Notes under the pieces: generated by a model
Seen by the model: only the letters and a program-made list of their open reading frames with translations
Told to the model about the DNA's origin: nothing
Database searches by the model: none
Translations under genes and position numbers: made by a program
Part shown: piece after piece, positions 1-64,000 of the stretch
How positions within the stretch are numbered: the first letter of the stretch is position 1
How the letters are laid out: each line of letters starts with the position of its first letter
From: a virus
Strand: one strand, 5' to 3'
Virus record (IMG/VR): IMGVR_UViG_3300036770_008729
Coordinates: 95,359 to 159,358 of that record
DNA length: 64,000 nucleotides

Positions 1-158
1 TATGTGATGGGTGTGATAGACACGGAGTAAGATGTGCCTCAATAAAACTCCTAAAAGGAGATGTTTCAATTCTTTGCCAAGATTGTATTGAGGGAATTTT
101 AGATAGCTTAGACCCAGCTATAGTTAGAGATATTAAAATAGATAAGATATTGGAATGA
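1..158 (+). CDS. Small zinc-ribbon-like protein (3' part only)
   Basis: The reading frame is open from the window edge to a TGA at 156-158, so the start is missing. The visible part has a C-x2-C-x6-C spacing followed by C-x2-C about 24 residues later, which could bind one zinc ion. It ends in RDIKIDKILE, the C-terminal peptide motif shared by many small proteins of this window. Its stop overlaps the next start as ATGA, so it heads a tight three-gene cluster. Function unknown. Confidence 0.6.
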   Translation, partial: CDGCDRHGVRCASIKLLKGDVSILCQDCIEGILDSLDPAIVRDIKIDKILE

Positions 159-376
159 ATGTAATTTGTATAAATAAAGGAAAGATAAAAAATCTCACAG
201 AAGGTCGAAGATATCAAATAGTTAAAAAAAATAGTGGATTTCACTTTGGATCTGATATTCCTTACTCCAATATGTGGATAATTAATGATGCTGGAATTGA
301 AAAACACTATTCATCTAAAAGATTTTTAACAATCTCCGAATTCAGAAATATCAAAATAGATTCTATATTAAAATGA
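155..376 (+). CDS. Small protein with shared C-terminal motif
   Basis: A 73-residue protein not recognised as a known family. Short beta-rich stretches suggest a compact SH3-like fold, as in several neighbours; this is only an impression from sequence. The last residues, FRNIKIDSILK, match the recurring R-x2-KID-x-IL tail. It overlaps the preceding and following genes by four bases (ATGA), which suggests translational coupling in an early-type operon. Confidence 0.65.
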   Translation: MNVICINKGKIKNLTEGRRYQIVKKNSGFHFGSDIPYSNMWIINDAGIEKHYSSKRFLTISEFRNIKIDSILK

Positions 377-579
377 TAGTTATTTGTACAGATGTGGACA
401 ATGTAGGTTCTGATATGAAATTATCACTTACAATAGGGAAATCATATAAGGTCATTAGAGAAAATAATATAGGATTTTATTTAGAAGATGACCGTGGTTC
501 TATTCAATGGTATTCTAAATGGAGGTTCAGTAGGTCAGAGTGGAGAGATAATCAAATAGATAAAATATTATTTACTTAG
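373..579 (+). CDS. Small protein with shared C-terminal motif
   Basis: A 68-residue protein, probably a small beta-barrel, ending in EWRDNQIDKILFT and so carrying the shared tail. It stops with TAG at 577-579, one of several genes here using TAG as a normal terminator. Its end overlaps by a few bases the end of the convergent CCA-adding enzyme gene. Unknown function. Confidence 0.65.
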   Translation: MIVICTDVDNVGSDMKLSLTIGKSYKVIRENNIGFYLEDDRGSIQWYSKWRFSRSEWRDNQIDKILFT

Positions 580-1736
580 AATTTTTCTATCTCAATTCTT
601 TTAATCTCTTCACCGAGTTCTTTTCCTTTAAATCCTTTATCCATTAAGTCCTTAACCGATACGGTTGGTTTCCAATCAACAAATTTAATTATATTAATGT
701 CTTTGATTTTACAGACATCAATCCATTCTAATATAGTAGAATCTTTTATATGACAACCTAATTTGAGTTTATAAATATCAATTAATTGTTCTGGTTTGAA
801 TGATTGTAGTCTTAATAAAAATTCAACTTTGTTTGCTACTTCTCCTTCAATTTTGTATTCATCTATTAATTTTTTTGATAACCCTACAGGATTTTCTAAT
901 TTAAATAAATGTGATATCACTACAACAAAATCTTTACTATTTATTGTAATTGTGTTGATAGAAGCTCCTGGAAAAACTTCATCCCACATATCAAATTTTG
1001 TAAAGAAATTTAAGTAATGATTAAAATCTTTCGCCTGAGACCAAGCCTTCTTAAACTCTTCCCATATTCTTTCCGCTGATATTCTTTTAATCTTACCAGT
1101 CTCTGGATCTATATTAGATAGTTGTTTTCTCTTTTCAATTGCCCTTTCCGTATCTTTATGTAGAGGATGTCCATATCTCGATGCGAATCTAAAGGCTCTT
1201 AAAATTCTAAGTGAATCTTCATCAAATCTTTCGACTGGATCACCAACCATACGAGTTATTCCACTTTCTAAATCTTGCCTTCCACCTACCAAATCAACCA
1301 CTTCTTTTTTATCTAAATCATAAAATAAAGAGTTGTAAGTGAGGTCACGACGCTTGACATCATCTTCAATGGTAACACCTAATTTAACTTCAGGATTTCT
1401 TCCCTTAGAAATGTCTTGTCTAAAAGTAGCGATTTCCATTCCACCTGGTTGATCGTCAGTGTAGACAACTACTACACCGAAAGCTTTACCTTGTAAGTTA
1501 AAGTCATAGTTGTATGATTGTAGTATTTTAATAACCTCATCAGGAAGAGCATCGGTTGCTAAGTCAAAGTCTTTTGGTTTATCACCAGTTAGGAAATCAC
1601 GAACTGATCCACCAACTAAATATAGTTTTTTACCAGCTTTTCTAAAAATGTTATTCAAATCTTTAACTGATTTTGGAATATAATCCCACATATCCGTTTT
1701 TGACTCCAAAAACTGTTCATACTTTTTTAATTTCAT
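576..1736 (-). CDS. cca: CCA tRNA nucleotidyltransferase
   Basis: A class II tRNA nucleotidyltransferase of 386 residues, which adds or repairs the 3' CCA of tRNAs using CTP and ATP. The head domain has GGSVRD at about residues 42-47 and the catalytic DFD at 56-58. RRDLTYNSL (129-137) and EDSLRILRAFRFASR (173-187) follow, as in the family. It fits the three tRNA-type genes in the window, none of which encodes CCA. The protein begins MKLKKYEQFLES, the N-terminal tag seen on many phage proteins here, so it may be packaged in the virion (inference). AT-rich GAATATATAC lies just upstream. Confidence 0.93.
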   Translation of the reverse strand: MKLKKYEQFLESKTDMWDYIPKSVKDLNNIFRKAGKKLYLVGGSVRDFLTGDKPKDFDLATDALPDEVIKILQSYNYDFNLQGKAFGVVVVYTDDQPGGMEIATFRQDISKGRNPEVKLGVTIEDDVKRRDLTYNSLFYDLDKKEVVDLVGGRQDLESGITRMVGDPVERFDEDSLRILRAFRFASRYGHPLHKDTERAIEKRKQLSNIDPETGKIKRISAERIWEEFKKAWSQAKDFNHYLNFFTKFDMWDEVFPGASINTITINSKDFVVVISHLFKLENPVGLSKKLIDEYKIEGEVANKVEFLLRLQSFKPEQLIDIYKLKLGCHIKDSTILEWIDVCKIKDINIIKFVDWKPTVSVKDLMDKGFKGKELGEEIKRIEIEKF

Positions 1737-1990
1737 AGAGTATATATTCTCTAAATAATTTAGAGAAATTAGTTTTTCTCCTTTTTTCTTTCTTCTGGTG
1801 TTAAAAGTCCCTTTCCAAAGTTTTTTATTCTTTCTTCGTATCTGGTTTTGACTCTTTCAGAAATAGGAACTGGTGTTCCTTCATCATAGATGGTGATTCT
1901 TATACAATAGAATTCAAAGAAGGTGAAAAAACAATCAAGAAAAAATCTGAAATCGTTAAAAAGAAAAACCAGTAATAAAGATTGATACTA
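1737..1990. other. Possible remnants of coding sequence
   Basis: No complete gene is seen between the CCA enzyme and the NusG terminator. On the minus strand, in frame with and upstream of the CCA enzyme start, an open stretch reads protein-like (YDEGTPVPISERVKTRYEER, then further charged residues) but lacks an ATG. On the plus strand the part near 1886-1974 reads IEFKEGEKTIKKKSEIVKKK before a TAA, also without a start. They meet near 1893, as if two gene ends had been joined by deletion. Confidence 0.3.
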
Positions 1991-1991
1991 T

Positions 1992-2025
1992 AAAAAAATT
2001 TGGGTATTCGTATCCACGAATACCC
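1992..2025 (-). terminator. Rho-independent terminator of nusG-like gene
   Basis: A perfect 10-bp stem, 2002-2011 pairing with 2016-2025, closes a four-base loop. Read on the minus strand it is followed by a run of seven T's. It lies about 30 bases after the stop of the minus-strand NusG gene. Confidence 0.85.
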
Positions 2026-2055
2026 AAAAAATTATTAAGGTTTACTACTAAATAA

Positions 2056-2607
2056 TTATGATTTTTTATCGATTTGCATTACACTCAATTCAATTGGTGT
2101 TTTTCTACCAAAGATTAATACAGAAACTTTTACTTTTTGATCTTTAATTTCATCAATAGTTCCAATGAACCCATTAAACGGACCATCCATAACTTTGATT
2201 TCTTCACCAATTACATAAGTAGTTTCTGGTTGTTTTGTCTGAGATTCTTCATGAAGACCTAACATTTTATTTACCTCATCTCTAGAAAGAGGTTGGATGG
2301 TTCCACTTCTATCAGTTAAGAATCCGGTAGCACCACTCATTCCTTTAAGATGGTATTTTAATTCACCAATGGCGTTTGTTTCAACGAAAACATAACCGGG
2401 GAACATTACTTTTTCCCTAGTTACTTTTTTTCCGTTTTTCATAAAAAAACTTTTTTCCATTGGAACGATTACCTGACCGATTTTACCTTGAAGGTCTCCT
2501 TTTTCAGCTTCTTTGATAAGTCTATCGCCAACTGATTTTTCTCTCATTGCTTGCGCTCTTACTACATACCATTTCATGTTAGTAGTTGTTTCTGTAATTG
2601 TACTCAT
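2056..2607 (-). CDS. nusG: NusG-like transcription elongation factor
   Basis: A 183-residue NusG/RfaH-family protein. NusG binds the clamp of RNA polymerase and influences pausing, termination or antitermination. The NGN domain starts at about residue 11 (MKWYVVRAQAMREKSV) and has the typical MFPGYVFVE at 68-76. The KOW domain has VMDGPFNGFIGTI at about 139-151. Length and order match bacterial NusG. Phage copies probably redirect host polymerase or favour long phage operons (inference). It lies last in the minus-strand cluster with RNase H and ends at a strong terminator. Confidence 0.92.
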   Translation of the reverse strand: MSTITETTTNMKWYVVRAQAMREKSVGDRLIKEAEKGDLQGKIGQVIVPMEKSFFMKNGKKVTREKVMFPGYVFVETNAIGELKYHLKGMSGATGFLTDRSGTIQPLSRDEVNKMLGLHEESQTKQPETTYVIGEEIKVMDGPFNGFIGTIDEIKDQKVKVSVLIFGRKTPIELSVMQIDKKS

Positions 2608-2609
2608 AT

Positions 2610-3017
2610 TTATTTTTGTTCTTGTATTTTTTTAATGTAAGTTAATTCTTCTTTAATAAAATCGAAATGTTTATCAATAAGAAAGTTTAAATCTAAATCT
2701 TTAATTTCTAATCTCTTTAAGAGTAATTTAAATTCTTTATCAGAGACTTTTGGTTTTTCACCAGTTTCACCTTTTGACCAGAACCAACTTGGATAAGGTT
2801 TATCTAACATGAAATTATACCAAAGATTTAAGGATGTTACTTTATCTATTGTTTTAAGATTCAAAAGTTGTGCTTTATCAGGATATTTTTTTGAGAAATT
2901 CCTATTAATAATAAAAAACCATTTTTCTTTTTGCTCATCTGTTACATATTGCCAGTCTGTTTTGTTTCTAAACATAGCATTTGTTATAGCAAGTAAATTA
3001 TCTTCTATTTGTCTCAT
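2610..3017 (-). CDS. Possible clamp-loader small subunit (gp62-like)
   Basis: The ATG at 3017 gives 135 residues; the longer frame would need a TTG start at 3083. The middle reads FFIINRNFSKKYPD, then a helical stretch, then YNFMLDKPYPSWFW. This resembles the small clamp-loader subunits (gp62) of T4-like cyanophages, where an F-x-x-NR-x-x-S element is followed by a W-rich element. In T4 gp62 works with gp44 to load the sliding clamp. The location next to an RNase H gene supports a replication role. The match is by eye over short elements, so the call is tentative. Confidence 0.4.
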   Translation of the reverse strand: MRQIEDNLLAITNAMFRNKTDWQYVTDEQKEKWFFIINRNFSKKYPDKAQLLNLKTIDKVTSLNLWYNFMLDKPYPSWFWSKGETGEKPKVSDKEFKLLLKRLEIKDLDLNFLIDKHFDFIKEELTYIKKIQEQK

Positions 3018-3345
3018 ACAGTTTTTGTATCTGATTATCTCTAAATTGTTGTAAATCGTAAACTTTTGCAAAATCTTCACCAAATATACTAACTAAATCT
3101 GAATAACTTTCTAAATTCTTTGACTCATTCATAAGTATCTTACATATTCTACTCAATGATTCACCCAATCCATCATAGTCAGGTTTTCTGTATTCCCACC
3201 ATTCACAATATTTACTAAGTATCTCTGTTAAATTATCATCTGTATATTCATTCCATAATCTAAATAAATCCATAGTAGGTTTCCACTTTATTAAAATCCA
3301 GTTGACATCAAAAATAAGATGACTACTTAATTCAACGTCTGTCAT
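2998..3345 (-). CDS. Small protein with shared C-terminal motif
   Basis: A 115-residue acidic, tryptophan-rich protein between the RNase H gene (4-base overlap at its start) and the gp62-like gene (about 20-base overlap at its end). It ends in QFRDNQIQKLYETNRR, a close variant of the recurring tail. It is not recognised. Its place in the replication cluster suggests an accessory role, which is inference only. Confidence 0.65.
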   Translation of the reverse strand: MTDVELSSHLIFDVNWILIKWKPTMDLFRLWNEYTDDNLTEILSKYCEWWEYRKPDYDGLGESLSRICKILMNESKNLESYSDLVSIFGEDFAKVYDLQQFRDNQIQKLYETNRR

Positions 3346-4322
3346 TGTGTTTGCTTTTGAGAATACTTTTCTTCCATTTTACTTAGTATTTCAAATGGTA
3401 AATTACCTAATCTCAAATCAATCAACTTCATATTACCTTTAATATTCTCAACAATAGTATCTATTTGAGTTTTACTTAATTTCTTTTTCTCACAAATTAA
3501 ATCGGCTATATTTTCATATAAATCTGGATCTTGTAAATTTACTTCTCCGAACTCGGAGATATATTGATCGTAAATACTTTTAGCACCTTTTGCACCAATG
3601 CCTCTTTTTTTACCACCTTTTGTTTGAGACCAAACAGAACCTATATTATCACTTACATCACCTGATATAATCTTAACAATAAGTGATTCAACAGGATTTA
3701 TTTCATCAATTTCATATTTACTTATGAATCTGTTTAATAATCCTAAAAAGTCAGAATTATCATTTAGATTGAAAATATCATCATTTGGTAATTTAGATAT
3801 TTTATTTAAAAATATTTGATAATTTTTAGGTAAGAAAAGTTTTTCTCTATTCCACATTTCATTACTCATAATGTTAATAAAGAGTGGTTCAATTCCATAA
3901 CCTACTACTTGTTTTATATCGTGATCGTTAGATACGATAATACAAGATCTACCATCGGTATTTGATCTATTAACTAAAAAAGAAATCCAGTCATCACCTT
4001 CAACGTGAGGTGCCTCTAAAACTTTAACAGTGCCTTTAAGAGATTCTTTGAATTCACCATATGTGTTATAAACAAAAGTCCAATCAATATCTGAATCTTT
4101 TTTTCTGGTTGCTTTATAGTTCTGAGTAAGTTGTTTTCTCCAAGATTTTTCCTTTGAGTCTGATACAAGATAAACATTTGCAAAAGGATACCATTTCCTA
4201 TAGTTAGAAATAGAATTTTCTAAAGATTTGTAAAGAGATCCAAATAGTAAATTGTTTTTATGTAGAGTGAATGTATTTTTAGATAATAAAAAATTACCAT
4301 CTATGATTAAATCTACTAGCAT
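3342..4322 (-). CDS. rnh: T4 RNase H-like 5'-3' exonuclease
   Basis: A 326-residue FEN-1/T4 RNase H family nuclease, expected to remove RNA primers from lagging-strand fragments. The N-terminus has the metal-binding LIIDGN (Asp8). Next come the basic WRKQLTQNYKATRK stretch, APHVEGDDWISFLV, CIIVSNDHDIKQVV and SGDVSDNIGSVW, in the same order as in T4 Rnh. The length is close to T4's 305 residues. It overlaps the following minus-strand gene by four bases. AT-rich upstream sequence (4327-4350) may contain the promoter. Confidence 0.88.
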   Translation of the reverse strand: MLVDLIIDGNFLLSKNTFTLHKNNLLFGSLYKSLENSISNYRKWYPFANVYLVSDSKEKSWRKQLTQNYKATRKKDSDIDWTFVYNTYGEFKESLKGTVKVLEAPHVEGDDWISFLVNRSNTDGRSCIIVSNDHDIKQVVGYGIEPLFINIMSNEMWNREKLFLPKNYQIFLNKISKLPNDDIFNLNDNSDFLGLLNRFISKYEIDEINPVESLIVKIISGDVSDNIGSVWSQTKGGKKRGIGAKGAKSIYDQYISEFGEVNLQDPDLYENIADLICEKKKLSKTQIDTIVENIKGNMKLIDLRLGNLPFEILSKMEEKYSQKQTQ

Positions 4323-4333
4323 TATACTTATTT

Positions 4334-4348
4334 ATTTTAATATATATA
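4334..4348 (+). promoter_or_regulatory. Candidate late-type promoter motif
   Basis: The sequence TTTTAATATATATAG matches the TTAATATATA motif found just upstream of many genes here. It lies 17 bases before the start of the broken homing endonuclease. The element is nearly palindromic, so it could also serve the minus-strand RNase H gene. Confidence 0.4.
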
Positions 4349-4364
4349 GAAAAAAATATTAGAT

Positions 4365-5267
4365 ATGTTGTTAACTAATTATATTAATGTCTTAATGAAT
4401 AGAGGTAATATAGGATATTATAATAGGGTTATGTCCAATAAATATAAAATAGGTGATTCTGTTGATATACCCATTGAATTATTATCAAAGAGTTCATACC
4501 TTAAAGTTAAGGTATCATGTGATATTTGTAAAGATGAGTCATATACAACATATAGAAATTATAATGATTGTTTAGGATACGGATTTTATTCTTGTCAGAA
4601 ATGTAAACATATTAAAAGAAAGCTAACAAATAACGATAAGTATGGCAAAGAAAACTATCAAAACGTTGATAAAATAAAAAAAACAATGATTAGTAAGTAT
4701 GGTTTTTACAACAACAATAGAGAAAAATCTAAAAAAACCTGTATACATAAGTATGGTGTGGATAATGTGTCAAAAGTAGAATTAGTTAAGTTAGCAAAGA
4801 TTGATACAAATATCAAAAATTAGGGAGTTGATAATGTTTTTCAGTCAGAAGATATAAAACTTAAATCAAAAAAAACTATGGTTAGTAAATTTGGGGTTGA
4901 ACATCCTAATCAAAATATCAACTTATTTAAAAAATCACAAATATCCGGATACAAAATGTGTATTTATAATGGGTTATACTATAGAGGTAAAAATGAGTTA
5001 AATTTTATAAAGTACTGTGAAGATAAATCATTGGTTATTAAAAATGGACCATCTATAAGATTTACTATGGAAGGTAAATCTAAAGTTTATCATTCTGATT
5101 TTTTTATTGAGTCGGCTAATTTGATATGTGAGATAAAGTCTAAATATACATATGAGTATAATGAAAAAATTAATATAATTAAAAGAGATGAGTGTATTAA
5201 GCAAGGATATGCATTTATATTCATAATAGATATGGATTATTCCGAATTTGACAAAATTACCCAATAA
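4365..5267 (+). pseudogene. Homing endonuclease-like gene broken by in-frame TAG
   Basis: One continuous frame of 300 codons is interrupted only by TAG at 4821-4823. The N-terminal part has a zinc-ribbon pattern (CDIC ... CQKC) and repeats of the form T-x3-[KN]-[YF]-G-[VF], like the endonuclease at 41520-43169. The TAG sits exactly at the Tyr/Phe of one repeat, so a single base change from a Tyr codon explains it. After the TAG the C-terminal part has HSDFFIE and ICEIKSK, suggesting a PD-(D/E)xK-type nuclease. It lies on the plus strand between two minus-strand genes, as expected for a free-standing homing gene. It is either inactive or read through by the CUA tRNA-like gene at 37616. Confidence 0.75.
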
Positions 5268-5652
5268 GTTTCTTTATATTTTGATCTCTGTTCAATTTTA
5301 ATTCTTTAGAAGAAGTATCAACAATTAGATCTAAATTTTTACACAAAATCTTATTTTTAGTTTGTTGAAGTATCTCGCTATATTTTATAGCAAAATCAAC
5401 GTCATTTACTCTGAATTCTTCAAACTCATCTTTAGTAAGTAATACAAGTCCGGTTTGTGGACAAACTGCAAAGTGTAAATTATAATTTGTAATAAGATTT
5501 GGTCTATTTGAAGAATTACCGGTATCTATATCAAGTGCGTAATAAGTGTGTTTTTTTGGCTCTGACCAAATGTCAATTACAATTGAATTGATTTTATTTT
5601 CAATAATACTATCTATGAAATTAGATAGTTTGACTTTCATTTGCTCTGTCAT
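5257..5652 (-). CDS. Conserved-looking unknown protein
   Basis: A 131-residue protein not recognised. It ends in LNRDQNIKKLIG, a loose form of the shared C-terminal peptide. Its 3' end overlaps the convergent homing-endonuclease remnant by 11 bases. Its start overlaps the preceding minus-strand gene by about 30 bases, implying coupled translation. Confidence 0.6.
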   Translation of the reverse strand: MTEQMKVKLSNFIDSIIENKINSIVIDIWSEPKKHTYYALDIDTGNSSNRPNLITNYNLHFAVCPQTGLVLLTKDEFEEFRVNDVDFAIKYSEILQQTKNKILCKNLDLIVDTSSKELKLNRDQNIKKLIG

Positions 5653-5941
5653 CTAAAACAGAATTAATTTTTTTATCTCTTTCTAAGATTCTGAATTTCT
5701 TTTGAAGAATTGATTCAATTTTTTCAGTAAAAACAAATCCATTTTTAATTAACTCTTCATAAAAAGGCTTTCCTAAAACATTTATTAATGCTAAATTTTG
5801 TGCTAAAAAAGGATCTCTACCTGAATCAATTTCTACTTCTTCGCCAAAGATATTATATTTTGTTACGTTGTAATTGTAATTTGGAGTTATTTGGGCTGTT
5901 GTATTCCAAGTTCTTGTTAGGTTTGAAATAATCTTTGACAT
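5621..5941 (-). CDS. Unknown protein with tail-like motif
   Basis: The ATG at 5941 gives 106 residues (the longer frame would use TTG at 5956). It contains LERDKKINSVL near the end, resembling the shared tail but followed by nine more residues. It lies between the large tagged protein (5971-7512) and the 131-residue gene in one minus-strand operon. Function unknown. Confidence 0.6.
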   Translation of the reverse strand: MSKIISNLTRTWNTTAQITPNYNYNVTKYNIFGEEVEIDSGRDPFLAQNLALINVLGKPFYEELIKNGFVFTEKIESILQKKFRILERDKKINSVLDDRANESQTI

Positions 5942-5970
5942 ACTTTTATAATCCAAAAGTTTGACTTTGT

Positions 5971-7512
5971 TTAAATAATCCTTAAGTATCTCGGAGTTTT
6001 GAACTTATCGGTTTCGATTGATAGAGCGTATCTCATTATTTTTGTAATCAAAGAATTAGATTCTTTGTGACTTACATTATGTAGTTGTAATATAGCAAGA
6101 ATAATTTGCATAGACTGAATTCTTGATATAAGTCTATTTTCACTTTTTGAAATATCAGTTCCTCTTTTTATAGGCTCAACTATTACTAATTGTCCACCTA
6201 TCGAATCTCTATATTTTTTACACTGTGTAATAAGTTCCATAGTATAACTTTTTAACTGGTCAATGCTAAGTTGTTTTAATTCATTATATGATTGAAGATT
6301 TTGAATTTTATAACCAGAGCTAATTTTCTGATCAATGAATCTTTTAATTGCATTAAAAGAGATTTTACCATGTCTTGATGTTGAACCTTCTACTTCACCG
6401 TCTACATTGACATTATTTCCTGTATTAGAAGAATCAAAATTAATTTTTCTATCTTTTATATCCACATCTTTGTTATTTCTATGTTTCCAAATAGAAGTTG
6501 TAGATATTTTCGAACCAATACCTTTTAGGTCAGATCCAACATGAAATGATTTAATGAAGAAATCTGGTGGATTTTTATCAACCATTGAATTGGTTAATAC
6601 TCCAAAACGTGATCCAATTTTTTTAAGAGATACTCCGATTAATAATTTTTCATCAAATAAACTATTCATTTCGTCTTTTAACTTATGGATGTCTGTACAC
6701 TCATCAATTCGATTATTTACTTGTTCTACATTATTTCTTGATACTAAATACATATCCGCTGGACAAAACTTAGATATGTTTATATCAGACCAACCACCAT
6801 CTTTTGCAAATTTTTTATATTTCTTTTCTATATGAACATAAGGGGAACTATTTCCTACAAATGAGGCGTGATAAATCTCATATAAGTCATTAGTATTAAC
6901 ATATTCTTCTTTCCAGATTCTATTTGGAATCTTACAAAAAGTATTAACCCAATCTTCATCCTGTAAAAAGTCATCTAGTAATTGTTCATTTACTTCAACT
7001 TTTTCTGGTGTGAAAACCAACTTTTGCATTTGAATATACTTATAGAAGAATTCCCTCATATTTCTTGAAGTCAATAATTTATCAGGTAATGCTTGTTTTA
7101 TACCAAAAAATAAACACTGAACTGATTCAAAGTTTCTAACCATTACACCAGCACCCGATGATCCAAACTCTTTAGTCTTTTTGAATTGATTGATTTTGAA
7201 CTCTTTACCATCTTTACTCATGAACACAGGAATATATCTACTACCTGGTTTGAAATAAGACTTAGCCTTATCTATATCGTATTCATCATCTGTAGTAATT
7301 TTATCAATAGCAATCTCTGGTTCAACCCATTGTGAGTCGGACTTCATTTTATCAACCTTAATTTTCTGATTGCTAGTTGTGGTAAGTTCTTCTTTGTTTT
7401 TAATTTTGGTTATAAGAACATCTCCTCTTTTTTGACCATTTATCAATTTACCAAGTTCTGTTAAATCAAGTTCTGTTTCTTCTAGGAATTTTTTGAATCT
7501 CAACAATTTCAT
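5971..7512 (-). CDS. Large N-terminally tagged protein, possible virion protein
   Basis: A 513-residue protein that starts MKLLRFKKFLEE, matching the N-terminal tag family, with possible cleavage at the Leu-Glu-Glu. It is otherwise not assigned. Features include KFCPADMYLV (about 244-253) and LIGVSLKKIGSRFGVL (about 291-306). Such elements occur in uncharacterised, possibly nuclease-like T4-like phage proteins; this is an impression, not a domain call. ATTAATATATAC on the minus strand just upstream fits the candidate late promoter. Packaging in the head is inferred from the tag and promoter only. Confidence 0.7.
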   Translation of the reverse strand: MKLLRFKKFLEETELDLTELGKLINGQKRGDVLITKIKNKEELTTTSNQKIKVDKMKSDSQWVEPEIAIDKITTDDEYDIDKAKSYFKPGSRYIPVFMSKDGKEFKINQFKKTKEFGSSGAGVMVRNFESVQCLFFGIKQALPDKLLTSRNMREFFYKYIQMQKLVFTPEKVEVNEQLLDDFLQDEDWVNTFCKIPNRIWKEEYVNTNDLYEIYHASFVGNSSPYVHIEKKYKKFAKDGGWSDINISKFCPADMYLVSRNNVEQVNNRIDECTDIHKLKDEMNSLFDEKLLIGVSLKKIGSRFGVLTNSMVDKNPPDFFIKSFHVGSDLKGIGSKISTTSIWKHRNNKDVDIKDRKINFDSSNTGNNVNVDGEVEGSTSRHGKISFNAIKRFIDQKISSGYKIQNLQSYNELKQLSIDQLKSYTMELITQCKKYRDSIGGQLVIVEPIKRGTDISKSENRLISRIQSMQIILAILQLHNVSHKESNSLITKIMRYALSIETDKFKTPRYLRII

Positions 7513-7515
7513 ATA

Positions 7516-7527
7516 AGTATATATTAA
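7516..7527 (-). promoter_or_regulatory. Candidate late-type promoter
   Basis: Read on the minus strand this is ATTAATATATAC, ending a few bases before the start codon of the large tagged protein at 7512. It matches the motif upstream of other tagged genes. Confidence 0.5.
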
Positions 7528-7542
7528 TATACTTTTTTGAAA

Positions 7543-8067
7543 TTACAAAATCTTTGAAATTTGTATATCTCGATAAAGACTATTAAAAGATTCTCTTATC
7601 TCTTCATCATATGGATAGAATGATATATTTGCGTAGTAATCATAGTATTCTTGATTGACCAACTTTTTATACTTATCATAAACTCCTTTCACTAAGTCAA
7701 AGCAATTTTCTTTCTCAGTCCATTTAACCATATTTCGAATTAAGTCAAAATCAATATCTTTAAATCCATAGAAGAAATGTTTATTTGCCCAGTTATGAAT
7801 ATAATTTTCTACGACTTTTTTATTAAAGTTATCAATGGATTTAGGACTTGCCATAAGTGGTGTTGTAAAGTAAAACTCAACATCCATTTTCATAATCTTC
7901 TTCGTTAATTTTAAGACAGCCTTATGACATTTACCATCTAACATAACATAATATATACCATCAATAATTGTGCATACTGGAATAAGATTGATTTTCTTAA
8001 AGAAAAGAAAATCACCTCTTATAATCCAATTAGAAGAATTATCTGGTATGATGTTATTTAACTCCAT
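7543..8067 (-). CDS. Unknown protein with shared C-terminal motif
   Basis: A 174-residue protein, not recognised, ending in LYRDIQISKIL and so belonging to the C-terminal-motif set. The C-terminal half is rich in Tyr, Phe and Lys. It overlaps the upstream basic-protein gene by 14 bases on the minus strand, so the two are probably co-translated. Confidence 0.65.
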   Translation of the reverse strand: MELNNIIPDNSSNWIIRGDFLFFKKINLIPVCTIIDGIYYVMLDGKCHKAVLKLTKKIMKMDVEFYFTTPLMASPKSIDNFNKKVVENYIHNWANKHFFYGFKDIDFDLIRNMVKWTEKENCFDLVKGVYDKYKKLVNQEYYDYYANISFYPYDEEIRESFNSLYRDIQISKIL

Positions 8068-8377
8068 TATCTCTTAGAATTTTGAAAAACTCTTTATTTC
8101 TATATTCTCTAGTGTCTAACTTTTTATTATCTCTATAATAACTTTTTGATTTATTAGGTGAGAACTTAACTTTTCTCTTAGTACCATACTTATCAGTTCT
8201 GATACTTTTATATTTCATATAATTTGAATCACCGATATAATCAGATGGCAATGGATTAGAGATCCTATTACCATTTATATCGGTATAACTACGCCAATAT
8301 CTCTGATTAAAAGCGTGTACCTTAAGCCTGCGCTTAAAATGTTTTTCTTCTAAATATCTTCTTTTGGCACGATCCAT
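8054..8377 (-). CDS. Small basic protein
   Basis: The ATG at 8377 gives 107 residues. The alternative TTG at 8389 lies inside the -7 promoter box and cannot be translated from that promoter. The protein is strongly basic (many Arg, Lys and Tyr, e.g. AKRRYLEEKHFKRRLK near its start) and could bind nucleic acid. No family recognised. It sits directly downstream of the topoisomerase large-subunit gene. Confidence 0.6.
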   Translation of the reverse strand: MDRAKRRYLEEKHFKRRLKVHAFNQRYWRSYTDINGNRISNPLPSDYIGDSNYMKYKSIRTDKYGTKRKVKFSPNKSKSYYRDNKKLDTREYRNKEFFKILRDNGVK

Positions 8378-8386
8378 AATAATGGA

Positions 8387-8394
8387 CAAATATA
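8387..8394 (-). promoter_or_regulatory. Early-type promoter -7 box
   Basis: The minus strand reads TATATTTG, matching the Bacteroidota TANNTTTG box, nine bases before the ATG at 8377. This predicts a leaderless or nearly leaderless transcript. Confidence 0.6.
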
Positions 8395-8405
8395 AGGATA
8401 AAATC

Positions 8406-10253
8406 CTACTTTAACAACTCAGTCTTTCTTAAATCAGAGTTTTTACCAAACCAAACATCTAAACTTACATTTGATACATCATCTTTAGTTATAGATGTCA
8501 TTCTTGGATTATTAATAATGTCTTGATACTCATCATCCACTAAAGCTGCTAAACCTTTTTTATACTTAATATCAAATTGTTTTAAGTCGTTTTTTTCAAC
8601 AAACTGATTATATTCTGATTGTGTATAGAAAATAAGTTTCTTTTTACCTTTTTGTTTTGGTATAGCAACCACAATAGGTGTTTCTACTTTGTAAATCATT
8701 TTTCTATCAAACATTTCTGGCCAATACTTATAGAAAAAGTTAATAAGAAGACCTGCTATCGAATTACCATCAACATCAGCATCTACATAAAATAGAACTC
8801 TACCATATCTTAAATCCCTTAAGTCAACCGTTTGTCCTAATTTAAGACCAATTGCAGCCATCAAATTAACCACTTCCTCATTTTGAACCAGCTTCTGATT
8901 AGTCATTTCTGATACATTAACAAACTTACCTTTAAGTGCAAAGGCACCCATAGTTTCTGGAGTTCTATACTTTCTAAATGCGGAAATAGCAGAATCACCC
9001 TCAAATAAACCAATAGAACATTTCCAGCGGTCTTTACCTTTGGCATCAATCAGTTTCTCAACTTTGATTTTACTTAATTTCTTATTAAGGTCTCTTTGTA
9101 GTTTAGATTCTTCTGCATTTTTCTTTTGTTGAATCCAATCTAAAATAGAATTAACGATTTCTGATTTAATAATTTGTGCAACAAATTTAGATGTTACCTC
9201 AAAAGTAGAACCAAAATCTTTTACTTCTGTAATCAACTTCTCTTTAGTTTGTGATGAGAATGATGGATTTATTATAGTAGAGTTTAAGAAAAGAAACATA
9301 TGATTTTTTAGTTCAGATGGTTTAACATCTACTTTGTGTTTCTTTAGGAAAAACTCTTTTAACTGACTAATAATTTGATTCATTATGTAATCCACGTGGG
9401 TTCCACCATCATAAGTTTCAGTAGAGTTAGCAAAACTTACTTGTTGAAATCCAGATTCTGATAAGGCAACACCGATAGACCAGGTCTTATCTTTTTTAAC
9501 ATCATAGAAAAACTCTTCGTGATAAAGTTTGATATAGTCCTCAAATGATTTTATATTTATGAACTTATCATTAAAATAAAATTTGATGTTGGGGTTACAT
9601 CCTGCTAAGTCCCAAACTCGCTTTTCAATTACTTTAAAGTGATCGTTATCAATCTTTTCAATTCCAAATTGAGTTAAGTCTGGTTTCCATTTTATTTCAG
9701 TAAAGTTTTTAGTACCAGGTTTTACTTTTGCTTTATCTCTGTCTCTCATATTATTATAGAATCTTTGAGAGAAGTGATTTTTACCATCACAGGTGGTTAC
9801 AATAAATTCAGTTGAAAAGATGTTTGTCAATTTAGCACCCAGTCCATTTAGACCGGCTACTGTTCTTTCATCGGTGTCATCATAGTTGGATCCAGACATA
9901 AGGTTGCCAAAAATAACCTCAGGAACATATTGATTATGTTCTTTGTGTATTTGAACGATAATACCACCGTTATCTTTAACAGATAAAGTATTATTCTCTA
10001 TATCAACGTGAACATCTATTCTATTTAAGCTTTTATTTCTTTGATGTTCATCAACTGCGTTTGTAATAACTTCATCAAAGATTTTGATGAATGAGGGGAT
10101 GTAAGTTACGGACTTAAGTTCCATTTTACTTTCATCGTTTATTAAGTATTTTTGAGAAGTGTTGGGTTTATTAGAGCCTACATAAGTTCCAGGTCTAAGA
10201 AGAACGTGACTAATTTGGTCTAATACTTTATATTTATCTTCAATTTTTTTCAT
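8406..10253 (-). CDS. 39: DNA topoisomerase II large subunit (ATPase and TOPRIM)
   Basis: A 615-residue GyrB/ParE-type subunit equivalent to T4 gp39 (plus gp60). It supplies ATP-driven strand passage with the GyrA-like subunit at 17948-19297 and probably relieves supercoiling during replication. The GHKL ATPase part shows FDEVITNAVDEH, DNGGI and GLNGLGAKLTNIFS. A transducer follows, then the TOPRIM with FEGDSAISAF and the metal-binding YVDADVDGNS. T4 splits this subunit into two genes; here it is one chain. The gene ends in TAG, evidence that TAG normally terminates translation in this phage. Confidence 0.93.
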   Translation of the reverse strand: MKKIEDKYKVLDQISHVLLRPGTYVGSNKPNTSQKYLINDESKMELKSVTYIPSFIKIFDEVITNAVDEHQRNKSLNRIDVHVDIENNTLSVKDNGGIIVQIHKEHNQYVPEVIFGNLMSGSNYDDTDERTVAGLNGLGAKLTNIFSTEFIVTTCDGKNHFSQRFYNNMRDRDKAKVKPGTKNFTEIKWKPDLTQFGIEKIDNDHFKVIEKRVWDLAGCNPNIKFYFNDKFINIKSFEDYIKLYHEEFFYDVKKDKTWSIGVALSESGFQQVSFANSTETYDGGTHVDYIMNQIISQLKEFFLKKHKVDVKPSELKNHMFLFLNSTIINPSFSSQTKEKLITEVKDFGSTFEVTSKFVAQIIKSEIVNSILDWIQQKKNAEESKLQRDLNKKLSKIKVEKLIDAKGKDRWKCSIGLFEGDSAISAFRKYRTPETMGAFALKGKFVNVSEMTNQKLVQNEEVVNLMAAIGLKLGQTVDLRDLRYGRVLFYVDADVDGNSIAGLLINFFYKYWPEMFDRKMIYKVETPIVVAIPKQKGKKKLIFYTQSEYNQFVEKNDLKQFDIKYKKGLAALVDDEYQDIINNPRMTSITKDDVSNVSLDVWFGKNSDLRKTELLK

Positions 10254-10340
10254 TATTTGATTACCAAGATTTTTTGAGTAAGCTAAGTATATATATGTTT
10301 TTTTTTATTTTGTTTTTAGCTTTGTTTTTTAGGTGGTCAA

Positions 10341-10352
10341 TTTAATATATAG
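10341..10352 (+). promoter_or_regulatory. Candidate late-type promoter
   Basis: TTTAATATATAG lies four bases before the ATG of the first gene in a run of six tagged genes. It fits the TTAATATATA element repeated upstream of other tagged genes. Confidence 0.5.
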
Positions 10353-10355
10353 TAA

Positions 10356-11282
10356 ATGAAGTATTTAAAAACTTTTGAAGAAATTTATTATGATTCTAGA
10401 AAACCGGTTGATGGTTATATTGACGCTAATGATTTAGTTGGTCAAAGATTGTGGTTTCATACTAATAGAACACACCGAAACAATGGTTGGAATGGTATGA
10501 TTGGTATTTATGATACTACAAGAAGTGGTAGAAAAATAGGATTAGCGGGTAAATATACAAATGAAGTTAGATTAACTTCTCCAATTTTCTTTCAGACATC
10601 AGAGGCAGGTGCTGAAAATATAAAATCTAAAGGTGATAGAACTTTAATTGCTGGGGTTTCTGGTGTGGTGATTCCGACTGATAGTAATACTTCTGGAATG
10701 CAAAAAATCACTTACAATCCTTTTGATGTCGGGTATTTTCATTTACTAGATGATAGTGGTAAAAAGGAAATAGTTTCTGCTGATGAAGTTTATTTTGTGG
10801 CTTCCGAAGATGGAAAATGGGAAATATGGGCAATGAATCCAAAGTTTAAATTATTAAAAGAGAATAGACACTACCGTGGAGAACATCCTAAATCAATGCC
10901 AGATGAAGATAAAGATTATATCAATGATATTTTACTTGAACTTCAGTTATTGGATATGAGATATGAAATTGTAGAGTGTTGGTATCACAAAGACGAATCT
11001 GACCAAACGGTTGGTAATATACATAAACATAGTCGTCCTGAAGAACTGATAAAGTCATATAGGTCGATTAAAGTAAGTTTATATGATAAGGAAAGGAGAT
11101 TTTTTAGAATAGATGATATAGACTCCGTTTTAACAAGTCTTAAGGTATGGTCATCGGGTAAATATGAAATTGATTTATCTTGGCCAAACGAAATGATTTA
11201 TTTACCAATGGAAGATTTTATAGATGAGTTTGGTGGTGAAGAATTATATACAATAGACATTTACATTTACAAAAGAAATTAG
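10356..11282 (+). CDS. N-terminally tagged protein, unknown
   Basis: A 308-residue protein beginning MKYLKTFEEI. The middle has a beta-rich part with several Gly and Asn (about 25-170). An Asp/Glu-rich C-terminal half contains YRGEHPKSMPDEDKDYI. No family is recognised. It heads the tandem block of tagged genes 10356-13435 and ends in TAG three bases before the next ATG. A packaged internal virion protein is the working inference. Confidence 0.65.
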   Translation: MKYLKTFEEIYYDSRKPVDGYIDANDLVGQRLWFHTNRTHRNNGWNGMIGIYDTTRSGRKIGLAGKYTNEVRLTSPIFFQTSEAGAENIKSKGDRTLIAGVSGVVIPTDSNTSGMQKITYNPFDVGYFHLLDDSGKKEIVSADEVYFVASEDGKWEIWAMNPKFKLLKENRHYRGEHPKSMPDEDKDYINDILLELQLLDMRYEIVECWYHKDESDQTVGNIHKHSRPEELIKSYRSIKVSLYDKERRFFRIDDIDSVLTSLKVWSSGKYEIDLSWPNEMIYLPMEDFIDEFGGEELYTIDIYIYKRN

Positions 11283-11285
11283 GAG

Positions 11286-11828
11286 ATGAAATACTTAAAG
11301 AAATATAAATTATTTGAATCCACTCCTGATGAAGAATGGAGTACAGTAGAAGAAAGAGAAAATACTATTAGACATATATCACTTGAATTTGAAGACGTTG
11401 GACTTATATGTAGTATTTCTAAAGTCAGAAAAGATGTTGAATTAGAACCAGACCGTTATAATGGTAAAACAAAAACTGATCTCTTTTTAGAAGTTTATTT
11501 GTCAAGAAATTGGTATTCACCAAATAGAGAAATACCTGGTGTAGTAAATCCTGAAGGTGGTTACCCTGGTAATCTTATTTTCTGGTATGAAATCAAAAAT
11601 ATAATCATTAGAATTGCTAAATGGTATTATGAAGTAGAGAGCATTTATGATCCTATAAGTAAAGATGCTGTTTATAGAGATGAAAAGGAGAAATCACCTT
11701 TGAGATTCTTTGGTAGTGGAATAGAGATGTTGATTGGTTGTAGTAAAGAAGAGGATTTTGAGAAATTAGGTGATTTTATTTCATTTACTAATTTTAGAAT
11801 AATGATTAAAATATCTGAACAAGTATAA
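11286..11828 (+). CDS. N-terminally tagged protein, unknown
   Basis: A 180-residue protein starting MKYLKKYKLFES, the clearest form of the tag, with L-F-E followed by Ser as a possible processing site. The rest is a mixed alpha/beta sequence without known motifs. AGGAG immediately precedes the ATG, and the gene follows its neighbour by three bases. Confidence 0.65.
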   Translation: MKYLKKYKLFESTPDEEWSTVEERENTIRHISLEFEDVGLICSISKVRKDVELEPDRYNGKTKTDLFLEVYLSRNWYSPNREIPGVVNPEGGYPGNLIFWYEIKNIIIRIAKWYYEVESIYDPISKDAVYRDEKEKSPLRFFGSGIEMLIGCSKEEDFEKLGDFISFTNFRIMIKISEQV

Positions 11829-11832
11829 AGTT

Positions 11833-12336
11833 ATGAAGTGGATAAAATTATATGAAAATTTCGATGATAACATTTCTATTGAAAAAGATGTTGAAGATAT
11901 ATTCTGGGACTTAGAGGGATTTAAAGTTGAGATTTCATTCTGGGTAAATGGTGCTCGTGGTGGTTTTTTGGCAAGTGATGAGTCTGGATCGCAAAAATAT
12001 GGACCAATTGCAGATAATGGTAAATTATACTTAAAAGTTGAGGTCAAAAAAATAGAACCACCTGGTAACTTCCTTACAAAAGATGGTTTTAATTGGATAG
12101 AAACTAAATCTTACTTTAATAGATTGAGAAGTTTTTTAAGCGAGTATAGTCCAGTTAAATATAAAATCAACACTATGGTATTTAGCCACGCACCTCGTTT
12201 TAGTATTGTTAGTAACGCTGAAATACACGATACTTATCAAACATCATTTGATTATGTTGATTCTAAATATATAGAAAAAGATTTTACAGATAGGAATACC
12301 TTAACATCGGTATATTATTTTTTTGAAAGATTATGA
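11833..12336 (+). CDS. N-terminally tagged protein, unknown
   Basis: A 167-residue protein starting MKWIKLYENFDDN, a Trp-containing variant of the tag. It shares the general layout of its neighbours: a tag, an acidic linker and a small mixed domain. It overlaps the next gene by four bases (ATGA). Function unknown. Confidence 0.65.
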   Translation: MKWIKLYENFDDNISIEKDVEDIFWDLEGFKVEISFWVNGARGGFLASDESGSQKYGPIADNGKLYLKVEVKKIEPPGNFLTKDGFNWIETKSYFNRLRSFLSEYSPVKYKINTMVFSHAPRFSIVSNAEIHDTYQTSFDYVDSKYIEKDFTDRNTLTSVYYFFERL

Positions 12337-12983
12337 AATACTTAAAATTATTTGAAGAAGCCACTAATGTTCCTGATTACTTTTTACCATTAGAAAGTAT
12401 CAATCATTATTTAGATCCGAAATCTGGTGTGATTTATCCTATATTAAAATCTGGTGGATATGATGAAAGAAATGATTTTGATTTAGAAGCCTTTACTTCT
12501 GGTCCTGAAGAAGCTCAAATTCCTGGAGATGCTCCAACTGGAAATATTTCAGATGAAGATCAAATGATTATAGACCAGTATCGTCAGTCAACTGAAAAGT
12601 ATTTCAAAGATAAAATTAATTGGAGTTTAATAGATTTAGCAAAAGAAAGGTCTTTAGAAATAATTGATAATGGAGGTAGGTTATTAATCTCTGTTTCTAT
12701 TAAAGTTTCAAATACCTCATCATTTTTTATCTATTATGAGGATATAACTCACACAAGACCTAAACAATTCTGGAATATGTATTTTGAAGATTCAATGTCT
12801 ATATTGTCGAAATGTACAGGCGAATTAATTTATAATTTTTTATTATCAACAAAGTTAAATCAAGCTAACCTCCCTTGGGGTGAGGATTATATATCTTATA
12901 AAACAGGTGATACAGAAACCAGTGAATTGGTCAGACTACTTCATAAGTTATATCCTGAAGAGAATATAAAGGCGATGAATTAA
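12333..12983 (+). CDS. N-terminally tagged protein, unknown
   Basis: A 216-residue protein starting MKYLKLFEEAT. An acidic, Pro/Gly-rich segment at about residues 50-75 looks like a flexible linker before a helical domain. No family recognised. It is in the tagged operon between two other tagged genes. Confidence 0.65.
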   Translation: MKYLKLFEEATNVPDYFLPLESINHYLDPKSGVIYPILKSGGYDERNDFDLEAFTSGPEEAQIPGDAPTGNISDEDQMIIDQYRQSTEKYFKDKINWSLIDLAKERSLEIIDNGGRLLISVSIKVSNTSSFFIYYEDITHTRPKQFWNMYFEDSMSILSKCTGELIYNFLLSTKLNQANLPWGEDYISYKTGDTETSELVRLLHKLYPEENIKAMN

Positions 12984-12985
12984 TA

Positions 12986-13435
12986 ATGAAACACCTAAAA
13001 AAATATAGATTATTTGAATCACAGAAGTATAATATGGGTGATTTTATGGATATCATTTATGATTTGCGTCTTAGGTGTTATGACTTTAACGATGGTGGTT
13101 GCACTTGGAAAATTCTACCGGAAGAAGAAATACAAATCAACTTACTTAGACTTGCCTATAATAGAACTATTGAGTCTAAAGGCGTTGTATTTAAGTTATT
13201 AATTGATATACGAAATATAAAATCAGATGATGATCTTAATTCTCAATCTCTACCTAATTGGTTTATCAATAAATGTCTAGAAATAGAATCAATGATGAGA
13301 ATGTATGGATTTAAAACTCTACCTTCTATCAAAAGACCAACTGACTGGGAACATTTTGACACAATTGACGAACTAAGTGAGGCAAGTGGTCTTTTTAGAG
13401 AAGTTCAACTTCTTTTCAGAAAAATTGGAGAGTAG
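12986..13435 (+). CDS. N-terminally tagged protein, unknown
   Basis: A 149-residue protein starting MKHLKKYRLFESQKY. Almost the same string recurs inside the amidotransferase fusion at 50673-51857. The remainder has several Trp and Cys residues but no known motif. It ends in TAG and is the last of the first tagged run. Confidence 0.65.
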   Translation: MKHLKKYRLFESQKYNMGDFMDIIYDLRLRCYDFNDGGCTWKILPEEEIQINLLRLAYNRTIESKGVVFKLLIDIRNIKSDDDLNSQSLPNWFINKCLEIESMMRMYGFKTLPSIKRPTDWEHFDTIDELSEASGLFREVQLLFRKIGE

Positions 13436-13566
13436 AAGATGGGGGAGTGGACATCTACTTTTATGATTGGCATTTCTCGCTAATGCTAGCCCCTAATTCC
13501 CAATCAACCAATTTATTTCCAAATATAATAATTAAATTTATATATAACTAAAATTAATTTCTTATT
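13436..13566 (+). other. Noncoding stretch with nested hairpins
   Basis: No gene is seen. Inverted repeats pair 13465-13469 with 13501-13505, and 13470-13474 with 13482-13486 around a seven-base loop. G-run 13441-13445 could also pair with the C-run at 13490-13493. It has no T arm and is not a tRNA. It could be a small structured RNA or a weak terminator. Confidence 0.25.
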
Positions 13567-13647
13567 ATGTTCAGTTCGGGAAACATCTTCATTATGATTT
13601 TTGGCATTCTGTTAGCCTTAGGATTAATTTTTAATTTTAATATATAA
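13567..13647 (+). CDS. 26-residue membrane peptide
   Basis: A short frame, ATG to TAA, encoding a peptide with one hydrophobic segment (IFIMIFGILLALGLIF) and no charged residues. This would be a single membrane helix. Its end coincides with the AT-rich promoter-like element before the next gene. Coding is uncertain at this length. Confidence 0.35.
   Translation: MFSSGNIFIMIFGILLALGLIFNFNI
13635..13647 (+). promoter_or_regulatory. Candidate late-type promoter
   Basis: TTTTAATATATAA lies three bases before the ATG of the tagged gene at 13651, and is nearly identical to the element at 20453. Confidence 0.5.
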
Positions 13648-13650
13648 GTT

Positions 13651-14070
13651 ATGAGATACTTAAAGTCATATAAAGTATTTGAGATAAGAGAAAGTCCTTA
13701 TTTAGATGGATCGGATAGTCCTATGAAAGTTAAATATGGAAAAGAAGTTATTGATAAGTGTGATGAGGTGATTGAGTATATCAAACAGATTATGTTAAAC
13801 TTAGAAGATTTGAAATTTTATTGTTATGTGAATTACACACCTTTAACAAAAGTTTATCAGGAAGTTGAGCCTATTTTATTTGTTGATATAAGTCAGAATC
13901 CAGAAATACCATTAGATGAAGAAGCAAAAACAGAACTTGAGTATACAATAGAATCAATTAAAAAATATATTGATTCAAAACATTTTTTCCTAACTGATTA
14001 TCGTTTTAATGATAGAGGTGTTGAAAAGTATTCAGCAAGATTCTATCCAAAACCTGAAAAGCAAAACTGA
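13651..14070 (+). CDS. N-terminally tagged protein, unknown
   Basis: A 139-residue protein starting MRYLKSYKVFEI, a variant of the tag with V-F-E in place of L-F-E. It is acidic, with a helix-rich middle. It is followed one base later by another tagged gene. Not recognised. Confidence 0.62.
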   Translation: MRYLKSYKVFEIRESPYLDGSDSPMKVKYGKEVIDKCDEVIEYIKQIMLNLEDLKFYCYVNYTPLTKVYQEVEPILFVDISQNPEIPLDEEAKTELEYTIESIKKYIDSKHFFLTDYRFNDRGVEKYSARFYPKPEKQN

Positions 14071-14071
14071 T

Positions 14072-14719
14072 ATGAAATACATTAAAACACAAGAAGAATT
14101 CAATGAAGGGTTCAATCTTAAAAAAGCACTAATCGGTGGTGCAATAGGGGCATCTATTGGTTTTTCCGCTTTACATCTTTCAGAAATTGATGGTAAAGCA
14201 AAAAAAGAAGATACTGAAATAGTATCTGGTCAGAAATTCGATCAATTTGATGTTTATGTTAATAGTGAAGAATTTGATCTCAATATATCCGAAGATGGTG
14301 TAATAACTTCAGAATGGACTGAAGAACATGGTTCTGGTAAAAACAGAACTACACATACTTATAGAGGAGCTACCGTTCCAAAAGGCACAACCGATATATG
14401 GGTCGAATCAAAATTCGCTGAAATAAATGGCAATGTATTTGTTAGCACTAAGCCTTTACAAAATGGCAATCATATTAGATTATCCGATTTAGATATAGAA
14501 GAACAAACTGCCACCTATACAATCTATAGTGGTGGTATGTTTGGTGACTTAGATTATATCATAGTTGATAATGGACATGTTGATGGTGAGGAATTCACAA
14601 TTGATGGTAAGATAGGTAATTGGAGTTGTGATAAATTAGGAAGTCATATTTATAGTTTCACCTTTAAAAACTTTGGTGGAGGATCTGGTGGTGGTGCTGG
14701 AAGTGGAGGAAAATTTTAA
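14072..14719 (+). CDS. Tagged membrane-associated protein with Gly-rich tail
   Basis: The ATG at 14072 follows the previous stop by one base and gives 215 residues; a longer in-frame start at 14009 lies within the upstream gene. The protein starts MKYIKTQEEFNEGF. A Gly/Ala-rich hydrophobic stretch (about 19-37, ALIGGAIGASIGFSALHL) could span or associate with a membrane. A Thr/Gly-rich beta region follows, and the end is Gly/Ser-rich. Possibly a virion or ejected protein, inferred from the tag. Confidence 0.6.
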   Translation: MKYIKTQEEFNEGFNLKKALIGGAIGASIGFSALHLSEIDGKAKKEDTEIVSGQKFDQFDVYVNSEEFDLNISEDGVITSEWTEEHGSGKNRTTHTYRGATVPKGTTDIWVESKFAEINGNVFVSTKPLQNGNHIRLSDLDIEEQTATYTIYSGGMFGDLDYIIVDNGHVDGEEFTIDGKIGNWSCDKLGSHIYSFTFKNFGGGSGGGAGSGGKF

Positions 14720-14803
14720 AAACTTAACATTAGAAACTTAACATTAAGTTAATATAGAAAATTGAAATTTCCAAAGGTTTATCCTCAAATTTTAATTCAT
14801 CTA

Positions 14804-14812
14804 AAATATATA
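14804..14812 (+). promoter_or_regulatory. Candidate promoter motif upstream of glycosyltransferase
   Basis: AAAATATATAAAG lies just before the ATG at 14817. It resembles the AT-rich late-type element but lacks the leading TTA. Confidence 0.3.
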
Positions 14813-14816
14813 AAGT

Positions 14817-15755
14817 ATGAAAATACTTTATGGAGTTCAACTCACAGGCAATGGGCATATCAGAAGGTCCTTACACCTTATAGAAAATCTAAGAGCAAAA
14901 GGATACAATGTAGATATACTTACATCCGGTGCTGGTAGTAATTTAACAATTGAAGCAAAATGGAAATTTACAGGCCTCACTTTACAATACAATAACGGAA
15001 GTATTGATTGGATTAAAACTATACTCAAAGCAAAACCAATACGACTTATAAAGGAAATTAAAAGTAAATTAGAACACTACGATTTAGTTATCTCTGATTT
15101 TGAACCAGTTTCTGCCTATTGGGCAAAATTAAATGGAGTTAAATCTATATCAATATGTAATCAAAACTCTATAACCTTAACCGGAAATAACTTTGGAATA
15201 TCTAAATGGTTTATTAAATGGTTTGCTAAATGTGATCATCTAATTGGTTATGATTATCTACAAACTGAAAACATCTTTCAACCAATTTGTAACATATCAC
15301 TCTTTGGTAGAAAAGAGAGTAAGAACATCTTAGTATACCTACCTTATTTGAATAATAAAAAGATAGTAGATGTATTACAAAAAGTAGATTTAGATTGTAT
15401 TATCTACACAAATCAAAAAGTAGATTCTTCTGGTAAAATACAAGTAAAAAAATGTAGTGAAGATTTCACAAAAGATCTATTGAGTTGTGTTAGCATTATT
15501 ACTCATTCTGGATTTTCAACCACTTCAGAAGCCTTAATTTTAGGAAAAAAGATTTGGACTATACCAGTAAAAGGTCAATTAGAACAGGAACTTAATTGTA
15601 AGAAATTAAAATCCATGGGTGTTTATACAGAAGGTGAATTCAGATTATCAAACTTAAAGATATGGATTAATCAATGGAAATCAATTGAGTATAAATGGAA
15701 AGATCCTACTGATAGAGTTGTAAAAAAGATTATTGAAATATATGAAAAAGATTAA
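14817..15755 (+). CDS. MurG-like glycosyltransferase
   Basis: A 312-residue GT-B glycosyltransferase of the GT28/MurG type, which transfers a sugar from a nucleotide sugar. The N-terminus has GNGHIRRSLHLIENL (about 12-26), as in the acceptor domain of this group. The C-terminal half has ITHSGFSTTSEALILGKKIW and PVKGQLEQELNCKKL, the donor-binding segment. It overlaps the next gene, an LpxH-like phosphoesterase, by 14 bases. The pair could modify a host glycolipid or surface glycan. Phage DNA or virion glycosylation is an alternative. Confidence 0.8.
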   Translation: MKILYGVQLTGNGHIRRSLHLIENLRAKGYNVDILTSGAGSNLTIEAKWKFTGLTLQYNNGSIDWIKTILKAKPIRLIKEIKSKLEHYDLVISDFEPVSAYWAKLNGVKSISICNQNSITLTGNNFGISKWFIKWFAKCDHLIGYDYLQTENIFQPICNISLFGRKESKNILVYLPYLNNKKIVDVLQKVDLDCIIYTNQKVDSSGKIQVKKCSEDFTKDLLSCVSIITHSGFSTTSEALILGKKIWTIPVKGQLEQELNCKKLKSMGVYTEGEFRLSNLKIWINQWKSIEYKWKDPTDRVVKKIIEIYEKD

Positions 15756-16473
15756 AACACTTTTTATATCAGATGTTCATCTTGGAACTTCTAAGTCAAG
15801 AGCTGACTTACTTTTAGAAGTATTTAAGGAATGGGAATATGAAAACTTAGTTATTATTGGTGATTTTATAGACTTGACCGCACTTAAGAAGAAGTTTTTT
15901 TGGAAAGAAGACCATTCAACCGTAATACAAAAAGTTTTAAGGATGTCGAGAAAAGATATTAAGGTAATTTACATTTTGGGAAATCACGACCACTATCTTA
16001 GAGGTCTGATTAAAGAACAAAACCTAAATATAGGTGATATATTACTTTGTGATGAATACTATTATACAACTATAAAAGGTGAAAAAATTTATATTTGTCA
16101 TGGTGACCAGTTTGATGGATTTATTAGAATGCATCCGTTTTTATATGTTTTAGGAGATTGGGCTTATGAGTTATCATTTAAGATTAATAAGTGGTATAAT
16201 AAGATTAGATTTATGTTTGGATTGGAGTATTGGTCGCTTTCTGCTTTCTTAAAGATGAAGGTAAAAAATGCAGTATCGTTTATTAATGATTTTAAGATAC
16301 TTTCCATTAAGAAGTTAGAAGAGGTAAAGTGTGATTCTATAATGATAGGTCATATTCATACACCCGCTATTGAAAGAGGAGAAAAGTCCTACTATAACAC
16401 AGGGGATTTTTGCGAAAGTTGTTCGTATTTAGTTGAAACATTGGATGGTGAAATCCAGTTGAACTTTTGCTAA
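15742..16473 (+). CDS. LpxH-like metallophosphoesterase
   Basis: The ATG at 15742 gives 243 residues; TTG at 15733 is a less likely start. All calcineurin-type motifs are present: SDVHLG, GDFIDL, GNHDHYLRG, CHGDQFDG and GHIHTP. The Leu-rich segment between them resembles UDP-2,3-diacylglucosamine hydrolases (LpxH), which act in lipid A synthesis at the inner membrane. Substrate is not proved. With the glycosyltransferase it overlaps and PlsY at 32674, it suggests interest in envelope lipids. Confidence 0.8.
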   Translation: MKKIKTLFISDVHLGTSKSRADLLLEVFKEWEYENLVIIGDFIDLTALKKKFFWKEDHSTVIQKVLRMSRKDIKVIYILGNHDHYLRGLIKEQNLNIGDILLCDEYYYTTIKGEKIYICHGDQFDGFIRMHPFLYVLGDWAYELSFKINKWYNKIRFMFGLEYWSLSAFLKMKVKNAVSFINDFKILSIKKLEEVKCDSIMIGHIHTPAIERGEKSYYNTGDFCESCSYLVETLDGEIQLNFC

Positions 16474-16562
16474 TAAATTAGAACTTGAACAAAAACCATC
16501 AATACATCAAATTAACTCATCACAAAAATAATATTTATATTTTTAATACAACATATTATTCT

Positions 16563-16570
16563 TATATTTG
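16563..16570 (+). promoter_or_regulatory. Early-type promoter -7 box
   Basis: TATATTTG lies four bases before the ATG at 16575, with a T-rich -33 region at the usual spacing. Transcription would begin at or near the start codon. Confidence 0.6.
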
Positions 16571-16574
16571 TATT

Positions 16575-16851
16575 ATGGAAATATGTATGAAGAAAACTAA
16601 AGAAGAAATAGAGCATATATAAGTTTCAACTTGAAAATATAATTGAAGCGTTAAGAATCACTTCTAACATACAAAATTGTAGTAAATTAGAAACATCACA
16701 CGATAGACAAGTAAGGTCTGCTTTACAGTATGCTAAAAATGCTTTAAATGGAGATAAAGATATTGAAGTAAATTATATGACAGGAACAAACAAAAATAAT
16801 ATGGGAGGAGACGTAAGAACTTATGGTTTACCTTACTACATAAAGAAATAA
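16575..16851 (+). pseudogene. Small gene with a +1 frame break
   Basis: Translation from the ATG reads MEICMKKTKEEIEHI and stops at TAA (16620-16622). From 16621 the next frame is open and protein-like, beginning KFQLENIIEALRITSNIQ and ending YYIKK at 16851. Skipping one base at ATA-TAA-G would join both parts into a peptide of about 91 residues. This could be an indel (decay or assembly error) or a programmed +1 shift at a stop codon. No known family. Confidence 0.5.
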
Positions 16852-16869
16852 CAGATAAAGAGGATTAAT

Positions 16870-17031
16870 ATGAACCCACTCGACCTAATAGACGAACATC
16901 AAATCATAAGAGAAACAGTTGGATATGAGTTTCTAAAGGATGTTGAATTGGTAGACATTCCTGAAGTAATGAAGTTCTTAAAGATAGTTTACAATTATAA
17001 GAAACTAAAAACAATAGAAAGTAATGGATAG
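16870..17031 (+). CDS. Small acidic protein
   Basis: A 53-residue protein (MNPLDLIDEHQIIRETVGYE at its start) ending in TAG. Its end overlaps the next gene's start by eight bases. A largely helical sequence with no recognised family. Confidence 0.5.
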   Translation: MNPLDLIDEHQIIRETVGYEFLKDVELVDIPEVMKFLKIVYNYKKLKTIESNG

Positions 17032-17218
17032 GCAAGAAGGATATTATTGGGTTAAATATAAAGGAAAATATAAAATAGCTAAATATTCTATTTTCAAATT
17101 ATATGAAACTATTAAACCATTTTGGTTTATATGTTGTGACCCAACCTCGTATCAAGATTCAGATTTTGAACACATCAACGAAGTAAGAATTAAACAACCA
17201 GGCGAACTACCTGACTAG
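17024..17218 (+). CDS. Small unknown protein
   Basis: A 64-residue protein rich in Tyr, Trp and Lys (EGYYWVKYKGKYKIAKY), which looks like a small beta barrel. It resembles host-type domains that read 'GWYWVKxxGxWxIAxY'. It has no catalytic motif. It overlaps the preceding small gene. Confidence 0.55.
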   Translation: MDRQEGYYWVKYKGKYKIAKYSIFKLYETIKPFWFICCDPTSYQDSDFEHINEVRIKQPGELPD

Positions 17219-17262
17219 GCTTCCCAAACCCTTAAACGTATATTTAATCAAATTAAAAAGAT

Positions 17263-17580
17263 ATGAGTAAAATAACACAACACAAATACAACGCTGATTT
17301 AGTTGTTCCAAGAGAAGAACCAAAAGCAAAATACACATTAAGAAGATTAAACGATGGTTTAACTAAAACAGGAAGCAGAATAAAATATATTGAATGGGAT
17401 GAAAACACTAGCGAAGGTCAATCATCACATGACGACATAAAGGTGGGTCGATCCTTAATGTTAGAACCACGTATGCAATTCACTTGGCTAACAACTGCAA
17501 TCACTGAAATAGTAGAGCAAAGAGAAGGATACATTAAGTTTCAAACAAAAAATTCAACTTATGTATTAACTGAATTGTAA
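17263..17580 (+). CDS. Unknown protein
   Basis: A 105-residue protein with mixed charge, including RLNDGLTKTGSRIKYIEW and a beta-rich C-terminus (GYIKFQTKNSTYVLTEL). No family recognised. It is in a run of small early-type genes downstream of the 16563 promoter. Confidence 0.6.
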   Translation: MSKITQHKYNADLVVPREEPKAKYTLRRLNDGLTKTGSRIKYIEWDENTSEGQSSHDDIKVGRSLMLEPRMQFTWLTTAITEIVEQREGYIKFQTKNSTYVLTEL

Positions 17581-17589
17581 TTAAAAATT

Positions 17590-17808
17590 ATGGAAAAAAA
17601 ATCAAAACATCCAGGAGACGTAGCAAAATGGATTGAAAAAGTAATCTATTCATGTACAAACGTAAGTCAATTACTAGTAGCAGAAAAACTAATTAGTAGA
17701 TTTTTTATTTTACACGGATATTCTTCACCATATTCATTACATTTAAAAATGGTTTCAGAAATGGCTTGGTGTAGATTATCAATACCGACTAAACAAGACA
17801 ATGAGTAA
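17590..17808 (+). CDS. Unknown small protein
   Basis: A 72-residue, helix-rich protein (HPGDVAKWIEKVIYSC near the start) not assigned to a family. It follows the previous gene by nine bases and is the last gene before the topoisomerase upstream region. Confidence 0.55.
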   Translation: MEKKSKHPGDVAKWIEKVIYSCTNVSQLLVAEKLISRFFILHGYSSPYSLHLKMVSEMAWCRLSIPTKQDNE

Positions 17809-17830
17809 AATTCCCATAAGCCTCATCCAA

Positions 17831-17870
17831 TAGTTCTTGTTGTTCTTTGTTGTTCTTTGTTGTATTGTAC
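17831..17870 (+). repeat. Four 10-bp tandem copies, two perfect
   Basis: Two perfect copies of TGTTCTTTGT (17841-17850, 17851-17860) are flanked by two diverged copies. A TTGTAC / GTTGTAC pair lies just downstream. The block is between a small gene and the topoisomerase medium-subunit gene, so it may be regulatory or a protein-binding site. Confidence 0.5.
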
Positions 17871-17901
17871 AACATCGGTCATCATTAAATGAAAACAGTT
17901 G

Positions 17902-17909
17902 TACTTTTG
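17902..17909 (+). promoter_or_regulatory. Possible early-type -7 box
   Basis: TACTTTTG fits TANNTTTG, 39 bases before the topoisomerase start at 17948. The -33 region is weak. TTAATATACC closer to the ATG (17937-17946) could be a second promoter. Confidence 0.4.
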
Positions 17910-17947
17910 CTAATATATAAACAAAATTTAAATATATTAATATACCT

Positions 17948-19297
17948 ATGACTATGATGACTGAAAAATCTATTTCTGAGTTTCTCAGTAATGAATATAA
18001 GGATTTCGCCATGTATGTGGTCGAAGGACGTGCAATACCATCAAGTATTGACGGGTTCAAACCCACACAAAGAAAAATTATTCATGTTGCCAATCAAATC
18101 TGGAAAACCGGAAATGAAAAAACACTTAAAGTGTTTCAATTAAGTGGTAAGGTCGCCTCTGATTGTTTCTACCATCACGGCGATATGTCCTTATCAAATG
18201 CCATAATAAATATGGCTCAAAAGTTTAAGAACAACGCTCCCCTTTTAGAAGAAGAAGGTCAGTTTGGTTCTCTTAGGTCTCCACAACCTGGAGCTCCTCG
18301 TTATATCGGAACCAAACTAAATGATAACTTCCGTCTAATATACAAAGACTTTGAGCTACTTCAATATAAAGAAGAAGAAGGAGAACAAATTGAACCTAAA
18401 TATTTCTTACCTATTGTTCCTACCGTTTTATTAAACGGATCATCTGGAATTGCAGTTGGATTTGCCTCAAACATCTTAAATAGAGATATAAAAAGTATTA
18501 TTGATGCTTCTGTTAGAGTTCTTATGGGTAAAGAGCCAGGTGAAGTAAAACCACATTTAAATGGATTTTTAGGTGAGTTTATACAAGATACAGAAAATAA
18601 TAAAAGATGGATTATTAGAGGTAAGTGTGAAAGAGTTAATACTTCTACCGTGAGAATAACTGAACTTCCACCATCAACAACTTATGAAAAGTATGAAGAG
18701 GTTTTGGATAAATTGGTGGATGATAAAGTAATTGTTTCTTATGATGATAACTGTAAGGATAATATAGATTATACAATCAAATTCACAAGAGTAGATTTAG
18801 AAAAGTTCGATGATGAGAAGTTGTTAAGAGTATTGAAGTTAGAGGAATCATCAACTGAGATTTACTCAACACTGGATGAGTTTGGTAAATTAAAAATATT
18901 TGATAATACAACAGACATTATTAAATACTTTGTTAATTTCAGATTAACTTATTATCATAAGAGAAAGTCATTCTTATTAGAAAGAATGAATAAAGAATTA
19001 AAACTTCTTTCCAATCGAGGTAGATTTATTAAAGCGATTTTAGATGAGAAGCTAAAAGTTAATAATGTTGTAAAGTCAGAAATCGTAGCACAGATTGAAT
19101 CTTTGAGTTTAGATAAGATAGATGATTCTTATGATTACTTATTGAAAATGCCTATTTACTCTTTAACAAAAGAAGTATTTGAGAAGTTAAAAGAAGATTT
19201 CAAATTGAAAAAGGAAGAGATTACAAAGCTGGAAGCAACTGATCCTAAGGATATGTATTTAGGAGATTTGGCGGAATTGAAAAAGAAGTATAAATAG
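17948..19297 (+). CDS. 52: DNA topoisomerase II medium subunit (GyrA-like)
   Basis: A 449-residue GyrA/ParC-type breakage-reunion subunit equivalent to T4 gp52 (442 residues). The N-terminus has the family pattern AIPSSIDGFKPTQRKIIH (about 30-47). The catalytic Tyr is most likely Tyr119 in QPGAPRYIGTKL, which forms the covalent DNA link. It lacks the long GyrA C-terminal wrapping domain, as in T4. It would work with the ATPase subunit at 8406-10253. ATGs at 17948, 17954 and 17957 are all possible starts. Confidence 0.93.
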   Translation: MTMMTEKSISEFLSNEYKDFAMYVVEGRAIPSSIDGFKPTQRKIIHVANQIWKTGNEKTLKVFQLSGKVASDCFYHHGDMSLSNAIINMAQKFKNNAPLLEEEGQFGSLRSPQPGAPRYIGTKLNDNFRLIYKDFELLQYKEEEGEQIEPKYFLPIVPTVLLNGSSGIAVGFASNILNRDIKSIIDASVRVLMGKEPGEVKPHLNGFLGEFIQDTENNKRWIIRGKCERVNTSTVRITELPPSTTYEKYEEVLDKLVDDKVIVSYDDNCKDNIDYTIKFTRVDLEKFDDEKLLRVLKLEESSTEIYSTLDEFGKLKIFDNTTDIIKYFVNFRLTYYHKRKSFLLERMNKELKLLSNRGRFIKAILDEKLKVNNVVKSEIVAQIESLSLDKIDDSYDYLLKMPIYSLTKEVFEKLKEDFKLKKEEITKLEATDPKDMYLGDLAELKKKYK

Positions 19298-19348
19298 AGA
19301 AACCAGAAACTCTTAAATTTTTTCTATCTTTAATTCTAATTAATTTAA

Positions 19349-19356
19349 TATATTTG
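19349..19356 (+). promoter_or_regulatory. Early-type promoter -7 box
   Basis: TATATTTG is four bases from the ATG at 19361, predicting a leaderless transcript. Confidence 0.6.
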
Positions 19357-19360
19357 TACC

Positions 19361-19783
19361 ATGAAAAATCTATTCTTAGATGATATAAGAATTCCAAAAG
19401 ATGCAATCGGCCTAGTTGATTCTAAATTAAATCAATTTTACTGGTCTCAAGATTGGTCTATTGTTAGAAGTTATGATGAATTCGTTCAATTTATTACCGA
19501 AAAAGGTTTGCCCGACTTTATATCATTTGACCACGACTTAGCAGACGACCACTATAACGACCTTTTTTCTGATAAAAATTGGGCAAAAAAAAATAGTGAT
19601 ATAAAATTAGACTACAATTCATATAAAGAAAAAACTGGATACGAGTGTGCTAAATGGTTAGTAGATTGGTGTGTTGATAATGGATTGAAATTGCCAGATT
19701 ATGTTGTTCATTCTGCTAATCCAGTTGGTAAGAGTAATATAATTTCTTATTTAGAAAATGCTAAAAAGCATCTTTCATTATGA
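19361..19783 (+). CDS. Cyclic-phosphate-processing receiver-like protein (cREC)
   Basis: A 140-residue receiver-like domain. Motifs are NLFLDDIRIP at the N-terminus, FISFDHDLADDHYND in the middle and VVHSANPVGKSNI near the end. These are typical of the cREC family, predicted by comparative genomics to handle 2',3'-cyclic phosphate ends in RNA repair. It lies next to a HAD phosphatase of the same RNA-repair circle, with its own promoter and terminator. The activity is family-based prediction. Confidence 0.8.
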   Translation: MKNLFLDDIRIPKDAIGLVDSKLNQFYWSQDWSIVRSYDEFVQFITEKGLPDFISFDHDLADDHYNDLFSDKNWAKKNSDIKLDYNSYKEKTGYECAKWLVDWCVDNGLKLPDYVVHSANPVGKSNIISYLENAKKHLSL

Positions 19784-19803
19784 TAGACATAATTCATTAA
19801 AAA

Positions 19804-19826
19804 CCTCCTTTTTAGGAGGCTTTTTT
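19804..19826 (+). terminator. Rho-independent terminator
   Basis: CCTCC (19804-19808) pairs with GGAGG (19815-19819) and is followed by a T-run. It separates the cREC gene from the HAD gene. Confidence 0.85.
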
Positions 19827-19838
19827 ATTTTATATCCT

Positions 19839-19846
19839 TATATTTG
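19839..19846 (+). promoter_or_regulatory. Early-type promoter -7 box
   Basis: TATATTTG lies five bases before the ATG at 19852. Confidence 0.6.
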
Positions 19847-19851
19847 TCATA

Positions 19852-20268
19852 ATGAATATAATTTTTACTGACATAGATGGTGTTCTTAATACGGTTAATA
19901 GAAATGATTGGAATAAAAATTCAATAGACCTATATAATAAATTGTGCAAAGAATTTGACTTAAAGGCCGTTATATCTTCTACTTGGAGACTAAACCACAC
20001 TAAGTCACAATTGCAAAATATATTCAATGAAAAAGGTGTAGAAGTGGAAATAATTGATTTTACAGATTCATTTCCGGATGAAGGTAGAGGAAGAGAAATT
20101 GAAGATTGGATTTTTAATAATTCTCATAGCAAATTCATCATAATTGATGATAGTGTTAGAGATATAATTGCTTGGGGATTGCCAAATGTAGTTAGATGTA
20201 GAGGTTGGATTGGATTCTCACAAGAAGAATATGAATTGGCAAGAGAATTATTACTTAAAACTAACTAA
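19852..20268 (+). CDS. HAD-type phosphatase, RNA-repair-like
   Basis: A 138-residue HAD-fold protein. Motif I is FTDIDGVLN (Asp7 the likely nucleophile), motif II is ISSTWR, and the last acidic motif is IIDDSVRD. This short form, with SSTWR-type motif II, matches HAD domains found with 'Swiss Army Knife' RNA-repair proteins. It could remove 5' or 3' phosphates from RNA ends. A second copy lies at 44848-45366. Confidence 0.8.
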   Translation: MNIIFTDIDGVLNTVNRNDWNKNSIDLYNKLCKEFDLKAVISSTWRLNHTKSQLQNIFNEKGVEVEIIDFTDSFPDEGRGREIEDWIFNNSHSKFIIIDDSVRDIIAWGLPNVVRCRGWIGFSQEEYELARELLLKTN

Positions 20269-20270
20269 TT

Positions 20271-20438
20271 ATGAAAACAATTAAAATAAAAATACCAAAA
20301 GATAAAATACTTAAGATGAATAAAGCCGCGTCTAGACAAGCTCAAATAGAGCTCGGTATTCCACATCTAAGATCTACAATCTGTAAGTCTAAAAAAACTT
20401 ATACCAGAAAAACTAAACACAAGGTACCGAAATTTTAA
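20271..20438 (+). CDS. Small very basic protein
   Basis: A 55-residue protein starting MKTIKIKIPKDKILKMNKAA, with many Lys and Arg residues and few acidic ones. It follows the HAD gene by two bases. A nucleic-acid-binding role is possible but unsupported. Confidence 0.5.
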   Translation: MKTIKIKIPKDKILKMNKAASRQAQIELGIPHLRSTICKSKKTYTRKTKHKVPKF

Positions 20439-20452
20439 TTTCATCTTGTGAA

Positions 20453-20466
20453 TTTTAATATATAAC
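20453..20466 (+). promoter_or_regulatory. Candidate late-type promoter
   Basis: TTTTAATATATAAC lies two bases before the ATG of the tagged metallopeptidase-like gene, nearly identical to the element at 13635. Confidence 0.5.
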
Positions 20467-20468
20467 TT

Positions 20469-21035
20469 ATGAAACATCTAAAAAACTATAAGTTATTTGA
20501 AAATTTAAATACACCTATCAGTATAGAACAATTCTTATCTGAAATCAATTTCCCTCAAGAATTAAGAACACAAGTAATAAACTGGTGGAATTTAAACAGA
20601 GGTGAATTTATAATTCATTGTTTTAATTTCTCATCACCTCAACCAATAGCTGGTGTTTTTCTTGGTGTAGATGAAATTGCTATCAATAAAAGATTACCAA
20701 TGCCACCTCATATTAAATTATTTTTAGCTCTTCATGAATCTGGACATTGTAATCAACACAGAGAAGGAAGATTTATGACTGGTTATTATGACACCGTAAT
20801 TGCTGGTAACAAACCAGCCTTTTTACAAGCCTATATGGATCTTGAAAAAGAAGCTAATGACTATGCTTTTAATTCATTAAGAGAGATGGGATTAGAAAGA
20901 TTGTATCAATTTGAGGAATCTAGATTAAGAGGAAATCAAAGAGCAGGTGAAATGGTTTGGTCAATGATGACTGCTGATATAGCGAGATTCAATCCTAATG
21001 ATTTTATTGACCTTTTGAAAAAACAAATACTTTAA
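20469..21035 (+). CDS. Tagged zinc metallopeptidase-like protein
   Basis: A 188-residue protein beginning MKHLKNYKLFEN, with the N-terminal tag. The HExxH zinc site is HESGH at 89-93. A later Glu in DLEKEANDYAF (about 124-134) is a plausible third ligand, as in ImmA/IrrE-type peptidases (HELGH ... E-x-EA-N-x-FA). A tagged protease could be packaged and delivered into the host to cleave a host protein; this is inference. Substrate unknown. Confidence 0.7.
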   Translation: MKHLKNYKLFENLNTPISIEQFLSEINFPQELRTQVINWWNLNRGEFIIHCFNFSSPQPIAGVFLGVDEIAINKRLPMPPHIKLFLALHESGHCNQHREGRFMTGYYDTVIAGNKPAFLQAYMDLEKEANDYAFNSLREMGLERLYQFEESRLRGNQRAGEMVWSMMTADIARFNPNDFIDLLKKQIL

Positions 21036-21065
21036 TACAAAGTATAATATATCAAAATAATTTAG

Positions 21066-21073
21066 TATATTTG
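21066..21073 (+). promoter_or_regulatory. Early-type promoter -7 box
   Basis: TATATTTG with normal spacing from an AT-rich upstream region. It overlaps the only TTG start candidate of the following frame. Confidence 0.5.
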
Positions 21074-21436
21074 TATCCTGAAAGAATAATTTATCTCCAT
21101 CCGTGGGAAGAAGTTTTCAAGTTTTCAAAGTATGATACTCATACAATGATTAGCTTTGTCACTTTAATTGCTAAAGACACTAAAGACGACTATTACTATT
21201 TCTACGATGATATAGATAAATTAGGTGACATTTCACGAATGCCTCTTTATATCAAAGAAGATTGGTTAAACTATAACAAAAAAGAATTAAACATCTCTGT
21301 ATTAAATGTTTGTATAAAAGAGTGTAAAGATTTATTAGATAACCCACCAACGATTGAAGATGAGCATGTATATCAACAACAATTCAATCTGCTAAACTCA
21401 ATTAGAAGAGATTTAATCATAAAAGGAATAACATGA
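21071..21436 (+). CDS. Unknown protein, start uncertain
   Basis: The frame is open and protein-like from 21071 to TGA at 21436 (121 residues from TTG). However the TTG lies inside the -7 promoter box, so it cannot be the start of a transcript from that promoter. The first in-frame ATG would give only about 96 residues. The start may be non-standard or the promoter may not be used. It overlaps the next gene by four bases (ATGA). Confidence 0.5.
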   Translation: MYPERIIYLHPWEEVFKFSKYDTHTMISFVTLIAKDTKDDYYYFYDDIDKLGDISRMPLYIKEDWLNYNKKELNISVLNVCIKECKDLLDNPPTIEDEHVYQQQFNLLNSIRRDLIIKGIT

Positions 21437-21591
21437 AACAAAAGAAAATAAACTTAGAAGATTTTGCACTTGTAGGAACCAAACATTGTGAGGCAAAATG
21501 TAAAAGAGAAGTTTTAGTGACAAAAGAAGGTCCAATTATTATTTGTCACGGATGTAGTAGAATTGTCATAGACAATCGAAAAACACAGTAA
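21433..21591 (+). CDS. Small zinc-ribbon-like protein
   Basis: A 52-residue protein with C-x3-C (HCEAKC) and C-x2-C (CHGC) pairs about 18 residues apart, consistent with one bound zinc ion. It is basic, so it could bind nucleic acid. Overlaps its upstream neighbour by four bases. Confidence 0.5.
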   Translation: MKQKKINLEDFALVGTKHCEAKCKREVLVTKEGPIIICHGCSRIVIDNRKTQ

Positions 21592-21645
21592 TTTTACAAA
21601 AAACAAAAGTTGCAGCAGGATATATAAAAGAAAATATCTTAGAAT

Positions 21646-22005
21646 ATGAACTGCAAATTAATTTTTACCATAATTTTTCTAATCACTTCGATTGTTGTTA
21701 AGTCGCAAACATTCAATATCACTGATAGAAATGGTTATACCGATGAAGTTATTGTCAAATACCAATCAGCTTTGAATGGTGCTGATTTAGAAAATTTCAG
21801 AGGAAAAACAATCACAAAAACATTCGAGTTTACAAACGGAATAAAGTTCACTCTAATTTCTGCAAAAGAACTTTTCATTTCCGGAAAATCAATCGACTTA
21901 AATCTTTACAAAGATGAAAGACCAGAAAGTTACAGAGAGCCTGTTTTCTTTCTGACCGATACTGGTTACTTATTGGCTCAATATAAAAAATTAGAAAAAC
22001 AATGA
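21646..22005 (+). CDS. Small secreted protein
   Basis: A 119-residue protein with an N-terminal signal peptide (hydrophobic FTIIFLITSIVV, likely cleaved after about residue 20). The rest is hydrophilic and beta-rich. It overlaps the adhesin gene's start by four bases, so the two are probably co-expressed and possibly both exported. Unknown function. Confidence 0.6.
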   Translation: MNCKLIFTIIFLITSIVVKSQTFNITDRNGYTDEVIVKYQSALNGADLENFRGKTITKTFEFTNGIKFTLISAKELFISGKSIDLNLYKDERPESYREPVFFLTDTGYLLAQYKKLEKQ

Positions 22006-25000
22006 AAAAATTAACTCTATTTTTAATTGCGACCTTATTTAGTTTCATTGCAATTTCACAACCAGCAAATAATAATTGTGGAACTGCTCAAAACTTAGGA
22101 ACATTACCAACTCCAGCGGCTTGTCCCAATGGTGTAGGTGCGAATGTCAATGTTACTGGAACAACTGTAAATGCTACTTATCCACTACCTTATAATTACT
22201 TATTAGGTTGTCAAACTGGTGGAAATCAACCAGCACCATCTCCTGATGTTTGGTATCAATTTGTGGCATCTGGAAATCAAGTCAATATAAATATAACACC
22301 TGGTTCTAGTCCATTTTTAGCTAATCCATCTATCACTCTTTGGTCTGGTAGTTGTGGTTCATTGAATGGATTCAACTGTGATAATAATGGATCTAACAAT
22401 GGTAATAACTCTGCTACATTTGAACCATTAACACCAGGTCAAACTTATTACATACAAATATCAGGTTCTTCTGCAACATCAACTGGTAACTTTAATATGA
22501 CAGTAAACGCTAGTAATGATTGCAATAATTGTCTTCAAAATGTAAGTTTGGTTGCTACACCTAATCCAGTCAATGGATTTTATCAACCTGGTCAAACTAT
22601 AAACTTTTGTTTAACAATAACTGGATATAATCAAGTAAGTTCAAATTGGCTTCATGGGGTAATACCAACTTTTGGTAATGGTTGGAATCTAGCTACACTT
22701 ACAACAACACCGGCCAATTCTTGTTCAACTGCTGGAAATTGGCAATGGGCAAACTCTAACACATCAACTGCAACAAATCTCATCACAGGTCCCGGATTCT
22801 ACTATTTCTCAGGATCTGGAGGTTCTGGTAATAACTTTGGAGATAATGGATCGACTTGTACAAGAACTTTTTGTTGGTCTATTCAAACAAAATCAGGTTG
22901 CACATCAGGAAATAACTTAAATATATCAGTAAATACAACCGCTGATGGTGAAACTGGTTCTTGGACAAGTCCTGCTTGTCAGGGTGATCCAAATATAAAC
23001 TTTGCTGCTCAATTGAATTGTTGTCAAACTACGGCTACATCAACTTCTCTAACTTGTTTCGGTGGAACAAATGCTACGGCTACTGCAAATCCAACAGGTG
23101 TATCACCATTTAACTACTCTTGGAATACAACACCAGTTCAAACAACTCAAACCGCTACTGGTCTTTCTGCTGGAAGTTATACAGTAACAGTAACTGATAA
23201 CGGTGGTTGTGTTTCATCAGCCTCTGTTACAATCACTCAACCAACACAACTTCAAGTTACAACCACTTCAACAAATGCTAGTTGTGGTCAATTAAATGGA
23301 TCTGCAACTGCTACTGCTTCAGGTGGAACTGGACCTTACTCCTACTCTTGGAATACAACTCCTGTTCAAACAACTGGAACCGCAACTGGACTTGGACCTG
23401 GAACTTATACAGTAACCGCAACATCTGCTGGTAACTGTCAATCAACGGGTACGGTTACTATTTCATCAACTGGTTCAATAACTGCAACCTCGACATCAAC
23501 TAATGTTACTTGTAATGGTGCAAATAATGGAACAGCTACTGCTAATCCAAATGGTTCTACTAATTATACTTATTTGTGGAATACAATACCTCCACAAAAT
23601 ACTCAAACCGCCACAGGTTTAGCTCCTGGTAGTTATACTTGCACAGTGACAAGTTTTGGATGTCAGACAACTACAACAGTAACTATCACACAACCTCCAG
23701 TTTTAACTGCAGCAATAACAACATCAAATGTAATTTGTAATGGTGGAAATACTGGTTCGGCAGTTGTTACACCAAATGGTGGAACACCAGGATATACTTA
23801 TCTTTGGACAACCTCACCAAATCAAATAACTGCTACTGCTACAAATCTTACATCAGGAACTTACTCTGTAAATGTAACTGATTTGAATGGTTGTACTGTT
23901 ATAGCATCAGCGAACATTACCCAACCTCAACAATTAAATATAACTTTGGTATCATCACAGAATCCAGGATGTAGTGGTTCTTCAACTGGTCAAATTGTGG
24001 TTTCTGCATCAGGTGGTGTTGGACCTACTTACTTTTACACTTTGAATGGTGGAACTCCACAAACATCAGGAACTTTTACTGGATTATCAGGTGGAACTTA
24101 TACTATTTCTGTAAGTGATGCAAATAACTGCACACAACAAATACAGGTTTCTTTGACTCAACCTTTTCCTATTTCTTCTTCTTATACAGTAACAAATGTT
24201 AATTGTAATAGTGGAAATAACGGACAAATACAATTAACGACTATTGGAGGAACACCTCCATATACTTATCTTTGGTCTAATTCTTCTCAATCTCCAAATC
24301 TCACATCACTTACAGCGGGAACTTATTCAGTTGTTATTACGGATGCTTCGGGTTGTCAATTTAATTTGACTAATATAGTAGTTACTCAACCAAATGCTAT
24401 TAATATACTTTTAACTCCGAATCCATCTTCGATTTGTATTGGACAATCTTCAAGTATCACTGCACTTATTGTTGGTGGGACTTTACCATACAACTTTGTA
24501 TGGTCTAATGGTCAATTAACACAAAATATAACTGTTACACCTACTACAACAACTGGTTATACTTTACAAGTATCAGATGCAAATGGTTGTGGACTTAGTG
24601 CTAATACGATTATTAATGTTAATCCACCACTCACTGTTTTAACAACTTCCTCACAAGGAACTATTTGTGTTGGTCAATCATCGACATTAACTGCTAGTGT
24701 GACCGGAGGTAATGGTGGACCATATACTTATAACTGGAATCCAACAGCTCAATCTGGTCAGTCAATAATAGTAACACCGGGAACTACCACACTTTACACA
24801 GTGACAGTAGGTGATGGTTGTTCTACACCAGTAACTAGCACAGTAACAGTAAATGTTAATTTACTTCCGGTTGTTCAATATACAACAACTGCACTTTCAG
24901 GATGTGAGCCTTTAACTGTTACTTTTACCAATAATACACCAAATGTAAATTGTGTTTGGTTTATAAATGGTAATCAAGTAACAAACTGCACCACATCTCA

Positions 25001-25619
25001 ATCTTTTAATACATCTGGAAGTTATTCAGTAACTCTTTCAGTGACCAATACAAATGGTTGTTCTAACACATCACCAAATATATTGGTGAATGTTTATCCA
25101 AAGGCGGTTTCTAACTTTTCAGCTAACCCAATTGTAACAGATTTATTAAACCCAAATGTTAGTTTTACCAACTTCTCTACCTCAGGAAATTATCAGTGGT
25201 CTTTTGGAGATGGAAACATTTCTTCACTTATAAACCCACAGAATACCTATTCTGATACTGGAAGTTATAATGTTCAGTTAATTGTTGTTTCACCTGATGG
25301 GTGTAGGGACACTTCTTCACTTGAGATATACATAAGTGATTTATTTACATTTTATATTCCTAATGCTTTTACACCGAATGGTGATGGTAAAAATGATGTA
25401 TTCACACCTCAGATAAGTGGTGCAGAGTGGTATCAATTCTGGATTTACAACAGATGGGGAGAGCAAATTTGGGACTCTGGAACTAATGGTGAACCTTGGA
25501 ATGGAATCTATAAAGGTAGTTTAGTTCAACAAGATGTTTATGTTTGGAAGTTGATTGTAAAGGAAAAACAACGAGGCAAAAAGCATTTATTTACAGGACA
25601 TGTTAGTGTTATTAAATAA
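22002..25619 (+). CDS. SprB-repeat adhesin with T9SS type B sorting domain
   Basis: A 1205-residue exported protein. A signal peptide (1-20, MKKLTLFLIATLFSFIAISQ) is followed by a pre-peptidase-C-like beta domain to about 185. From about 340 there are six or so SprB-type repeats of about 75 residues, each with a Cys-x-Gly start, YSWNT-like core, GTYTVT and VTITQP end. Two Ig-like and two PKD-like domains (QWSFGDGN) follow. The last 90 residues (FYIPNAFTPNGDGKNDVFTP, then IYNRWGEQIWDS and VYVWKL) are the gliding-motility type B sorting domain. In the host such proteins are secreted by the T9SS and attached to the cell surface. A phage copy is unusual. Confidence 0.88.
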   Translation: MKKLTLFLIATLFSFIAISQPANNNCGTAQNLGTLPTPAACPNGVGANVNVTGTTVNATYPLPYNYLLGCQTGGNQPAPSPDVWYQFVASGNQVNINITPGSSPFLANPSITLWSGSCGSLNGFNCDNNGSNNGNNSATFEPLTPGQTYYIQISGSSATSTGNFNMTVNASNDCNNCLQNVSLVATPNPVNGFYQPGQTINFCLTITGYNQVSSNWLHGVIPTFGNGWNLATLTTTPANSCSTAGNWQWANSNTSTATNLITGPGFYYFSGSGGSGNNFGDNGSTCTRTFCWSIQTKSGCTSGNNLNISVNTTADGETGSWTSPACQGDPNINFAAQLNCCQTTATSTSLTCFGGTNATATANPTGVSPFNYSWNTTPVQTTQTATGLSAGSYTVTVTDNGGCVSSASVTITQPTQLQVTTTSTNASCGQLNGSATATASGGTGPYSYSWNTTPVQTTGTATGLGPGTYTVTATSAGNCQSTGTVTISSTGSITATSTSTNVTCNGANNGTATANPNGSTNYTYLWNTIPPQNTQTATGLAPGSYTCTVTSFGCQTTTTVTITQPPVLTAAITTSNVICNGGNTGSAVVTPNGGTPGYTYLWTTSPNQITATATNLTSGTYSVNVTDLNGCTVIASANITQPQQLNITLVSSQNPGCSGSSTGQIVVSASGGVGPTYFYTLNGGTPQTSGTFTGLSGGTYTISVSDANNCTQQIQVSLTQPFPISSSYTVTNVNCNSGNNGQIQLTTIGGTPPYTYLWSNSSQSPNLTSLTAGTYSVVITDASGCQFNLTNIVVTQPNAINILLTPNPSSICIGQSSSITALIVGGTLPYNFVWSNGQLTQNITVTPTTTTGYTLQVSDANGCGLSANTIINVNPPLTVLTTSSQGTICVGQSSTLTASVTGGNGGPYTYNWNPTAQSGQSIIVTPGTTTLYTVTVGDGCSTPVTSTVTVNVNLLPVVQYTTTALSGCEPLTVTFTNNTPNVNCVWFINGNQVTNCTTSQSFNTSGSYSVTLSVTNTNGCSNTSPNILVNVYPKAVSNFSANPIVTDLLNPNVSFTNFSTSGNYQWSFGDGNISSLINPQNTYSDTGSYNVQLIVVSPDGCRDTSSLEIYISDLFTFYIPNAFTPNGDGKNDVFTPQISGAEWYQFWIYNRWGEQIWDSGTNGEPWNGIYKGSLVQQDVYVWKLIVKEKQRGKKHLFTGHVSVIK

Positions 25620-25622
25620 ATT

Positions 25623-25652
25623 AAAAAACCTGTTGAAAGACAGGTTTTTTTA
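25623..25652 (+). terminator. Rho-independent terminator
   Basis: AAAAACCTGT pairs with ACAGGTTTTT around a short loop, followed by T's. It lies just after the adhesin stop. Confidence 0.85.
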
Positions 25653-25667
25653 TTGCAATTTTTTTAC

Positions 25668-25675
25668 TATATTTG
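25668..25675 (+). promoter_or_regulatory. Early-type promoter -7 box
   Basis: TATATTTG is four bases from the ATG at 25680. Confidence 0.55.
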
Positions 25676-25679
25676 TATT

Positions 25680-26072
25680 ATGAGAAAAGAAAGCATTATA
25701 GAAATGATTGATAAAAGAATTATTGAAAACTTTGTCAATGGTTATAGTCCAGAGTTTATTATAGCTGACATACAATCAAAAACAGATAAAATGTCTGACT
25801 TTATTACAAATCAAGGAATTGATTTAGAAAAATTTATTGATATGGATTTTGATGTTTTAACTGATGATGATTTCTCAAAAGATAAATTACCAATGACTAG
25901 AACTAAATATACAGTTTACTATGTTAAACAATCTAGAAAAAGAATAAAAGATATAAACTGGATTATTGAGAATTGTAAAAGATTTCCACATTTATCAAAA
26001 TCACAAGTATTTAGGTTGATTAAACTTAGAGAAAAGTTGAGTCGTGAGAACGCTATTGAATTACCCTTTTAA
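25680..26072 (+). CDS. Unknown helical protein
   Basis: The ATG at 25680 gives 130 residues; an upstream start at 25653 would lie before the promoter box. The sequence is charged and helix-rich (MRKESIIEMIDKRIIENFVN at the start, then KSQVFRLIKLREKLSRE). No family recognised. It converges on the reductase gene with a 12-base overlap. Confidence 0.55.
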   Translation: MRKESIIEMIDKRIIENFVNGYSPEFIIADIQSKTDKMSDFITNQGIDLEKFIDMDFDVLTDDDFSKDKLPMTRTKYTVYYVKQSRKRIKDINWIIENCKRFPHLSKSQVFRLIKLREKLSRENAIELPF

Positions 26073-26804
26073 GTTTCTTATCCATTCAGAGAACTTTATT
26101 AAGCTTTCATTAAGTGTCTCAACAAAATTAAAATCTTTTAAGAAGTCACCAAAGTCTTCAACATAACCTTTTTTACTTTCATCTGTTTTGGTTTGAGTCC
26201 ATTGCCAGTTAAAACTTAATTGAGTTGGTGTTTTAAACCCGAAGAATTTTAACACTTCTTTTTCTAATTCAACTGCTTCACTTCCATTCCAGTTATGACC
26301 AGTTGCTACAATTCCAACTTCTTTATCCTTTAATAAGTTAGATTCTCCTAATGTAGTGTGTCTATTCTCAAGCCAAGTTAATCTTTCAATTAATTGTGTG
26401 TAGATAGCATTCATTTTACCCCATCTTATAGATCCAAAAAAGATAACTATATCTGCCTCAAAGATTGCATTTGCAACTTTATACATTTCATCTGATTTAT
26501 TATTGAGTGAAGCCCAACATCTAATTATTTTATGTGGATTCTTTTCTTTATCCTTTAGAAGTGCGTCTTTTAGACCACAAGTATTTCCTCTTTTAGTTGA
26601 TACATTACCTTCACATGGAAAGATTTTAAGTTTAGACACATTAATAATCTCTATACCTTCAATCTTTTTAGCAATTTCATCTGCTATTATAGAAGATTTA
26701 GGAAGTTCTTTATCACCAGACCATCTATTAGAAGTAGTAAGAAAAACAATCTTTTTCTTTTGATTTTTCTTAAGATAGTTGTAAAGTCTTTTCAATTTAT
26801 CCAT
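26061..26804 (-). CDS. Flavodoxin-like NAD(P)H reductase
   Basis: The ATG at 26804 gives 247 residues. The sequence has the flavodoxin/FMN-reductase layout: a first beta strand KIVFLTTSNRWSG, then ADIVIFFGSIRWGKMNA (FMN-binding type) and GIVATGHNWNGSEA. A CGL / GNT...CG segment resembles iron-sulfur flavoproteins. It would bind FMN and move electrons from NAD(P)H. Its role in the phage is unclear; redox support of host or phage metabolism is an inference. Confidence 0.7.
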   Translation of the reverse strand: MDKLKRLYNYLKKNQKKKIVFLTTSNRWSGDKELPKSSIIADEIAKKIEGIEIINVSKLKIFPCEGNVSTKRGNTCGLKDALLKDKEKNPHKIIRCWASLNNKSDEMYKVANAIFEADIVIFFGSIRWGKMNAIYTQLIERLTWLENRHTTLGESNLLKDKEVGIVATGHNWNGSEAVELEKEVLKFFGFKTPTQLSFNWQWTQTKTDESKKGYVEDFGDFLKDFNFVETLNESLIKFSEWIRNLKG

Positions 26805-26835
26805 ATTGTATATATAAAAAAAAGAATATACAATC

Positions 26836-26846
26836 TTAATATATAC
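26836..26846 (+). promoter_or_regulatory. Candidate late-type promoter
   Basis: TTAATATATAC lies three bases before the ATG at 26850 in a divergent, AT-rich spacer. Confidence 0.45.
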
Positions 26847-26849
26847 AAT

Positions 26850-27182
26850 ATGAAAAAGTTTACACAATTAAACGAAGCTAAGTTTTTTACACCAGATCCA
26901 AGTATTATTAAAAAATATGCTGCTAGAATTATTCCCCTTTATATAACTGGTGAATTAAAGACTAGAGATACTAAATTAGTAGATGAGTGGTTAGAGATGA
27001 ATAGGTCATCTGAATCTCACAAAAATGAAAATGTTATTTGTGATTTAGAAATTATAGCAATAAAAAACATTTTTGATAATCCACTAACTAATAATGGATA
27101 TTCTCAATTAGTTCAAGATATAGATGCTGGTTGTCCACGATTAGAAAGATTTTTAAGACCTATTATTTTCAAAAAGTTCTAA
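26850..27182 (+). CDS. Tagged small protein
   Basis: The ATG at 26850 gives 110 residues starting MKKFTQLNEAKFF, a looser variant of the N-terminal tag. It is helix-rich, with no family recognised. A late-type promoter is directly upstream. Confidence 0.5.
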   Translation: MKKFTQLNEAKFFTPDPSIIKKYAARIIPLYITGELKTRDTKLVDEWLEMNRSSESHKNENVICDLEIIAIKNIFDNPLTNNGYSQLVQDIDAGCPRLERFLRPIIFKKF

Positions 27183-27243
27183 AACTTTTGAAATTATCAA
27201 ACATATATATTTTATCATATCTGCATAAATTATATATAGGTTC

Positions 27244-28662
27244 ATGAAGAATATTTTTTTAACTTTAATATTTTCTCTGATATCAAATCTTTGCTTATCA
27301 CAAGCTTATTCTACCTGTGCATTAGCCTCTGCGGGTATAGCTATATCAAGTGGTGGGTGTATTAATAATCAAACCTTCACAGGGAGTGTAAATATGGCCG
27401 GTCTTTGTGTAGGCGGTAATAATCCAGCAATTCACATTAAGTTTGTAGCTGGTTCTTGTTCACAATTTACAATTACACCAACTGCCAATATCGCTAACAT
27501 AGGAACTCAAATTCTAACTACTGCGTGTAGTGGTGTTGTTGGTACAACTGCTTGTCACGAAAATGTTATTGCTGGTGTTCCATTTATGGCAGATGCACAT
27601 GATAATAGTGGTAATTATTTATTGACACCAGGTACAACTTATGTTTTGAGAATATGGGGTGCTGTAGGTACCTCAACATTTAATATTTGTTATAATTCTG
27701 GAGTAACAGAGAATCCATCAAACGAATGTTCTGGTGCGTTTGGTTTAGGAACACTTCCTACGCAGTTTTATAATGGTGGTGATTGCTCATTTACTGGATC
27801 TGGAACTGATGCTACAACTTCGGATCCAGCTGCTTCTGGTTTGTGTGCTGGTTCATTGGAAAATACTCAATGGATTAAATTTCAACCATTGGCTGGTGTT
27901 TCTACATTTCAAATTATTGGTAGTTCTATCAATTGTACTGGTGGTGGATGTGGATTTCAATTTGGTATATTTTCAGGAAGTTGTGGATCTTTAATCTCTG
28001 AGGGTTGTTATGGGAATAAAGTTTGCTCTGGTGGACAGTCTGTATCAGGTCCTACTAACGTTAGTGCTACTGATGGATTTTCAATAGCTTGGTCTGGTAC
28101 TTCTACAACTGGATTTACAGCAACTATTACAAAAACCGGTGGTGGTAATTTTATCGGTACAGAGGTTTTTTACTTAGTTATGGATGGCAATGCTGATGCT
28201 GATTGTCAATATACTTTACAAGGAACAAATTTACAGGCTTTACCAATTGAATTAATCTCTTTTGAAGGTCATTTCAATGGTGAGTTAAACGTTTTACAGT
28301 GGTCATGTGCAACTGAAATAAATAATGATTATTTTAGTTTAGAAAGGTCGGATGATGGAGTAAGTTGGGGAAGTATTGTAAATATATCAGGTGTAGGTAA
28401 TTCCAACTTAATAACAAATTACTCTTATTATGATAATACTTTTTTACCTGAAAGGTTTAATTACTATAGATTAAAACAAGTTGACTTCGATGGTAGTTTC
28501 AAGTACTTTGATATTATTGCAATAAACAATATGAATATAAATAAGCCTAAACTACTAAGAGTTTATAATATCTTAGGGAATAAAGTAGACAAAGAATCAA
28601 CTGGACTATTGATATATGAATACTCAGATGGTAGTTTCAAAAAGACATTCGTTAAAGATTAA
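27244..28662 (+). CDS. Secreted protein with T9SS type A sorting domain
   Basis: A 472-residue exported protein. A signal peptide (1-19) precedes two pre-peptidase-C-like beta domains with paired Cys residues. From about 365, LPIELISFEGHF, then INNDYFSLERSDDG and FNYYRLKQVDFDG, are highly typical of Bacteroidota surface proteins. The end, LLRVYNILGNKVDK ... LIYEYSDGSFKKTF, matches the type A T9SS sorting signal. It lies near the SprB-type adhesin and is probably exported by the same host machine. Confidence 0.85.
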   Translation: MKNIFLTLIFSLISNLCLSQAYSTCALASAGIAISSGGCINNQTFTGSVNMAGLCVGGNNPAIHIKFVAGSCSQFTITPTANIANIGTQILTTACSGVVGTTACHENVIAGVPFMADAHDNSGNYLLTPGTTYVLRIWGAVGTSTFNICYNSGVTENPSNECSGAFGLGTLPTQFYNGGDCSFTGSGTDATTSDPAASGLCAGSLENTQWIKFQPLAGVSTFQIIGSSINCTGGGCGFQFGIFSGSCGSLISEGCYGNKVCSGGQSVSGPTNVSATDGFSIAWSGTSTTGFTATITKTGGGNFIGTEVFYLVMDGNADADCQYTLQGTNLQALPIELISFEGHFNGELNVLQWSCATEINNDYFSLERSDDGVSWGSIVNISGVGNSNLITNYSYYDNTFLPERFNYYRLKQVDFDGSFKYFDIIAINNMNINKPKLLRVYNILGNKVDKESTGLLIYEYSDGSFKKTFVKD

Positions 28663-29546
28663 TCCTCTATACAAGAAGGTGGCTTTATATTTCTTTTGAA
28701 TTTCCAATGCATATTCTCCCAATCTTGTATTTCTTTATTAAGATTTTTAATTTCCTCAGCAAATAAATTTAATTCCTCTTTTTGAGTATTAAAATCTCTT
28801 ACTTTATCATTAATTTCATCTTCCTGTTGAGTAAGTTTATCTTCTTTTCTTTTAAGTTCTTTTGATAAATTTTCTAATTCTTTTTCTTTATCTGAAACTA
28901 ATTTTAAGTCAGTATCAATTTTAGATTGTAGTTCTGCATACTTAGAATCTAAATCTTTTGATGATTCTAAAAGACTTCTATCAAAGTTTCTTTCTTTTTC
29001 TTTTAAGTCTTGTAATTTATCTTCTAAGTCTAGTTGTTTTTCAGTAAGATCTCTTGATCGAGTTCTTAATTCATCCTCTTTTTTATCTAATGATTTTAAC
29101 TCTTCTTTATGCTCAGACTCTCTTTTTTCAACTCTTTTAAGTCTGATGTCAATCTCCTCTTCTTTGTCTTTGATTCTTCTTTCTCTATTGTTTAAGTCTG
29201 TTTCTTTCCATTCTATCTCTTTAACCTTAGATTCGTCCATAGTTGGACCACTATTTTGTGGAATGGATGAAAGAATCATATCCTCAATGAATGGTATTAA
29301 TTTCTTACCTAATTGAGCAGGTTGTGGCATTTTTTCAGACCTCATAAAAGATAACAACTCAGCTTTCCAGTCAATGATTTCAAAAATCTGAGGATTCATC
29401 TCAATAACTTCTTTATCAAGTGGAATAGTGTCTCCTTTTAATTTATATTTGAATTCTTCAATTATTGTTCCAGATTTTATTAAAAATATCTTTTTATCAG
29501 GACTTACATATTGATAATCTGATAAAAGCTTGTGTTTAATCTTCAT
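28659..29546 (-). CDS. Coiled-coil protein, possible structural
   Basis: A 295-residue protein. The N-terminal 100 residues form a small globular part. From about residue 110 the sequence is a long, highly charged coiled coil of Lys/Glu repeats. Function unknown; a scaffold, baseplate or tape-like role is possible but not shown. It overlaps the T9SS gene by four bases at convergent ends. Confidence 0.65.
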   Translation of the reverse strand: MKIKHKLLSDYQYVSPDKKIFLIKSGTIIEEFKYKLKGDTIPLDKEVIEMNPQIFEIIDWKAELLSFMRSEKMPQPAQLGKKLIPFIEDMILSSIPQNSGPTMDESKVKEIEWKETDLNNRERRIKDKEEEIDIRLKRVEKRESEHKEELKSLDKKEDELRTRSRDLTEKQLDLEDKLQDLKEKERNFDRSLLESSKDLDSKYAELQSKIDTDLKLVSDKEKELENLSKELKRKEDKLTQQEDEINDKVRDFNTQKEELNLFAEEIKNLNKEIQDWENMHWKFKRNIKPPSCIED

Positions 29547-29620
29547 GTTAGTAGATAAATTTTATTTATATATAAAAAACCTTCTTTTTTGTTTATTATA
29601 TTGAATTATTTACTTTCTAG

Positions 29621-29634
29621 ATTAATATATAAAA
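29621..29634 (+). promoter_or_regulatory. Candidate late-type promoter
   Basis: ATTAATATATAAAA lies 14 bases before the ATG at 29649, in a divergent spacer shared with the coiled-coil gene. Confidence 0.4.
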
Positions 29635-29648
29635 TAAATTTCATAAAA

Positions 29649-30218
29649 ATGCCAAAAAGAATATTTCTAAAAGAAAATGTAGTTGTAGGGTCAAACCCAC
29701 CTGGTGGTTATAAATCCTTAGAATTAAACACATCCGGTGATTTATCTTTAAAAAGTTCGGGTGGAACAGTTTCTGCAGTATCTGGTGGATCTGATATTTT
29801 TGTATTCAAAACTTCTTCTCAAGACGATTCAAGTAATACTTTAGTAAATGATACTGAGCTTTTTTTCACAGCACTTGCAAATTCTACATATATTGTTAAT
29901 ACTTGCTTTATCTTAAATGTAAATGATAGTAGTGGTTATATTAGTGCTAAAATAGATACTACTAACTCACCAGATGTTTATGGTGATTGGATATTATTAG
30001 ATAGAGGAAGTGGTGGTCAATATTATGGACAAAGTACTCCTGTAGTAACTGATACGGTAATCTATGTTGCTGATGAGAGTGGAACATATTCGCTTAACAA
30101 TAAGTTTTTGATAAAAACATCTACTGAAAGTTTGATTACTGTTCAATTTAAGTCAGATGGTTCAACTACTGCAACTATGAATACTGGTTCTTATCTTCAT
30201 GCTCAAAAAGTAGCATAA
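29649..30218 (+). CDS. Fiber- or decoration-like structural protein
   Basis: The ATG at 29649 gives 189 residues. It starts MPKRIFLKENVVVGSNPPGG and continues with Gly/Ser/Thr-rich beta segments (SGDLSLKSSGGTVSAVSGG). This is typical of short phage fiber or capsid decoration proteins with a jelly-roll C-terminal part. Virion role is inferred from composition and late-type promoter. Confidence 0.5.
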   Translation: MPKRIFLKENVVVGSNPPGGYKSLELNTSGDLSLKSSGGTVSAVSGGSDIFVFKTSSQDDSSNTLVNDTELFFTALANSTYIVNTCFILNVNDSSGYISAKIDTTNSPDVYGDWILLDRGSGGQYYGQSTPVVTDTVIYVADESGTYSLNNKFLIKTSTESLITVQFKSDGSTTATMNTGSYLHAQKVA

Positions 30219-30243
30219 AATAGTTTTTCTTAATTTTTTTTCA

Positions 30244-30251
30244 TATTTTTG
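30244..30251 (+). promoter_or_regulatory. Possible early-type -7 box
   Basis: TATTTTTG lies four bases before the ATG at 30256. Confidence 0.45.
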
Positions 30252-30255
30252 TAAT

Positions 30256-30726
30256 ATGAAAAAATCTCAATTAAATAATCTAATCAGATTTTGCTTTAAC
30301 TTTCATCAAACTATGGATGTTATTTGGGCTCTACAAACACCTGACTATATTTGGGAAAAGTGGCAAAAGTATATTGGATTTGCACCTAATAAATTAGAAT
30401 TATACCCATCTAATGACCAGACCATAAAGTGGTTAAAAACTTGGAATGTTAGTAATGAAGATTGGGAAAAATTAAAAGAAATTATCAACTTTATCCAAGT
30501 GGTAAATAGTAAGGCACTTGTGGTGTCTGGTGGTAATGATAATGGTAGATTTAATCAATGGTCTCCATCAGAATTAATTTCTGAATTTGAAAATTTAATT
30601 GGTGATAAAAATAAAATAAATGATTTAGAATATAAAAGACTACATCCAGTACTTGAAAAAGAAGTTGAATACTGGTTATGGCAAACTTCTAATAAAAGAG
30701 ATTATAATTTGAGTTTGTTAATCTAA
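30256..30726 (+). CDS. Unknown protein
   Basis: A 156-residue, Trp-rich protein (IWALQTPDYIWEKWQKYIGF). Not assigned to a family. It heads the small-gene run 30256-31900 with its own early-type promoter. Confidence 0.55.
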   Translation: MKKSQLNNLIRFCFNFHQTMDVIWALQTPDYIWEKWQKYIGFAPNKLELYPSNDQTIKWLKTWNVSNEDWEKLKEIINFIQVVNSKALVVSGGNDNGRFNQWSPSELISEFENLIGDKNKINDLEYKRLHPVLEKEVEYWLWQTSNKRDYNLSLLI

Positions 30727-30769
30727 ACTTAGAACATCAAAATAGTATAAATAAATAAACAAAATAAAA

Positions 30770-31261
30770 ATGAAAACAATTAAATTATTAGTAGCGTCAA
30801 TTTTAACATCAGTCTTATTGACATCTTGTTCAGAAAACTATTCAAATGGAGAAAGAATCGGTTTAGTAACACAATTCTCACAAACAGGAATTATCTGGAA
30901 ATCCTGGGAAGGTCATCTTAACATGACACAAACTGGAATGAACTCTTCAACACCATTCGATTTCTCAATTGATAATGATAATGAAGATAAAGAATTAGTC
31001 AGTACTATTGATAGTGCTGCTACATTAGGTTGGAAAGTTAAAATCACTTATCATGAAACAGCTGGTAAAAACTGGTTTAAAAACAGAGGAGAAACAAACC
31101 ATTTTGTAAATTCAGTTGAAGTTTTAGATAGAAACCCAATTGCAACTGCTTTCAGTGGTGGTCAAAACTTACAATCAAAATCTAAATCAGATTGTGATTG
31201 TAAAACAGCCGGTAAAGTTATTGACACTATTTATGTAATCATAGATAAATCAAAGCAATGA
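30770..31261 (+). CDS. Lipoprotein
   Basis: A 163-residue protein with a lipoprotein signal: hydrophobic LLVASILTSVLL and lipobox LLTSC, so Cys20 would be acylated. The mature part has no recognised family. Phage lipoproteins sometimes act in superinfection exclusion; this is one possibility only. It overlaps the next gene by four bases. Confidence 0.6.
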   Translation: MKTIKLLVASILTSVLLTSCSENYSNGERIGLVTQFSQTGIIWKSWEGHLNMTQTGMNSSTPFDFSIDNDNEDKELVSTIDSAATLGWKVKITYHETAGKNWFKNRGETNHFVNSVEVLDRNPIATAFSGGQNLQSKSKSDCDCKTAGKVIDTIYVIIDKSKQ

Positions 31262-31476
31262 GAAAAGGAGACAAACTAAAATGTTTAGAAGACATCAATA
31301 ATGCATTAGGGATGCCTCTTTTTAAAAAAGACCATATCTACGAAGTTCTTTATGTTGATAATGAATATACCACCATTCAAGTTTGCCTCAATCATATCTT
31401 ATACGCTAACGAATATCAAACATTTGACCTATATTGGGTAAATGAAAAATTCACTAAAATTATAAAAAATGCTTAA
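31258..31476 (+). CDS. Small SH3-like protein
   Basis: A 72-residue protein (MRKGDKLKCLEDINNALG ... YEVLYVDNEYTTIQVCLN) with the alternation typical of a small beta barrel. No tail motif; no known function. It overlaps both neighbours. Confidence 0.55.
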   Translation: MRKGDKLKCLEDINNALGMPLFKKDHIYEVLYVDNEYTTIQVCLNHILYANEYQTFDLYWVNEKFTKIIKNA

Positions 31477-31900
31477 AGAAAAAAACACTTTCATAATTGA
31501 GTTACTTACTCAATCAACTAAAACTGGAAATCTCGTTTGGTCAGAAATTAGCACTAACGATAATCGTAGAAATTATTACAGAAATATGACCGCTACCGGT
31601 GAAGATGGAACTAAATATGAGATAGAAATTAGGTATTCACTCGCTGGTGATTTTTTCAATTTAGATACAAACCCTAGTGTATTTTTAAGAAATAATAATC
31701 TTCCAAATGGATTATATATGATTAGTCTGCTTAATACTGAACCAGACGTATTAGTCAATTTAAGAGATTTGGTTAAAGAAATGTTTTGTAAAGACCTAAA
31801 TCCAACCTCACAAATTATAGAAGATACATTAGATGTAATTAGTAAAGGTATTTCTACATCTGAATACCGTGAAAATAAAATCAATAAACTTTTAGATTAA
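31469..31900 (+). CDS. Small protein with shared C-terminal motif
   Basis: A 143-residue protein ending in EYRENKINKLLD. It overlaps the preceding gene's end and converges with the methyltransferase at 31892. Not recognised beyond the tail. Confidence 0.6.
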   Translation: MLKEKNTFIIELLTQSTKTGNLVWSEISTNDNRRNYYRNMTATGEDGTKYEIEIRYSLAGDFFNLDTNPSVFLRNNNLPNGLYMISLLNTEPDVLVNLRDLVKEMFCKDLNPTSQIIEDTLDVISKGISTSEYRENKINKLLD

Positions 31901-32620
31901 AGATTTCAATCTTTTTTCACCAATCTCTTTACTTTTAGGATTTATATCACAACCGATATAAGTCCTTTTTAATTTTAAAGCAGCTACTCCTGTTGTATGA
32001 CTACCAGCATAAAAATCAGCAACTACATCACCTTCATTAGAAGAAGCTAATATAATTCTTTCAGCTAATGCTATTGGTTTTTGAGTATCATAACCAACTC
32101 TTTCAGTTTTATCATTTTGACCTAAGATGTTCATCTGCCAAACATCACCAATGACTTTTCCCTCTGGATGATAATACTTTTCTTTTTCATAACCTCTTGG
32201 TGCTGAAAGTGAGTAAGGTTCTCTTATTGGATTAAAAGTGTACTTATCTGATTTAGTATAACGATAGATAATATCGTGTCTTTTACCAAAATCTGATTTC
32301 TTTCTTGGAGAGGTATTGTAATGCCAAATAATTTCATTTCTCATCATATCGTAGCCAAAAACATCATCCATAATACATCTAATCCAGTGATTGATTTTGG
32401 TATCCATGTGAAGATAGATAGTTGCGGTTGGTTTCATAAGCCTCTTCATCTCTTCGATTCTGGGAATATAGTGTTTTTCGATTTCTTGTTTGTTGGCTTT
32501 TAAGTCTTGATAATCTGTAAACTTTCGACCTGTTCCAAAAAGTATATCTGAATAAATTAAGTCTATTGAATCACTTTGTAAAGTCTTCATGAAATCTATG
32601 TTATCTTGGCAAAAAATCAT
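31892..32620 (-). CDS. DNA methyltransferase, atypical catalytic motif
   Basis: A 242-residue beta-class DNA methyltransferase (N6-adenine or N4-cytosine). The AdoMet site is DFYAGSHTTGVAALK near the C-terminus and the QKP motif is present (YDTQKPIALAERI). The catalytic motif IV, usually DPPFGTG in this type, reads SDILFGTG here. Loss of the two Pro residues could reduce activity or change specificity. It may protect phage DNA from host restriction. Confidence 0.8.
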   Translation of the reverse strand: MIFCQDNIDFMKTLQSDSIDLIYSDILFGTGRKFTDYQDLKANKQEIEKHYIPRIEEMKRLMKPTATIYLHMDTKINHWIRCIMDDVFGYDMMRNEIIWHYNTSPRKKSDFGKRHDIIYRYTKSDKYTFNPIREPYSLSAPRGYEKEKYYHPEGKVIGDVWQMNILGQNDKTERVGYDTQKPIALAERIILASSNEGDVVADFYAGSHTTGVAALKLKRTYIGCDINPKSKEIGEKRLKSLI

Positions 32621-32673
32621 ATTAAAGAATTATATGAGTAAAAACAATTTAGTTTTTTACTATATAAAAAGCT

Positions 32674-33246
32674 ATGTTTAATTTTATATTACTTTGTATT
32701 GTAGCCTACCTTTTAGGTGCAATTCCAACAGCAATTTTAATAGGTAAATTATTCTTCAAAAAGGATATCAGACAATATGGTAGTGGTAATTCTGGTGCAA
32801 CAAATGCTTTAAGAGTTTTTGGACCTTTAGTTGCCTTATTTGTTCTATCAATTGATGTTCTGAAGGGATTTGTTGCGGTATCATTATCAACTAATCCTGA
32901 AATACAATTTTTCTTATGTCTTTCTGTTTTAGCTGGTCATATACTACCTATCTTTGCTGACTTCAAAGGTGGTAAAGGTGTGTCTACTACTTTTGGATGT
33001 TTTGCTGCAATAAATCCTCAATTTATAATTTTACCCTTAATTGTTTATATAACTACATTAATTATTACAAGAATCTCATCTCTTTCTTCTATTTTGGCTA
33101 TATTTTCTTTTGTAATCTCTGGATTATTTATACCAAGTAATATATTAATCTGTATGTTATTAATAATTGTTTGTAGTATTATTTTACATACTCATAGAGA
33201 AAATATAGAAAGAATTATAATTGGTAAAGAAAAGAAGTTATTTTAA
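32674..33246 (+). CDS. plsY: Acyl-phosphate:glycerol-3-phosphate acyltransferase PlsY
   Basis: A 190-residue multi-pass membrane protein with all PlsY features: GSGNSGATN near residue 38, AGHILPIF and FKGGKGVSTTFG in the middle, and HRENIERIIIGKE at the end. PlsY makes lysophosphatidic acid from acyl phosphate and glycerol-3-phosphate, the first membrane step of phospholipid synthesis. It is rarely carried by phages. It could increase membrane synthesis during infection or change lipid composition (inference). Confidence 0.92.
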   Translation: MFNFILLCIVAYLLGAIPTAILIGKLFFKKDIRQYGSGNSGATNALRVFGPLVALFVLSIDVLKGFVAVSLSTNPEIQFFLCLSVLAGHILPIFADFKGGKGVSTTFGCFAAINPQFIILPLIVYITTLIITRISSLSSILAIFSFVISGLFIPSNILICMLLIIVCSIILHTHRENIERIIIGKEKKLF

Positions 33247-33822
33247 TTGAATTTCAATCATCTTAATGTTCATTCTTACATCTGTTGCTAAATCTTTTTC
33301 AACAATCACTAGTTCAAGTGGTTCTGCAAATTGCTCTTCTTTTACAAAGTGGTATTCACCATTACTATTTCCTTTATATGCCATTTCTTCAACCCACTCA
33401 TTCATCCCATATTCTAAAACGTCATAATAGTTATTCATTTTGAGTTTTAAGAGTATATCTTCTTGGAATTGATTGATGTTTCTGTAGTAAGTGCTGTTCC
33501 AAACTTTTTCTGAGAAACCTCTTAAATATTGACCAGAGCCTAAATCTAATGTATCATAATAAACTATAATTTTATCTAATTCTAAGTCTTCATTAACAGA
33601 TAAAACCTGTTTAATCTTATTAATAATTTTGAATTGTAAATCTTCAACTTCTTTCAATTGATTTTCCTTTGATCGGAAAAAAATTAAGTATTTTGAATCA
33701 TCCTTACTGGATAAACATACTTCCAAATCAAGTCCTTCATCTTCGGCTAAATCTTCAAAAAGAGATTTGATATAACCAGAATCATTATCTTCAAATAATT
33801 TATAATATTTAATATATTTCAT
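33238..33822 (-). CDS. N-terminally tagged protein, unknown
   Basis: A 194-residue acidic protein starting MKYIKYYKLFEDNDSG, with a clear N-terminal tag. The remainder is a mixed alpha/beta domain without motifs. It converges with PlsY (overlap of nine bases) and follows a late-type element on the minus strand. Possibly packaged. Confidence 0.62.
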   Translation of the reverse strand: MKYIKYYKLFEDNDSGYIKSLFEDLAEDEGLDLEVCLSSKDDSKYLIFFRSKENQLKEVEDLQFKIINKIKQVLSVNEDLELDKIIVYYDTLDLGSGQYLRGFSEKVWNSTYYRNINQFQEDILLKLKMNNYYDVLEYGMNEWVEEMAYKGNSNGEYHFVKEEQFAEPLELVIVEKDLATDVRMNIKMIEIQLK

Positions 33823-33824
33823 TA

Positions 33825-33840
33825 GGATTATATATTAAAA
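33825..33840 (-). promoter_or_regulatory. Candidate late-type promoter
   Basis: The minus strand reads TTTTAATATATAATCC just upstream of the tagged gene starting at 33822. Confidence 0.5.
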
Positions 33841-33871
33841 CTTTTACAACTTAAACGAGTAAAATAAAATA

Positions 33872-34675
33872 ATGGAAATTAATAAAATATACCAAGGTAA
33901 TTCTTTAGACTTACTTAAACAGATGTCAGATAACTCTGTTGATTTGGTAATCACATCACCACCATATGCCGATCTAAAAGTATACATAGATAATCCTGGA
34001 ATACTTGCAGATGATTATGTAGAATGGTTTTTACCATTTTGTAATGAGATATGTAGAGTTATAAAGCCAACCGGTTCTTTCATTCTAAATATTAATGATA
34101 AAGTAGAAAATGGATTTAGACATCCGTATGTTTATGACTTAATATCAGAAATTCACAAAAGAACAGATTTGAAAATGTTTGAAAGACTTTTCTGGAATAA
34201 AATGAAAGGTCTTCCTAATAGGTCGAGATTTGGTGACCGTGTTGAATATATATTCTGGTTTGCAAAACAAAAAGGATTCTATTTCAACATTGATGAGATG
34301 AGAACTGAATACTCACCTAAATCTATTCAGAGGATGAAAAAGCCATTAAAGAAAAGATTTTCCAGAACAGAGGAAAATCAAGTCTCAAATGAGTATAAAG
34401 ATTGGAAAGAAAATCCACTTGGTGCTCTTCCAACAACCTTAGTTAGTATATCATCTGAGAGTAAAAGAATTGCTGATAATCATGTTGCTGTATATCCAGT
34501 TGATTTTGCAAAATACTTTATTAAAGGAGCAACTAAACCAGGTGATTTAGTTTTAGATCCGTTTATGGGAACAGGAACTACTGGATTGGCAGCAAAAGAG
34601 TTAAACAGAAACTTCATTGGATTTGAATTACAAAAAGATTATATAGAAGTATCGGAAAAGAGGATTGGATTATGA
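33872..34675 (+). CDS. DNA methyltransferase with TSPPY motif
   Basis: A 267-residue beta-class DNA methyltransferase. Catalytic motif IV is TSPPYADLK (about residues 29-37) and the AdoMet motif is LDPFMGTGTTGLAAKEL near the C-terminus. TSPPY is common in N4-cytosine and some N6-adenine enzymes, so the base is not decided. No partner endonuclease is adjacent; it probably protects phage DNA. It is followed by a four-base overlap to the first of a series of C-terminal-motif genes. Confidence 0.88.
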   Translation: MEINKIYQGNSLDLLKQMSDNSVDLVITSPPYADLKVYIDNPGILADDYVEWFLPFCNEICRVIKPTGSFILNINDKVENGFRHPYVYDLISEIHKRTDLKMFERLFWNKMKGLPNRSRFGDRVEYIFWFAKQKGFYFNIDEMRTEYSPKSIQRMKKPLKKRFSRTEENQVSNEYKDWKENPLGALPTTLVSISSESKRIADNHVAVYPVDFAKYFIKGATKPGDLVLDPFMGTGTTGLAAKELNRNFIGFELQKDYIEVSEKRIGL

Positions 34676-34890
34676 AAGGTGAAAAGGTTATGTATCGTGG
34701 TTTAGTATATTATATGTATTTTTCAGGAAAAAACTCAATTGGTAAACCTCAACCGATTCTTGCTTCTAAATTAGAAGATGTAGGTAAAAAAGGTTTTTTT
34801 CTAAAGTTGGATGAATATATGGAAGTTGTTACATTGCAAGAATTAAGAAATGAAAAAATAAATCAATTATTAGGTGTGGAGAATAAATAA
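34672..34890 (+). CDS. Small SH3-like protein with shared C-terminal motif
   Basis: A 72-residue protein (KGEKVMYRGLVYYMYFSG, then LRNEKINQLLGVENK at the end). The body looks like a small beta barrel and the end is a clear tail motif. It overlaps both the methyltransferase and the next gene. Confidence 0.62.
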   Translation: MKGEKVMYRGLVYYMYFSGKNSIGKPQPILASKLEDVGKKGFFLKLDEYMEVVTLQELRNEKINQLLGVENK

Positions 34891-43290: not shown

Positions 43291-44733
43291 ATGATAATTA
43301 AAAACATACACGAAAAATTACTGAACTGTGTTCAGACAATGTTAATTGATACGAAAATAAATTTACCATTCTATGGTGAATATAACTTACATATCAATTT
43401 CCACGAGCAAGATTCTATTGGAACCTGTGCAGTAAATGCTACATCCAAAGGATTTAATTTCTTCTATTCACCTAAGTTCTTAGAAGATATGTCTCAAAAA
43501 GAAGTTAATTTCATTGACATACATGAGATTTTTCACCTTCTTTTTAATCATCCAAAAAGAACAGTGACTGGTCAATATGATCACAAACTATCCAATGTCG
43601 CTCAAGATATGATTATCAATCATATAATCTGGGAAGATATTAATCATAGTTTCGTTGAAATTCCAAAAGATAAAAACGGTAAAAATATGGCCTTATTTGT
43701 TCCTAAAGAATATACTGGAAAACTTATCTTTGAAGAACTATACGAATGGCTCAAAGAAGAAAAAGAAAAACACCAAAAGAATAAACAAAAGTCTCAATGT
43801 CAATCTTGTGGTGGTAGTGGTGATAAACAAGACGGTAAAGGAAAAGGTAAAGACAAATCTGATAAGTCTGGTCAATCTGGTCAAGGCGATGGTCAGGGTA
43901 ATGGTGAACAATGTCCTGATTGTAATGGTTCTGGTCAAAAAGATGGAGGAAAAGGTCAGGGAAAACCTAAATACGGTCCTTATGGTAAAAATCCATCTAA
44001 AGATGGTGATAGTATAGATACTTGGTCTACTGAACAAATCTTAGATGATTTAGAAAATGGAACTGGTGAATACTTAGACAAACATATTGGTGATGAAATT
44101 CCAGAGGAAATGCGTGAAGCAATGGTAAGAGACGTGATGGAAAAGTTGGCGGCTCGTGGGTTATCTGCTGGTAATGTTGAGACTACCTTAAACAAACTTC
44201 GTAAGAAAAGAAAAGACTACTTGAAAGAAATTAAAAGAGCTGTTTCTAATATGATTTTTGGAACTGTGAAACAAGCTACGATTGTTAAACCTAATCGTAA
44301 ACAAATTTCTGGGTTGAAGGGTAAGAGAAAAGTGAAGACCAAAATCAATGTAATCTTAGATACTTCTGGATCAATGGGTGGTCAAGGTACTTTTGAGAGA
44401 GTGTTATCCTATGTTTATAGGAACGACATCGAAATCAATTTTATTGAGAGTGATACTGAAATTAAATGGGTAGAGAACTTGAAAAGTGCAAATAAGCTAC
44501 AATCTTTACCAATTAAGGGTTTAGGTGGAACAATAATGCAAACAGGCATTGATTATGTTGTAGAACACTTTAATGAGTTTAACACCGTATTACTTACAGA
44601 TGGTTATACCGACAATTTAGATTGTAGTAAGTTAAAAGGTAAGATGTTGATTATATCTGTTGGAACAAAATGTCCAATTGCTAAATCAAATGGTAAAGTA
44701 AAACAGATTGTTTTAGAAGCCAACGAGAAGTAA
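43291..44733 (+). CDS. VWA metallopeptidase-like protein, MoxR partner
   Basis: A 480-residue protein. A zinc metallopeptidase-like N-terminus has HEIFH at 78-82. The middle is a Gly/Lys/Gln-rich linker with CQSCGGSG and CPDCNGSG, which match the DnaJ-type CxxCxGxG zinc motif. A von Willebrand A domain near the C-terminus has DTSGSMGG (about 356-363), the metal-ion adhesion site. This order is typical of VWA partners of MoxR AAA+ ATPases; such an ATPase is at 57881-59029. A chaperone-like or protein-remodelling role is likely (inference). Confidence 0.82.
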   Translation: MIIKNIHEKLLNCVQTMLIDTKINLPFYGEYNLHINFHEQDSIGTCAVNATSKGFNFFYSPKFLEDMSQKEVNFIDIHEIFHLLFNHPKRTVTGQYDHKLSNVAQDMIINHIIWEDINHSFVEIPKDKNGKNMALFVPKEYTGKLIFEELYEWLKEEKEKHQKNKQKSQCQSCGGSGDKQDGKGKGKDKSDKSGQSGQGDGQGNGEQCPDCNGSGQKDGGKGQGKPKYGPYGKNPSKDGDSIDTWSTEQILDDLENGTGEYLDKHIGDEIPEEMREAMVRDVMEKLAARGLSAGNVETTLNKLRKKRKDYLKEIKRAVSNMIFGTVKQATIVKPNRKQISGLKGKRKVKTKINVILDTSGSMGGQGTFERVLSYVYRNDIEINFIESDTEIKWVENLKSANKLQSLPIKGLGGTIMQTGIDYVVEHFNEFNTVLLTDGYTDNLDCSKLKGKMLIISVGTKCPIAKSNGKVKQIVLEANEK

Positions 44734-44740
44734 TACTCAA

Positions 44741-44770
44741 AAGTCCAGTTTTTAACTGGACTTTTTTATT
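44741..44770 (+). terminator. Rho-independent terminator
   Basis: AAGTCCAGTT (44741-44750) pairs with AACTGGACTT (44754-44763), followed by T's. A 10-bp stem with a three-base loop. Confidence 0.88.
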
Positions 44771-44815
44771 TTATTTAGAAATTATGTATAATTTTTAAAC
44801 TTAATCTTTTTTCCT

Positions 44816-44823
44816 TATCTTTG
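44816..44823 (+). promoter_or_regulatory. Early-type promoter -7 box
   Basis: TATCTTTG lies about 24 bases before the ATG at 44848. Confidence 0.6.
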
Positions 44824-44847
44824 TAAAACAATAATATATAATAGTAT

Positions 44848-45366
44848 ATGAAGGTACTTTTTTTAGATCATGATGGTGTAATTTGTTTAGCCGCTCAGTG
44901 GGGATCTCGTTTTAAGAATAAAGAAGGGTTGGATTCGGTATTTGACCGATTTGACCCGAAGGCAATCAGAGTACTCAATGAAATCATTGAGAAAACAGAT
45001 TGTGAGATTGTTATTTCTTCTGATTGGCGTTTTCACGCCACTTTAGCTCAGATGCAAGAACTTTATCGTATTCGTGGAATAAAGAAAGTTCCTATTGATT
45101 ATACTCGTGATTCTACATTTTCACCTGGTTTTGATAAATATGAGGAGCCTAACGAAACTCGTAGTTGGGAGATTTTAGATTGGGTTAAGGCACATCCCGA
45201 AATCACTAAGTGGGTTGCGGTTGATGATTTAGATATGTCAGAGCATTTTGGATCAATCAGTCGTAATTATACTTTTGGACTAAAGAACTTTGTTCATACA
45301 CCTCGTTCTTATGAGGGGATTAAACAATCTGGCATTAAAGAAAAAATAATGAAGTTTCTTTTATGA
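44848..45366 (+). CDS. HAD-type phosphatase, RNA-repair-like
   Basis: A 172-residue HAD protein with FLDHDGVI (Asp7), ISSDWR and VAVDDLD. Related to the HAD protein at 19852 and to the HAD domains of 'Swiss Army Knife' RNA-repair proteins. Likely dephosphorylates RNA ends or nucleotides. Followed by a four-base overlap with an unknown gene. Confidence 0.8.
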   Translation: MKVLFLDHDGVICLAAQWGSRFKNKEGLDSVFDRFDPKAIRVLNEIIEKTDCEIVISSDWRFHATLAQMQELYRIRGIKKVPIDYTRDSTFSPGFDKYEEPNETRSWEILDWVKAHPEITKWVAVDDLDMSEHFGSISRNYTFGLKNFVHTPRSYEGIKQSGIKEKIMKFLL

Positions 45367-45869
45367 TTTGGGGACTTGAGTTCGAAAAGTATTGGGAGTC
45401 AAAAGATTTTCATACAGATGCGCATTCTGCTTTACTATCAGTTTATGATATATTTAGAAGGAGGAATTTGCCGTGTTTTTTACTTTACAGATATAGACTA
45501 CCTAACTTAGAGTTTGAGTGGGTTAATCCAAGAACCATTAAAACTAAGTTTGGTGTTAATAATCCTAATAAAATTGAATTAAGTAAGATTTATTCTAAGT
45601 GGGTTATACTTTATCACATTGATGTATTTGAGAAAGAACCTGAAAAGTTAAGAGATTTTTTTCAGTATTGTAAAGAACGGGATATAGATGTATTTATGCC
45701 GGTTAAAAAAGATTTTAAGAATTTGTTTAAGCCAGAGTTTTGGAGTCAAGTAGAATCTATTGTAAAGGAATTTGACCATCATATTTTTCCGGTAAAGGAA
45801 ATAACAGATGAATTTAAATTTCAAAAGATGATTCAGAGGGAATTAAATTTAAGTGATTTATTAGACTAA
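45363..45869 (+). CDS. Unknown protein
   Basis: A 168-residue protein (WESKDFHTDAHSALLSVYDI) coupled to the HAD gene. The end, MIQRELNLSDLLD, only loosely resembles the shared tail. No family recognised. Confidence 0.55.
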   Translation: MIWGLEFEKYWESKDFHTDAHSALLSVYDIFRRRNLPCFLLYRYRLPNLEFEWVNPRTIKTKFGVNNPNKIELSKIYSKWVILYHIDVFEKEPEKLRDFFQYCKERDIDVFMPVKKDFKNLFKPEFWSQVESIVKEFDHHIFPVKEITDEFKFQKMIQRELNLSDLLD

Positions 45870-46181
45870 TCAATATTCGATTTTTGTAATATCTGATAGG
45901 TCAATTTCAAAAGTATTATTATCAATATCTACAGTAACCGTCTTACTATCAACACTTACTGGTGTTATAGGATCTTCTTCTTTATGTTTTATATCTTTAT
46001 TTTTAATATCTTTTAATCCTTTAATTGTTTTTGCGTAGATAACTCCACCTGCTTTTATGCAATTTATCAAGTCTTCTTCTTTAATAAGTGTTCCTTCTTG
46101 ATTATTATTTTTTACCTGCTTTCCACTATCGGGTTTTTTTTGATTTTCTTCAAAATCTTCAAATAATTTTATCCATTTCAT
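45870..46181 (-). CDS. N-terminally tagged small protein
   Basis: A 103-residue protein starting MKWIKLFEDFEEN. A Lys/Asp/Asn-rich linker precedes a small beta-rich end (KTVTVDIDNNTFEIDLSDI). It ends one base after the convergent unknown gene. Tagged and with a late-type promoter on the minus strand. Confidence 0.6.
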   Translation of the reverse strand: MKWIKLFEDFEENQKKPDSGKQVKNNNQEGTLIKEEDLINCIKAGGVIYAKTIKGLKDIKNKDIKHKEEDPITPVSVDSKTVTVDIDNNTFEIDLSDITKIEY

Positions 46182-46185
46182 AATT

Positions 46186-46209
46186 CTATATATTAATTTT
46201 TAATATATA
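46186..46209. promoter_or_regulatory. Divergent candidate late-type promoters
   Basis: The minus strand of 46186-46197 reads ATTAATATATAG toward the tagged gene ending at 45870. The plus strand of 46197-46209 reads TTTTTAATATATA toward the tagged gene at 46216. Both tagged genes are thus fed by the same motif in opposite directions. Confidence 0.5.
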
Positions 46210-46215
46210 ATGTGC

Positions 46216-47127
46216 ATGAAGTATATTAAAAAGTTCAATGAAGAGTTATATCCAGATACTTATAGAAGAGTTGCTGGTAGACATAGAGGTTATGGTAAAT
46301 CTCAATCTATTGAAAAGTCAATGAAATTAGATGATTGGGCTAATTTACAAGAATTTGGATTTTATAATATGCACTTTGCTTGTGGTTCAAGTAAAGTAGT
46401 TACTGGTCCATTTACTAAGCCAGAATTAATTGGTATTTATTATGGTGATGTACCAACGGGTAAAGATGTTAGTGACACTATATATGTTGATTTTATTAGG
46501 AATAATAATCTTAAATCAGGTAATTTAATAGAAATTAAAGCTGAACAAATGATCGATAATTGGTTGAGTGGAAGATCCCGACTCTGTATAACATTTGAGT
46601 TTGGATTAAAGCCAACTAATGAAACTATTGTTGCATCTAACAACCACACTCATCTTAGTTCTGGAAATAAATCAGGAAGATGGAGTGATAGTGTTCCTGC
46701 TTTTTCTATTGAATTAAAATTAAATGATTGGGATGATGGAATAGAATCTTATGATAGTGATGCTAAATGGGAAGCTGAAAATAATGGTGAAGATTTTACA
46801 CCATCATCTGCCGCAGATATGTATGAATGGAACAGTTGTGAGAATTGGTCAATTCAAACTCCTTTGAATAAATACTATTCTGCTATTTTCAGTGATAGAA
46901 AATCAGCTCAAAAGTTTTTAGGATTTTTCAGAGAAACTATGAATAGTCCTATTGTAAAAGAGTGTATTAGAATGCCACTTGGTATTATAAACACTACTGG
47001 TGATCAGATAGAGAAGGTTTTTAAATCTTATGAAAAAGTAAGAGTTCATGGTCTTTATGATGAGAAAATAAAACCTTTACCATCTGGTAAAACACACAAT
47101 GATTATTGGTTTGATAGAATAATATAA
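46216..47127 (+). CDS. N-terminally tagged protein, paralogue 1
   Basis: The ATG at 46216 is preferred over 46210. The 303-residue protein starts MKYIKKFNEELYPDTYRRVA. It shares with the genes at 47142, 48471 and 49298 a tag ending in EEL, a P-x-TY-x-[SR] element and a C-terminal D-[RSK]-[KRS]-SA-x2-F element. A paralogous family of internal-type proteins is likely. Function unknown. Confidence 0.65.
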   Translation: MKYIKKFNEELYPDTYRRVAGRHRGYGKSQSIEKSMKLDDWANLQEFGFYNMHFACGSSKVVTGPFTKPELIGIYYGDVPTGKDVSDTIYVDFIRNNNLKSGNLIEIKAEQMIDNWLSGRSRLCITFEFGLKPTNETIVASNNHTHLSSGNKSGRWSDSVPAFSIELKLNDWDDGIESYDSDAKWEAENNGEDFTPSSAADMYEWNSCENWSIQTPLNKYYSAIFSDRKSAQKFLGFFRETMNSPIVKECIRMPLGIINTTGDQIEKVFKSYEKVRVHGLYDEKIKPLPSGKTHNDYWFDRII

Positions 47128-47141
47128 AATAATATAAAATT

Positions 47142-47987
47142 ATGAAATACTTAAAAAGATTTAACGAAGAATTAAAACCACAGGTTTATAGAAGTGCCGC
47201 GAGAGCTATCTTAAAATCTAAGTTGCCTCCTCAAACTAAACCTGGTGAACTTTCTAAAATAATTAGAAGTCCCGATAAACCTGAATCTGTTTCTGATGAA
47301 ACTTGGAAAAGAGTAACTAAATTGAGGTCACATTCTGATGAAATTGAAAGGAAACAAAACCTTATTAAGTGGAAAGATAATTTACAAGATTATTTATTGT
47401 TTGGTTCATCAAAATTAAGAATTGCTAATCCTAAGAATAGTAAACAATTAGTAGGTGATTTTGCTTTTTACATCAGTTTTGATGAATTGTCATTTGAAGA
47501 TAATTATCAGGAACAAAGGGATAATGAAGATGGTGTGATTAAGATGGGTATTCCACTTTTTGTTGGTATAATTCCTACTTCTGAAGACCTAATTGAACAG
47601 TGTGATGAAGTTGTTCCTGAGCCAGAGTTTGATAATGGATTTTACTGGGCAATGTGTGTCTCAATAGATTTTGAAATTGATGGTGATAATTTAACTTTTA
47701 CTGGAATAGATATTGATAATTATGATACTGGTATGACTGGTGATATAAGTTTTGTGGATAAACCATCAGCTCGTAGGTTTTTACAATTATTAAAGAACAT
47801 ATTTTCTAAAGTTGATTTGAATTACCCATCTGGATATACAGATGAAACTAATTTCTATAAAAAGTTAGAACAAGTAATTTTAATTCGTCAAGGATTTTCA
47901 GCTGATTATGGATTCAACTTAGAACAAGTTTCGGACTTTATACAAGCACAAATAAGTTCTGGATTAGCAGACAAAATTTCAGAATAA
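47142..47987 (+). CDS. N-terminally tagged protein, paralogue 2
   Basis: A 281-residue protein beginning MKYLKRFNEELKPQVYRSAA. It has the family's C-terminal VDKPSARRFLQLLKNIFSK. An N-terminal Lys/Arg-rich linker is followed by an acidic beta domain. Part of the run 46216-50671. Confidence 0.65.
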   Translation: MKYLKRFNEELKPQVYRSAARAILKSKLPPQTKPGELSKIIRSPDKPESVSDETWKRVTKLRSHSDEIERKQNLIKWKDNLQDYLLFGSSKLRIANPKNSKQLVGDFAFYISFDELSFEDNYQEQRDNEDGVIKMGIPLFVGIIPTSEDLIEQCDEVVPEPEFDNGFYWAMCVSIDFEIDGDNLTFTGIDIDNYDTGMTGDISFVDKPSARRFLQLLKNIFSKVDLNYPSGYTDETNFYKKLEQVILIRQGFSADYGFNLEQVSDFIQAQISSGLADKISE

Positions 47988-47989
47988 AT

Positions 47990-48445
47990 ATGAAACACTT
48001 AAAGAAATATAAATTATTCTTAGAATCAACTGATTTAGATTTTGATTTTTTGGCAGCAATTGGTAAAATGAAATTAGCTATTCTGAAAGTGGTTAAGTTA
48101 CACGAAGAGCATTGCTATAAACAGGATAAATTATCCACTAATGAAAGATTTAAGATTTCATTGAACGACTTAATTGATAGTAATATAAATGGTGAACAAA
48201 CATTCACTGAGGATTATCTAAGTGTTATTAATTTGTTTGAAAAAGAAGTTTATGGTGATACTAAATTGAAATTAGTAGAGGAATCTTTATTTGCACATTT
48301 AGATGATTTTATTTGCACTTTCAAAGGTGTTTTAATTCATAAGGATTCAGAAGATTCGAGGAGACTTGAAGAAGATTCAGAACATATATTGAATAAAATG
48401 GATTCAACTTGGGTTCATGCATCAGAAGAATCTGAGACGGATTAA
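47990..48445 (+). CDS. N-terminally tagged protein
   Basis: A 151-residue acidic helical protein starting MKHLKKYKLFLES. It is not an obvious member of the surrounding four-gene family. It lies between paralogues 2 and 3. Confidence 0.6.
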   Translation: MKHLKKYKLFLESTDLDFDFLAAIGKMKLAILKVVKLHEEHCYKQDKLSTNERFKISLNDLIDSNINGEQTFTEDYLSVINLFEKEVYGDTKLKLVEESLFAHLDDFICTFKGVLIHKDSEDSRRLEEDSEHILNKMDSTWVHASEESETD

Positions 48446-48470
48446 AATTAAAGATAATTTATCAGAATAA

Positions 48471-49298
48471 ATGAAACACTTGAAACGATATAATGAAGAA
48501 TTAAACCCATCTACTTACATAAGTGCTGCTACTAAGTTAAGACAACTCGGTCATGTAAGAAGGCCAAAAGAACTAGAAGATTGGAGTAATTTTGAAAAAG
48601 AAAGGCTTAAAAAACAACAACAATTGTTTAGAAAAGATGAGTTATCACAATTCTCACCATTTAAGTTAAAGTTTTATAAACAAAGGTGGAATTCCGCAAC
48701 AAGAATAACCGAAGAGGATTTCTTAGGAGAAGGCCTTTTTTATGTTGAACCAAGCTTTAGTTCAGATTGGTTTGGTGATATGATGTATGACCATGAGGCA
48801 GATGGAGAAGGTCTTAGTATTCCATTTGAATTTGGAACATCACCAGCAAATGAAGAGACTGAAATAGCTTGGGAAGAAATAAAATCAAAATGCCAAAGTC
48901 TTAAAGAACAAGAATATGACGGTGTTACCTACAATACTAGAATGTGGATTAAATTATTTGATCCAGATAGTTATGTGATTACAAATGAAAATAAATGTTT
49001 CTGGGAAACAGCAGATAATGGTCTTTTTGTTTTGGATAGTAGAGCAGAAGCAATTAGGTTTAAGAAACTAATCATTGACTCTTTAGAAGGTAAAAATCAA
49101 TGGGGTAAGAATAAATGGCACCCAGAAGGGATGTATGGTAATTTTATTAAGTTCTTCCAAAGAGATTTAGAATGGAGAGTAAAAGAAAGAGAAGCTGGGA
49201 GAAATAAATTAGAGCAATACTTCAAACAGGAACATATGCCAATTTTAGCTAATAAAGTTAAAATGGGTTTATCAATAAATGATTTATATAGAAGCTAA
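48471..49298 (+). CDS. N-terminally tagged protein, paralogue 3
   Basis: A 275-residue protein starting MKHLKRYNEELNPSTYISAATKL, with LDSRAEAIRFKKLIIDSLEG near the C-terminus. It shares the paralogous layout. Its stop overlaps the next start by one base. Confidence 0.65.
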   Translation: MKHLKRYNEELNPSTYISAATKLRQLGHVRRPKELEDWSNFEKERLKKQQQLFRKDELSQFSPFKLKFYKQRWNSATRITEEDFLGEGLFYVEPSFSSDWFGDMMYDHEADGEGLSIPFEFGTSPANEETEIAWEEIKSKCQSLKEQEYDGVTYNTRMWIKLFDPDSYVITNENKCFWETADNGLFVLDSRAEAIRFKKLIIDSLEGKNQWGKNKWHPEGMYGNFIKFFQRDLEWRVKEREAGRNKLEQYFKQEHMPILANKVKMGLSINDLYRS

Positions 49299-50671
49299 TG
49301 AAATACTTAAAGAAATATAATGAGGCTTCTGTTTATATACAAAATTCAGATATAAAGAGTTTAGTATATGATAAACTAAGAGAGATAAAGGAAGATATAG
49401 ATAATAATTTCCATATCAATATCATTAATTACATTGAAAGTAATGATGCAAATAATTTGAATAAGAATATTGGAAGAGAATTTGTTAAATGTAAGGTAAT
49501 GAAAGAATCTAATTTTGATTATAGTCAAATTAGTGAAACCATTGAAGGACTTAAAAAGATGATGGAACTTGAAGGGTGGAATCTTTGGGATTATAGTTGT
49601 TACTTAGGTCATAGACCACCAACTGCCAAAATAGAAAGAGAGCTAAATAGAGCTTACAATAGATTTGGTGATGGAAGATGGACTGGGTCTTGTTATTCTT
49701 TTAATATTACCTTTATAAAAGGTGATAATTTGGACTCTCCATATGCTTATATGATGGGTATGAAACAACATCAATTAAAAACAAATGAAGAGTTATTTGC
49801 TTCTACTTATAAATCAGCTGCTGATAAATTGATGGTAAAACATAAAAAAAGAGCTGCTGAGTTGATGAAAATGCATGACTTCAGAAAAAATGAAGAAGAA
49901 AAAGAAAAGCTTCGTCAAGAAGAAATGAGAAAGAATAAAGTAGTTGAAAATGCTGCTCAATTAGGAGTTTATAAGTGTAAGTTAAGAATGTCAAAAGAGG
50001 AATTCATAGGTGATTTTTATCTCAATTTATCATTTGCTGAATATTCATTTGATGAAGATTATCCTTACTTCTTAGATGGTGAAAGTGGTATGTATTTATG
50101 TTTTGCTATTGGTGTAATACCAGCTAATGAAGAATCTAAAGAATGGCTTGATAAGTATGCAAAAGGATTTATTGGTGGTGATAAAGTTACTTATTGGATG
50201 GGAGATCTAAGATTAAAAGCATCTAATGTACAAAATGTTTATCATATGGGTGACTTTCCCGAAGCCCCAACTCCCGGATATGTTAATGATGAGATTTATG
50301 ATAATGGTATAGGTGATGAAACAGTAATTATTTACTATAACTTAACTGATAAAAAGAGATATAGATTTGATATAGAAAATAATAAATGGGTAAGTCATTA
50401 CTTAGAGTTTGAACCTAATGGTTCTATGTATTTTGAAATCCACGAAGGTTATTTTTGTTTGGTTGATAGAAAATCAGCGGTTCAATTCAAATCAAAGTTT
50501 TATGACATATTTGCAGGTAAGATTATTTTCAAACCAGACCAAAATCTTGACCACGTAAAAGATATGATGTTAGAATGTATTTGTAATGAATATGGGCATT
50601 CTATACAAGAGTTTATAGATGTTATGGAATCTATAAAGAGAGTAAAAATCAACACACTTTATAAAGATTAA
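49298..50671 (+). CDS. Tagged fusion protein, paralogue 4
   Basis: A 457-residue protein with two parts. Residues 1-154 start MKYLKKYNEAS and are unrelated to the paralogues. From residue 155 (ATG at 49760) MKQHQLKTNEELFASTYKSA resembles the start of paralogues 1-3, and VDRKSAVQFKSKFYDI matches their C-terminal element. It therefore looks like two tagged genes fused, leaving a degraded tag inside. Confidence 0.65.
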   Translation: MKYLKKYNEASVYIQNSDIKSLVYDKLREIKEDIDNNFHINIINYIESNDANNLNKNIGREFVKCKVMKESNFDYSQISETIEGLKKMMELEGWNLWDYSCYLGHRPPTAKIERELNRAYNRFGDGRWTGSCYSFNITFIKGDNLDSPYAYMMGMKQHQLKTNEELFASTYKSAADKLMVKHKKRAAELMKMHDFRKNEEEKEKLRQEEMRKNKVVENAAQLGVYKCKLRMSKEEFIGDFYLNLSFAEYSFDEDYPYFLDGESGMYLCFAIGVIPANEESKEWLDKYAKGFIGGDKVTYWMGDLRLKASNVQNVYHMGDFPEAPTPGYVNDEIYDNGIGDETVIIYYNLTDKKRYRFDIENNKWVSHYLEFEPNGSMYFEIHEGYFCLVDRKSAVQFKSKFYDIFAGKIIFKPDQNLDHVKDMMLECICNEYGHSIQEFIDVMESIKRVKINTLYKD

Positions 50672-50672
50672 A

Positions 50673-51857
50673 ATGAAGTATATCAAAGAATATATTGACT
50701 CAATCTCTGATGGTGTTATTTTGATTATTGATAATACAAAACCTCCTGAGAAAAATTATTTATCAAATGTGATAAAATATTTAGAATCAAGAAAAATTGA
50801 TTATGTTATTTGTGCTGATATTGATACCTTAAAGAGAAATATTGAAAATAATAAAATAATTGGTTCTATTTCGACTGGATCTGATTATAGAGTTTTCAAA
50901 AGTGAGCACTTGGATTTATCTTATTACGCAATAGAAAACTTAAAATGTCCGATGTTGGGTATTTGTTTCGGGTTTCAATCAATGGCCAAGTTTTATGGTT
51001 CTGAAATTTCACAAGATGAACTACTGGATGATTTAGTAATCTTAGATAATTATGATTCTACACATCCGTTATTTAGTGGAATAGACTTGAATACACAACC
51101 TGTTAAATTTTGTTTTCATGACTTTCCAATTGAAGTTCCACCTGGATTTCGACCAATTTGTGAAATAAACAATAAAATAGCTGGTATCTGTTCTAATAAT
51201 AGATTTGGATTACTTTTTCACCCAGAAGATATGATTGAAACTTATAAAATATTTGATAATTTTATTCAGATTTGTAAATCAAGTAAAGTTCAGGAATCTA
51301 AAATAATAAAATCATTTAGATTATTTGAATCACAAAACGCTGGTTCTGGAAATGCTTCTTTTAACTGGTTAAAGAAACAAAATAATGAAGATTATTTAAA
51401 ATTAAGTGAGTTACTTTTAGACCTTTTTGACGATTGGAGCATTAGACCTAAAGAAGAAGGTTTCTATTTCGAAGATGATCCTGAAGAATGGCCAACATAT
51501 AAATTTTGGACATTTCATACTATTAAAAGTAAATCTGTTGTCGATGATACTGCTGACTTTTCGAAAATCTCAAAAGATGATGAGATTCAAAACATAATTA
51601 TTTTTAACATACCAGTAGTCTCTATGTCAGACAGAAATGAAGATTCATTTTTAGATTTTAAGCAATCAATTGAAGAACTTAAGCCGAGAATCAGAGGATA
51701 TATCGGTAAAGAACTTATTATGGGTCATGAAGAAATAAGACCAGAAGATCCTGAAGATAATATGTATTATGATGTTATTTTGAGATTGGTACAATTAGAT
51801 AAGACTAATGAGAGTTTAACAAAAGATAATAGATCTATCTTTTCTAAAAGAAGATAA
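50673..51857 (+). CDS. Tagged glutamine amidotransferase fusion
   Basis: A 394-residue protein starting MKYIKEYIDSISDG. Residues 15-200 form a class I glutamine amidotransferase: GICFGFQ (nucleophile Cys98) and LFHPED (His183, Glu185), as in GMP synthetase-type enzymes. At 209-220 SKIIKSFRLFES nearly matches the tag of the gene at 12986 (MKHLKKYRLFES). A second, unrelated domain follows. This looks like a fusion of an amidotransferase gene to a tagged gene. What amide-dependent step it serves is unknown. Confidence 0.72.
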   Translation: MKYIKEYIDSISDGVILIIDNTKPPEKNYLSNVIKYLESRKIDYVICADIDTLKRNIENNKIIGSISTGSDYRVFKSEHLDLSYYAIENLKCPMLGICFGFQSMAKFYGSEISQDELLDDLVILDNYDSTHPLFSGIDLNTQPVKFCFHDFPIEVPPGFRPICEINNKIAGICSNNRFGLLFHPEDMIETYKIFDNFIQICKSSKVQESKIIKSFRLFESQNAGSGNASFNWLKKQNNEDYLKLSELLLDLFDDWSIRPKEEGFYFEDDPEEWPTYKFWTFHTIKSKSVVDDTADFSKISKDDEIQNIIIFNIPVVSMSDRNEDSFLDFKQSIEELKPRIRGYIGKELIMGHEEIRPEDPEDNMYYDVILRLVQLDKTNESLTKDNRSIFSKRR

Positions 51858-51973
51858 ACAGCAGATGATATTGACTAACTCATACTAACTTTATTATATT
51901 TTATAATATAAAAATATTAATTTAGACAACATTATATAAATAAAACTCATTAAAATATAAGATATATACTCTT

Positions 51974-52723
51974 ATGATTTATTTTGTTACGCACTTAAAA
52001 GATAGTATTGCAAATAACTATTTAGGTATTAAATTTGAACCTGGAGTTATAGAACCATTCCTGAGAGAATTAAAAGAAGTTATTGGTGAAGATGATTATA
52101 AAATCTATACTGATAATCAACAGAGAAGAGATTTAGGTCAATTCAATATGAATATTATTGAAGTTGAAGAATATAATAAACTATCCGAAGAAATGGGTAT
52201 TGATCAATTTGTTAATTCTTTGGATTTAATCTTAAAATATGAGATTGATGATTTGAAGATGATGGGTGTAGGAACTGCAACTAAAAATGAAAATAGAAGT
52301 TATTTTATTGTTTGTAAATCTGAAAAGATTGATGCTATCAGAGATAGGTATGAATTAAAAGATAAAGACTTACACATAACAATTGGTTTTAAGTGGAAAG
52401 ATGTTCATGGTGTTTCAAAAAATCAAGTCTTAGAAAAAGAGGATAAATTTATTCAACTTTTAAAGAATGAATTCTATAAAAACGACAATTGGAATTTCAT
52501 AAAAAAGATAGGAAACTTCAAATTAAATCCAAATGACGAAATTATACCAGTAAAAATAGAAGATACTAAAGCACTTTATAAAAGTGGTAAGTATTATATT
52601 TCGATTGGAATATTGGATGATGAGAGATTTTGGATTATGGCTGAATATCCTATTGAAGAAGAACTTCCAAGATTGTCACAGACTGAAATTGCTAAAATAT
52701 TAAATAAAAATAAGAAAGTATAA
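51974..52723 (+). CDS. 2H-type RNA-repair-like protein ('Swiss Army Knife' family)
   Basis: A 249-residue protein. DLHITIGFKWKDVHG (about 134-148) is the His-x-Thr motif of the 2H phosphoesterase-like domain in 'Swiss Army Knife' RNA-repair proteins. Only one clear H-x-T is visible, so hydrolysis is not certain. With the cREC and two HAD genes it completes a set predicted to act on broken RNA ends, such as cleaved tRNA. It starts with ATG after an AT-rich promoter region. Confidence 0.65.
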   Translation: MIYFVTHLKDSIANNYLGIKFEPGVIEPFLRELKEVIGEDDYKIYTDNQQRRDLGQFNMNIIEVEEYNKLSEEMGIDQFVNSLDLILKYEIDDLKMMGVGTATKNENRSYFIVCKSEKIDAIRDRYELKDKDLHITIGFKWKDVHGVSKNQVLEKEDKFIQLLKNEFYKNDNWNFIKKIGNFKLNPNDEIIPVKIEDTKALYKSGKYYISIGILDDERFWIMAEYPIEEELPRLSQTEIAKILNKNKKV

Positions 52724-52998
52724 TGGAAATGTTTAACTACTACACACTTGACGAATGTATCGATAAGAGTTCGGTATTCGAAAAATTAAACGACCTTAAA
52801 AACGAAGGTAAAATAACCTACTCAGTAGAAGGTGAGGTCCTTAAAATTAACGACATTGATCTAGAGGAAAATGACATTGAAGAACTTACTGAGGTATTTG
52901 AAAATAATGATGTCTTTCCTTATTTAGACAGAGAAGAAGATGAAGATGAAGATGGTGGATTTGGTAACTATTATGATGATGAAGAGGAGGATTACTAA
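52723..52998 (+). CDS. Small acidic protein
   Basis: A 91-residue protein with an extremely acidic C-terminus (DREEDEDEDGG ... DDEEEDY). It overlaps its neighbours by one and three bases. Such tails can mimic nucleic acid or bind basic proteins; this is speculation. Confidence 0.6.
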   Translation: MEMFNYYTLDECIDKSSVFEKLNDLKNEGKITYSVEGEVLKINDIDLEENDIEELTEVFENNDVFPYLDREEDEDEDGGFGNYYDDEEEDY

Positions 52999-53132
52999 TG
53001 AATAGCGACTACGAAAGATATAATTTTTGGAATTTAGAATTACCAAAAACTAAACAAGAACCAAAACCTGAAATAAAAGATATTGATAAACCTAAACCGG
53101 TGGATACTAAACCGGTTGTAATAAAACCTTAA
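52998..53132 (+). CDS. Small Pro/Lys-rich peptide
   Basis: A 44-residue peptide (MNSDYERYNFWNLELPKTKQ at the start) with a Pro/Lys/Asp-rich, repeat-like C-terminus. It sits between the acidic protein and the exonuclease with no gap, so it is probably translated. Confidence 0.5.
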   Translation: MNSDYERYNFWNLELPKTKQEPKPEIKDIDKPKPVDTKPVVIKP

Positions 53133-53795
53133 ATGGAACTTTTCCACTTTGATATTGAAACTGCCGGAAAATATCCGGATTTCAATACTTTTAAACAAAA
53201 CGACCAAAAAGGAGCTAGTCTTTTTGAAGCTAAATTCAATAAAATGGAATGGCATCTTAAATATAAAGATGTTGATGAGGCTTATCTTAATAATTCTGGA
53301 ATCATTTCTACCTATGGTAGAATTTGTTGCATTTCATTTGGATTTTTAGATAATGAAGGACAAAAAAAGATTAGTTCTTTTTACGGTGAAGATGAAATGG
53401 ATATAGTAAAATCATTTAATGATTTACTTAAAAAAATAGAACAAAAGAATTTCAATCTATCTGGATTCAGAATAATGTATTTTGATATACCTTGGATATT
53501 ACATAAACTTCATCATTATGAGATTGAACCAGCGAATATCATCTACTCATATAATAAGAAGCCTTGGGAAATGAGAATCATCGATCTTTTTGATGACTGG
53601 AAAGGTAAGTTTGCGTGGACATTTAGTTTCGATGAAGTTTGTTATGAATTGGGAGTGAAATCACCAAAGGATAAAATGGATGGCTCATTAGTTCACAAAT
53701 ACTACTGGCAATCAAAGTTTGAAGAAATAAAAACCTATTGTGAGAAAGATGTTAATTCTTCAATTGAGGTTTCTAAAAAATTATATAAAAAATAA
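53133..53795 (+). CDS. DnaQ-like 3'-5' exonuclease
   Basis: A 220-residue DEDD-family exonuclease. FHFDIETAG (Asp7, Glu9) is motif I, GFRIMYFDIPWI is motif II and YCEKDVNSS is motif III. The form resembles the stand-alone exonucleases related to family-B DNA polymerase proofreading domains. It could process DNA ends or RNA during replication or recombination. Confidence 0.8.
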   Translation: MELFHFDIETAGKYPDFNTFKQNDQKGASLFEAKFNKMEWHLKYKDVDEAYLNNSGIISTYGRICCISFGFLDNEGQKKISSFYGEDEMDIVKSFNDLLKKIEQKNFNLSGFRIMYFDIPWILHKLHHYEIEPANIIYSYNKKPWEMRIIDLFDDWKGKFAWTFSFDEVCYELGVKSPKDKMDGSLVHKYYWQSKFEEIKTYCEKDVNSSIEVSKKLYKK

Positions 53796-53800
53796 AAAAA

Positions 53801-54412
53801 ATGTCAAAAGGAAGAAAAGGTCCTCGTTATTTAACACATGATGAAGACAAAGAATTGGTAGTTAAAGCACTTAATGGTGATAATCTATCTTATAGTATAT
53901 TAGCTGAGAAATATAAACCTATTCTTTACACTGCTGTTAGAAGAAGAATGTGGTCTATTTCTGAGGAAGAGGCTGAAGATATCACTATGACATCATTGGG
54001 TAGAGCATTTGTTTATCTTAAAACATATAATCCTGCAAAAAGTAAACTATTCTCTTGGATGATATATGTTTGTCATAATTACATGAATTCAATTCCAAGA
54101 AGAAAGAAATCTATTGAAAATATTAGATATAGTGAAACCGAAAGACCAATTGAAACATTTGCAAACTCTACTGAGTCTGACGATATTAATGGTCATATAG
54201 ATGAATCAAACAAACTAAAATTAGTTAGAAAACTAGTTGAAAAATTAGATCCTGAATGTAGAGATGTATTTATGCTTAAGTATTTCAGAGAAATGTCTAA
54301 TGAAGAGATTGCTAAAGAAATGGGGATAAAAGAATCTGATGTTTATTATCGAGCCAAAAAAGGTAAAGATCAATTAAAGAAATGGTTAAAAAATTATGAT
54401 TTATTTGAATGA
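53801..54412 (+). CDS. Sigma factor, late-transcription type (gp55-like)
   Basis: A 203-residue ECF-like sigma factor. Region 2 includes ILAEKYKPILYTAVRRRMW and a region 2.4-like helix. Region 4 includes LDPECRDVFMLKYFREMSNE, EEIAKEMGIKESDVYYRAKK. In T4 the equivalent gp55 directs host polymerase to TATAAATA late promoters. This factor is a good candidate to read the TTAATATATA motif upstream of tagged genes (inference). Confidence 0.85.
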   Translation: MSKGRKGPRYLTHDEDKELVVKALNGDNLSYSILAEKYKPILYTAVRRRMWSISEEEAEDITMTSLGRAFVYLKTYNPAKSKLFSWMIYVCHNYMNSIPRRKKSIENIRYSETERPIETFANSTESDDINGHIDESNKLKLVRKLVEKLDPECRDVFMLKYFREMSNEEIAKEMGIKESDVYYRAKKGKDQLKKWLKNYDLFE

Positions 54413-54501
54413 AATTTTAGTAATGTTTATAGATTAAACCACTATACAAATTTTCAACCTCTATTCTGAAGAGATAATTTGATAAAAACTAATAAAATAA
54501 A

Positions 54502-55425
54502 ATGAGTAAATCAAAAAAAAATGTAAAAACTCTATTAAGATATCCAGGTGGTAAAAGTAAAGCCATTGATTTAATTACACCCTATGTTAAAGATTATGAT
54601 AAAATAGTATCTCCTTTTTTAGGTGGTGGGTCTTTAGAAGTACATTGGGCAGCTAACTTAAATAAAGAGGTTATTGGATATGATATATTCGATGTTTTAG
54701 TAAATTTTTGGAATATTCTATTGAATAATCCGAAAGAGCTATCAAATAAGATGAATACTATCCCTCCAACAAATGATGAATACACTAAGATAAAAGAATT
54801 ATTAATTAGCTTAGATAAAACTCAGAATATGTTAAAAGATTGGCAGACTGATTATTATAAAAGAGATAAAAAAATATCACTTGATGATATAACACTGGCT
54901 GCTTATTACTACTTCAATCATAATTGTTCATATGGGCCTGGATATCTTGGATGGCCAAGTTCTGTATATTTAAACGACAAAAAATGGAAATCCATGTCTG
55001 ATAAGATTAAAGGTTTCATTTGTCCTAAACTAAGTGTTTATAATGAGACTTTTGATATCTCTATTCCTAAACATAAAAATGACTTTCTTTATTTAGATCC
55101 ACCATATTATTTAGAAAGAGATTCTGACAACAAAATGCATAAAGGAATGTATCCAATGAAGAATATAGATGTTCACCACTCTGGATTTGACCATGAGTTA
55201 TTAAGAGATTTGTTATTAAAACACGAGGGTGACTTTGTTATGTCTTATAACAATTGTGAGACAATAAGAGAATATTATAAAGACTTTGAATTATTTTATC
55301 CTAAATGGGCATACTCAATGAGTAATGGTGAAAAGCGTATCGGAAAAAATAGAGTTCAGCTAAATGAATCCAAAATAGTTAAAGAGTCTCATGAAATATT
55401 GATAATTAAGAGAAACAAAAAATAG
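54502..55425 (+). CDS. Dam-type DNA adenine methylase
   Basis: A 307-residue D12-class N6-adenine methyltransferase. N-terminal RYPGGKSKAI and PFLGGGSLEVHWA bind AdoMet; the catalytic motif is LDPPYY. It modifies adenine in DNA, probably to resist restriction. It ends in TAG. A second, different Dam-like gene is at 61652. Confidence 0.88.
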   Translation: MSKSKKNVKTLLRYPGGKSKAIDLITPYVKDYDKIVSPFLGGGSLEVHWAANLNKEVIGYDIFDVLVNFWNILLNNPKELSNKMNTIPPTNDEYTKIKELLISLDKTQNMLKDWQTDYYKRDKKISLDDITLAAYYYFNHNCSYGPGYLGWPSSVYLNDKKWKSMSDKIKGFICPKLSVYNETFDISIPKHKNDFLYLDPPYYLERDSDNKMHKGMYPMKNIDVHHSGFDHELLRDLLLKHEGDFVMSYNNCETIREYYKDFELFYPKWAYSMSNGEKRIGKNRVQLNESKIVKESHEILIIKRNKK

Positions 55426-55586
55426 ACCTTATGATTTCTTTTTTATTTAATAATGAACTCTATTTTTGATTTTATAATGTCTAAAATTCTTCGTGTGTGT
55501 AAGTGAACTAATAATTTTTTGTGATTTGTACCTTTCTCAATTCAATCTCAAGCAATTGCAAATATTAAAAAGAATTTATCAATAAA

Positions 55587-55618
55587 TTTGGATAATATTG
55601 TTTTTCTCCTTACCTTTG
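55587..55618 (+). promoter_or_regulatory. Early-type promoter 1 of tandem pair
   Basis: TTTG at 55587-55590 and TACCTTTG at 55611-55618 are 20 bases apart. The 327-base gap 55426-55752 holds this and the next promoter and nothing else clearly functional. Confidence 0.65.
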
Positions 55619-55679
55619 TATTATCAAATTAAGAGAAACAATAAGTCAAACAAAAAAAGATAAAAAAATCTCAAAAAAG

Positions 55680-55710
55680 TTTGACAAATCAGAAAAGTTC
55701 CTTATATTTG
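55680..55710 (+). promoter_or_regulatory. Early-type promoter 2 of tandem pair
   Basis: TTTG at 55680-55683 (within TTTGACA) and TATATTTG at 55703-55710 are 19 bases apart, a nearly perfect Bacteroidota promoter. Two promoters in tandem suggest strong expression of the gene at 55753. Confidence 0.75.
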
Positions 55711-55752
55711 TAAAAGATAATTAAACGACTAACCACTAAAAAACTAAAAAAT

Positions 55753-56376
55753 ATGGCAAATTTATTCAACAAAGCAAAAAAAGCAGCACCAGCAAAAGAT
55801 ACTAAGGGAAAAGATGAAAAAGTTCGTATCAAAATCGAGGACCCATCTTTCTTTGATAAAGTTCAAAAATTAGAAGTTCTTAATGACCAAATGAAAGTGG
55901 CTAAAGCAAAAGCAGATATGATTTCTGATGAACTTCGTGATGTTGCTAAAGTAGAGTGGGCTAACTTATATGACAAAACTGGTAAAAATCCTGGGTCAAT
56001 TATGTTAGAGCATGTAAATGATAATGATGATACTGCTCAATTGATGTTTATTCCACAAGACAAATATATCACTGTAAATGCAGAAAGAGCTGATGAGCTT
56101 CGTTCTACTTATGGTGAAGAAATCGTTGAAGAAAAAACTACTTTCTCTTTCGATAACGAAATGATTGAGAAGTATGGTGAAGTGTTGAGTTCTTTGATTG
56201 AAGGTTGTTCTGAAATCTCAGCTAAAGACAAAGAAAAAATCATCAAAGCGGTAACTGTTTTCTCTGTAGCAAAAGGCACCATCGACAAATTAGACAAATA
56301 TGGTGATGTTTCTAAAGTAATGGAAAATGTAAAACCAGTAGTAATGTTAAAAAATATTGAAGTTATCAAAGGTTAA
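55753..56376 (+). CDS. Strongly expressed unknown protein
   Basis: A 207-residue, Lys- and Glu-rich protein with an Ala/Lys-rich N-terminus (FNKAKKAAPAKDTKGKDEKV). Helical, with no recognised domain. Two tandem early promoters upstream suggest an abundant early protein such as a nucleic-acid binder. That role is only inferred from expression signals and composition. Confidence 0.65.
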   Translation: MANLFNKAKKAAPAKDTKGKDEKVRIKIEDPSFFDKVQKLEVLNDQMKVAKAKADMISDELRDVAKVEWANLYDKTGKNPGSIMLEHVNDNDDTAQLMFIPQDKYITVNAERADELRSTYGEEIVEEKTTFSFDNEMIEKYGEVLSSLIEGCSEISAKDKEKIIKAVTVFSVAKGTIDKLDKYGDVSKVMENVKPVVMLKNIEVIKG

Positions 56377-56418
56377 TCCTTTGATAACTTTTTGACTAAA
56401 TCAAATATAATCAAAGTT

Positions 56419-56500
56419 GCCCTTTTGTTGGAATTGGTAGACATCTCAGACTAAGGATCTGAGGCCGAAAGGTGTGAGAGTTCGAGTCTCTCAGAGGGTA
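56419..56500 (+). tRNA. tRNA-Leu (AAG)
   Basis: A type II tRNA with variable arm. The anticodon arm TCAGA-CTAAGGA-TCTGA gives anticodon AAG, reading CUU (Leu). The T arm GAGAG-TTCGAGT-CTCTC is perfect. Acceptor ends pair with two G-U pairs. No CCA is encoded, fitting the phage CCA-adding enzyme. Confidence 0.9.
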
Positions 56501-56509
56501 CTAAAAACT

Positions 56510-56581
56510 GGTCCTGTAATTTAACGGATAAAATTTCTGCCTTCTAAGCAGAATATCGGGGTTCGATTCCCTGCGGGACTA
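56510..56581 (+). tRNA. tRNA-Arg (TCT)
   Basis: The anticodon arm TCTGC-CTTCTAA-GCAGA gives anticodon TCT, reading AGA (Arg), a codon used often here. T loop is TTCGATT. No encoded CCA. It follows tRNA-Leu by nine bases. Confidence 0.9.
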
Positions 56582-56597
56582 CTAATAAATATTTCTC

Positions 56598-56867
56598 ATG
56601 AAAAAACTATTATTCATAATCACATCGTCTGGTCTTTTGGTAAGTTGTGTGAGTTCTTGTATCACAACTACAAAACCTGAATTAAACAAAGTTGATTCTA
56701 TCGCTATGTATAAAATGGAAGTAGAATCTCTAAGATTAGAGAATGAAGAACTTAAATCTCAACTTAATTGGTTGAGAGACGACTTAAGATTTAAAGAAAG
56801 TGAAGTAAGTTATTGGGGTCATAAATATGACTCTTGTATGACTATCTTACAGAAGCGTAAAAAGTGA
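56598..56867 (+). CDS. Lipoprotein with coiled coil
   Basis: An 89-residue protein with a lipoprotein signal (LLFIITSSGLLVSC lipobox) and a coiled coil (MEVESLRLENEELKSQLNWL). Resembles short lysis-type or spanin-like lipoproteins in build, but this is only a possibility. It overlaps the next gene by four bases. Confidence 0.55.
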   Translation: MKKLLFIITSSGLLVSCVSSCITTTKPELNKVDSIAMYKMEVESLRLENEELKSQLNWLRDDLRFKESEVSYWGHKYDSCMTILQKRKK

Positions 56868-57625
56868 AAATACAAACATTTATATTTGCTCATAAACAAG
56901 AAATTATTATAGATTATATAAAATCTAATAAGTTCAAGTATTTACCTAATGTAACTTATCTTTTATTGGGAAATGGTGACTCTACAAATGTAGAAAACTT
57001 AGAAAATGTAGTAGTTGCTAAAAACAAAGAATCAAATAGAGAACAATTTCCTTTATTTGTTGCTTATACCGGTTGGTATTGCATTTGGAAAAATGGATTG
57101 ATTGATGAAGATACAGACTATATAAACTTATTTGAATATGATATAACTTTATCAATTTACTTTGATGAGGTCTTATTGAAAGAGTTAAGAAATTTTCCTG
57201 ATATAGTGTTTTTTACTTACTATACAATGAATAGTCCAATGTTTATGTTAAAGGAATGGACTGAAAGAGTTAGAAGTCACTATTTAGAAAAAGGATTAGA
57301 TATATGGAAACATTTTGGAGAGGAGAAAGATAATAAAGACCAATCTTATTGGTCTTGTTCAACTAATATATGTCTAAGTAAAAATTCGTTTTTTGACTTT
57401 ATGGAAGATTTTGAAACTTATTTTGACAGAATTTCATTATCTCAGTTTCCTGGTCATGAATTTGAGCAATCAGTGAGTTTTTATTTTCTTTTGAATAATA
57501 AAAATATTTTACTATTAAAAAGAATTTTAACTCATTATGAGGCAAATTCGCATAAAAATACTAAATTTGCTAGAGTATTAAATTACGAAAACATTAAACA
57601 AGATTTAATTAAAAACAAATTATGA
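56864..57625 (+). CDS. Unknown, possibly glycosyltransferase-like
   Basis: Starts with GTG at 56864 (253 residues). The N-terminus QTFIFAHKQEIIIDY followed by YINLFEYDITLS with acidic residues is somewhat like small GT-A glycosyltransferases, but no clear motif is confirmed. Coupled to the lipoprotein gene. Confidence 0.5.
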   Translation: MKIQTFIFAHKQEIIIDYIKSNKFKYLPNVTYLLLGNGDSTNVENLENVVVAKNKESNREQFPLFVAYTGWYCIWKNGLIDEDTDYINLFEYDITLSIYFDEVLLKELRNFPDIVFFTYYTMNSPMFMLKEWTERVRSHYLEKGLDIWKHFGEEKDNKDQSYWSCSTNICLSKNSFFDFMEDFETYFDRISLSQFPGHEFEQSVSFYFLLNNKNILLLKRILTHYEANSHKNTKFARVLNYENIKQDLIKNKL

Positions 57626-57807
57626 AAGAAGTATTAGAATTAAAATTACCAGACTTTTTGAATTTATCAATGGAGTATCCAAATGATATAGATTTCGGTA
57701 GAATATGTAGAACAATGTTTCCAACAGTTGAGGCGAATAAAGTACTTCCTAATGATCATGATTTGGGAAAATTTGTAAGAAAATTTTTACAAGAAATTCA
57801 AAAATAA
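57622..57807 (+). CDS. Small protein
   Basis: A 61-residue protein (ELKLPDFLNLSMEYPNDIDF) overlapping the previous gene by four bases. No motif. Confidence 0.5.
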   Translation: MKEVLELKLPDFLNLSMEYPNDIDFGRICRTMFPTVEANKVLPNDHDLGKFVRKFLQEIQK

Positions 57808-57808
57808 A

Positions 57809-57839
57809 TTTGACAATTAAAAAAATGTCCTTATCTTTG
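57809..57839 (+). promoter_or_regulatory. Early-type promoter with -33 and -7 boxes
   Basis: TTTG at 57809-57812 and TATCTTTG at 57832-57839 are 19 bases apart. It drives the MoxR-type ATPase at 57881. Confidence 0.75.
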
Positions 57840-57880
57840 TAAAAGAATTAAAAATATAAAATATAAAAGAAATAACTAAA

Positions 57881-59029
57881 ATGAGTATGACTACTACAAA
57901 AACTACAGATGGAACAATGCCAAAAGAAATGGCAGAAAAATTATCACTATTAACTCCAAAAGAGCGTAAATATTTGGCAATTATGTGGGCTAAGTATGGT
58001 GTTCTTTACATCACCTCAAAACCAGGTGTTGCTAAGTCAGCGATTGGTCGTTCTATCGCTGAGAAAATGGGATATCGCTATCTTGATATGCGATTATCAA
58101 TGTCAGATGAAAGTGACTTCAAATATCCATACCTAGAAGATATGCCACTTTCAAATGGTTCTGGTAAAATGGTTAAAGTTTCCGGCTACGCAGTTCCTCG
58201 TTGGGCTTATGAGGCTAATAACCAACCAACTATTATTCACTTTGAAGAGTTAAACCGAGCTCCTCAATTCGTTAGAAATGCAGCTTTACAAATCTTACTT
58301 GAGCGTGAGATTGGTGAGTTTAAGTTCAATGATAATGTCTTAATGATGGCATCGGGAAATCTTGGTGACGAAGATGGAACAGATGTTGAAGAGTTCGACG
58401 CGGCTCTTAACAACCGTCTAATCCACGTGTCTCATAGTCTTTCTGTTGACGAGTGGTTAGGTGATTTCGCTTCTGATAACTGTCACAAGCTTATCACTTC
58501 ATTCATCAAAGCTCATCCAGAGCAGATGTATAAGACGAGTGATAACAGCAAAGGTTACGCTACACCGCGTTCTTGGACTATGTTATCTAAGTTCATCACA
58601 TCTAATTGGGGAATGGATGCATCACCAAAAGACTTCTTACCATTGTTAAAAGAAGTTGCAACTGGTTATCTTGGAAACTCAGCAATGAAGTTCATTCAGT
58701 ATTGTGAAGATATGTTGAATATCTCTATCAATGATGTTCTTAATAACTATGATGGTATTAAGAAGGATTTGGAAAAATACAACCGTGATAAAAACTCGGA
58801 GTTAATTCAATCTTTGAAAGAGATTGACATCACTAAACTAACAGACAAGCAATTAACAAACGCTGTGAAGTTCTTAAAGAATGTTGGTGATGATGAGAAA
58901 ACCGCATACTTACTTTACATCTTGGATAACATCACTGATGTAACTAATCCAAAGTTAAAGAAGTTCTTGTTGGAGTTCGAAGATTTGTTGAGAACTATTA
59001 AGAAAATCAACAAACCTGGTAGTAAATAA
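57881..59029 (+). CDS. MoxR-type AAA+ ATPase
   Basis: A 382-residue MoxR-family AAA+ ATPase. Walker A is SKPGVAKS (46-53), a variant of GPPGVGKS with the glycines partly replaced. Walker B is IIHFEELNRA (118-127). The sensor-type segment MMASGNLG follows. MoxR ATPases act with VWA proteins in maturation of other proteins; the VWA partner is at 43291. Target in phage infection is unknown. Confidence 0.85.
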   Translation: MSMTTTKTTDGTMPKEMAEKLSLLTPKERKYLAIMWAKYGVLYITSKPGVAKSAIGRSIAEKMGYRYLDMRLSMSDESDFKYPYLEDMPLSNGSGKMVKVSGYAVPRWAYEANNQPTIIHFEELNRAPQFVRNAALQILLEREIGEFKFNDNVLMMASGNLGDEDGTDVEEFDAALNNRLIHVSHSLSVDEWLGDFASDNCHKLITSFIKAHPEQMYKTSDNSKGYATPRSWTMLSKFITSNWGMDASPKDFLPLLKEVATGYLGNSAMKFIQYCEDMLNISINDVLNNYDGIKKDLEKYNRDKNSELIQSLKEIDITKLTDKQLTNAVKFLKNVGDDEKTAYLLYILDNITDVTNPKLKKFLLEFEDLLRTIKKINKPGSK

Positions 59030-59047
59030 TTTACCAGTAGTCATCTG

Positions 59048-59076
59048 AAGGGGAACTCTTAGTTCCCCTTTTTTTA
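59048..59076 (+). terminator. Rho-independent terminator
   Basis: AAGGGGAACT (59048-59057) pairs with AGTTCCCCTT (59061-59070), followed by T's. A 10-bp stem with a three-base loop after the MoxR gene. Confidence 0.9.
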
Positions 59077-59094
59077 TGTAAACAAAAAAATATA

Positions 59095-59110
59095 TTTTCA
59101 ATATATAAAA
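59095..59110 (+). promoter_or_regulatory. Candidate late-type promoter
   Basis: TTTTCAATATATAAAA lies just before the ATG at 59112, similar to the element upstream of the homing endonuclease. Confidence 0.4.
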
Positions 59111-59111
59111 T

Positions 59112-59381
59112 ATGGATCAATATCTAGAAGTGCAAATGATACTACTCACTGAGTATGGTGAGTTTATAGGTAAAAAAACCCATATATCCATAGAACAATA
59201 TTCTACACTAGTCAAAATGAGTAAAGGATTCTTTTCGGCCGGTTTTGAATTGACTTGTGAAGATGGTTCATTTATGGTTTTTGCACCAGAAGTAGTTGCA
59301 AAATCAGTATTAAAAATAAAAAAGAAATTAGTTAGTAGAAGTAAAGAAATGGAGGGTGATGATGTGGAAGAGCAAATTTAA
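59112..59381 (+). CDS. Unknown small protein
   Basis: An 89-residue protein with a beta-rich body (EVQMILLTEYGEFIGKKTHI) and a charged C-terminus. Overlaps the RNase H-like gene by about 23 bases. Not recognised. Confidence 0.55.
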   Translation: MDQYLEVQMILLTEYGEFIGKKTHISIEQYSTLVKMSKGFFSAGFELTCEDGSFMVFAPEVVAKSVLKIKKKLVSRSKEMEGDDVEEQI

Positions 59382-60012
59382 AAGATTTGGAGGTGATCAT
59401 ATTGAAGATATTGTAGAATATCTAAAAAATTTTATTGAAAAAGACCCAACTGTGACTATTAGTGTTGGTTGTGATTCAATTCAAAAAAGAAGAAGAACAC
59501 TTTACGCTATAACTATAATGTTGTATAATACAGACATCGGAAGAGGAGCTCACGTTATATTCTTCAGAGAATCCTGTCCTAAGATTAGAGAAACACAATC
59601 TAGACTTTATAAAGAAGCTCAATACCTACATGATTTAGCAACTTATTTAGATACAGAACTTCAATCTTTTTATAAAAGAAAAGACCTTACTGAAATCGAA
59701 AGAAAAAGATATAAGTATCATCTTCTGAAATGTAATGGTGAGTTTCTACATGTACCATCACATCAAGATTTTGCAGTGATGAAATCACTTAGTTTGACTT
59801 CAGCTGATAATGTAGAATATAAGTTAGTTGATATACATGTTGATTTTAATCCGTCAGAAGGAACAATAAATGAAAATGGAATGCACAAAAATAAATCATA
59901 TGCTGCTTATAAAAGTTATGCTCCGTGGTTAAGAGGTTTAGGATTTAGAACTTGGGCAAAACCGATCGCATGGGCTAGTACGAGTGCAGCAGATCTCCTA
60001 CTACAAGATTAA
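59359..60012 (+). CDS. RNase H-like protein (YkuK/DUF458 type)
   Basis: ATG at 59359 is preferred (ATG 59362 is also possible). About 217 residues with VGCDSIQKRRRTLYAITIML (an RNase H-fold first strand with Asp) and DIHVDFNPSE, then AKPIAWASTSAADLL, like the YkuK (DUF458) family. These are predicted nucleases of unknown substrate. Function here is not shown. Confidence 0.65.
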   Translation: MMWKSKFKRFGGDHIEDIVEYLKNFIEKDPTVTISVGCDSIQKRRRTLYAITIMLYNTDIGRGAHVIFFRESCPKIRETQSRLYKEAQYLHDLATYLDTELQSFYKRKDLTEIERKRYKYHLLKCNGEFLHVPSHQDFAVMKSLSLTSADNVEYKLVDIHVDFNPSEGTINENGMHKNKSYAAYKSYAPWLRGLGFRTWAKPIAWASTSAADLLLQD

Positions 60013-60018
60013 AAAAGA

Positions 60019-60393
60019 ATGTCAGATATTAATTCATATCTTTTACAAAAAATGGGTTGGAAACATTATCATTCATTCCATGGTATTCCTTTTTTAGGAA
60101 AGGGTAATCATAATTCATTTTGGTTTGAAAATAAAGAACTGATAAGATATCATCTTTATGATTTAGGAAGAAAAGTTTGCTTTATTATCAAAGAACTCAC
60201 TAGTGAAGAAAAACAAATATCAAATAAATTATATAACTTCATAGTAATAGAACTTTTGGAAAGTAAAGCTGATTCATCAAAGACTTTTCATTTTTCAACT
60301 AATCAAGAACTTATTAAATTAGTAATAGAACATGAAGCTTGTAATGAACAATATCAAAGACACTTTAGAATTAACAAAATATTAAAACAATGA
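60019..60393 (+). CDS. Small protein with shared C-terminal motif
   Basis: A 124-residue protein rich in His and Phe that ends RHFRINKILKQ, a form of the shared tail. It overlaps the BFN gene by four bases. The farthest tail-motif gene from the others. Confidence 0.55.
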   Translation: MSDINSYLLQKMGWKHYHSFHGIPFLGKGNHNSFWFENKELIRYHLYDLGRKVCFIIKELTSEEKQISNKLYNFIVIELLESKADSSKTFHFSTNQELIKLVIEHEACNEQYQRHFRINKILKQ

Positions 60394-60998
60394 AAAAAAG
60401 AAAACAAGTAAAAATTATCGGAATCTCTTATAGCCAATCACAGATGGGTTCGTATGTAGTTATCTTATCAGAAATCAAAGGTAAAAAAAAGCTACCACTT
60501 ATTGTTAAACCCAGTGATGCTCAACAAATAGCACTTAAAATCGAAAAGTTAAAACCACAAAGACCTTTGACTCATGACCTTTTCAAATCACTCACTGATT
60601 CATTCGGAATTGATATACAAGAAGTTTTTATTTACGCTGTTATTGAAGGTATATTCTATACTAAGATTGTTGCATCCAATGGTGGTGAAGAAGTTGAAAT
60701 AGAATGCGTTGCGGGTGATGGAATCTCATTATCTCTTGTTTATGAATGTCCGATTTATGTGGCTCAAGAAGTTATGGATTCAGCTGGAATCACAATTAGT
60801 GATGATGGTAGTCCATTAAAAGAAGATGAACCAGAAGATGTGGATTTATCTGAAGTTGATTTTAGTTCAGAACCAAAAACAAAAAGAAGAGTATCTGTTG
60901 ATGATTTAGAAAAGATGATGAATCAAGCACTTCAAAATGAAGAATATGAGATTGCAGCAGAACTAAGAGATAGAATCGCAAAATTAAGAGAACAATAA
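60390..60998 (+). CDS. BFN-domain protein with UVR motif
   Basis: A 202-residue protein. Residues about 5-135 match the bifunctional nuclease (BFN, DUF151) domain common in Bacteroidota, starting KIIGISYSQSQMGSYVVIL. After an acidic linker, DDLEKMMNQALQNEEYEIAA is a UVR (UvrB/UvrC-type) motif. This domain order is typical of a host-family protein. Nuclease activity is a family prediction. Phage role unknown. Confidence 0.8.
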   Translation: MKKRKQVKIIGISYSQSQMGSYVVILSEIKGKKKLPLIVKPSDAQQIALKIEKLKPQRPLTHDLFKSLTDSFGIDIQEVFIYAVIEGIFYTKIVASNGGEEVEIECVAGDGISLSLVYECPIYVAQEVMDSAGITISDDGSPLKEDEPEDVDLSEVDFSSEPKTKRRVSVDDLEKMMNQALQNEEYEIAAELRDRIAKLREQ

Positions 60999-60999
60999 A

Positions 61000-61599
61000 A
61001 TGAACTTATTCGAATCAGCCAAAGACAGAACATCAAATAAGAAGAAAATCAAATCTGTAAGAGTTGGTGGGAGAAGAACTACTAAAAAGTGGGAAAATCA
61101 ATTCAAAATTTCTCAAAAGATATTTGAATCACTTTCTGAATTAGGAGAGTTAAATGATGAAGATTTAATTAAAGATGCTTGTGTTGGATTTAGAAATCCA
61201 GTTGTCTTTGATAATCAAGTATCAGGTGCGATTTTTGAACTACCATACTATATACCAGGAAATCCTGGTGAATCAATGACTAAAGACCACTTAGTTGGAA
61301 TGAGTAATATAGTACTTTATATCTACAAAAATAAGATTTACGAAAGGTGGAACAGTGTAAGTGATTTTATAAGCACTCTAAAGGCTTTACAGGTTTTACT
61401 TCCTCTTCCAAAATCTCTGAACGACAAAGGAACATTTAAGTCTTGGCAATTTGATATAACTAATATAAATGAGTGTATCAAATGGTACAGGAAATTACAA
61501 AATGAAAACATTCTTTTCTTAAACGATAAAAATGGTAATCTTGTTTCTGTTATGGATGTTTATAATGAGTGGTATCAAAATAATAAAAGTTACCTCTAA
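61000..61599 (+). CDS. Unknown protein
   Basis: A 199-residue protein starting one base after the BFN stop. Basic N-terminus (KDRTSNKKKIKSVRVGGRRT) and aromatic C-terminus. No family recognised. Confidence 0.6.
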   Translation: MNLFESAKDRTSNKKKIKSVRVGGRRTTKKWENQFKISQKIFESLSELGELNDEDLIKDACVGFRNPVVFDNQVSGAIFELPYYIPGNPGESMTKDHLVGMSNIVLYIYKNKIYERWNSVSDFISTLKALQVLLPLPKSLNDKGTFKSWQFDITNINECIKWYRKLQNENILFLNDKNGNLVSVMDVYNEWYQNNKSYL

Positions 61600-61651
61600 A
61601 AATGCAACTTATTTCGTAATTAGCAATATAAATAAAAAATAAATTAATTAA

Positions 61652-62470
61652 ATGGCTTTATCATATATCGGTGGAAAATCAAAGATTGGAGTTTGGATTA
61701 AAAACTATATACCAACCAACATAGAAACTTATGTTGAACCATTCTCTGGAATGTTTTGGGTATTCTTCAAAATGGATTTACCTAACTATGCAAATCTTAA
61801 AAATGTAGTTTATAATGATTTTAATCCTTTGAATGTAAACTTATTCAACTGTATTAGAAACTACAAAGACTTCTATGAGGTCATCAAAGACTATAAATCT
61901 CAAAATAAAGAATTATTTAATCAGTTTCAAAAAGAGATATTTCATCCAGAATTCAAGGTTGATTTAAGTAGTCCGGATTATCACACAGCTGCTAAATATG
62001 CTTATGTTCTTAGCCAGGTTTGGTCTGGAACTAATCCAGAGAAGTCTAAATTTATCGACTTGAAAGGTAAGTATAAATCCAAATTTGATTCATTCAAAAA
62101 CAAGTTAGTTGACACTAAATGGCAAAAATTCTTTGATAAGATTACTGTTTGTGAGAATATGGATTTTCAAAAAGTAATCGAGAAATATGACTCTCCTACT
62201 ACTTACTTCTATTGTGATCCCCCGTATTATAAAACCGAAGACTATTACGCAAATCATCAATTTGGTATAGAAACACATGAGAGATTAGCTAATTGTCTTA
62301 AGTCAATGTCTGGTAAGTTCTCACTAAGTTATTATCACTTTGATCAATTAGAGCAATGGTTTCCAAAAGATGACTACAAATGGGAGTCTAAGGAGTTTCA
62401 CAAAGCAGCGATGGCTAAATCTGGCAAAGCTCAAACTAAAGGTGTTGAATTACTGATAATGAACTACTAA
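61652..62470 (+). CDS. Dam-type DNA adenine methylase
   Basis: A 272-residue D12-class methylase with MALSYIGGKSKIG and VEPFSGMFWVFFKM for AdoMet and YCDPPYY as catalytic motif IV. Different from the one at 54502 outside these motifs, so probably different target. Protective role likely. Confidence 0.88.
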   Translation: MALSYIGGKSKIGVWIKNYIPTNIETYVEPFSGMFWVFFKMDLPNYANLKNVVYNDFNPLNVNLFNCIRNYKDFYEVIKDYKSQNKELFNQFQKEIFHPEFKVDLSSPDYHTAAKYAYVLSQVWSGTNPEKSKFIDLKGKYKSKFDSFKNKLVDTKWQKFFDKITVCENMDFQKVIEKYDSPTTYFYCDPPYYKTEDYYANHQFGIETHERLANCLKSMSGKFSLSYYHFDQLEQWFPKDDYKWESKEFHKAAMAKSGKAQTKGVELLIMNY

Positions 62471-62476
62471 AAAATT

Positions 62477-62507
62477 AATCTCGATGAAAATCGAGATTTT
62501 TTTTTAT
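62477..62507 (+). terminator. Rho-independent terminator
   Basis: AATCTCGAT (62477-62485) pairs with ATCGAGATT (62490-62498) around GAAA and is followed by eight T's. Confidence 0.9.
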
Positions 62508-62618
62508 TCAAAGTAAACTTTTGAAAAATAAAGTAATATAAACTTTACTTTTTGGCCAAAAAAGAATTTATTGATACGTCACGATGAGTATCAAATTAGA
62601 AATTAAAAATTAAATAAA

Positions 62619-63461
62619 ATGAAAAATTTACCAAAAAACGTAGTGGATTCATCCACAATTCTAACACAAATTTATTCCACAACAAACTACTCAATGTTTG
62701 GATTTATCGGTGGTAACAGAAATTTAGATAACTCAAATCTAAATAAAATCAAACAATCAATTAGCAAAAAATACATTAAGACAAACGCTGTTATTTGTAT
62801 TTTAGATGAATCAGATGATATAAATCCTCTTAAAATAGTGGATGGTCAGCACAGATTTCACGCTTGTCAAAGTTTAAATGTTCCTGTTTCATATGTAATC
62901 GATGGAGGACTTACCATGGCTAGTATTTTAAACGATATAACTCTTTTGAATACAGCATCAAAAGAATGGGATGTTTCCGACTTTATGAGAAGCGAAGCTC
63001 AAAAAGGAAATCAAAACTATATTTTATACTCAAGTATTTATGGAATGTATTCTAGTATATTTGACCACGAGGCTTTATTCTACATACTGAATAGTGATGT
63101 TAATAGAACTTGTTCAAAGATATCATATCCTTCATTTAAGAATGGTGAGTTGCAATTTACACAATCTGACTATAATTACTTACTTGATAGATTAAATCAA
63201 ATCTCACTTTTCAGTCAATATAGTGAAATTGGTGGTAAAAGATACTATCAAAAAGCTCTAAATCAATTACTAAACACCAGAGGATTTAGTGTAAATCAAA
63301 TGTTATCAAAATTACACACAAGACAATCTAATATTGTTAAATGTACAACTGTAGAGGGAGCTCTTAGACAATTAGCTGACATCTATAATTGGAAAATTCA
63401 ATCTGGTAGAATTCTATTTTTAGGAACAAAGGATAAAATAGAAGAAATAATCATTAGATAA
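62619..63461 (+). CDS. ParB/DGQHR-type protein
   Basis: A 280-residue protein with IVDGQHRFHACQSLNVPVSY (about 73-92), the DGQHR motif of the ParB/sulfiredoxin-like fold. Members bind or hydrolyse nucleotides or DNA; some occur in phage defence and DNA modification contexts. The remainder is helical. Role in this phage unknown. A weakly structured 150-base spacer precedes it. Confidence 0.65.
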   Translation: MKNLPKNVVDSSTILTQIYSTTNYSMFGFIGGNRNLDNSNLNKIKQSISKKYIKTNAVICILDESDDINPLKIVDGQHRFHACQSLNVPVSYVIDGGLTMASILNDITLLNTASKEWDVSDFMRSEAQKGNQNYILYSSIYGMYSSIFDHEALFYILNSDVNRTCSKISYPSFKNGELQFTQSDYNYLLDRLNQISLFSQYSEIGGKRYYQKALNQLLNTRGFSVNQMLSKLHTRQSNIVKCTTVEGALRQLADIYNWKIQSGRILFLGTKDKIEEIIIR

Positions 63462-63474
63462 TAATGTAATAACT

Positions 63475-63517
63475 AAAATAGTAAATAGGGTATACAAAGT
63501 GCCTTATTTACTATTTT
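63475..63517. terminator. Hairpin between convergent genes
   Basis: An AT-rich stem of about 13 bp pairs AATAGTAAATA (63478-63488) with TATTTACTATT (63505-63515). It lacks a strong T-run, so it is only a likely terminator. Confidence 0.45.
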
Positions 63518-64000
63518 AATTTAATAGTCATTTTAGTTCCTACATCATTCTTCTCACAACTTAAATTAAATCCATGTTCAGCTAATATAGCCTGACAGAT
63601 GTTTAATCCTAAACCAGAAGTTTCTTTATCTATATCTTTATTCTTCTTAGTTAAGTAAGCAATACTAATTTTTTCGAATTGTTGTTGAGTCATACCTCTA
63701 CCATTATCTTGAACAATTAGATTATCACCTTCTAATGAGATTTTAACCATCTTTAATTCACTATCGTTGTATTTAAGACCATTCTTAACTAAGTTATCAA
63801 TAGCATTACAGAATAGTATTTCATTTACTTCTGCTTCTTTTAACTGTTCAATCTCGATTTGATTAAAATAAGAAGTTCCGGCGAAATATGATTTCAATAA
63901 GTCGGTAAGGTCAACCTTTTGTTTATTTAATACTATATCTTGTTTTACTAAATTGGTGAACTCATAAACTGACTTATAAACTTTTTGAGTATGATTTAAT
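63511..64000 (-). CDS. Histidine kinase-like ATPase, partial
   Basis: Minus-strand frame open to the window end, so the start is missing. The visible 163 residues include a helical region before SYFAGTSYFNQ, then a GHKL ATPase domain: N box FCNAIDNLVKNGLKYND, VQDNGRGM and TSGLGLNICQAI. The upstream helical part could be the His-phosphorylation region. A phage-encoded kinase could affect host signalling. GyrB-like or MutL-like ATPases are less likely because of the motif spacing. Confidence 0.75.
   Translation of the reverse strand, partial: LNHTQKVYKSVYEFTNLVKQDIVLNKQKVDLTDLLKSYFAGTSYFNQIEIEQLKEAEVNEILFCNAIDNLVKNGLKYNDSELKMVKISLEGDNLIVQDNGRGMTQQQFEKISIAYLTKKNKDIDKETSGLGLNICQAILAEHGFNLSCEKNDVGTKMTIKLK

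What the first reader, a model, noticed from the sequence alone, without database searches (positions are those of the whole stretch)
10356..14719. An N-terminal tag on at least 19 proteins that resembles the T4 capsid-targeting sequence
Proteins of unrelated content start with M-[KR]-[YHW]-[LI]-K-x-[YF]-[x]-[LVE]-F-E or similar (MKYLKKYKLFES, MKHLKKYRLFES, MKWIKLYENFDD, MKYIKYYKLFED). T4 internal proteins begin with a short capsid-targeting sequence (MKTYQEFIAE) that directs them into the prohead and is removed by gp21 after an L/I-x-E type site. Here many tags end in L-F-E or L-Y-E, as if such a site were retained. Carriers include a CCA-adding enzyme, a HESGH peptidase, an amidotransferase fusion and the 5971-7512 protein. 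They would be a cargo delivered with the DNA.
Basis: partly seen in the sequence, partly recalled or inferred. Interest (0 to 1): 0.85.

Follow-up and report, generated by a model that had tools for sequence, protein, structure and literature searches.

The report
Phage proteins tagged for capsid packaging
A relative of the 640-kilobase giant phages puts the same short leader, closely matching the T4 "pack me into the head" peptide, on dozens of otherwise unrelated proteins, which suggests that these giants carry a stock of over a hundred ready-made proteins into the bacterium with their DNA.

Summary
The window has 18 clear tagged genes (a 19th is borderline). The 281-kb record it lies in has about 60, and the nearest complete relatives, the Bacteroidota-infecting Mahaphages of 635-642 kb, have about 100-130 each; shuffled N-termini give 1-3. 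Bodies are unrelated: 195 tagged proteins fall into 164 clusters. The tag has the T4 targeting pattern (hydrophobic at residues 4 and 7) and usually ends in [LIVFY]-x-E|S/N/E. A second form, consensus IKKYNEFINE|S, is almost T4's MKTYQEFIAE|A. This record has no head genes because it is a fragment, but the relatives encode a T4-type S77 protease fused to a scaffold that carries 9-14 copies of EY[ILV]AE|N, next to a gp23-type capsid protein with the site INE|N. A TAATATATA promoter is enriched before tagged genes and also precedes baseplate and fibre genes. Orthologs swap tag forms, or lack the tag, on the same body. I conclude that these are capsid-targeting propeptides removed by the prohead protease: a T4-type system expanded 20-30-fold. 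Virion content, cleavage and injection have not been shown. A further reading, not excluded, is that the tag mimics one unit of the scaffold repeat.

The parts
576..1736 (-). CCA-adding enzyme with tag MKLKKYEQFLE|S (T4-like form)
   Evidence: Tag; PF01743 7e-32 from residue 38, phrog_2244 3e-60 from residue 35. Relatives keep the tag (MKIKKYKQFLES); Caulobacter/Brevundimonas phage homologs lack it and start at query residue ~20
5971..7512 (-). 513-aa protein of unknown function (phrog_1462) with tag MKLLRFKKFLE|E; promoter motif 7518-7526
   Evidence: the W01 ortholog 505739-507316 starts MRFISNFLGFQQVNEA
10343..10351 (+). TAATATATA late-type promoter in front of the first tandem array
   Evidence: enrichment
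10356..11282 (+). tagged protein MKYLKTFEE|I (phrog_586 domain at 57-149)
11286..11828 (+). tagged protein MKYLKKYKLFE|S
11833..12336 (+). tagged protein MKWIKLYE|NFDD
12333..12983 (+). tagged protein MKYLKLFE|EA, of the paralogous 'DDGF' group
12986..13435 (+). tagged protein MKHLKKYRLFE|S
13638..13646 (+). TAATATATA promoter motif
13651..14070 (+). tagged protein MRYLKSYKVFE|I
14072..14719 (+). tagged Gly-rich, membrane-like protein MKYIKTQEEFNE|GF; the true start is the internal ATG at 14072
   Evidence: W01 ortholog 95990-96634 MRNIKTYKQHNEE
20456..20464 (+). TAATATATA promoter motif
20469..21035 (+). HESGH zincin-like protein with tag MKHLKNYKLFE|N
   Evidence: no Pfam match
33238..33822 (-). 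tagged protein MKYIKYYKLFE|D, promoter motif 33829-33837
45870..46181 (-). tagged protein MKWIKLFE|DFEE, promoter motif 46187-46195
46201..46209 (+). TAATATATA promoter in front of the second tandem array
46216..47127 (+). tagged protein MKYIKKFNE|E
47142..47987 (+). tagged protein MKYLKRFNE|E; tagged orthologs in W01 and W02
47990..48445 (+). tagged protein MKHLKKYKLFLE|S
48471..49298 (+). tagged protein MKHLKRYNE|E
49298..50671 (+). tagged protein MKYLKKYNE|A
50673..51857 (+). glutamine amidotransferase (PF00117 at residues 28-196) with N-terminal MKYIKEYIDSISD, fused to a second tagged protein
51300..51332 (+). internal tag copy KIIKSFRLFE|S inside the fusion protein (residues 210-220)

Best explanation
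The leader is a T4-type capsid-targeting propeptide. Late in infection the phage makes many unrelated proteins from a TAATATATA promoter shared with virion genes. Each starts with a 9-16-residue amphipathic leader (MKYLKKYxxFINE|S and shortened forms such as MKYLKLFE|D, MKHLKKFNE|S and MKHLKKYKLFE|S). The hydrophobic residues at positions 4 and 7 dock the protein on the scaffold core inside the assembling head. The S77 protease, fused to that scaffold, then cuts after the Glu of [LIVFY]-x-E, as it does in the scaffold and the capsid protein. The freed cargo stays in the head and enters the host with the DNA. Shown: the tags and their statistics, unrelated bodies, tag swaps and losses on orthologous bodies, promoter association, and protease, scaffold and capsid genes with matching sites in close relatives. 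Inferred: docking, cleavage, retention and injection.
For: Enrichment over shuffles. T4 positive control: the class II regex picks only ipII and ipIII among 63 T4 ORFs. T4 mutagenesis places targeting at CTS residues 4 and 7 and processing at 8 and 10 (PMC9026906); 4 and 7 are the conserved hydrophobic positions here. [LIVMFY]xE lies within residues 5-30 in 60/63, 121/132 and 111/114 tagged proteins, against shuffle means of 41, 83 and 75; E at 8-20 has hydrophobic P3 in 366/644 against 1303/4151 elsewhere. S77 protease in all five relatives, phrog_207 6e-28, MCP phrog_138 2e-23, portal phrog_213 4e-59; protease-scaffold in 80/80 contigs and INE|N in 42/42 capsid proteins parsed. 195 tagged proteins form 164 body clusters. 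Promoter motif: 18/63 tagged v 19/323 untagged (p 1e-6) and 50/132 v 48/800 (p 7e-21); untagged genes with it include a gp5-type baseplate hub and fibre-like proteins. Tag gain, loss and swap on orthologs.
Against: No proteomics for this phage or any Mahaphage turned up in the papers searched. The 281-kb record itself has no protease, MCP or portal gene, so the cognate protease is inferred from relatives. A sizeable minority of tags have F or Y rather than L or I at P3 (TFE|S, RFNE|S), outside the strict T4 rule L/I-x-E. Tenacibaculum phage PTm1 has an S77 protease but almost no tags, so the tag is not universal with this protease. Class II matches include false positives (shuffle background about 6 of 32 in LR756502).
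Confidence: 0.86

Rival explanations
1. Common descent only: the genes are copies of one promoter-plus-start cassette spread by duplication, and the leader has no function of its own.
For: Tandem arrays, an 18-member paralogous 'DDGF' group all tagged, and the promoter often directly upstream.
Against: 195 tagged proteins fall in 164 unrelated body clusters, 152 of them singletons. Identical peptides are coded by many different DNA words. Operon-internal genes without the promoter keep the tag. In a 9-member family with pairwise identities down to 26%, tag residues Y5 and E11 are among the 32 invariant columns.
Confidence: 0.05
2. A translation or mRNA-start element: an A-rich start peptide that helps initiation on very short or leaderless late mRNAs.
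For: The promoter motif ends only a few bases before the ATG in many tagged genes; early Lys codons favour initiation (general knowledge).
Against: Does not explain fixed Glu positions with hydrophobic P3 and small P1' residues, the match to protease sites, or tags on downstream genes of operons. Virion genes with the same promoter lack the tag.
Confidence: 0.04
3. A different address label: membrane, replication compartment or degradation signal, not the capsid.
For: Short amphipathic Lys-rich N-termini can serve such roles; some cargo look membrane-active (Gly-rich proteins).
Against: The leader shows no hydrophobic core of a secretion signal. The pattern matches the T4 CTS residue by residue and ends in prohead-protease sites; related phages with few tags (Chryseobacterium phage MA9V-2) carry MKTFTYFINEA between the portal and protease genes.
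Confidence: 0.05

Closest known systems
T4 internal proteins IPI, IPII, IPIII and Alt with the capsid-targeting sequence (CTS)
   Same: Short N-terminal leader on unrelated cargo, hydrophobics at 4 and 7, end in L/I-x-E|A/S, S77 protease, late expression; IPI even has the distant second site ITE|A
   Different: T4 has about four such proteins; here about 60 in a partial record and about 100-130 per complete genome. Two tag forms and several length variants; P3 often F or Y; cargo are mostly enzymes and unknowns
Chryseobacterium phage MA9V-2 and other T4-type jumbo phages of Bacteroidota
   Same: Protease-scaffold fusion before a gp23-type capsid gene; at least four leaders MKNFFSFINEA, MKTFTYFINEA, MKTFFTFVNES, MKNFFQFINES
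   Different: Only about four to six tagged genes; no 14-residue scaffold repeat
Ejection proteins of SPN3US/phiKZ-type giant phages
   Same: Large bolus of head proteins matured by the prohead protease and injected (PMC5694885, PMC10052503)
   Different: Propeptides often over 100 residues and not shared by many proteins; unrelated head genes
P1 DarB packaging signal
   Same: N-terminal signal that sends anti-restriction cargo into the head (PMC9024508)
   Different: One protein, different sequence

Membership tests
T4-type capsid-targeting propeptide | 10-20-residue N-terminal leader shared by otherwise unrelated proteins | tested here: met
T4-type capsid-targeting propeptide | hydrophobic/aromatic residues at positions 4 and 7 (targeting) | tested here: met
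   strict pattern requires L/I/V/M at 4 and F/Y at 7: 52/413 and 98/985 v 0.6 and 1.3 shuffled; T4 residues from PMC9026906
T4-type capsid-targeting propeptide | ends in a prohead-protease site L/I-x-E | tested here: met
   strict [LI]xE within residues 5-30 in 44/63, 80/132, 71/114 (shuffle means 24, 47, 44); relaxed [LIVMFY]xE in 92-97%. A minority meets only the relaxed form
T4-type capsid-targeting propeptide | cognate S77 protease and scaffold in the same genome | tested here: inconclusive
   absent from this 281-kb fragment; present in all five relatives and 80/80 related contigs
T4-type capsid-targeting propeptide | late expression with virion genes | tested here: met
   promoter enrichment and shared use with gp5-type and fibre-like genes; gp55-like sigma, phrog_234 1e-5. 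Indirect: no transcript data
T4-type capsid-targeting propeptide | tagged proteins are in the virion, processed after Glu, and injected | not testable with these tools
   needs purified virions
T4-type capsid-targeting propeptide | leader is enough to package a foreign protein | not testable with these tools
   needs a fusion experiment

The most novel reading that the evidence does not exclude
The tag works by mimicry: it is one unit of the scaffold's own 14-residue repeat (KNIAYSEYIAE|NLD v tag IKKYNEFINE|S v T4 MKTYQEFIAE|A). Cargo would dock in the core as if it were another scaffold segment and be freed by the same cut, so any gene that gains this short leader becomes an injected protein. 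This would explain why over 100 per genome could be recruited. Basis: the scaffold has 11 matches to the T4-derived pattern, no other LR756502 protein has more than 2, and 80/80 contigs keep 9-14 repeat units.
Probability: 0.35. Interest if true: 0.88.

Novelty: new variant of a known kind. Interest (0 to 1): 0.76.

Why it matters
Most genes of huge phages have no known function. If the leader is a capsid-targeting propeptide, then about a tenth of Mahaphage genes can be assigned at a stroke to one role: proteins carried in the head and delivered at time zero. That would be 20-30 times the T4 set and would bring enzymes such as an Acb1-like phosphoesterase, RNA ligase, SET methyltransferase, lysozyme and a CCA-adding enzyme into the cell before any phage gene is expressed, a good place for counter-defence. 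It gives a sequence rule for finding injected effectors in metagenomes, suggests how a prohead recognises cargo, and offers a leader for loading proteins into very large capsids.

Tried and rejected
PF07068 (Gp23) and PF03420 in the window's own record: no match, explained by the missing head module. PHROGs and Pfam on most tagged bodies: no family. Some regex hits were rejected as false: IMPDH at W01 480100 (internal start; the full-length ortholog shows no tag), a GIY-YIG start (MEKYYIYTLEHN), a 2-oxoglutarate-oxygenase-like start at window 35436 (MVKEYDNFLTEDE), GT47 at record 33620, and probably the SLT and FkbM hits in W01. IMG/VR scans with two tagged cargo proteins as single queries found nothing. 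A phage-nucleus import signal was considered, but no nucleus-shell search was made; the T4-type head genes make it less likely.
Full report
WHAT THE RECORD IS. The window is positions 95359-159358 of a 281,114-base virus record. Its topoisomerase is 71% and 69% identical to those of LR756502.1 (642 kb) and LR745206.1 (635 kb). The sizes match the four largest phage genomes of Al-Shayeb et al. 2020 (634, 636, 642, 735 kb), which belong to the Mahaphage clade with predicted Bacteroidetes hosts (PMC7162821). 159 genes have an LR756502 match, mostly in its 380-640 kb half. Portal, protease-scaffold, gp2-like, gp5 hub and late-sigma genes of LR756502 find no match, and the capsid protein only a 74-residue, 34%-identical one. 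So the record is most likely a fragment without its head module, and the lack of a prohead protease in it is not evidence against the hypothesis. I use W01 for LR756502, W02 for LR745206, W03 for LR756504, W04 for Chryseobacterium phage MA9V-2 and W05 for Tenacibaculum phage PTm1.

THE OBSERVATION. Seven ORFs at 10356-14719 and eleven others in the window start with the leader. Genome-wide, the strict class I pattern occurs at 52/413 N-termini (shuffled 0.57) and in W01 at 98/985 (shuffled 1.3). A second form, class II, was then found: [YFWI]xx[FYW][ILMVTF]xE in the first 18 residues, for example MIKRYQEYITES, MKIIKFTEFINEG, MEVKRYNQFINEA, with consensus I-K-K-Y-N-E-F-I-N-E|S. As a positive control the same class II pattern picked only ipII and ipIII among 63 ORFs of 50 kb of T4. 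Counts for class I / class II: this record 56/9, W01 102/32, W02 85/29, first 340 kb of W03 25/21, MA9V-2 1/5, PTm1 2/3. The class II background is about 3-7 per genome in the larger records, so some class II hits are false; PTm1 is near background and MA9V-2 has about four real ones.

THE TWO FORMS ARE ONE TAG. Intermediates carry the class I start and the class II end: MKYLKKYNTFLNEN, MSFIKKFNDFLNES, MKNIKKFIDFINES (W03), MKHLTKFINYLNES, MKHLQKFFNYITES (IMG/VR contigs). On the same body the forms swap: W01 385173 MKYLRTYEGFDHL v W02 363366 MIIKKYIKFINEEFDHL with bodies 83.5% identical; MIKKWNQFINES v MIKKWNQFNES; MKYIKTYES v MKYIKSYKIFES, a three-residue indel that keeps E|S.

IT IS AN ADD-ON TO UNRELATED BODIES. 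With the tag removed, 195 tagged proteins form 164 BLAST clusters, 152 of them singletons. T4-type RNA ligase is tagged in W01 and W02 (MKKLHRYNSFIKES, MKLFKYIEFINEN) but not in this record (MNIKRYIPTYEEA); a 256-aa W01 protein starts MKYLSKYNMFIEQ while its ortholog here starts MKKHLQSIELYHVG, at the body. In the CCA-adding enzyme the homolog in Caulobacter phage C1 begins at about our residue 18-20, and the one in Brevundimonas phage Kabachok likewise starts without the leader. In one family the conserved body VGLAEPTL starts just after [LI][NK]E in three genomes. In W01 70611 and W02 95930 the body MIKVPIKVGDT follows directly on LFE| and FDE|. Identical tag peptides use diverse codons, which argues for selection on the peptide.

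THE END OF THE TAG IS A PROHEAD-PROTEASE SITE. T4 gp21 cuts after L/I-x-E (PMC9026906); T4 gp22 itself contains IFE|S, LFE|S and LAE|N. In the tagged set 92-97% have [LIVMFY]xE in residues 5-30, against 63-66% after shuffling; 61-70% have strict [LI]xE against 36-38%. Glu sits mostly at positions 8, 9, 11 or 12, with P3 L/I/F/Y, P2 F/N and P1' S/N/E/D. The relatives' own processing sites, inferred from sequence, are the same: MCP HSINE|NAY and HQINE|NAY (42/42 parsed IMG/VR copies have INE|N), end of the protease domain VLNE|SL or SLNE|SC, and 17-20 [LIV]xE|[SNAGED] sites per protease-scaffold protein.

THE MACHINE IS THERE IN RELATIVES. All five relatives have an S77 protease (PF03420; above the curated cut-off in two, E 4e-6 to 1e-4 below it in the three huge genomes). 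PHROGs confirms head-maturation protease (6e-28), major head protein (2e-23) and portal (4e-59) in W01, in the order portal, protease-scaffold, capsid protein as in T4. PTm1's protein is already annotated 'prohead core scaffolding protein and protease'. In the huge phages the scaffold part is a 14-residue repeat, KNIAYSEYIAENLD, found in 80 of 80 IMG/VR contigs that carry this capsid gene.

LATE EXPRESSION. TAATATATA lies in the last 25 nt before 18/63 tagged v 19/323 untagged genes here (p 1e-6) and 50/132 v 48/800 in W01 (p 7e-21); untagged genes with it include a gp5-type baseplate hub and large fibre-like proteins. W01 has a gp55-like late sigma (phrog_234, 1e-5). In the window the two tandem arrays (10356-14719 and 46216-51857) each begin with this motif. 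The pattern alone could match by chance in AT-rich DNA; the neighbouring tags are the stronger evidence.

CARGO. Most tagged proteins match no family. Matches include CCA-adding enzyme and glutamine amidotransferase (this record); RNA ligase, PPK2 kinase, DHH phosphoesterase, phage lysozyme, SET methyltransferase, DUF4314 and a 2H phosphoesterase related to the anti-CBASS protein Acb1. The Acb1-like protein is tagged in all three genomes (MRIKSYIQFIKES, MIKKYLEFMKES, MKLKKYKQFIKES); its match to the solved Acb1 is weak (E 0.011), so the function is a lead. An 18-member paralogous group (motif DILLELxDDGF) and a 9-member family with zinc-ribbon-like tails, whose tag residues Y5 and E11 are invariant, are the largest shared bodies. 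The amidotransferase of the window is fused to a second protein that still has its own tag inside (KIIKSFRLFE|S, 51300-51332); the protease could split the two in the prohead (inference).

MECHANISM. The best explanation is a T4-type capsid-targeting propeptide system in which the number of cargo genes has grown from about four to over a hundred. Docking on the scaffold, cleavage, retention and injection are inferred from T4. Beyond that, the leader looks like one unit of the scaffold repeat (tag Y-x-E-F-I-N-E|S, repeat Y-S-E-Y-I-A-E|N, T4 Y-Q-E-F-I-A-E|A); W01's protease-scaffold has 11 matches to the T4-derived pattern and no other W01 protein has more than two. A plainer reading is that the aromatic residues are part of the protease's recognition site. 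T4 mutagenesis (positions 4 and 7 for targeting, 8 and 10 for cutting) favours docking, but this is not settled.

KNOWN OR NEW. Capsid-targeting sequences are known from T4, and an N-terminal packaging signal from P1; giant phiKZ-type phages inject many head proteins with other propeptides (PMC5694885, PMC10052503, PMC9024508). In the open-access papers that I could search I found no report of this leader in Mahaphages or of such a number of tagged genes. I therefore rate it as a new variant of a known kind.

Noticed in passing
window 22002-25619 and 27244-28662: Two large secreted phage proteins; the first ends in IPNAFTPNGDGKND...FWIYNRWGEQIW, which looks like a type IX secretion (type B) sorting domain, and the second in a similar sorting-like tail. 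This points to a Bacteroidota host.
   Followed up: no
window 10343-10351 and 13638-13646 and similar sites: The TAATATATA motif ends only about 4-8 bases before the start codon in many genes, so if it is a -10 type promoter the late mRNAs would be nearly leaderless.
   Followed up: partly
window 51300-51332: Internal copy of the tag with its cleavage site inside an amidotransferase fusion: possibly a two-protein cargo that the protease would split.
   Followed up: partly
L036:5272-7371 (LR756502 225272-227371): Prohead protease fused to a scaffold with a regular 14-residue repeat KNIAYSEYIAENLD, 9-14 units in all 80 related contigs checked.
   Followed up: yes
LR756502 10-37 kb (L025, L026): Dense arrays of about 28 tagged genes, many with a shared DILLELxDDGF motif of unknown function.
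   Followed up: partly
A2 alignment; LR756502 321131-322663 and 251650-253161: Tagged 400-510-aa family with motif GRALLWK...FMDRIYT and, in some members, DnaJ-like CxxCxG zinc repeats at the C-terminus; no Pfam or PHROGs match for the members scanned.
   Followed up: partly
record 58927-59460 (L005:18927-19460, - strand): Tagged 2H phosphoesterase weakly like anti-CBASS Acb1 (PDB 7t26, E 0.011); candidate injected counter-defence protein.
   Followed up: partly
window 31892-32620, 33872-34675, 54502-55425, 61652-62470: Four proteins that look like DNA methyltransferases, none with the tag.
   Followed up: no

Follow-up and report, generated by a model that had tools for sequence, protein, structure and literature searches.

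A phage-borne operon for a T9SS type B adhesin lies in a conserved cargo slot

The C-terminal sorting domains (CTDs) of type B T9SS proteins bind PorP-like proteins, which hold the adhesin SprB at the surface (PMC9143113). Type B secretion requires cognate shuttles, and the shuttle-CTD pairs are selective (PMC12618676). Among phages, Cryophage has been reported as a unique case of phage-encoded T9SS cargo, and that cargo is type A (PMC7468147). Bacteroidetes are the predicted hosts of phages larger than 634 kb, and it has been suggested that surface-located proteins encoded by huge phages alter susceptibility to other phages (PMC7162821); the latter is a general statement, in a text with no mention of SprB or of the string "secret". 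In the part of the open-licence literature covered by our search we found no phage described as encoding type B cargo.

The operon described here, which encodes a T9SS type B adhesin, is genuinely phage-borne and lies in a conserved cargo slot. The window, the whole 64,000-nucleotide stretch analysed, comprises positions 95359-159358 of a 281,114-bp virus record that contains a single CHU_C gene. A terminase large subunit match was absent from this record, which may be a fragment. The operon and its surroundings are as follows.

17948..19297, + strand, topoisomerase II subunit A, left anchor of the cargo slot (phrog_551, 7.9e-151)
20469..21035, + strand, HAD-like protein, left neighbour of the slot (homologues in the same place in LR756502, a 385-kb phage and LR745206)
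21646..22005, + strand, small signal-peptide partner protein, 119 aa (its stop overlaps the adhesin start, ATGA)
22002..25619, + strand, T9SS type B SprB-repeat adhesin, 1205 aa (ORF, Pfam, NCBIfam)
22002..22061, + strand, adhesin signal peptide, residues 1-20 (by inspection)
22062..23042, + strand, conserved tip region, residues 21-347 (alignments, structure model)
23022..24611, + strand, SprB-repeat stalk, limits approximate (PF13573, 8 stretches)
25155..25325, + strand, PKD domain adjoining the sorting domain, residues 1052-1108, best stretch (PF18911)
25356..25610, + strand, T9SS type B sorting domain, residues 1119-1203 (TIGR04131, CHU_C)
25623..25650, no strand assigned, terminator-like hairpin past the operon (symmetrical; listed on the - strand, with a T run also on the + strand)
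25680..26072, + strand, small conserved protein (M[RD]K..I..MIDKRI), right anchor of the slot (ORF list, slot survey)
26061..26867, - strand, flavodoxin-like protein, right neighbour of the slot (PF03358)

The adhesin ORF starts with ATG and is uninterrupted. On inspection its N-terminus, MKKLTLFLIATLFSFIAISQ followed by PANN, has the features of a typical Bacteroidota Sec signal, and a heuristic scan also called a signal peptide. The SprB repeats match PF13573 at 9e-42 (140.9 bits against a cut-off of 28) in 8 stretches, which identifies the protein as an SprB-repeat adhesin, and PKD_4 matches above its cut-off at 3e-13. At the C-terminus, CHU_C (3.1e-13, 50.1 bits against a cut-off of 27) and the NCBIfam model TIGR04131, "T9SS type B sorting domain" (44.7 bits against 35), both exceed their curated cut-offs and, with the Sec signal, mark the protein as type B cargo. 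The ORF and these matches bear out an earlier note on this DNA, which had described a full-length gene with a signal peptide, SprB-type repeats and an intact C-terminal sorting domain.

With SprB of Flavobacterium johnsoniae and PG1035 of Porphyromonas gingivalis the phage protein has in common the Sec signal, SprB repeats, PKD/Ig-like stalk and TIGR04131/CHU_C domain. It is 1205 aa long, compared with 669 kDa for SprB (PMC9143113), and unlike SprB it is phage-borne, has a different partner gene and has no SprF/PorP partner encoded: no SprF/PorP-like gene lies beside it, and PF11751 had no match anywhere in the virus record. The label "SprB-type adhesin" given in the earlier note holds in that this is a surface adhesin of host type, with SprB repeats and an intact type B signal. 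"SprB" itself is too strong a name, because the phage has no SprF gene and the tip domain is that of another Bacteroidota adhesin family. Like Cryophage, the window phage has cargo addressed to the host T9SS; Cryophage is a different phage, whose endoglucanase, GH39 and PA14 proteins bear type A signals, and its cargo varies among variants and has a proposed role in superinfection (PMC7468147).

According to the structure model, the 327-residue tip probably consists of two beta-sandwich domains. Structure prediction had been proposed in the earlier note; it gave a tip model with a pLDDT of 72.6 and no confident structural homologue. The best PDB match, the Sgo0707 adhesin, was not accepted as a homologue, with an E value of 2.7e-4 but a TM score of 0.29. 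The model of the small partner protein (pLDDT 64) had no PDB match.

The adhesin is the second gene of a two-gene unit common to phage and Bacteroidota chromosomes, and partner homologues lie directly 5' of the adhesin both in phage LR756502 and on the chromosomes. With the tip alignment as query, a scan of genomes from 84,980 species gave 14 full-length matches, approximately 42-64% identical. Among the contigs whose surroundings were read, ordinary cellular genes flank L087, L089 and L091-L093. A 120-143-aa signal-peptide ORF homologous to window 21646-22005 is found directly upstream in L087, L091-L094, L096 and L098; it is absent from L089 and L090 within the stretch read. The search for the closest host homologue, also proposed in the earlier note, found a chromosomal two-gene unit; the partner gene upstream of the window adhesin had been missed in the note. 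The chromosomal unit (for example, L087 and L091-L098), encoding the ∼120-143-aa signal-peptide protein and a giant SprB-repeat adhesin, shares gene order, partner family and tip domain with the phage unit. It differs in being flanked by cellular genes and, wherever the cellular ORF is readable far enough, in having a longer stalk than the phage protein. No name for the two-gene unit was found in the libraries searched.

In a tree of the tip, phage and cellular sequences interleave. With clade groups named after the tree had been seen and AU p values that are rough, a single phage clade was rejected if L088 is counted as cellular (p 0.0002-0.03). With L088 counted as phage, the main group as one clade was not rejected (p 0.22), but one clade that also included L131 was (p 0.0002), which supports at least two exchanges with cells. 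We infer the direction of transfer from the cellular distribution. The contig L088 (JAKOQC010000629.1, MAG bin G041) carries an operon closely related to that of the phage; its bin has no PorP/SprF gene of any kind, so L088 may be a misbinned phage contig.

The closest phage relatives have the same neighbours. The homologue in the 642-kb phage LR756502 is 53.9% identical over adhesin residues 1-863 (tblastn, E 2e-159), far beyond chance, and lies in the order topoisomerase A, HAD-like protein, small signal-peptide ORF, 1670-aa adhesin, 121-aa protein. The order in the 385-kb IMG/VR phage (L035/L138) is topoisomerase A, rhomboid-like protein, HAD-like protein, 562-aa secreted protein, 898-aa adhesin, 122-aa protein, flavodoxin. 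The tips of these two phages are 64% and 68% identical to that of the window, respectively, and the corresponding locus is also present in a 176-kb IMG/VR phage and in LR745206 (635 kb). Viral contigs scanned with the full-length adhesin protein gave no match, whereas scans with the PNGDG motif and the tip alignment did.

A scan anchored on topoisomerase A yielded 43 phage loci. Both anchors are present in 17 distinct huge-phage loci, with near-identical pairs counted once and LR756502 and LR745206 included. Type B cargo occupies the slot in 10 of the 17, a type A-like protein in one (L190), and no recognised cargo was found in six; since related phages do without it, the cargo is not essential. 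The slot holds a fused tip adhesin in the window, LR756502 and the 385-kb phage, a tip-less adhesin family of 734-740 aa in L167, L169, L170 and L172, a three-gene split version in L131, and a signal peptide and sorting domain alone in LR745206 and L193. Some phages with an empty slot have CHU_C genes elsewhere, for example, a 476-kb record with four, one of them a 112-aa frame; LR756502 has three CHU_C genes and LR745206 four. Support in the topoisomerase tree is too weak for counting cargo gains. We use only the label "type A-like", because type A tails were sub-threshold in two L131 proteins (719 aa, PF18962 2e-4; a 520-aa subtilase, PF18962 0.0011 and TIGR04183 0.0012) and absent from neighbouring phage cargo of L127, L190 and L138. 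The earlier note had missed the slot with its cargo turnover, both the split and the minimal forms, and the lack of a phage shuttle.

The split version (L131, L127, L130, L132, L133) consists of three consecutive signal-peptide genes that encode the tip, a PKD-like protein of ∼180-195 aa, and a PKD-like domain with the CTD. The split cassettes are located as follows.

L127:7941-10377, split cassette
L130:7941-10377, split cassette
L131:7932-11019, split cassette
L132:1379-3865, split cassette
L133:7929-10422, split cassette
L041:51-2378, split cassette

The first two split proteins stop at the point where another Ig-like module would follow, with xIxH[N/D] as their C-terminal residues. Across the phage loci, which are partly redundant, 23 of 329 ORFs with a signal peptide (heuristic call) have such an ending, compared with 2 of the 1292 remaining ORFs. 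The split proteins may be subunits of one surface structure. Split-type genes are also found on cellular contigs, with cellular relatives in L160-L162. Near the split cassette of L131, a secreted subtilisin-like protease (L131:3836-5398, - strand, PF00082 9.4e-29) has a sub-threshold type A tail.

Purifying selection acts on the cargo, with dN/dS of 0.11-0.33, the distant pairs being near saturation. Between the window and LR756502, where dS is near saturation, dN/dS is ∼0.16 for the CTD, ∼0.24 for the tip and 0.33 for the whole protein, and the CTD and tip are the more constrained parts of the adhesin; for the split cassettes of the closer pair L127/L130 it is 0.11-0.21. The tip is conserved while stalk length varies among relatives.

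The PorP_SprF shuttle (PF11751) was found in none of 42 phage records and in 13 of the 14 MAGs carrying the family, at 5-24 copies each. Because the 42 records were mostly chosen for the motif, the presence of CHU_C in all 42 is by construction; 19 of the 42 have a terminase large subunit match.

Our preferred reading, to which we give moderate confidence, is that the adhesin would be exported via host Sec and T9SS and decorate the infected cell surface, likely protecting it against other phages. In this reading the adhesin gene is the cargo-encoding member of a two-gene Bacteroidota operon for a surface adhesin, which the huge phage carries and purifying selection maintains. In the infected cell, the adhesin and its small partner would be translated together and reach the periplasm through host Sec, and the type B domain would be passed to the host T9SS translocon and one host PorP/SprF-like barrel. 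A host barrel is proposed because type B cargo needs a PorP/SprF-like shuttle and no phage shuttle was found; its use is assumed, shuttle-CTD pairs being selective (PMC12618676). The SprB-repeat stalk and conserved tip would be left displayed on the infected cell. We infer the export itself, the shuttle choice, the timing and the benefit. The most likely benefit would be defence of the infected cell against other phages, with its surface covered and the type B shuttles of SprB-kind gliding adhesins occupied; altered adhesion of the infected cell would be a close alternative. Since phages may use SprB and RemA as receptors (PMC13288928), receptor displacement or masking is the leading idea.

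It is possible, though we think it unlikely, that the sorting domain is the working part and the adhesin part secondary, such that the phage protein loads host PorP/SprF barrels, displaces SprB-like gliding adhesins and removes receptors or motility. PG1035 has been proposed to cap PorP (PMC9143113), and proteins with a signal peptide and type B sorting domain and no passenger fill the slots of LR745206 and L193 and occur in LR756502, the 476-kb record and other phages. Those located are listed here.

L011:6237-6560, minimal protein
L046:4352-4675, minimal protein
L050:431-754, minimal protein
L063:6117-6446, minimal protein
L140:4509-4859, minimal protein
L143:4838-5218, minimal protein
L193:15031-15408, minimal protein

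This minimal class accounts for 6 of 52 phage CHU_C frames and 5 of ∼155 frames listed in four cellular genomes, where some of the five are probably fragments. The excess is small, however, and the minimal CTDs of LR745206 and L193 are without the PNGDG motif of the canonical domain. Most phages, moreover, keep a long conserved tip and stalk under purifying selection, so the passenger matters in those phages.

We also consider it improbable that the adhesin has no anti-phage role and alters the behaviour of the infected cell (attachment, aggregation, matrix binding) so that progeny are likelier to meet new hosts. The adhesin-like architecture, the conserved tip with its variable stalk length and the cellular counterparts, which are adhesins of the same build, are consistent with this, but the tip model has no confident structural homologue and the phages with minimal proteins have no adhesive part at all.

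That the adhesin is a virion component, a fiber or decoration with vestigial secretion signals from a host gene, is a good deal less probable. A PHROG "Hoc-like head decoration" match (8.3e-15) points that way, but it is confined to generic Ig-like repeats, and a Hoc-like decoration would be virion-associated without secretion signals, whereas signal peptide and CTD are present here and are retained across diverged phages, the CTD being the most constrained part measured. In L127 and L130, the split cassette and a preceding secreted gene start 1-5 kb past the gene for the major head protein, a position compatible in those phages with late expression or with a role in the virion; the neighbours at the window locus, in contrast, are not structural genes. 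Among them are the two subunits of a phage-type topoisomerase II (phrog_551 7.9e-151, phrog_543 7.1e-179), along with homing endonucleases and an exonuclease. Upstream of the operon there is no T4-type late promoter TATAAATA, and the number of terminator-like sites in the region is not above that in shuffles. The models phrog_2973 and phrog_26672 ("Hoc-like decoration", "virion structural") match SprB-type Ig repeats in window 22002-25619 and in L127:7941-9227, so annotation with these models may wrongly label phage T9SS adhesins as parts of the virion.

Elsewhere in the window are two tRNA genes, Leu(aag) and Arg(tct), at 56419-56582. The N-terminus MK.[LI]K.[FY].E is found in 10 of 84 window ORFs, mostly in two clusters (10356-12983 and 45870-51857), and in ORFs of L139, L140 and L003. 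It resembles the capsid-targeting leader of T4 internal proteins, and by that likeness these ORFs may encode packaged proteins.

Carriage by chance after host capture, with no phage function, is very unlikely: the absence of recognised cargo from six of the 17 loci and the two or more exchanges with cells would suit it, but dN/dS of 0.11-0.33, the same slot in diverged huge phages and several copies per genome (e.g., 3, 4 and 4) argue against it. The earlier note had allowed for an assembly chimera of phage and host DNA, and although the closest non-phage relatives are cellular, this is refuted, to near certainty, by the same neighbours in the independent assemblies of LR756502, the 385-kb phage, the 176-kb phage and LR745206.

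The type B/SprB operon, the cargo slot and the naked sorting-domain proteins appear to be new within the portion of the literature that our search covered. Huge Bacteroidota phages repeatedly carry substrates of a secretion system without a detected shuttle of their own, and giant Bacteroidota viruses probably redecorate the surface of infected cells. A broader proposal, which we put forward only tentatively and regard as doubtful, is that huge Bacteroidota phages keep a dedicated type B slot, with the signal peptide and sorting domain as its constant element, and take over host PorP/SprF shuttles, replacing host adhesins. If true, this would be a secretion-system takeover via PorP/SprF shuttles, with some phages using naked sorting-domain proteins, of a kind not described before. 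The operon common to hosts, the conserved slot and the empty-slot relatives make T9SS surface remodelling by phages directly testable, as is the idea that type B shuttles are contested among phages for which gliding adhesins may serve as receptors, and the tip-less and naked versions separate the sorting-domain question from the adhesin question.

Follow-up and report, generated by a model that had tools for sequence, protein, structure and literature searches.

Many open reading frames (ORFs) in the window, by which we mean the whole stretch of 64,000 nucleotides that was analysed, begin with MK-[YHW]-[LI]-K-x-[FY]. One ORF carries a peptide of this kind in its interior, and the question raised by this locus is how the tag came to be there and whether it still works. 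The original prediction was that the internal tag lies between an amidotransferase domain and an unrelated domain, that an untagged or tagged gene had been joined to a tagged gene, and that the protein would be cut into two if the tag still served as a processing site. As a whole, the locus would be best explained by a fusion keeping a tag that works like the T4 capsid targeting sequence (CTS), and we put the probability of this reading at roughly 0.6. The features concerned are as follows.

50673..51857, plus strand: fusion gene, a 394-residue ORF with a degenerate N-terminal tag, a class-I glutamine amidotransferase, a linker with an internal tag, and a C-terminal domain.
50673..50708, plus strand: tag-like N-terminus MKYIKEYIDSIS, in which MKxIKxY is kept and the second aromatic is absent (10.2 bits on the tag profile).
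50697..51281, plus strand: GMP-synthase-like amidotransferase domain, residues 9-203, with a Pfam match and Cys98, His183, and Glu185.
51297..51332, plus strand: internal tag SKIIKSFRLFES, residues 209-220, read from the ORF and scored on the profile.
51321..51332, plus strand: LFE↓S, candidate prohead-protease site with a putative cut between 51329 and 51330 (L/I-X-E motif as given in excerpts of PMC9026906).
51333..51854, plus strand: C-terminal domain, residues 221-394, which is a gene of its own behind an N-terminal tag in two related phages.
49298..50671, plus strand: upstream neighbour, 1 nt ahead of the fusion gene, with the N-terminal tag MKYLKKYNEAS and an unrelated body.
12986..13435, plus strand: reference gene with the N-terminal tag MKHLKKYRLFES at the start of its ORF.

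The amidotransferase domain expected before the internal tag is present. Residues 28-196 of the fusion protein matched Pfam GATase (PF00117; E 3.8e-9, 36.9 bits against a cut-off of 22.8), and the catalytic triad of Cys98, His183, and Glu185 is in place, with the motifs GICFGFQS and LFHPED. When an amidotransferase profile of five relatives was compared with PDB, the best matches were GMP synthase amidotransferase subunits (29 sequences with E values of at most 1e-3, the top one 1.2e-15), and the predicted fold was also closest to GMP synthase subunits (Foldseek E 3.8e-10). Judged by sequence, the N-terminal ~200 residues are a class-I glutamine amidotransferase. The phage domain is similar to the GATase subunit of GMP synthase in its best sequence and fold matches and in its retained catalytic residues, but it is joined to unrelated phage domains and no synthetase domain was seen. 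The second half of the fusion protein had no family match in Pfam or PHROG and no phage record. In the AlphaFold model of the full chain, most of residues 206-308 scored below 50, and the linker with the tag (206-245) also scored below 50 and is thus predicted to be disordered; a local helix at the tag (215-223) was predicted with low confidence. The model of a stand-alone second-half homolog had a mean of 44.6, and the second-half models were too poor for a fold search.

Separate homologs were found for both halves. The amidotransferase occurs in four related viral contigs (42-46% identity), each time as the C-terminal part of a 460-474-residue protein that has a tagged N-domain, ends soon after the amidotransferase, and lacks the second half. 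The second half is encoded by its own gene in two of the four relatives, G003 (E 5.5e-18, 40% identity) and G001 (E 4.4e-10, 37% identity); no match was found in G002 and G004 in a search of the four relatives' records and our own. Both stand-alone genes, in G003 and G001, begin exactly at the tag (MKHLKSYKVFEN... and MRHINNFRLFEN...), and their longer starts are MKHLKSYKVFENSGSGNAQFDWLRKQNNE (GTG start) and MRHINNFRLFENLSANEDYITLS. When the tag and the following start were aligned between the window and the G003 gene, 19 of 33 positions were identical. In G003, the neighbours of this gene are four other small tagged genes, and its tag (L040) ends in VFE, which is not L/I-x-E. These homologs, the check named in the original prediction, bear out the fusion, the amidotransferase being without the second half in 4/4 relatives and the second half being separate and tagged in two. 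The parentage needs one refinement: the relatives' amidotransferase is not free-standing, as it follows another tagged domain and ends in a tag-like tail of its own. Sequence comparison establishes the gene as an in-frame fusion of a GMP-synthase-like amidotransferase module and a small tagged gene with the tag kept in the linker, and the fusion almost certainly took place at the tag. Inside the window's clusters, tagged genes are spaced by -4 to +25 nt, close enough for a small indel to fuse two of them. A scan of viral contigs gave no second-half homolog beyond the two and no second fusion. A scan of genome contigs gave 71 loci, nearly all of them actinobacterial or other cellular amidotransferases with 26-35% identity.

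The tag is found throughout the genome. A DNA pattern for tag starts had 51 matches in the 281-kb record to which the window belongs and 3 for the reversed pattern. The corresponding counts were 14 and 2 in G001, 17 and 7 in G002, 41 and 4 in G003, 21 and 6 in G004, 91 and 9 in LR745206 (a 634-kb phage record), and 8 and 1 in T4. This LR record and the others mentioned below are presumably published huge-phage genomes. The bodies behind the N-terminal tags differ, so that one short peptide is common to unrelated proteins of one phage. Among 45 N-terminal tags of the record, both aromatics are present in 31 (position 7 being partly fixed by the search pattern), [LI]xE occurs within residues 6-18 in 25, and the looser [LIVMFY]xE in 43. 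At the DNA level, codons at the same residue were identical in 2966 of 4712 comparisons among tags (63%, against 61% expected) and in 155 of 209 comparisons between the internal tag and N-terminal tags (74%, against 70% expected). A base run around the motif is common to the internal tag and the 12986 gene, and it is accounted for by codon usage. Spread of the tag as a DNA cassette was considered and rejected, since codon usage suffices to explain how alike the tags are in their DNA; the tag is thus conserved at the peptide level, with no sign of a mobile cassette.

The internal tag-like stretch is real and far beyond chance. It was found where it had been claimed, with SKIIKSFRLFES exactly at residues 209-220 (51297-51332), and its likeness to the start of the 12986 gene, MKHLKKYRLFES, amounts to seven of the 12 residues. 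We built a profile from residues 2-12 of the 45 N-terminal tags, after dropping four of 49 rows (three short or odd ORFs and the fusion protein itself). On this profile the internal tag scored 18.9-19.2 bits, while genuine N-terminal tags scored at least 11.0, with a median of 21.4, and none of 300 shuffled windows reached 19.2 bits. Among 50,187 internal 12-mers from 223 ORFs, the other top scorers were displaced N-terminal tags behind upstream alternative starts, and the next truly internal 12-mer scored 11.4 bits. With a profile from only 13 tags of the window, the internal tag ranked second of 18,708 internal 12-mers (ranks 1 and 3 were N-terminal tags behind an alternative Met start), and four of 200 shuffled windows reached its score. 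In 300 ORFs from relatives and other huge phages (70,554 12-mers), a single internal 12-mer scored higher (24.1 bits); its first codon is a GTG, probably the true start of the ORF.

Among the known peptides close to the tag are those of T4. The fetched T4 sequences start with MKTYQEFIAE (IPII and IPIII) and MKTFKEFTST (IPI). According to excerpts of PMC9026906, the first ten residues of IPIII are enough for packaging, residues 4 and 7 of the CTS weigh most in targeting and residues 8 and 10 in processing, gp21 cleaves after L/I-x-E, and Alt is processed at both ends. The CTS of IPI, IPII, and IPIII, which is cut by gp21, and the tag of this phage are alike in being a short start peptide on otherwise different proteins, with MK, aromatic-x-x-Phe, and, in some of the copies, a candidate L/I-x-E. 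The phage tag differs in being three residues longer at the front (MK[YHW][LI]Kx[FY]xxF) and in its 45 counted N-terminal copies, which share the N-terminal position with the T4 CTS. In contrast, the copy in the fusion protein is internal (residues 209-220), where packaging and cutting are presumed by analogy, and thus it is not classed as a CTS, only as working like one. T4 Alt, with its reported processing at both ends, sets a precedent for prohead-protease sites elsewhere than at the N-terminus, and the relatives of the amidotransferase are tag-like at both termini, but the C-terminus of Alt is unlike their tails. In phage P1, the CTS of DarB is likewise an N-terminal peptide directing proteins into the capsid, but the excerpts of PMC9024508 give no consensus for the Dar N-termini, whereas this phage has a clear common motif. 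A search of a set of PubMed Central papers, with work on T4, SPN3US, and P1, turned up no tag of such kind in huge phages. On this comparison the tag is probably of the capsid-targeting kind, and a T4-like head tag, used across the genomes of huge phages and present once within a fusion protein, is plausible. The T4-type portal and Gp23 of the relative G003, described below, speak for this reading, and the lack of matches for portal, Gp23, and protease in the phage's own record, which may be incomplete, speaks against it.

If so, the aromatic pair of the internal tag (F215 and F218, with x-x spacing) would bind the prohead core and the protein would be built into the head. The prohead protease would then cleave after Glu219 (LFE↓S), and since the linker and tag are predicted to be disordered, the protease could reach them. 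Cleavage there would give back roughly the two ancestral proteins. One would be an amidotransferase with a tag at its end, like those of the relatives, and the other a C-terminal domain that begins with SQNAGSGN, much like the stand-alone gene product once it had lost its tag. The fusion protein contains five [LI]xE motifs, one of which is the LFE↓S of the internal tag, so the motif by itself predicts little. Processing of the chain into two is plausible, as LFE↓S fits the published T4 motif, but we give the internal copy somewhat less than an even chance of still being cut by the protease. By analogy with T4, a tag surviving in the middle of a protein could direct the fusion protein to the virus head or serve as a cleavage site. 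A genome-wide tag of this kind would provide a list of candidate proteins, mostly of unknown function, for delivery into the host by a huge phage.

The fusion could also be real with its internal tag a mere leftover, in which case the two domains would stay joined and targeting, if any, would go through the N-terminal MKYIKEY. The fusion gene does retain this tag-like N-terminus, and with a single fusion known, the internal tag could be young and not yet eroded. However, the N-terminal copy is the degenerate one, with 10.2 bits and the second aromatic gone, against 19.2 bits for the internal copy, which retains all typical residues save Met and position 3. We regard a leftover as rather unlikely.

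Another possible source of the junction motif, in whole or in part, is the tail at the C-terminus of the amidotransferase itself, with a crossover within two similar tags. All four relatives' amidotransferase proteins end in a tag-like tail of the LxT[FY]E[NS]F type at the same position (LETFESF, LQTYESF, LATYENF, and LQTFENF), set off by a variable linker from the amidotransferase domain. These four relatives have an N-domain ahead of the amidotransferase, and in this phage that domain is encoded by a separate tagged gene at record position 18695-19468, at a distance of 127 kb from the fusion gene. It shares 64% identity with the N-domain of L002 and 49% with those of the other three relatives. 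This split-off N-domain stops where the amidotransferase would begin and then continues into the tail SLKNVQSFSNFNPSTISK, ending in VQSFSNF. Judged by eye, the opposite strand of the DNA past it encodes the YPTEIGSQ.FSP protein that also follows the gene in the relatives. Thus, the amidotransferase is absent from its place in the relatives and lies ahead of a tagged second half, which means that modules have been reshuffled with a junction on a tag. The relatives' tails, the similar end of the split-off N-domain, and a junction without the Met of an N-terminal tag all agree with an origin in the tail, and with such a tail on the relatives' amidotransferase, the junction motif may be of mixed descent. 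On the other hand, the junction fits the N-terminal tag profile across all 12 positions (18.9 bits), while the tails fail on the full profile (-17 to -31 bits in fixed registers, -0.7 to 4.6 in their best registers), and the residues past the junction match the stand-alone gene. Only the six-residue core of the tails scored, at 6.6 to 10.4 bits, at least 8 bits being reached by 0.26% of background 6-mers. A regular expression for this core matched in the last 30 residues of eight of 258 ORFs, five of which belong to the amidotransferase/N-domain family. The tails may be C-terminal tags, being tag-like but less well supported by sequence than the internal tag, and an origin of the junction in such a tail is unlikely. 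Taken with the fusion and the split-off domain, these tails suggest a modular reshuffling of tags and cargo domains, and a tag that may act at positions other than the N-terminus. Elsewhere in the window, a Sigma-70-like factor (53801-54412, plus strand) has last residues, LKKWLKNYDLFE, that resemble a C-terminal tag.

Alternatively, the tags might not be directed to the capsid and could address proteins to another place or partner in the infected cell. The tagged bodies include metabolic enzymes, such as a pterin dehydratase and a poly(A) polymerase-like protein, and head genes were not found in the record itself: searches of the 281-kb record (G000) for Peptidase_S77, Gp23, portal, and the G003 protease-scaffold protein gave no match, some of these searches being silent in control genomes too. 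The relatives are of T4 type, as G003 encodes a T4-type portal (PF07230, E 5e-59) and a Gp23 capsid protein (E 7.2e-29), so the G000 record is probably a fragment of a larger genome, or its head genes are too diverged. A protein of G003 is also a Peptidase_S77 candidate, although its match of 20.1 to 22.5 bits falls short of the Pfam cut-off of 27; tblastn placed records annotated as prohead core scaffold and protease among its relatives. In the G003 protease-scaffold protein (L044:6289-8388, minus strand), Y-x-x-Y-[ILM]-x-E is matched ten times, and nine of these matches follow a 14-residue spacing. Similar repeat arrays are present in LR745206, LR756501, and LR756504, and LR756500 has two matches; none was found in Lak-B2 ORFs at the corresponding place. 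Against a destination other than the head, the [FY]xxF-then-acidic layout fits the T4 internal proteins, and the protease-linked repeat unit of the relatives, YSEY[IL]AE, resembles both the layout of the tag and the T4 tag core TYQEFIAE. We therefore doubt that the tags lead elsewhere. A bolder form of the capsid-targeting reading is that the tag is a position-independent docking motif copying one unit of the prohead protease repeat array, which huge phages place at the start, end, or middle of cargo. The product of the fusion gene would then be a capsid polyprotein that enters the head as a single chain and is split there by the prohead protease, giving equal amounts of two injected proteins. 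We consider this a long shot. LR756504 has the repeats, but the 42 kb of it that were examined hold few tag-like starts (one clear case among six regular-expression matches in 43 ORFs), which counts against a tight link between repeats and tag.

An assembly or sequencing error is very improbable, even though the fusion is known from one metagenomic record only, because the reading frame runs uninterrupted across the linker, a single-base error would not both replace the start codon and join the frames, and all other tags in the record have diverged from the internal one. That the motif is a chance amphipathic linker, a reading to which the low confidence of the predicted helix lends a little room, is scarcely credible, since no shuffled window reached its score and stand-alone homologs start with the motif.

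Directly past the fusion gene, 51974-52723 (plus strand) encodes an untagged 2H phosphoesterase (PF22547, E 6.2e-15). Several other tagged genes were noted. At 576-1736 (minus strand) the window encodes a tagged poly(A) polymerase head-domain protein (PF01743, E 7.2e-32) starting with MKLKKYEQFLES. In G003, L040:2439-2711 is a tagged pterin-4a-carbinolamine dehydratase (Pfam E 5.8e-26), and a gene in G001 (L041:414-686) is alike to it by eye; from their sequences, both look like enzymes bearing head-type tags. The true start of the ORF at 14009-14719 (plus strand) is probably Met22 (MKYIKTQEEFNEG), which would make it another tagged protein. Finally, the tagged protein of 11286-11828 is 46% identical to that of L040:1966-2442 in G003, where it adjoins the second-half gene, and by this similarity it is part of a common set of tagged small genes in this phage and G003.
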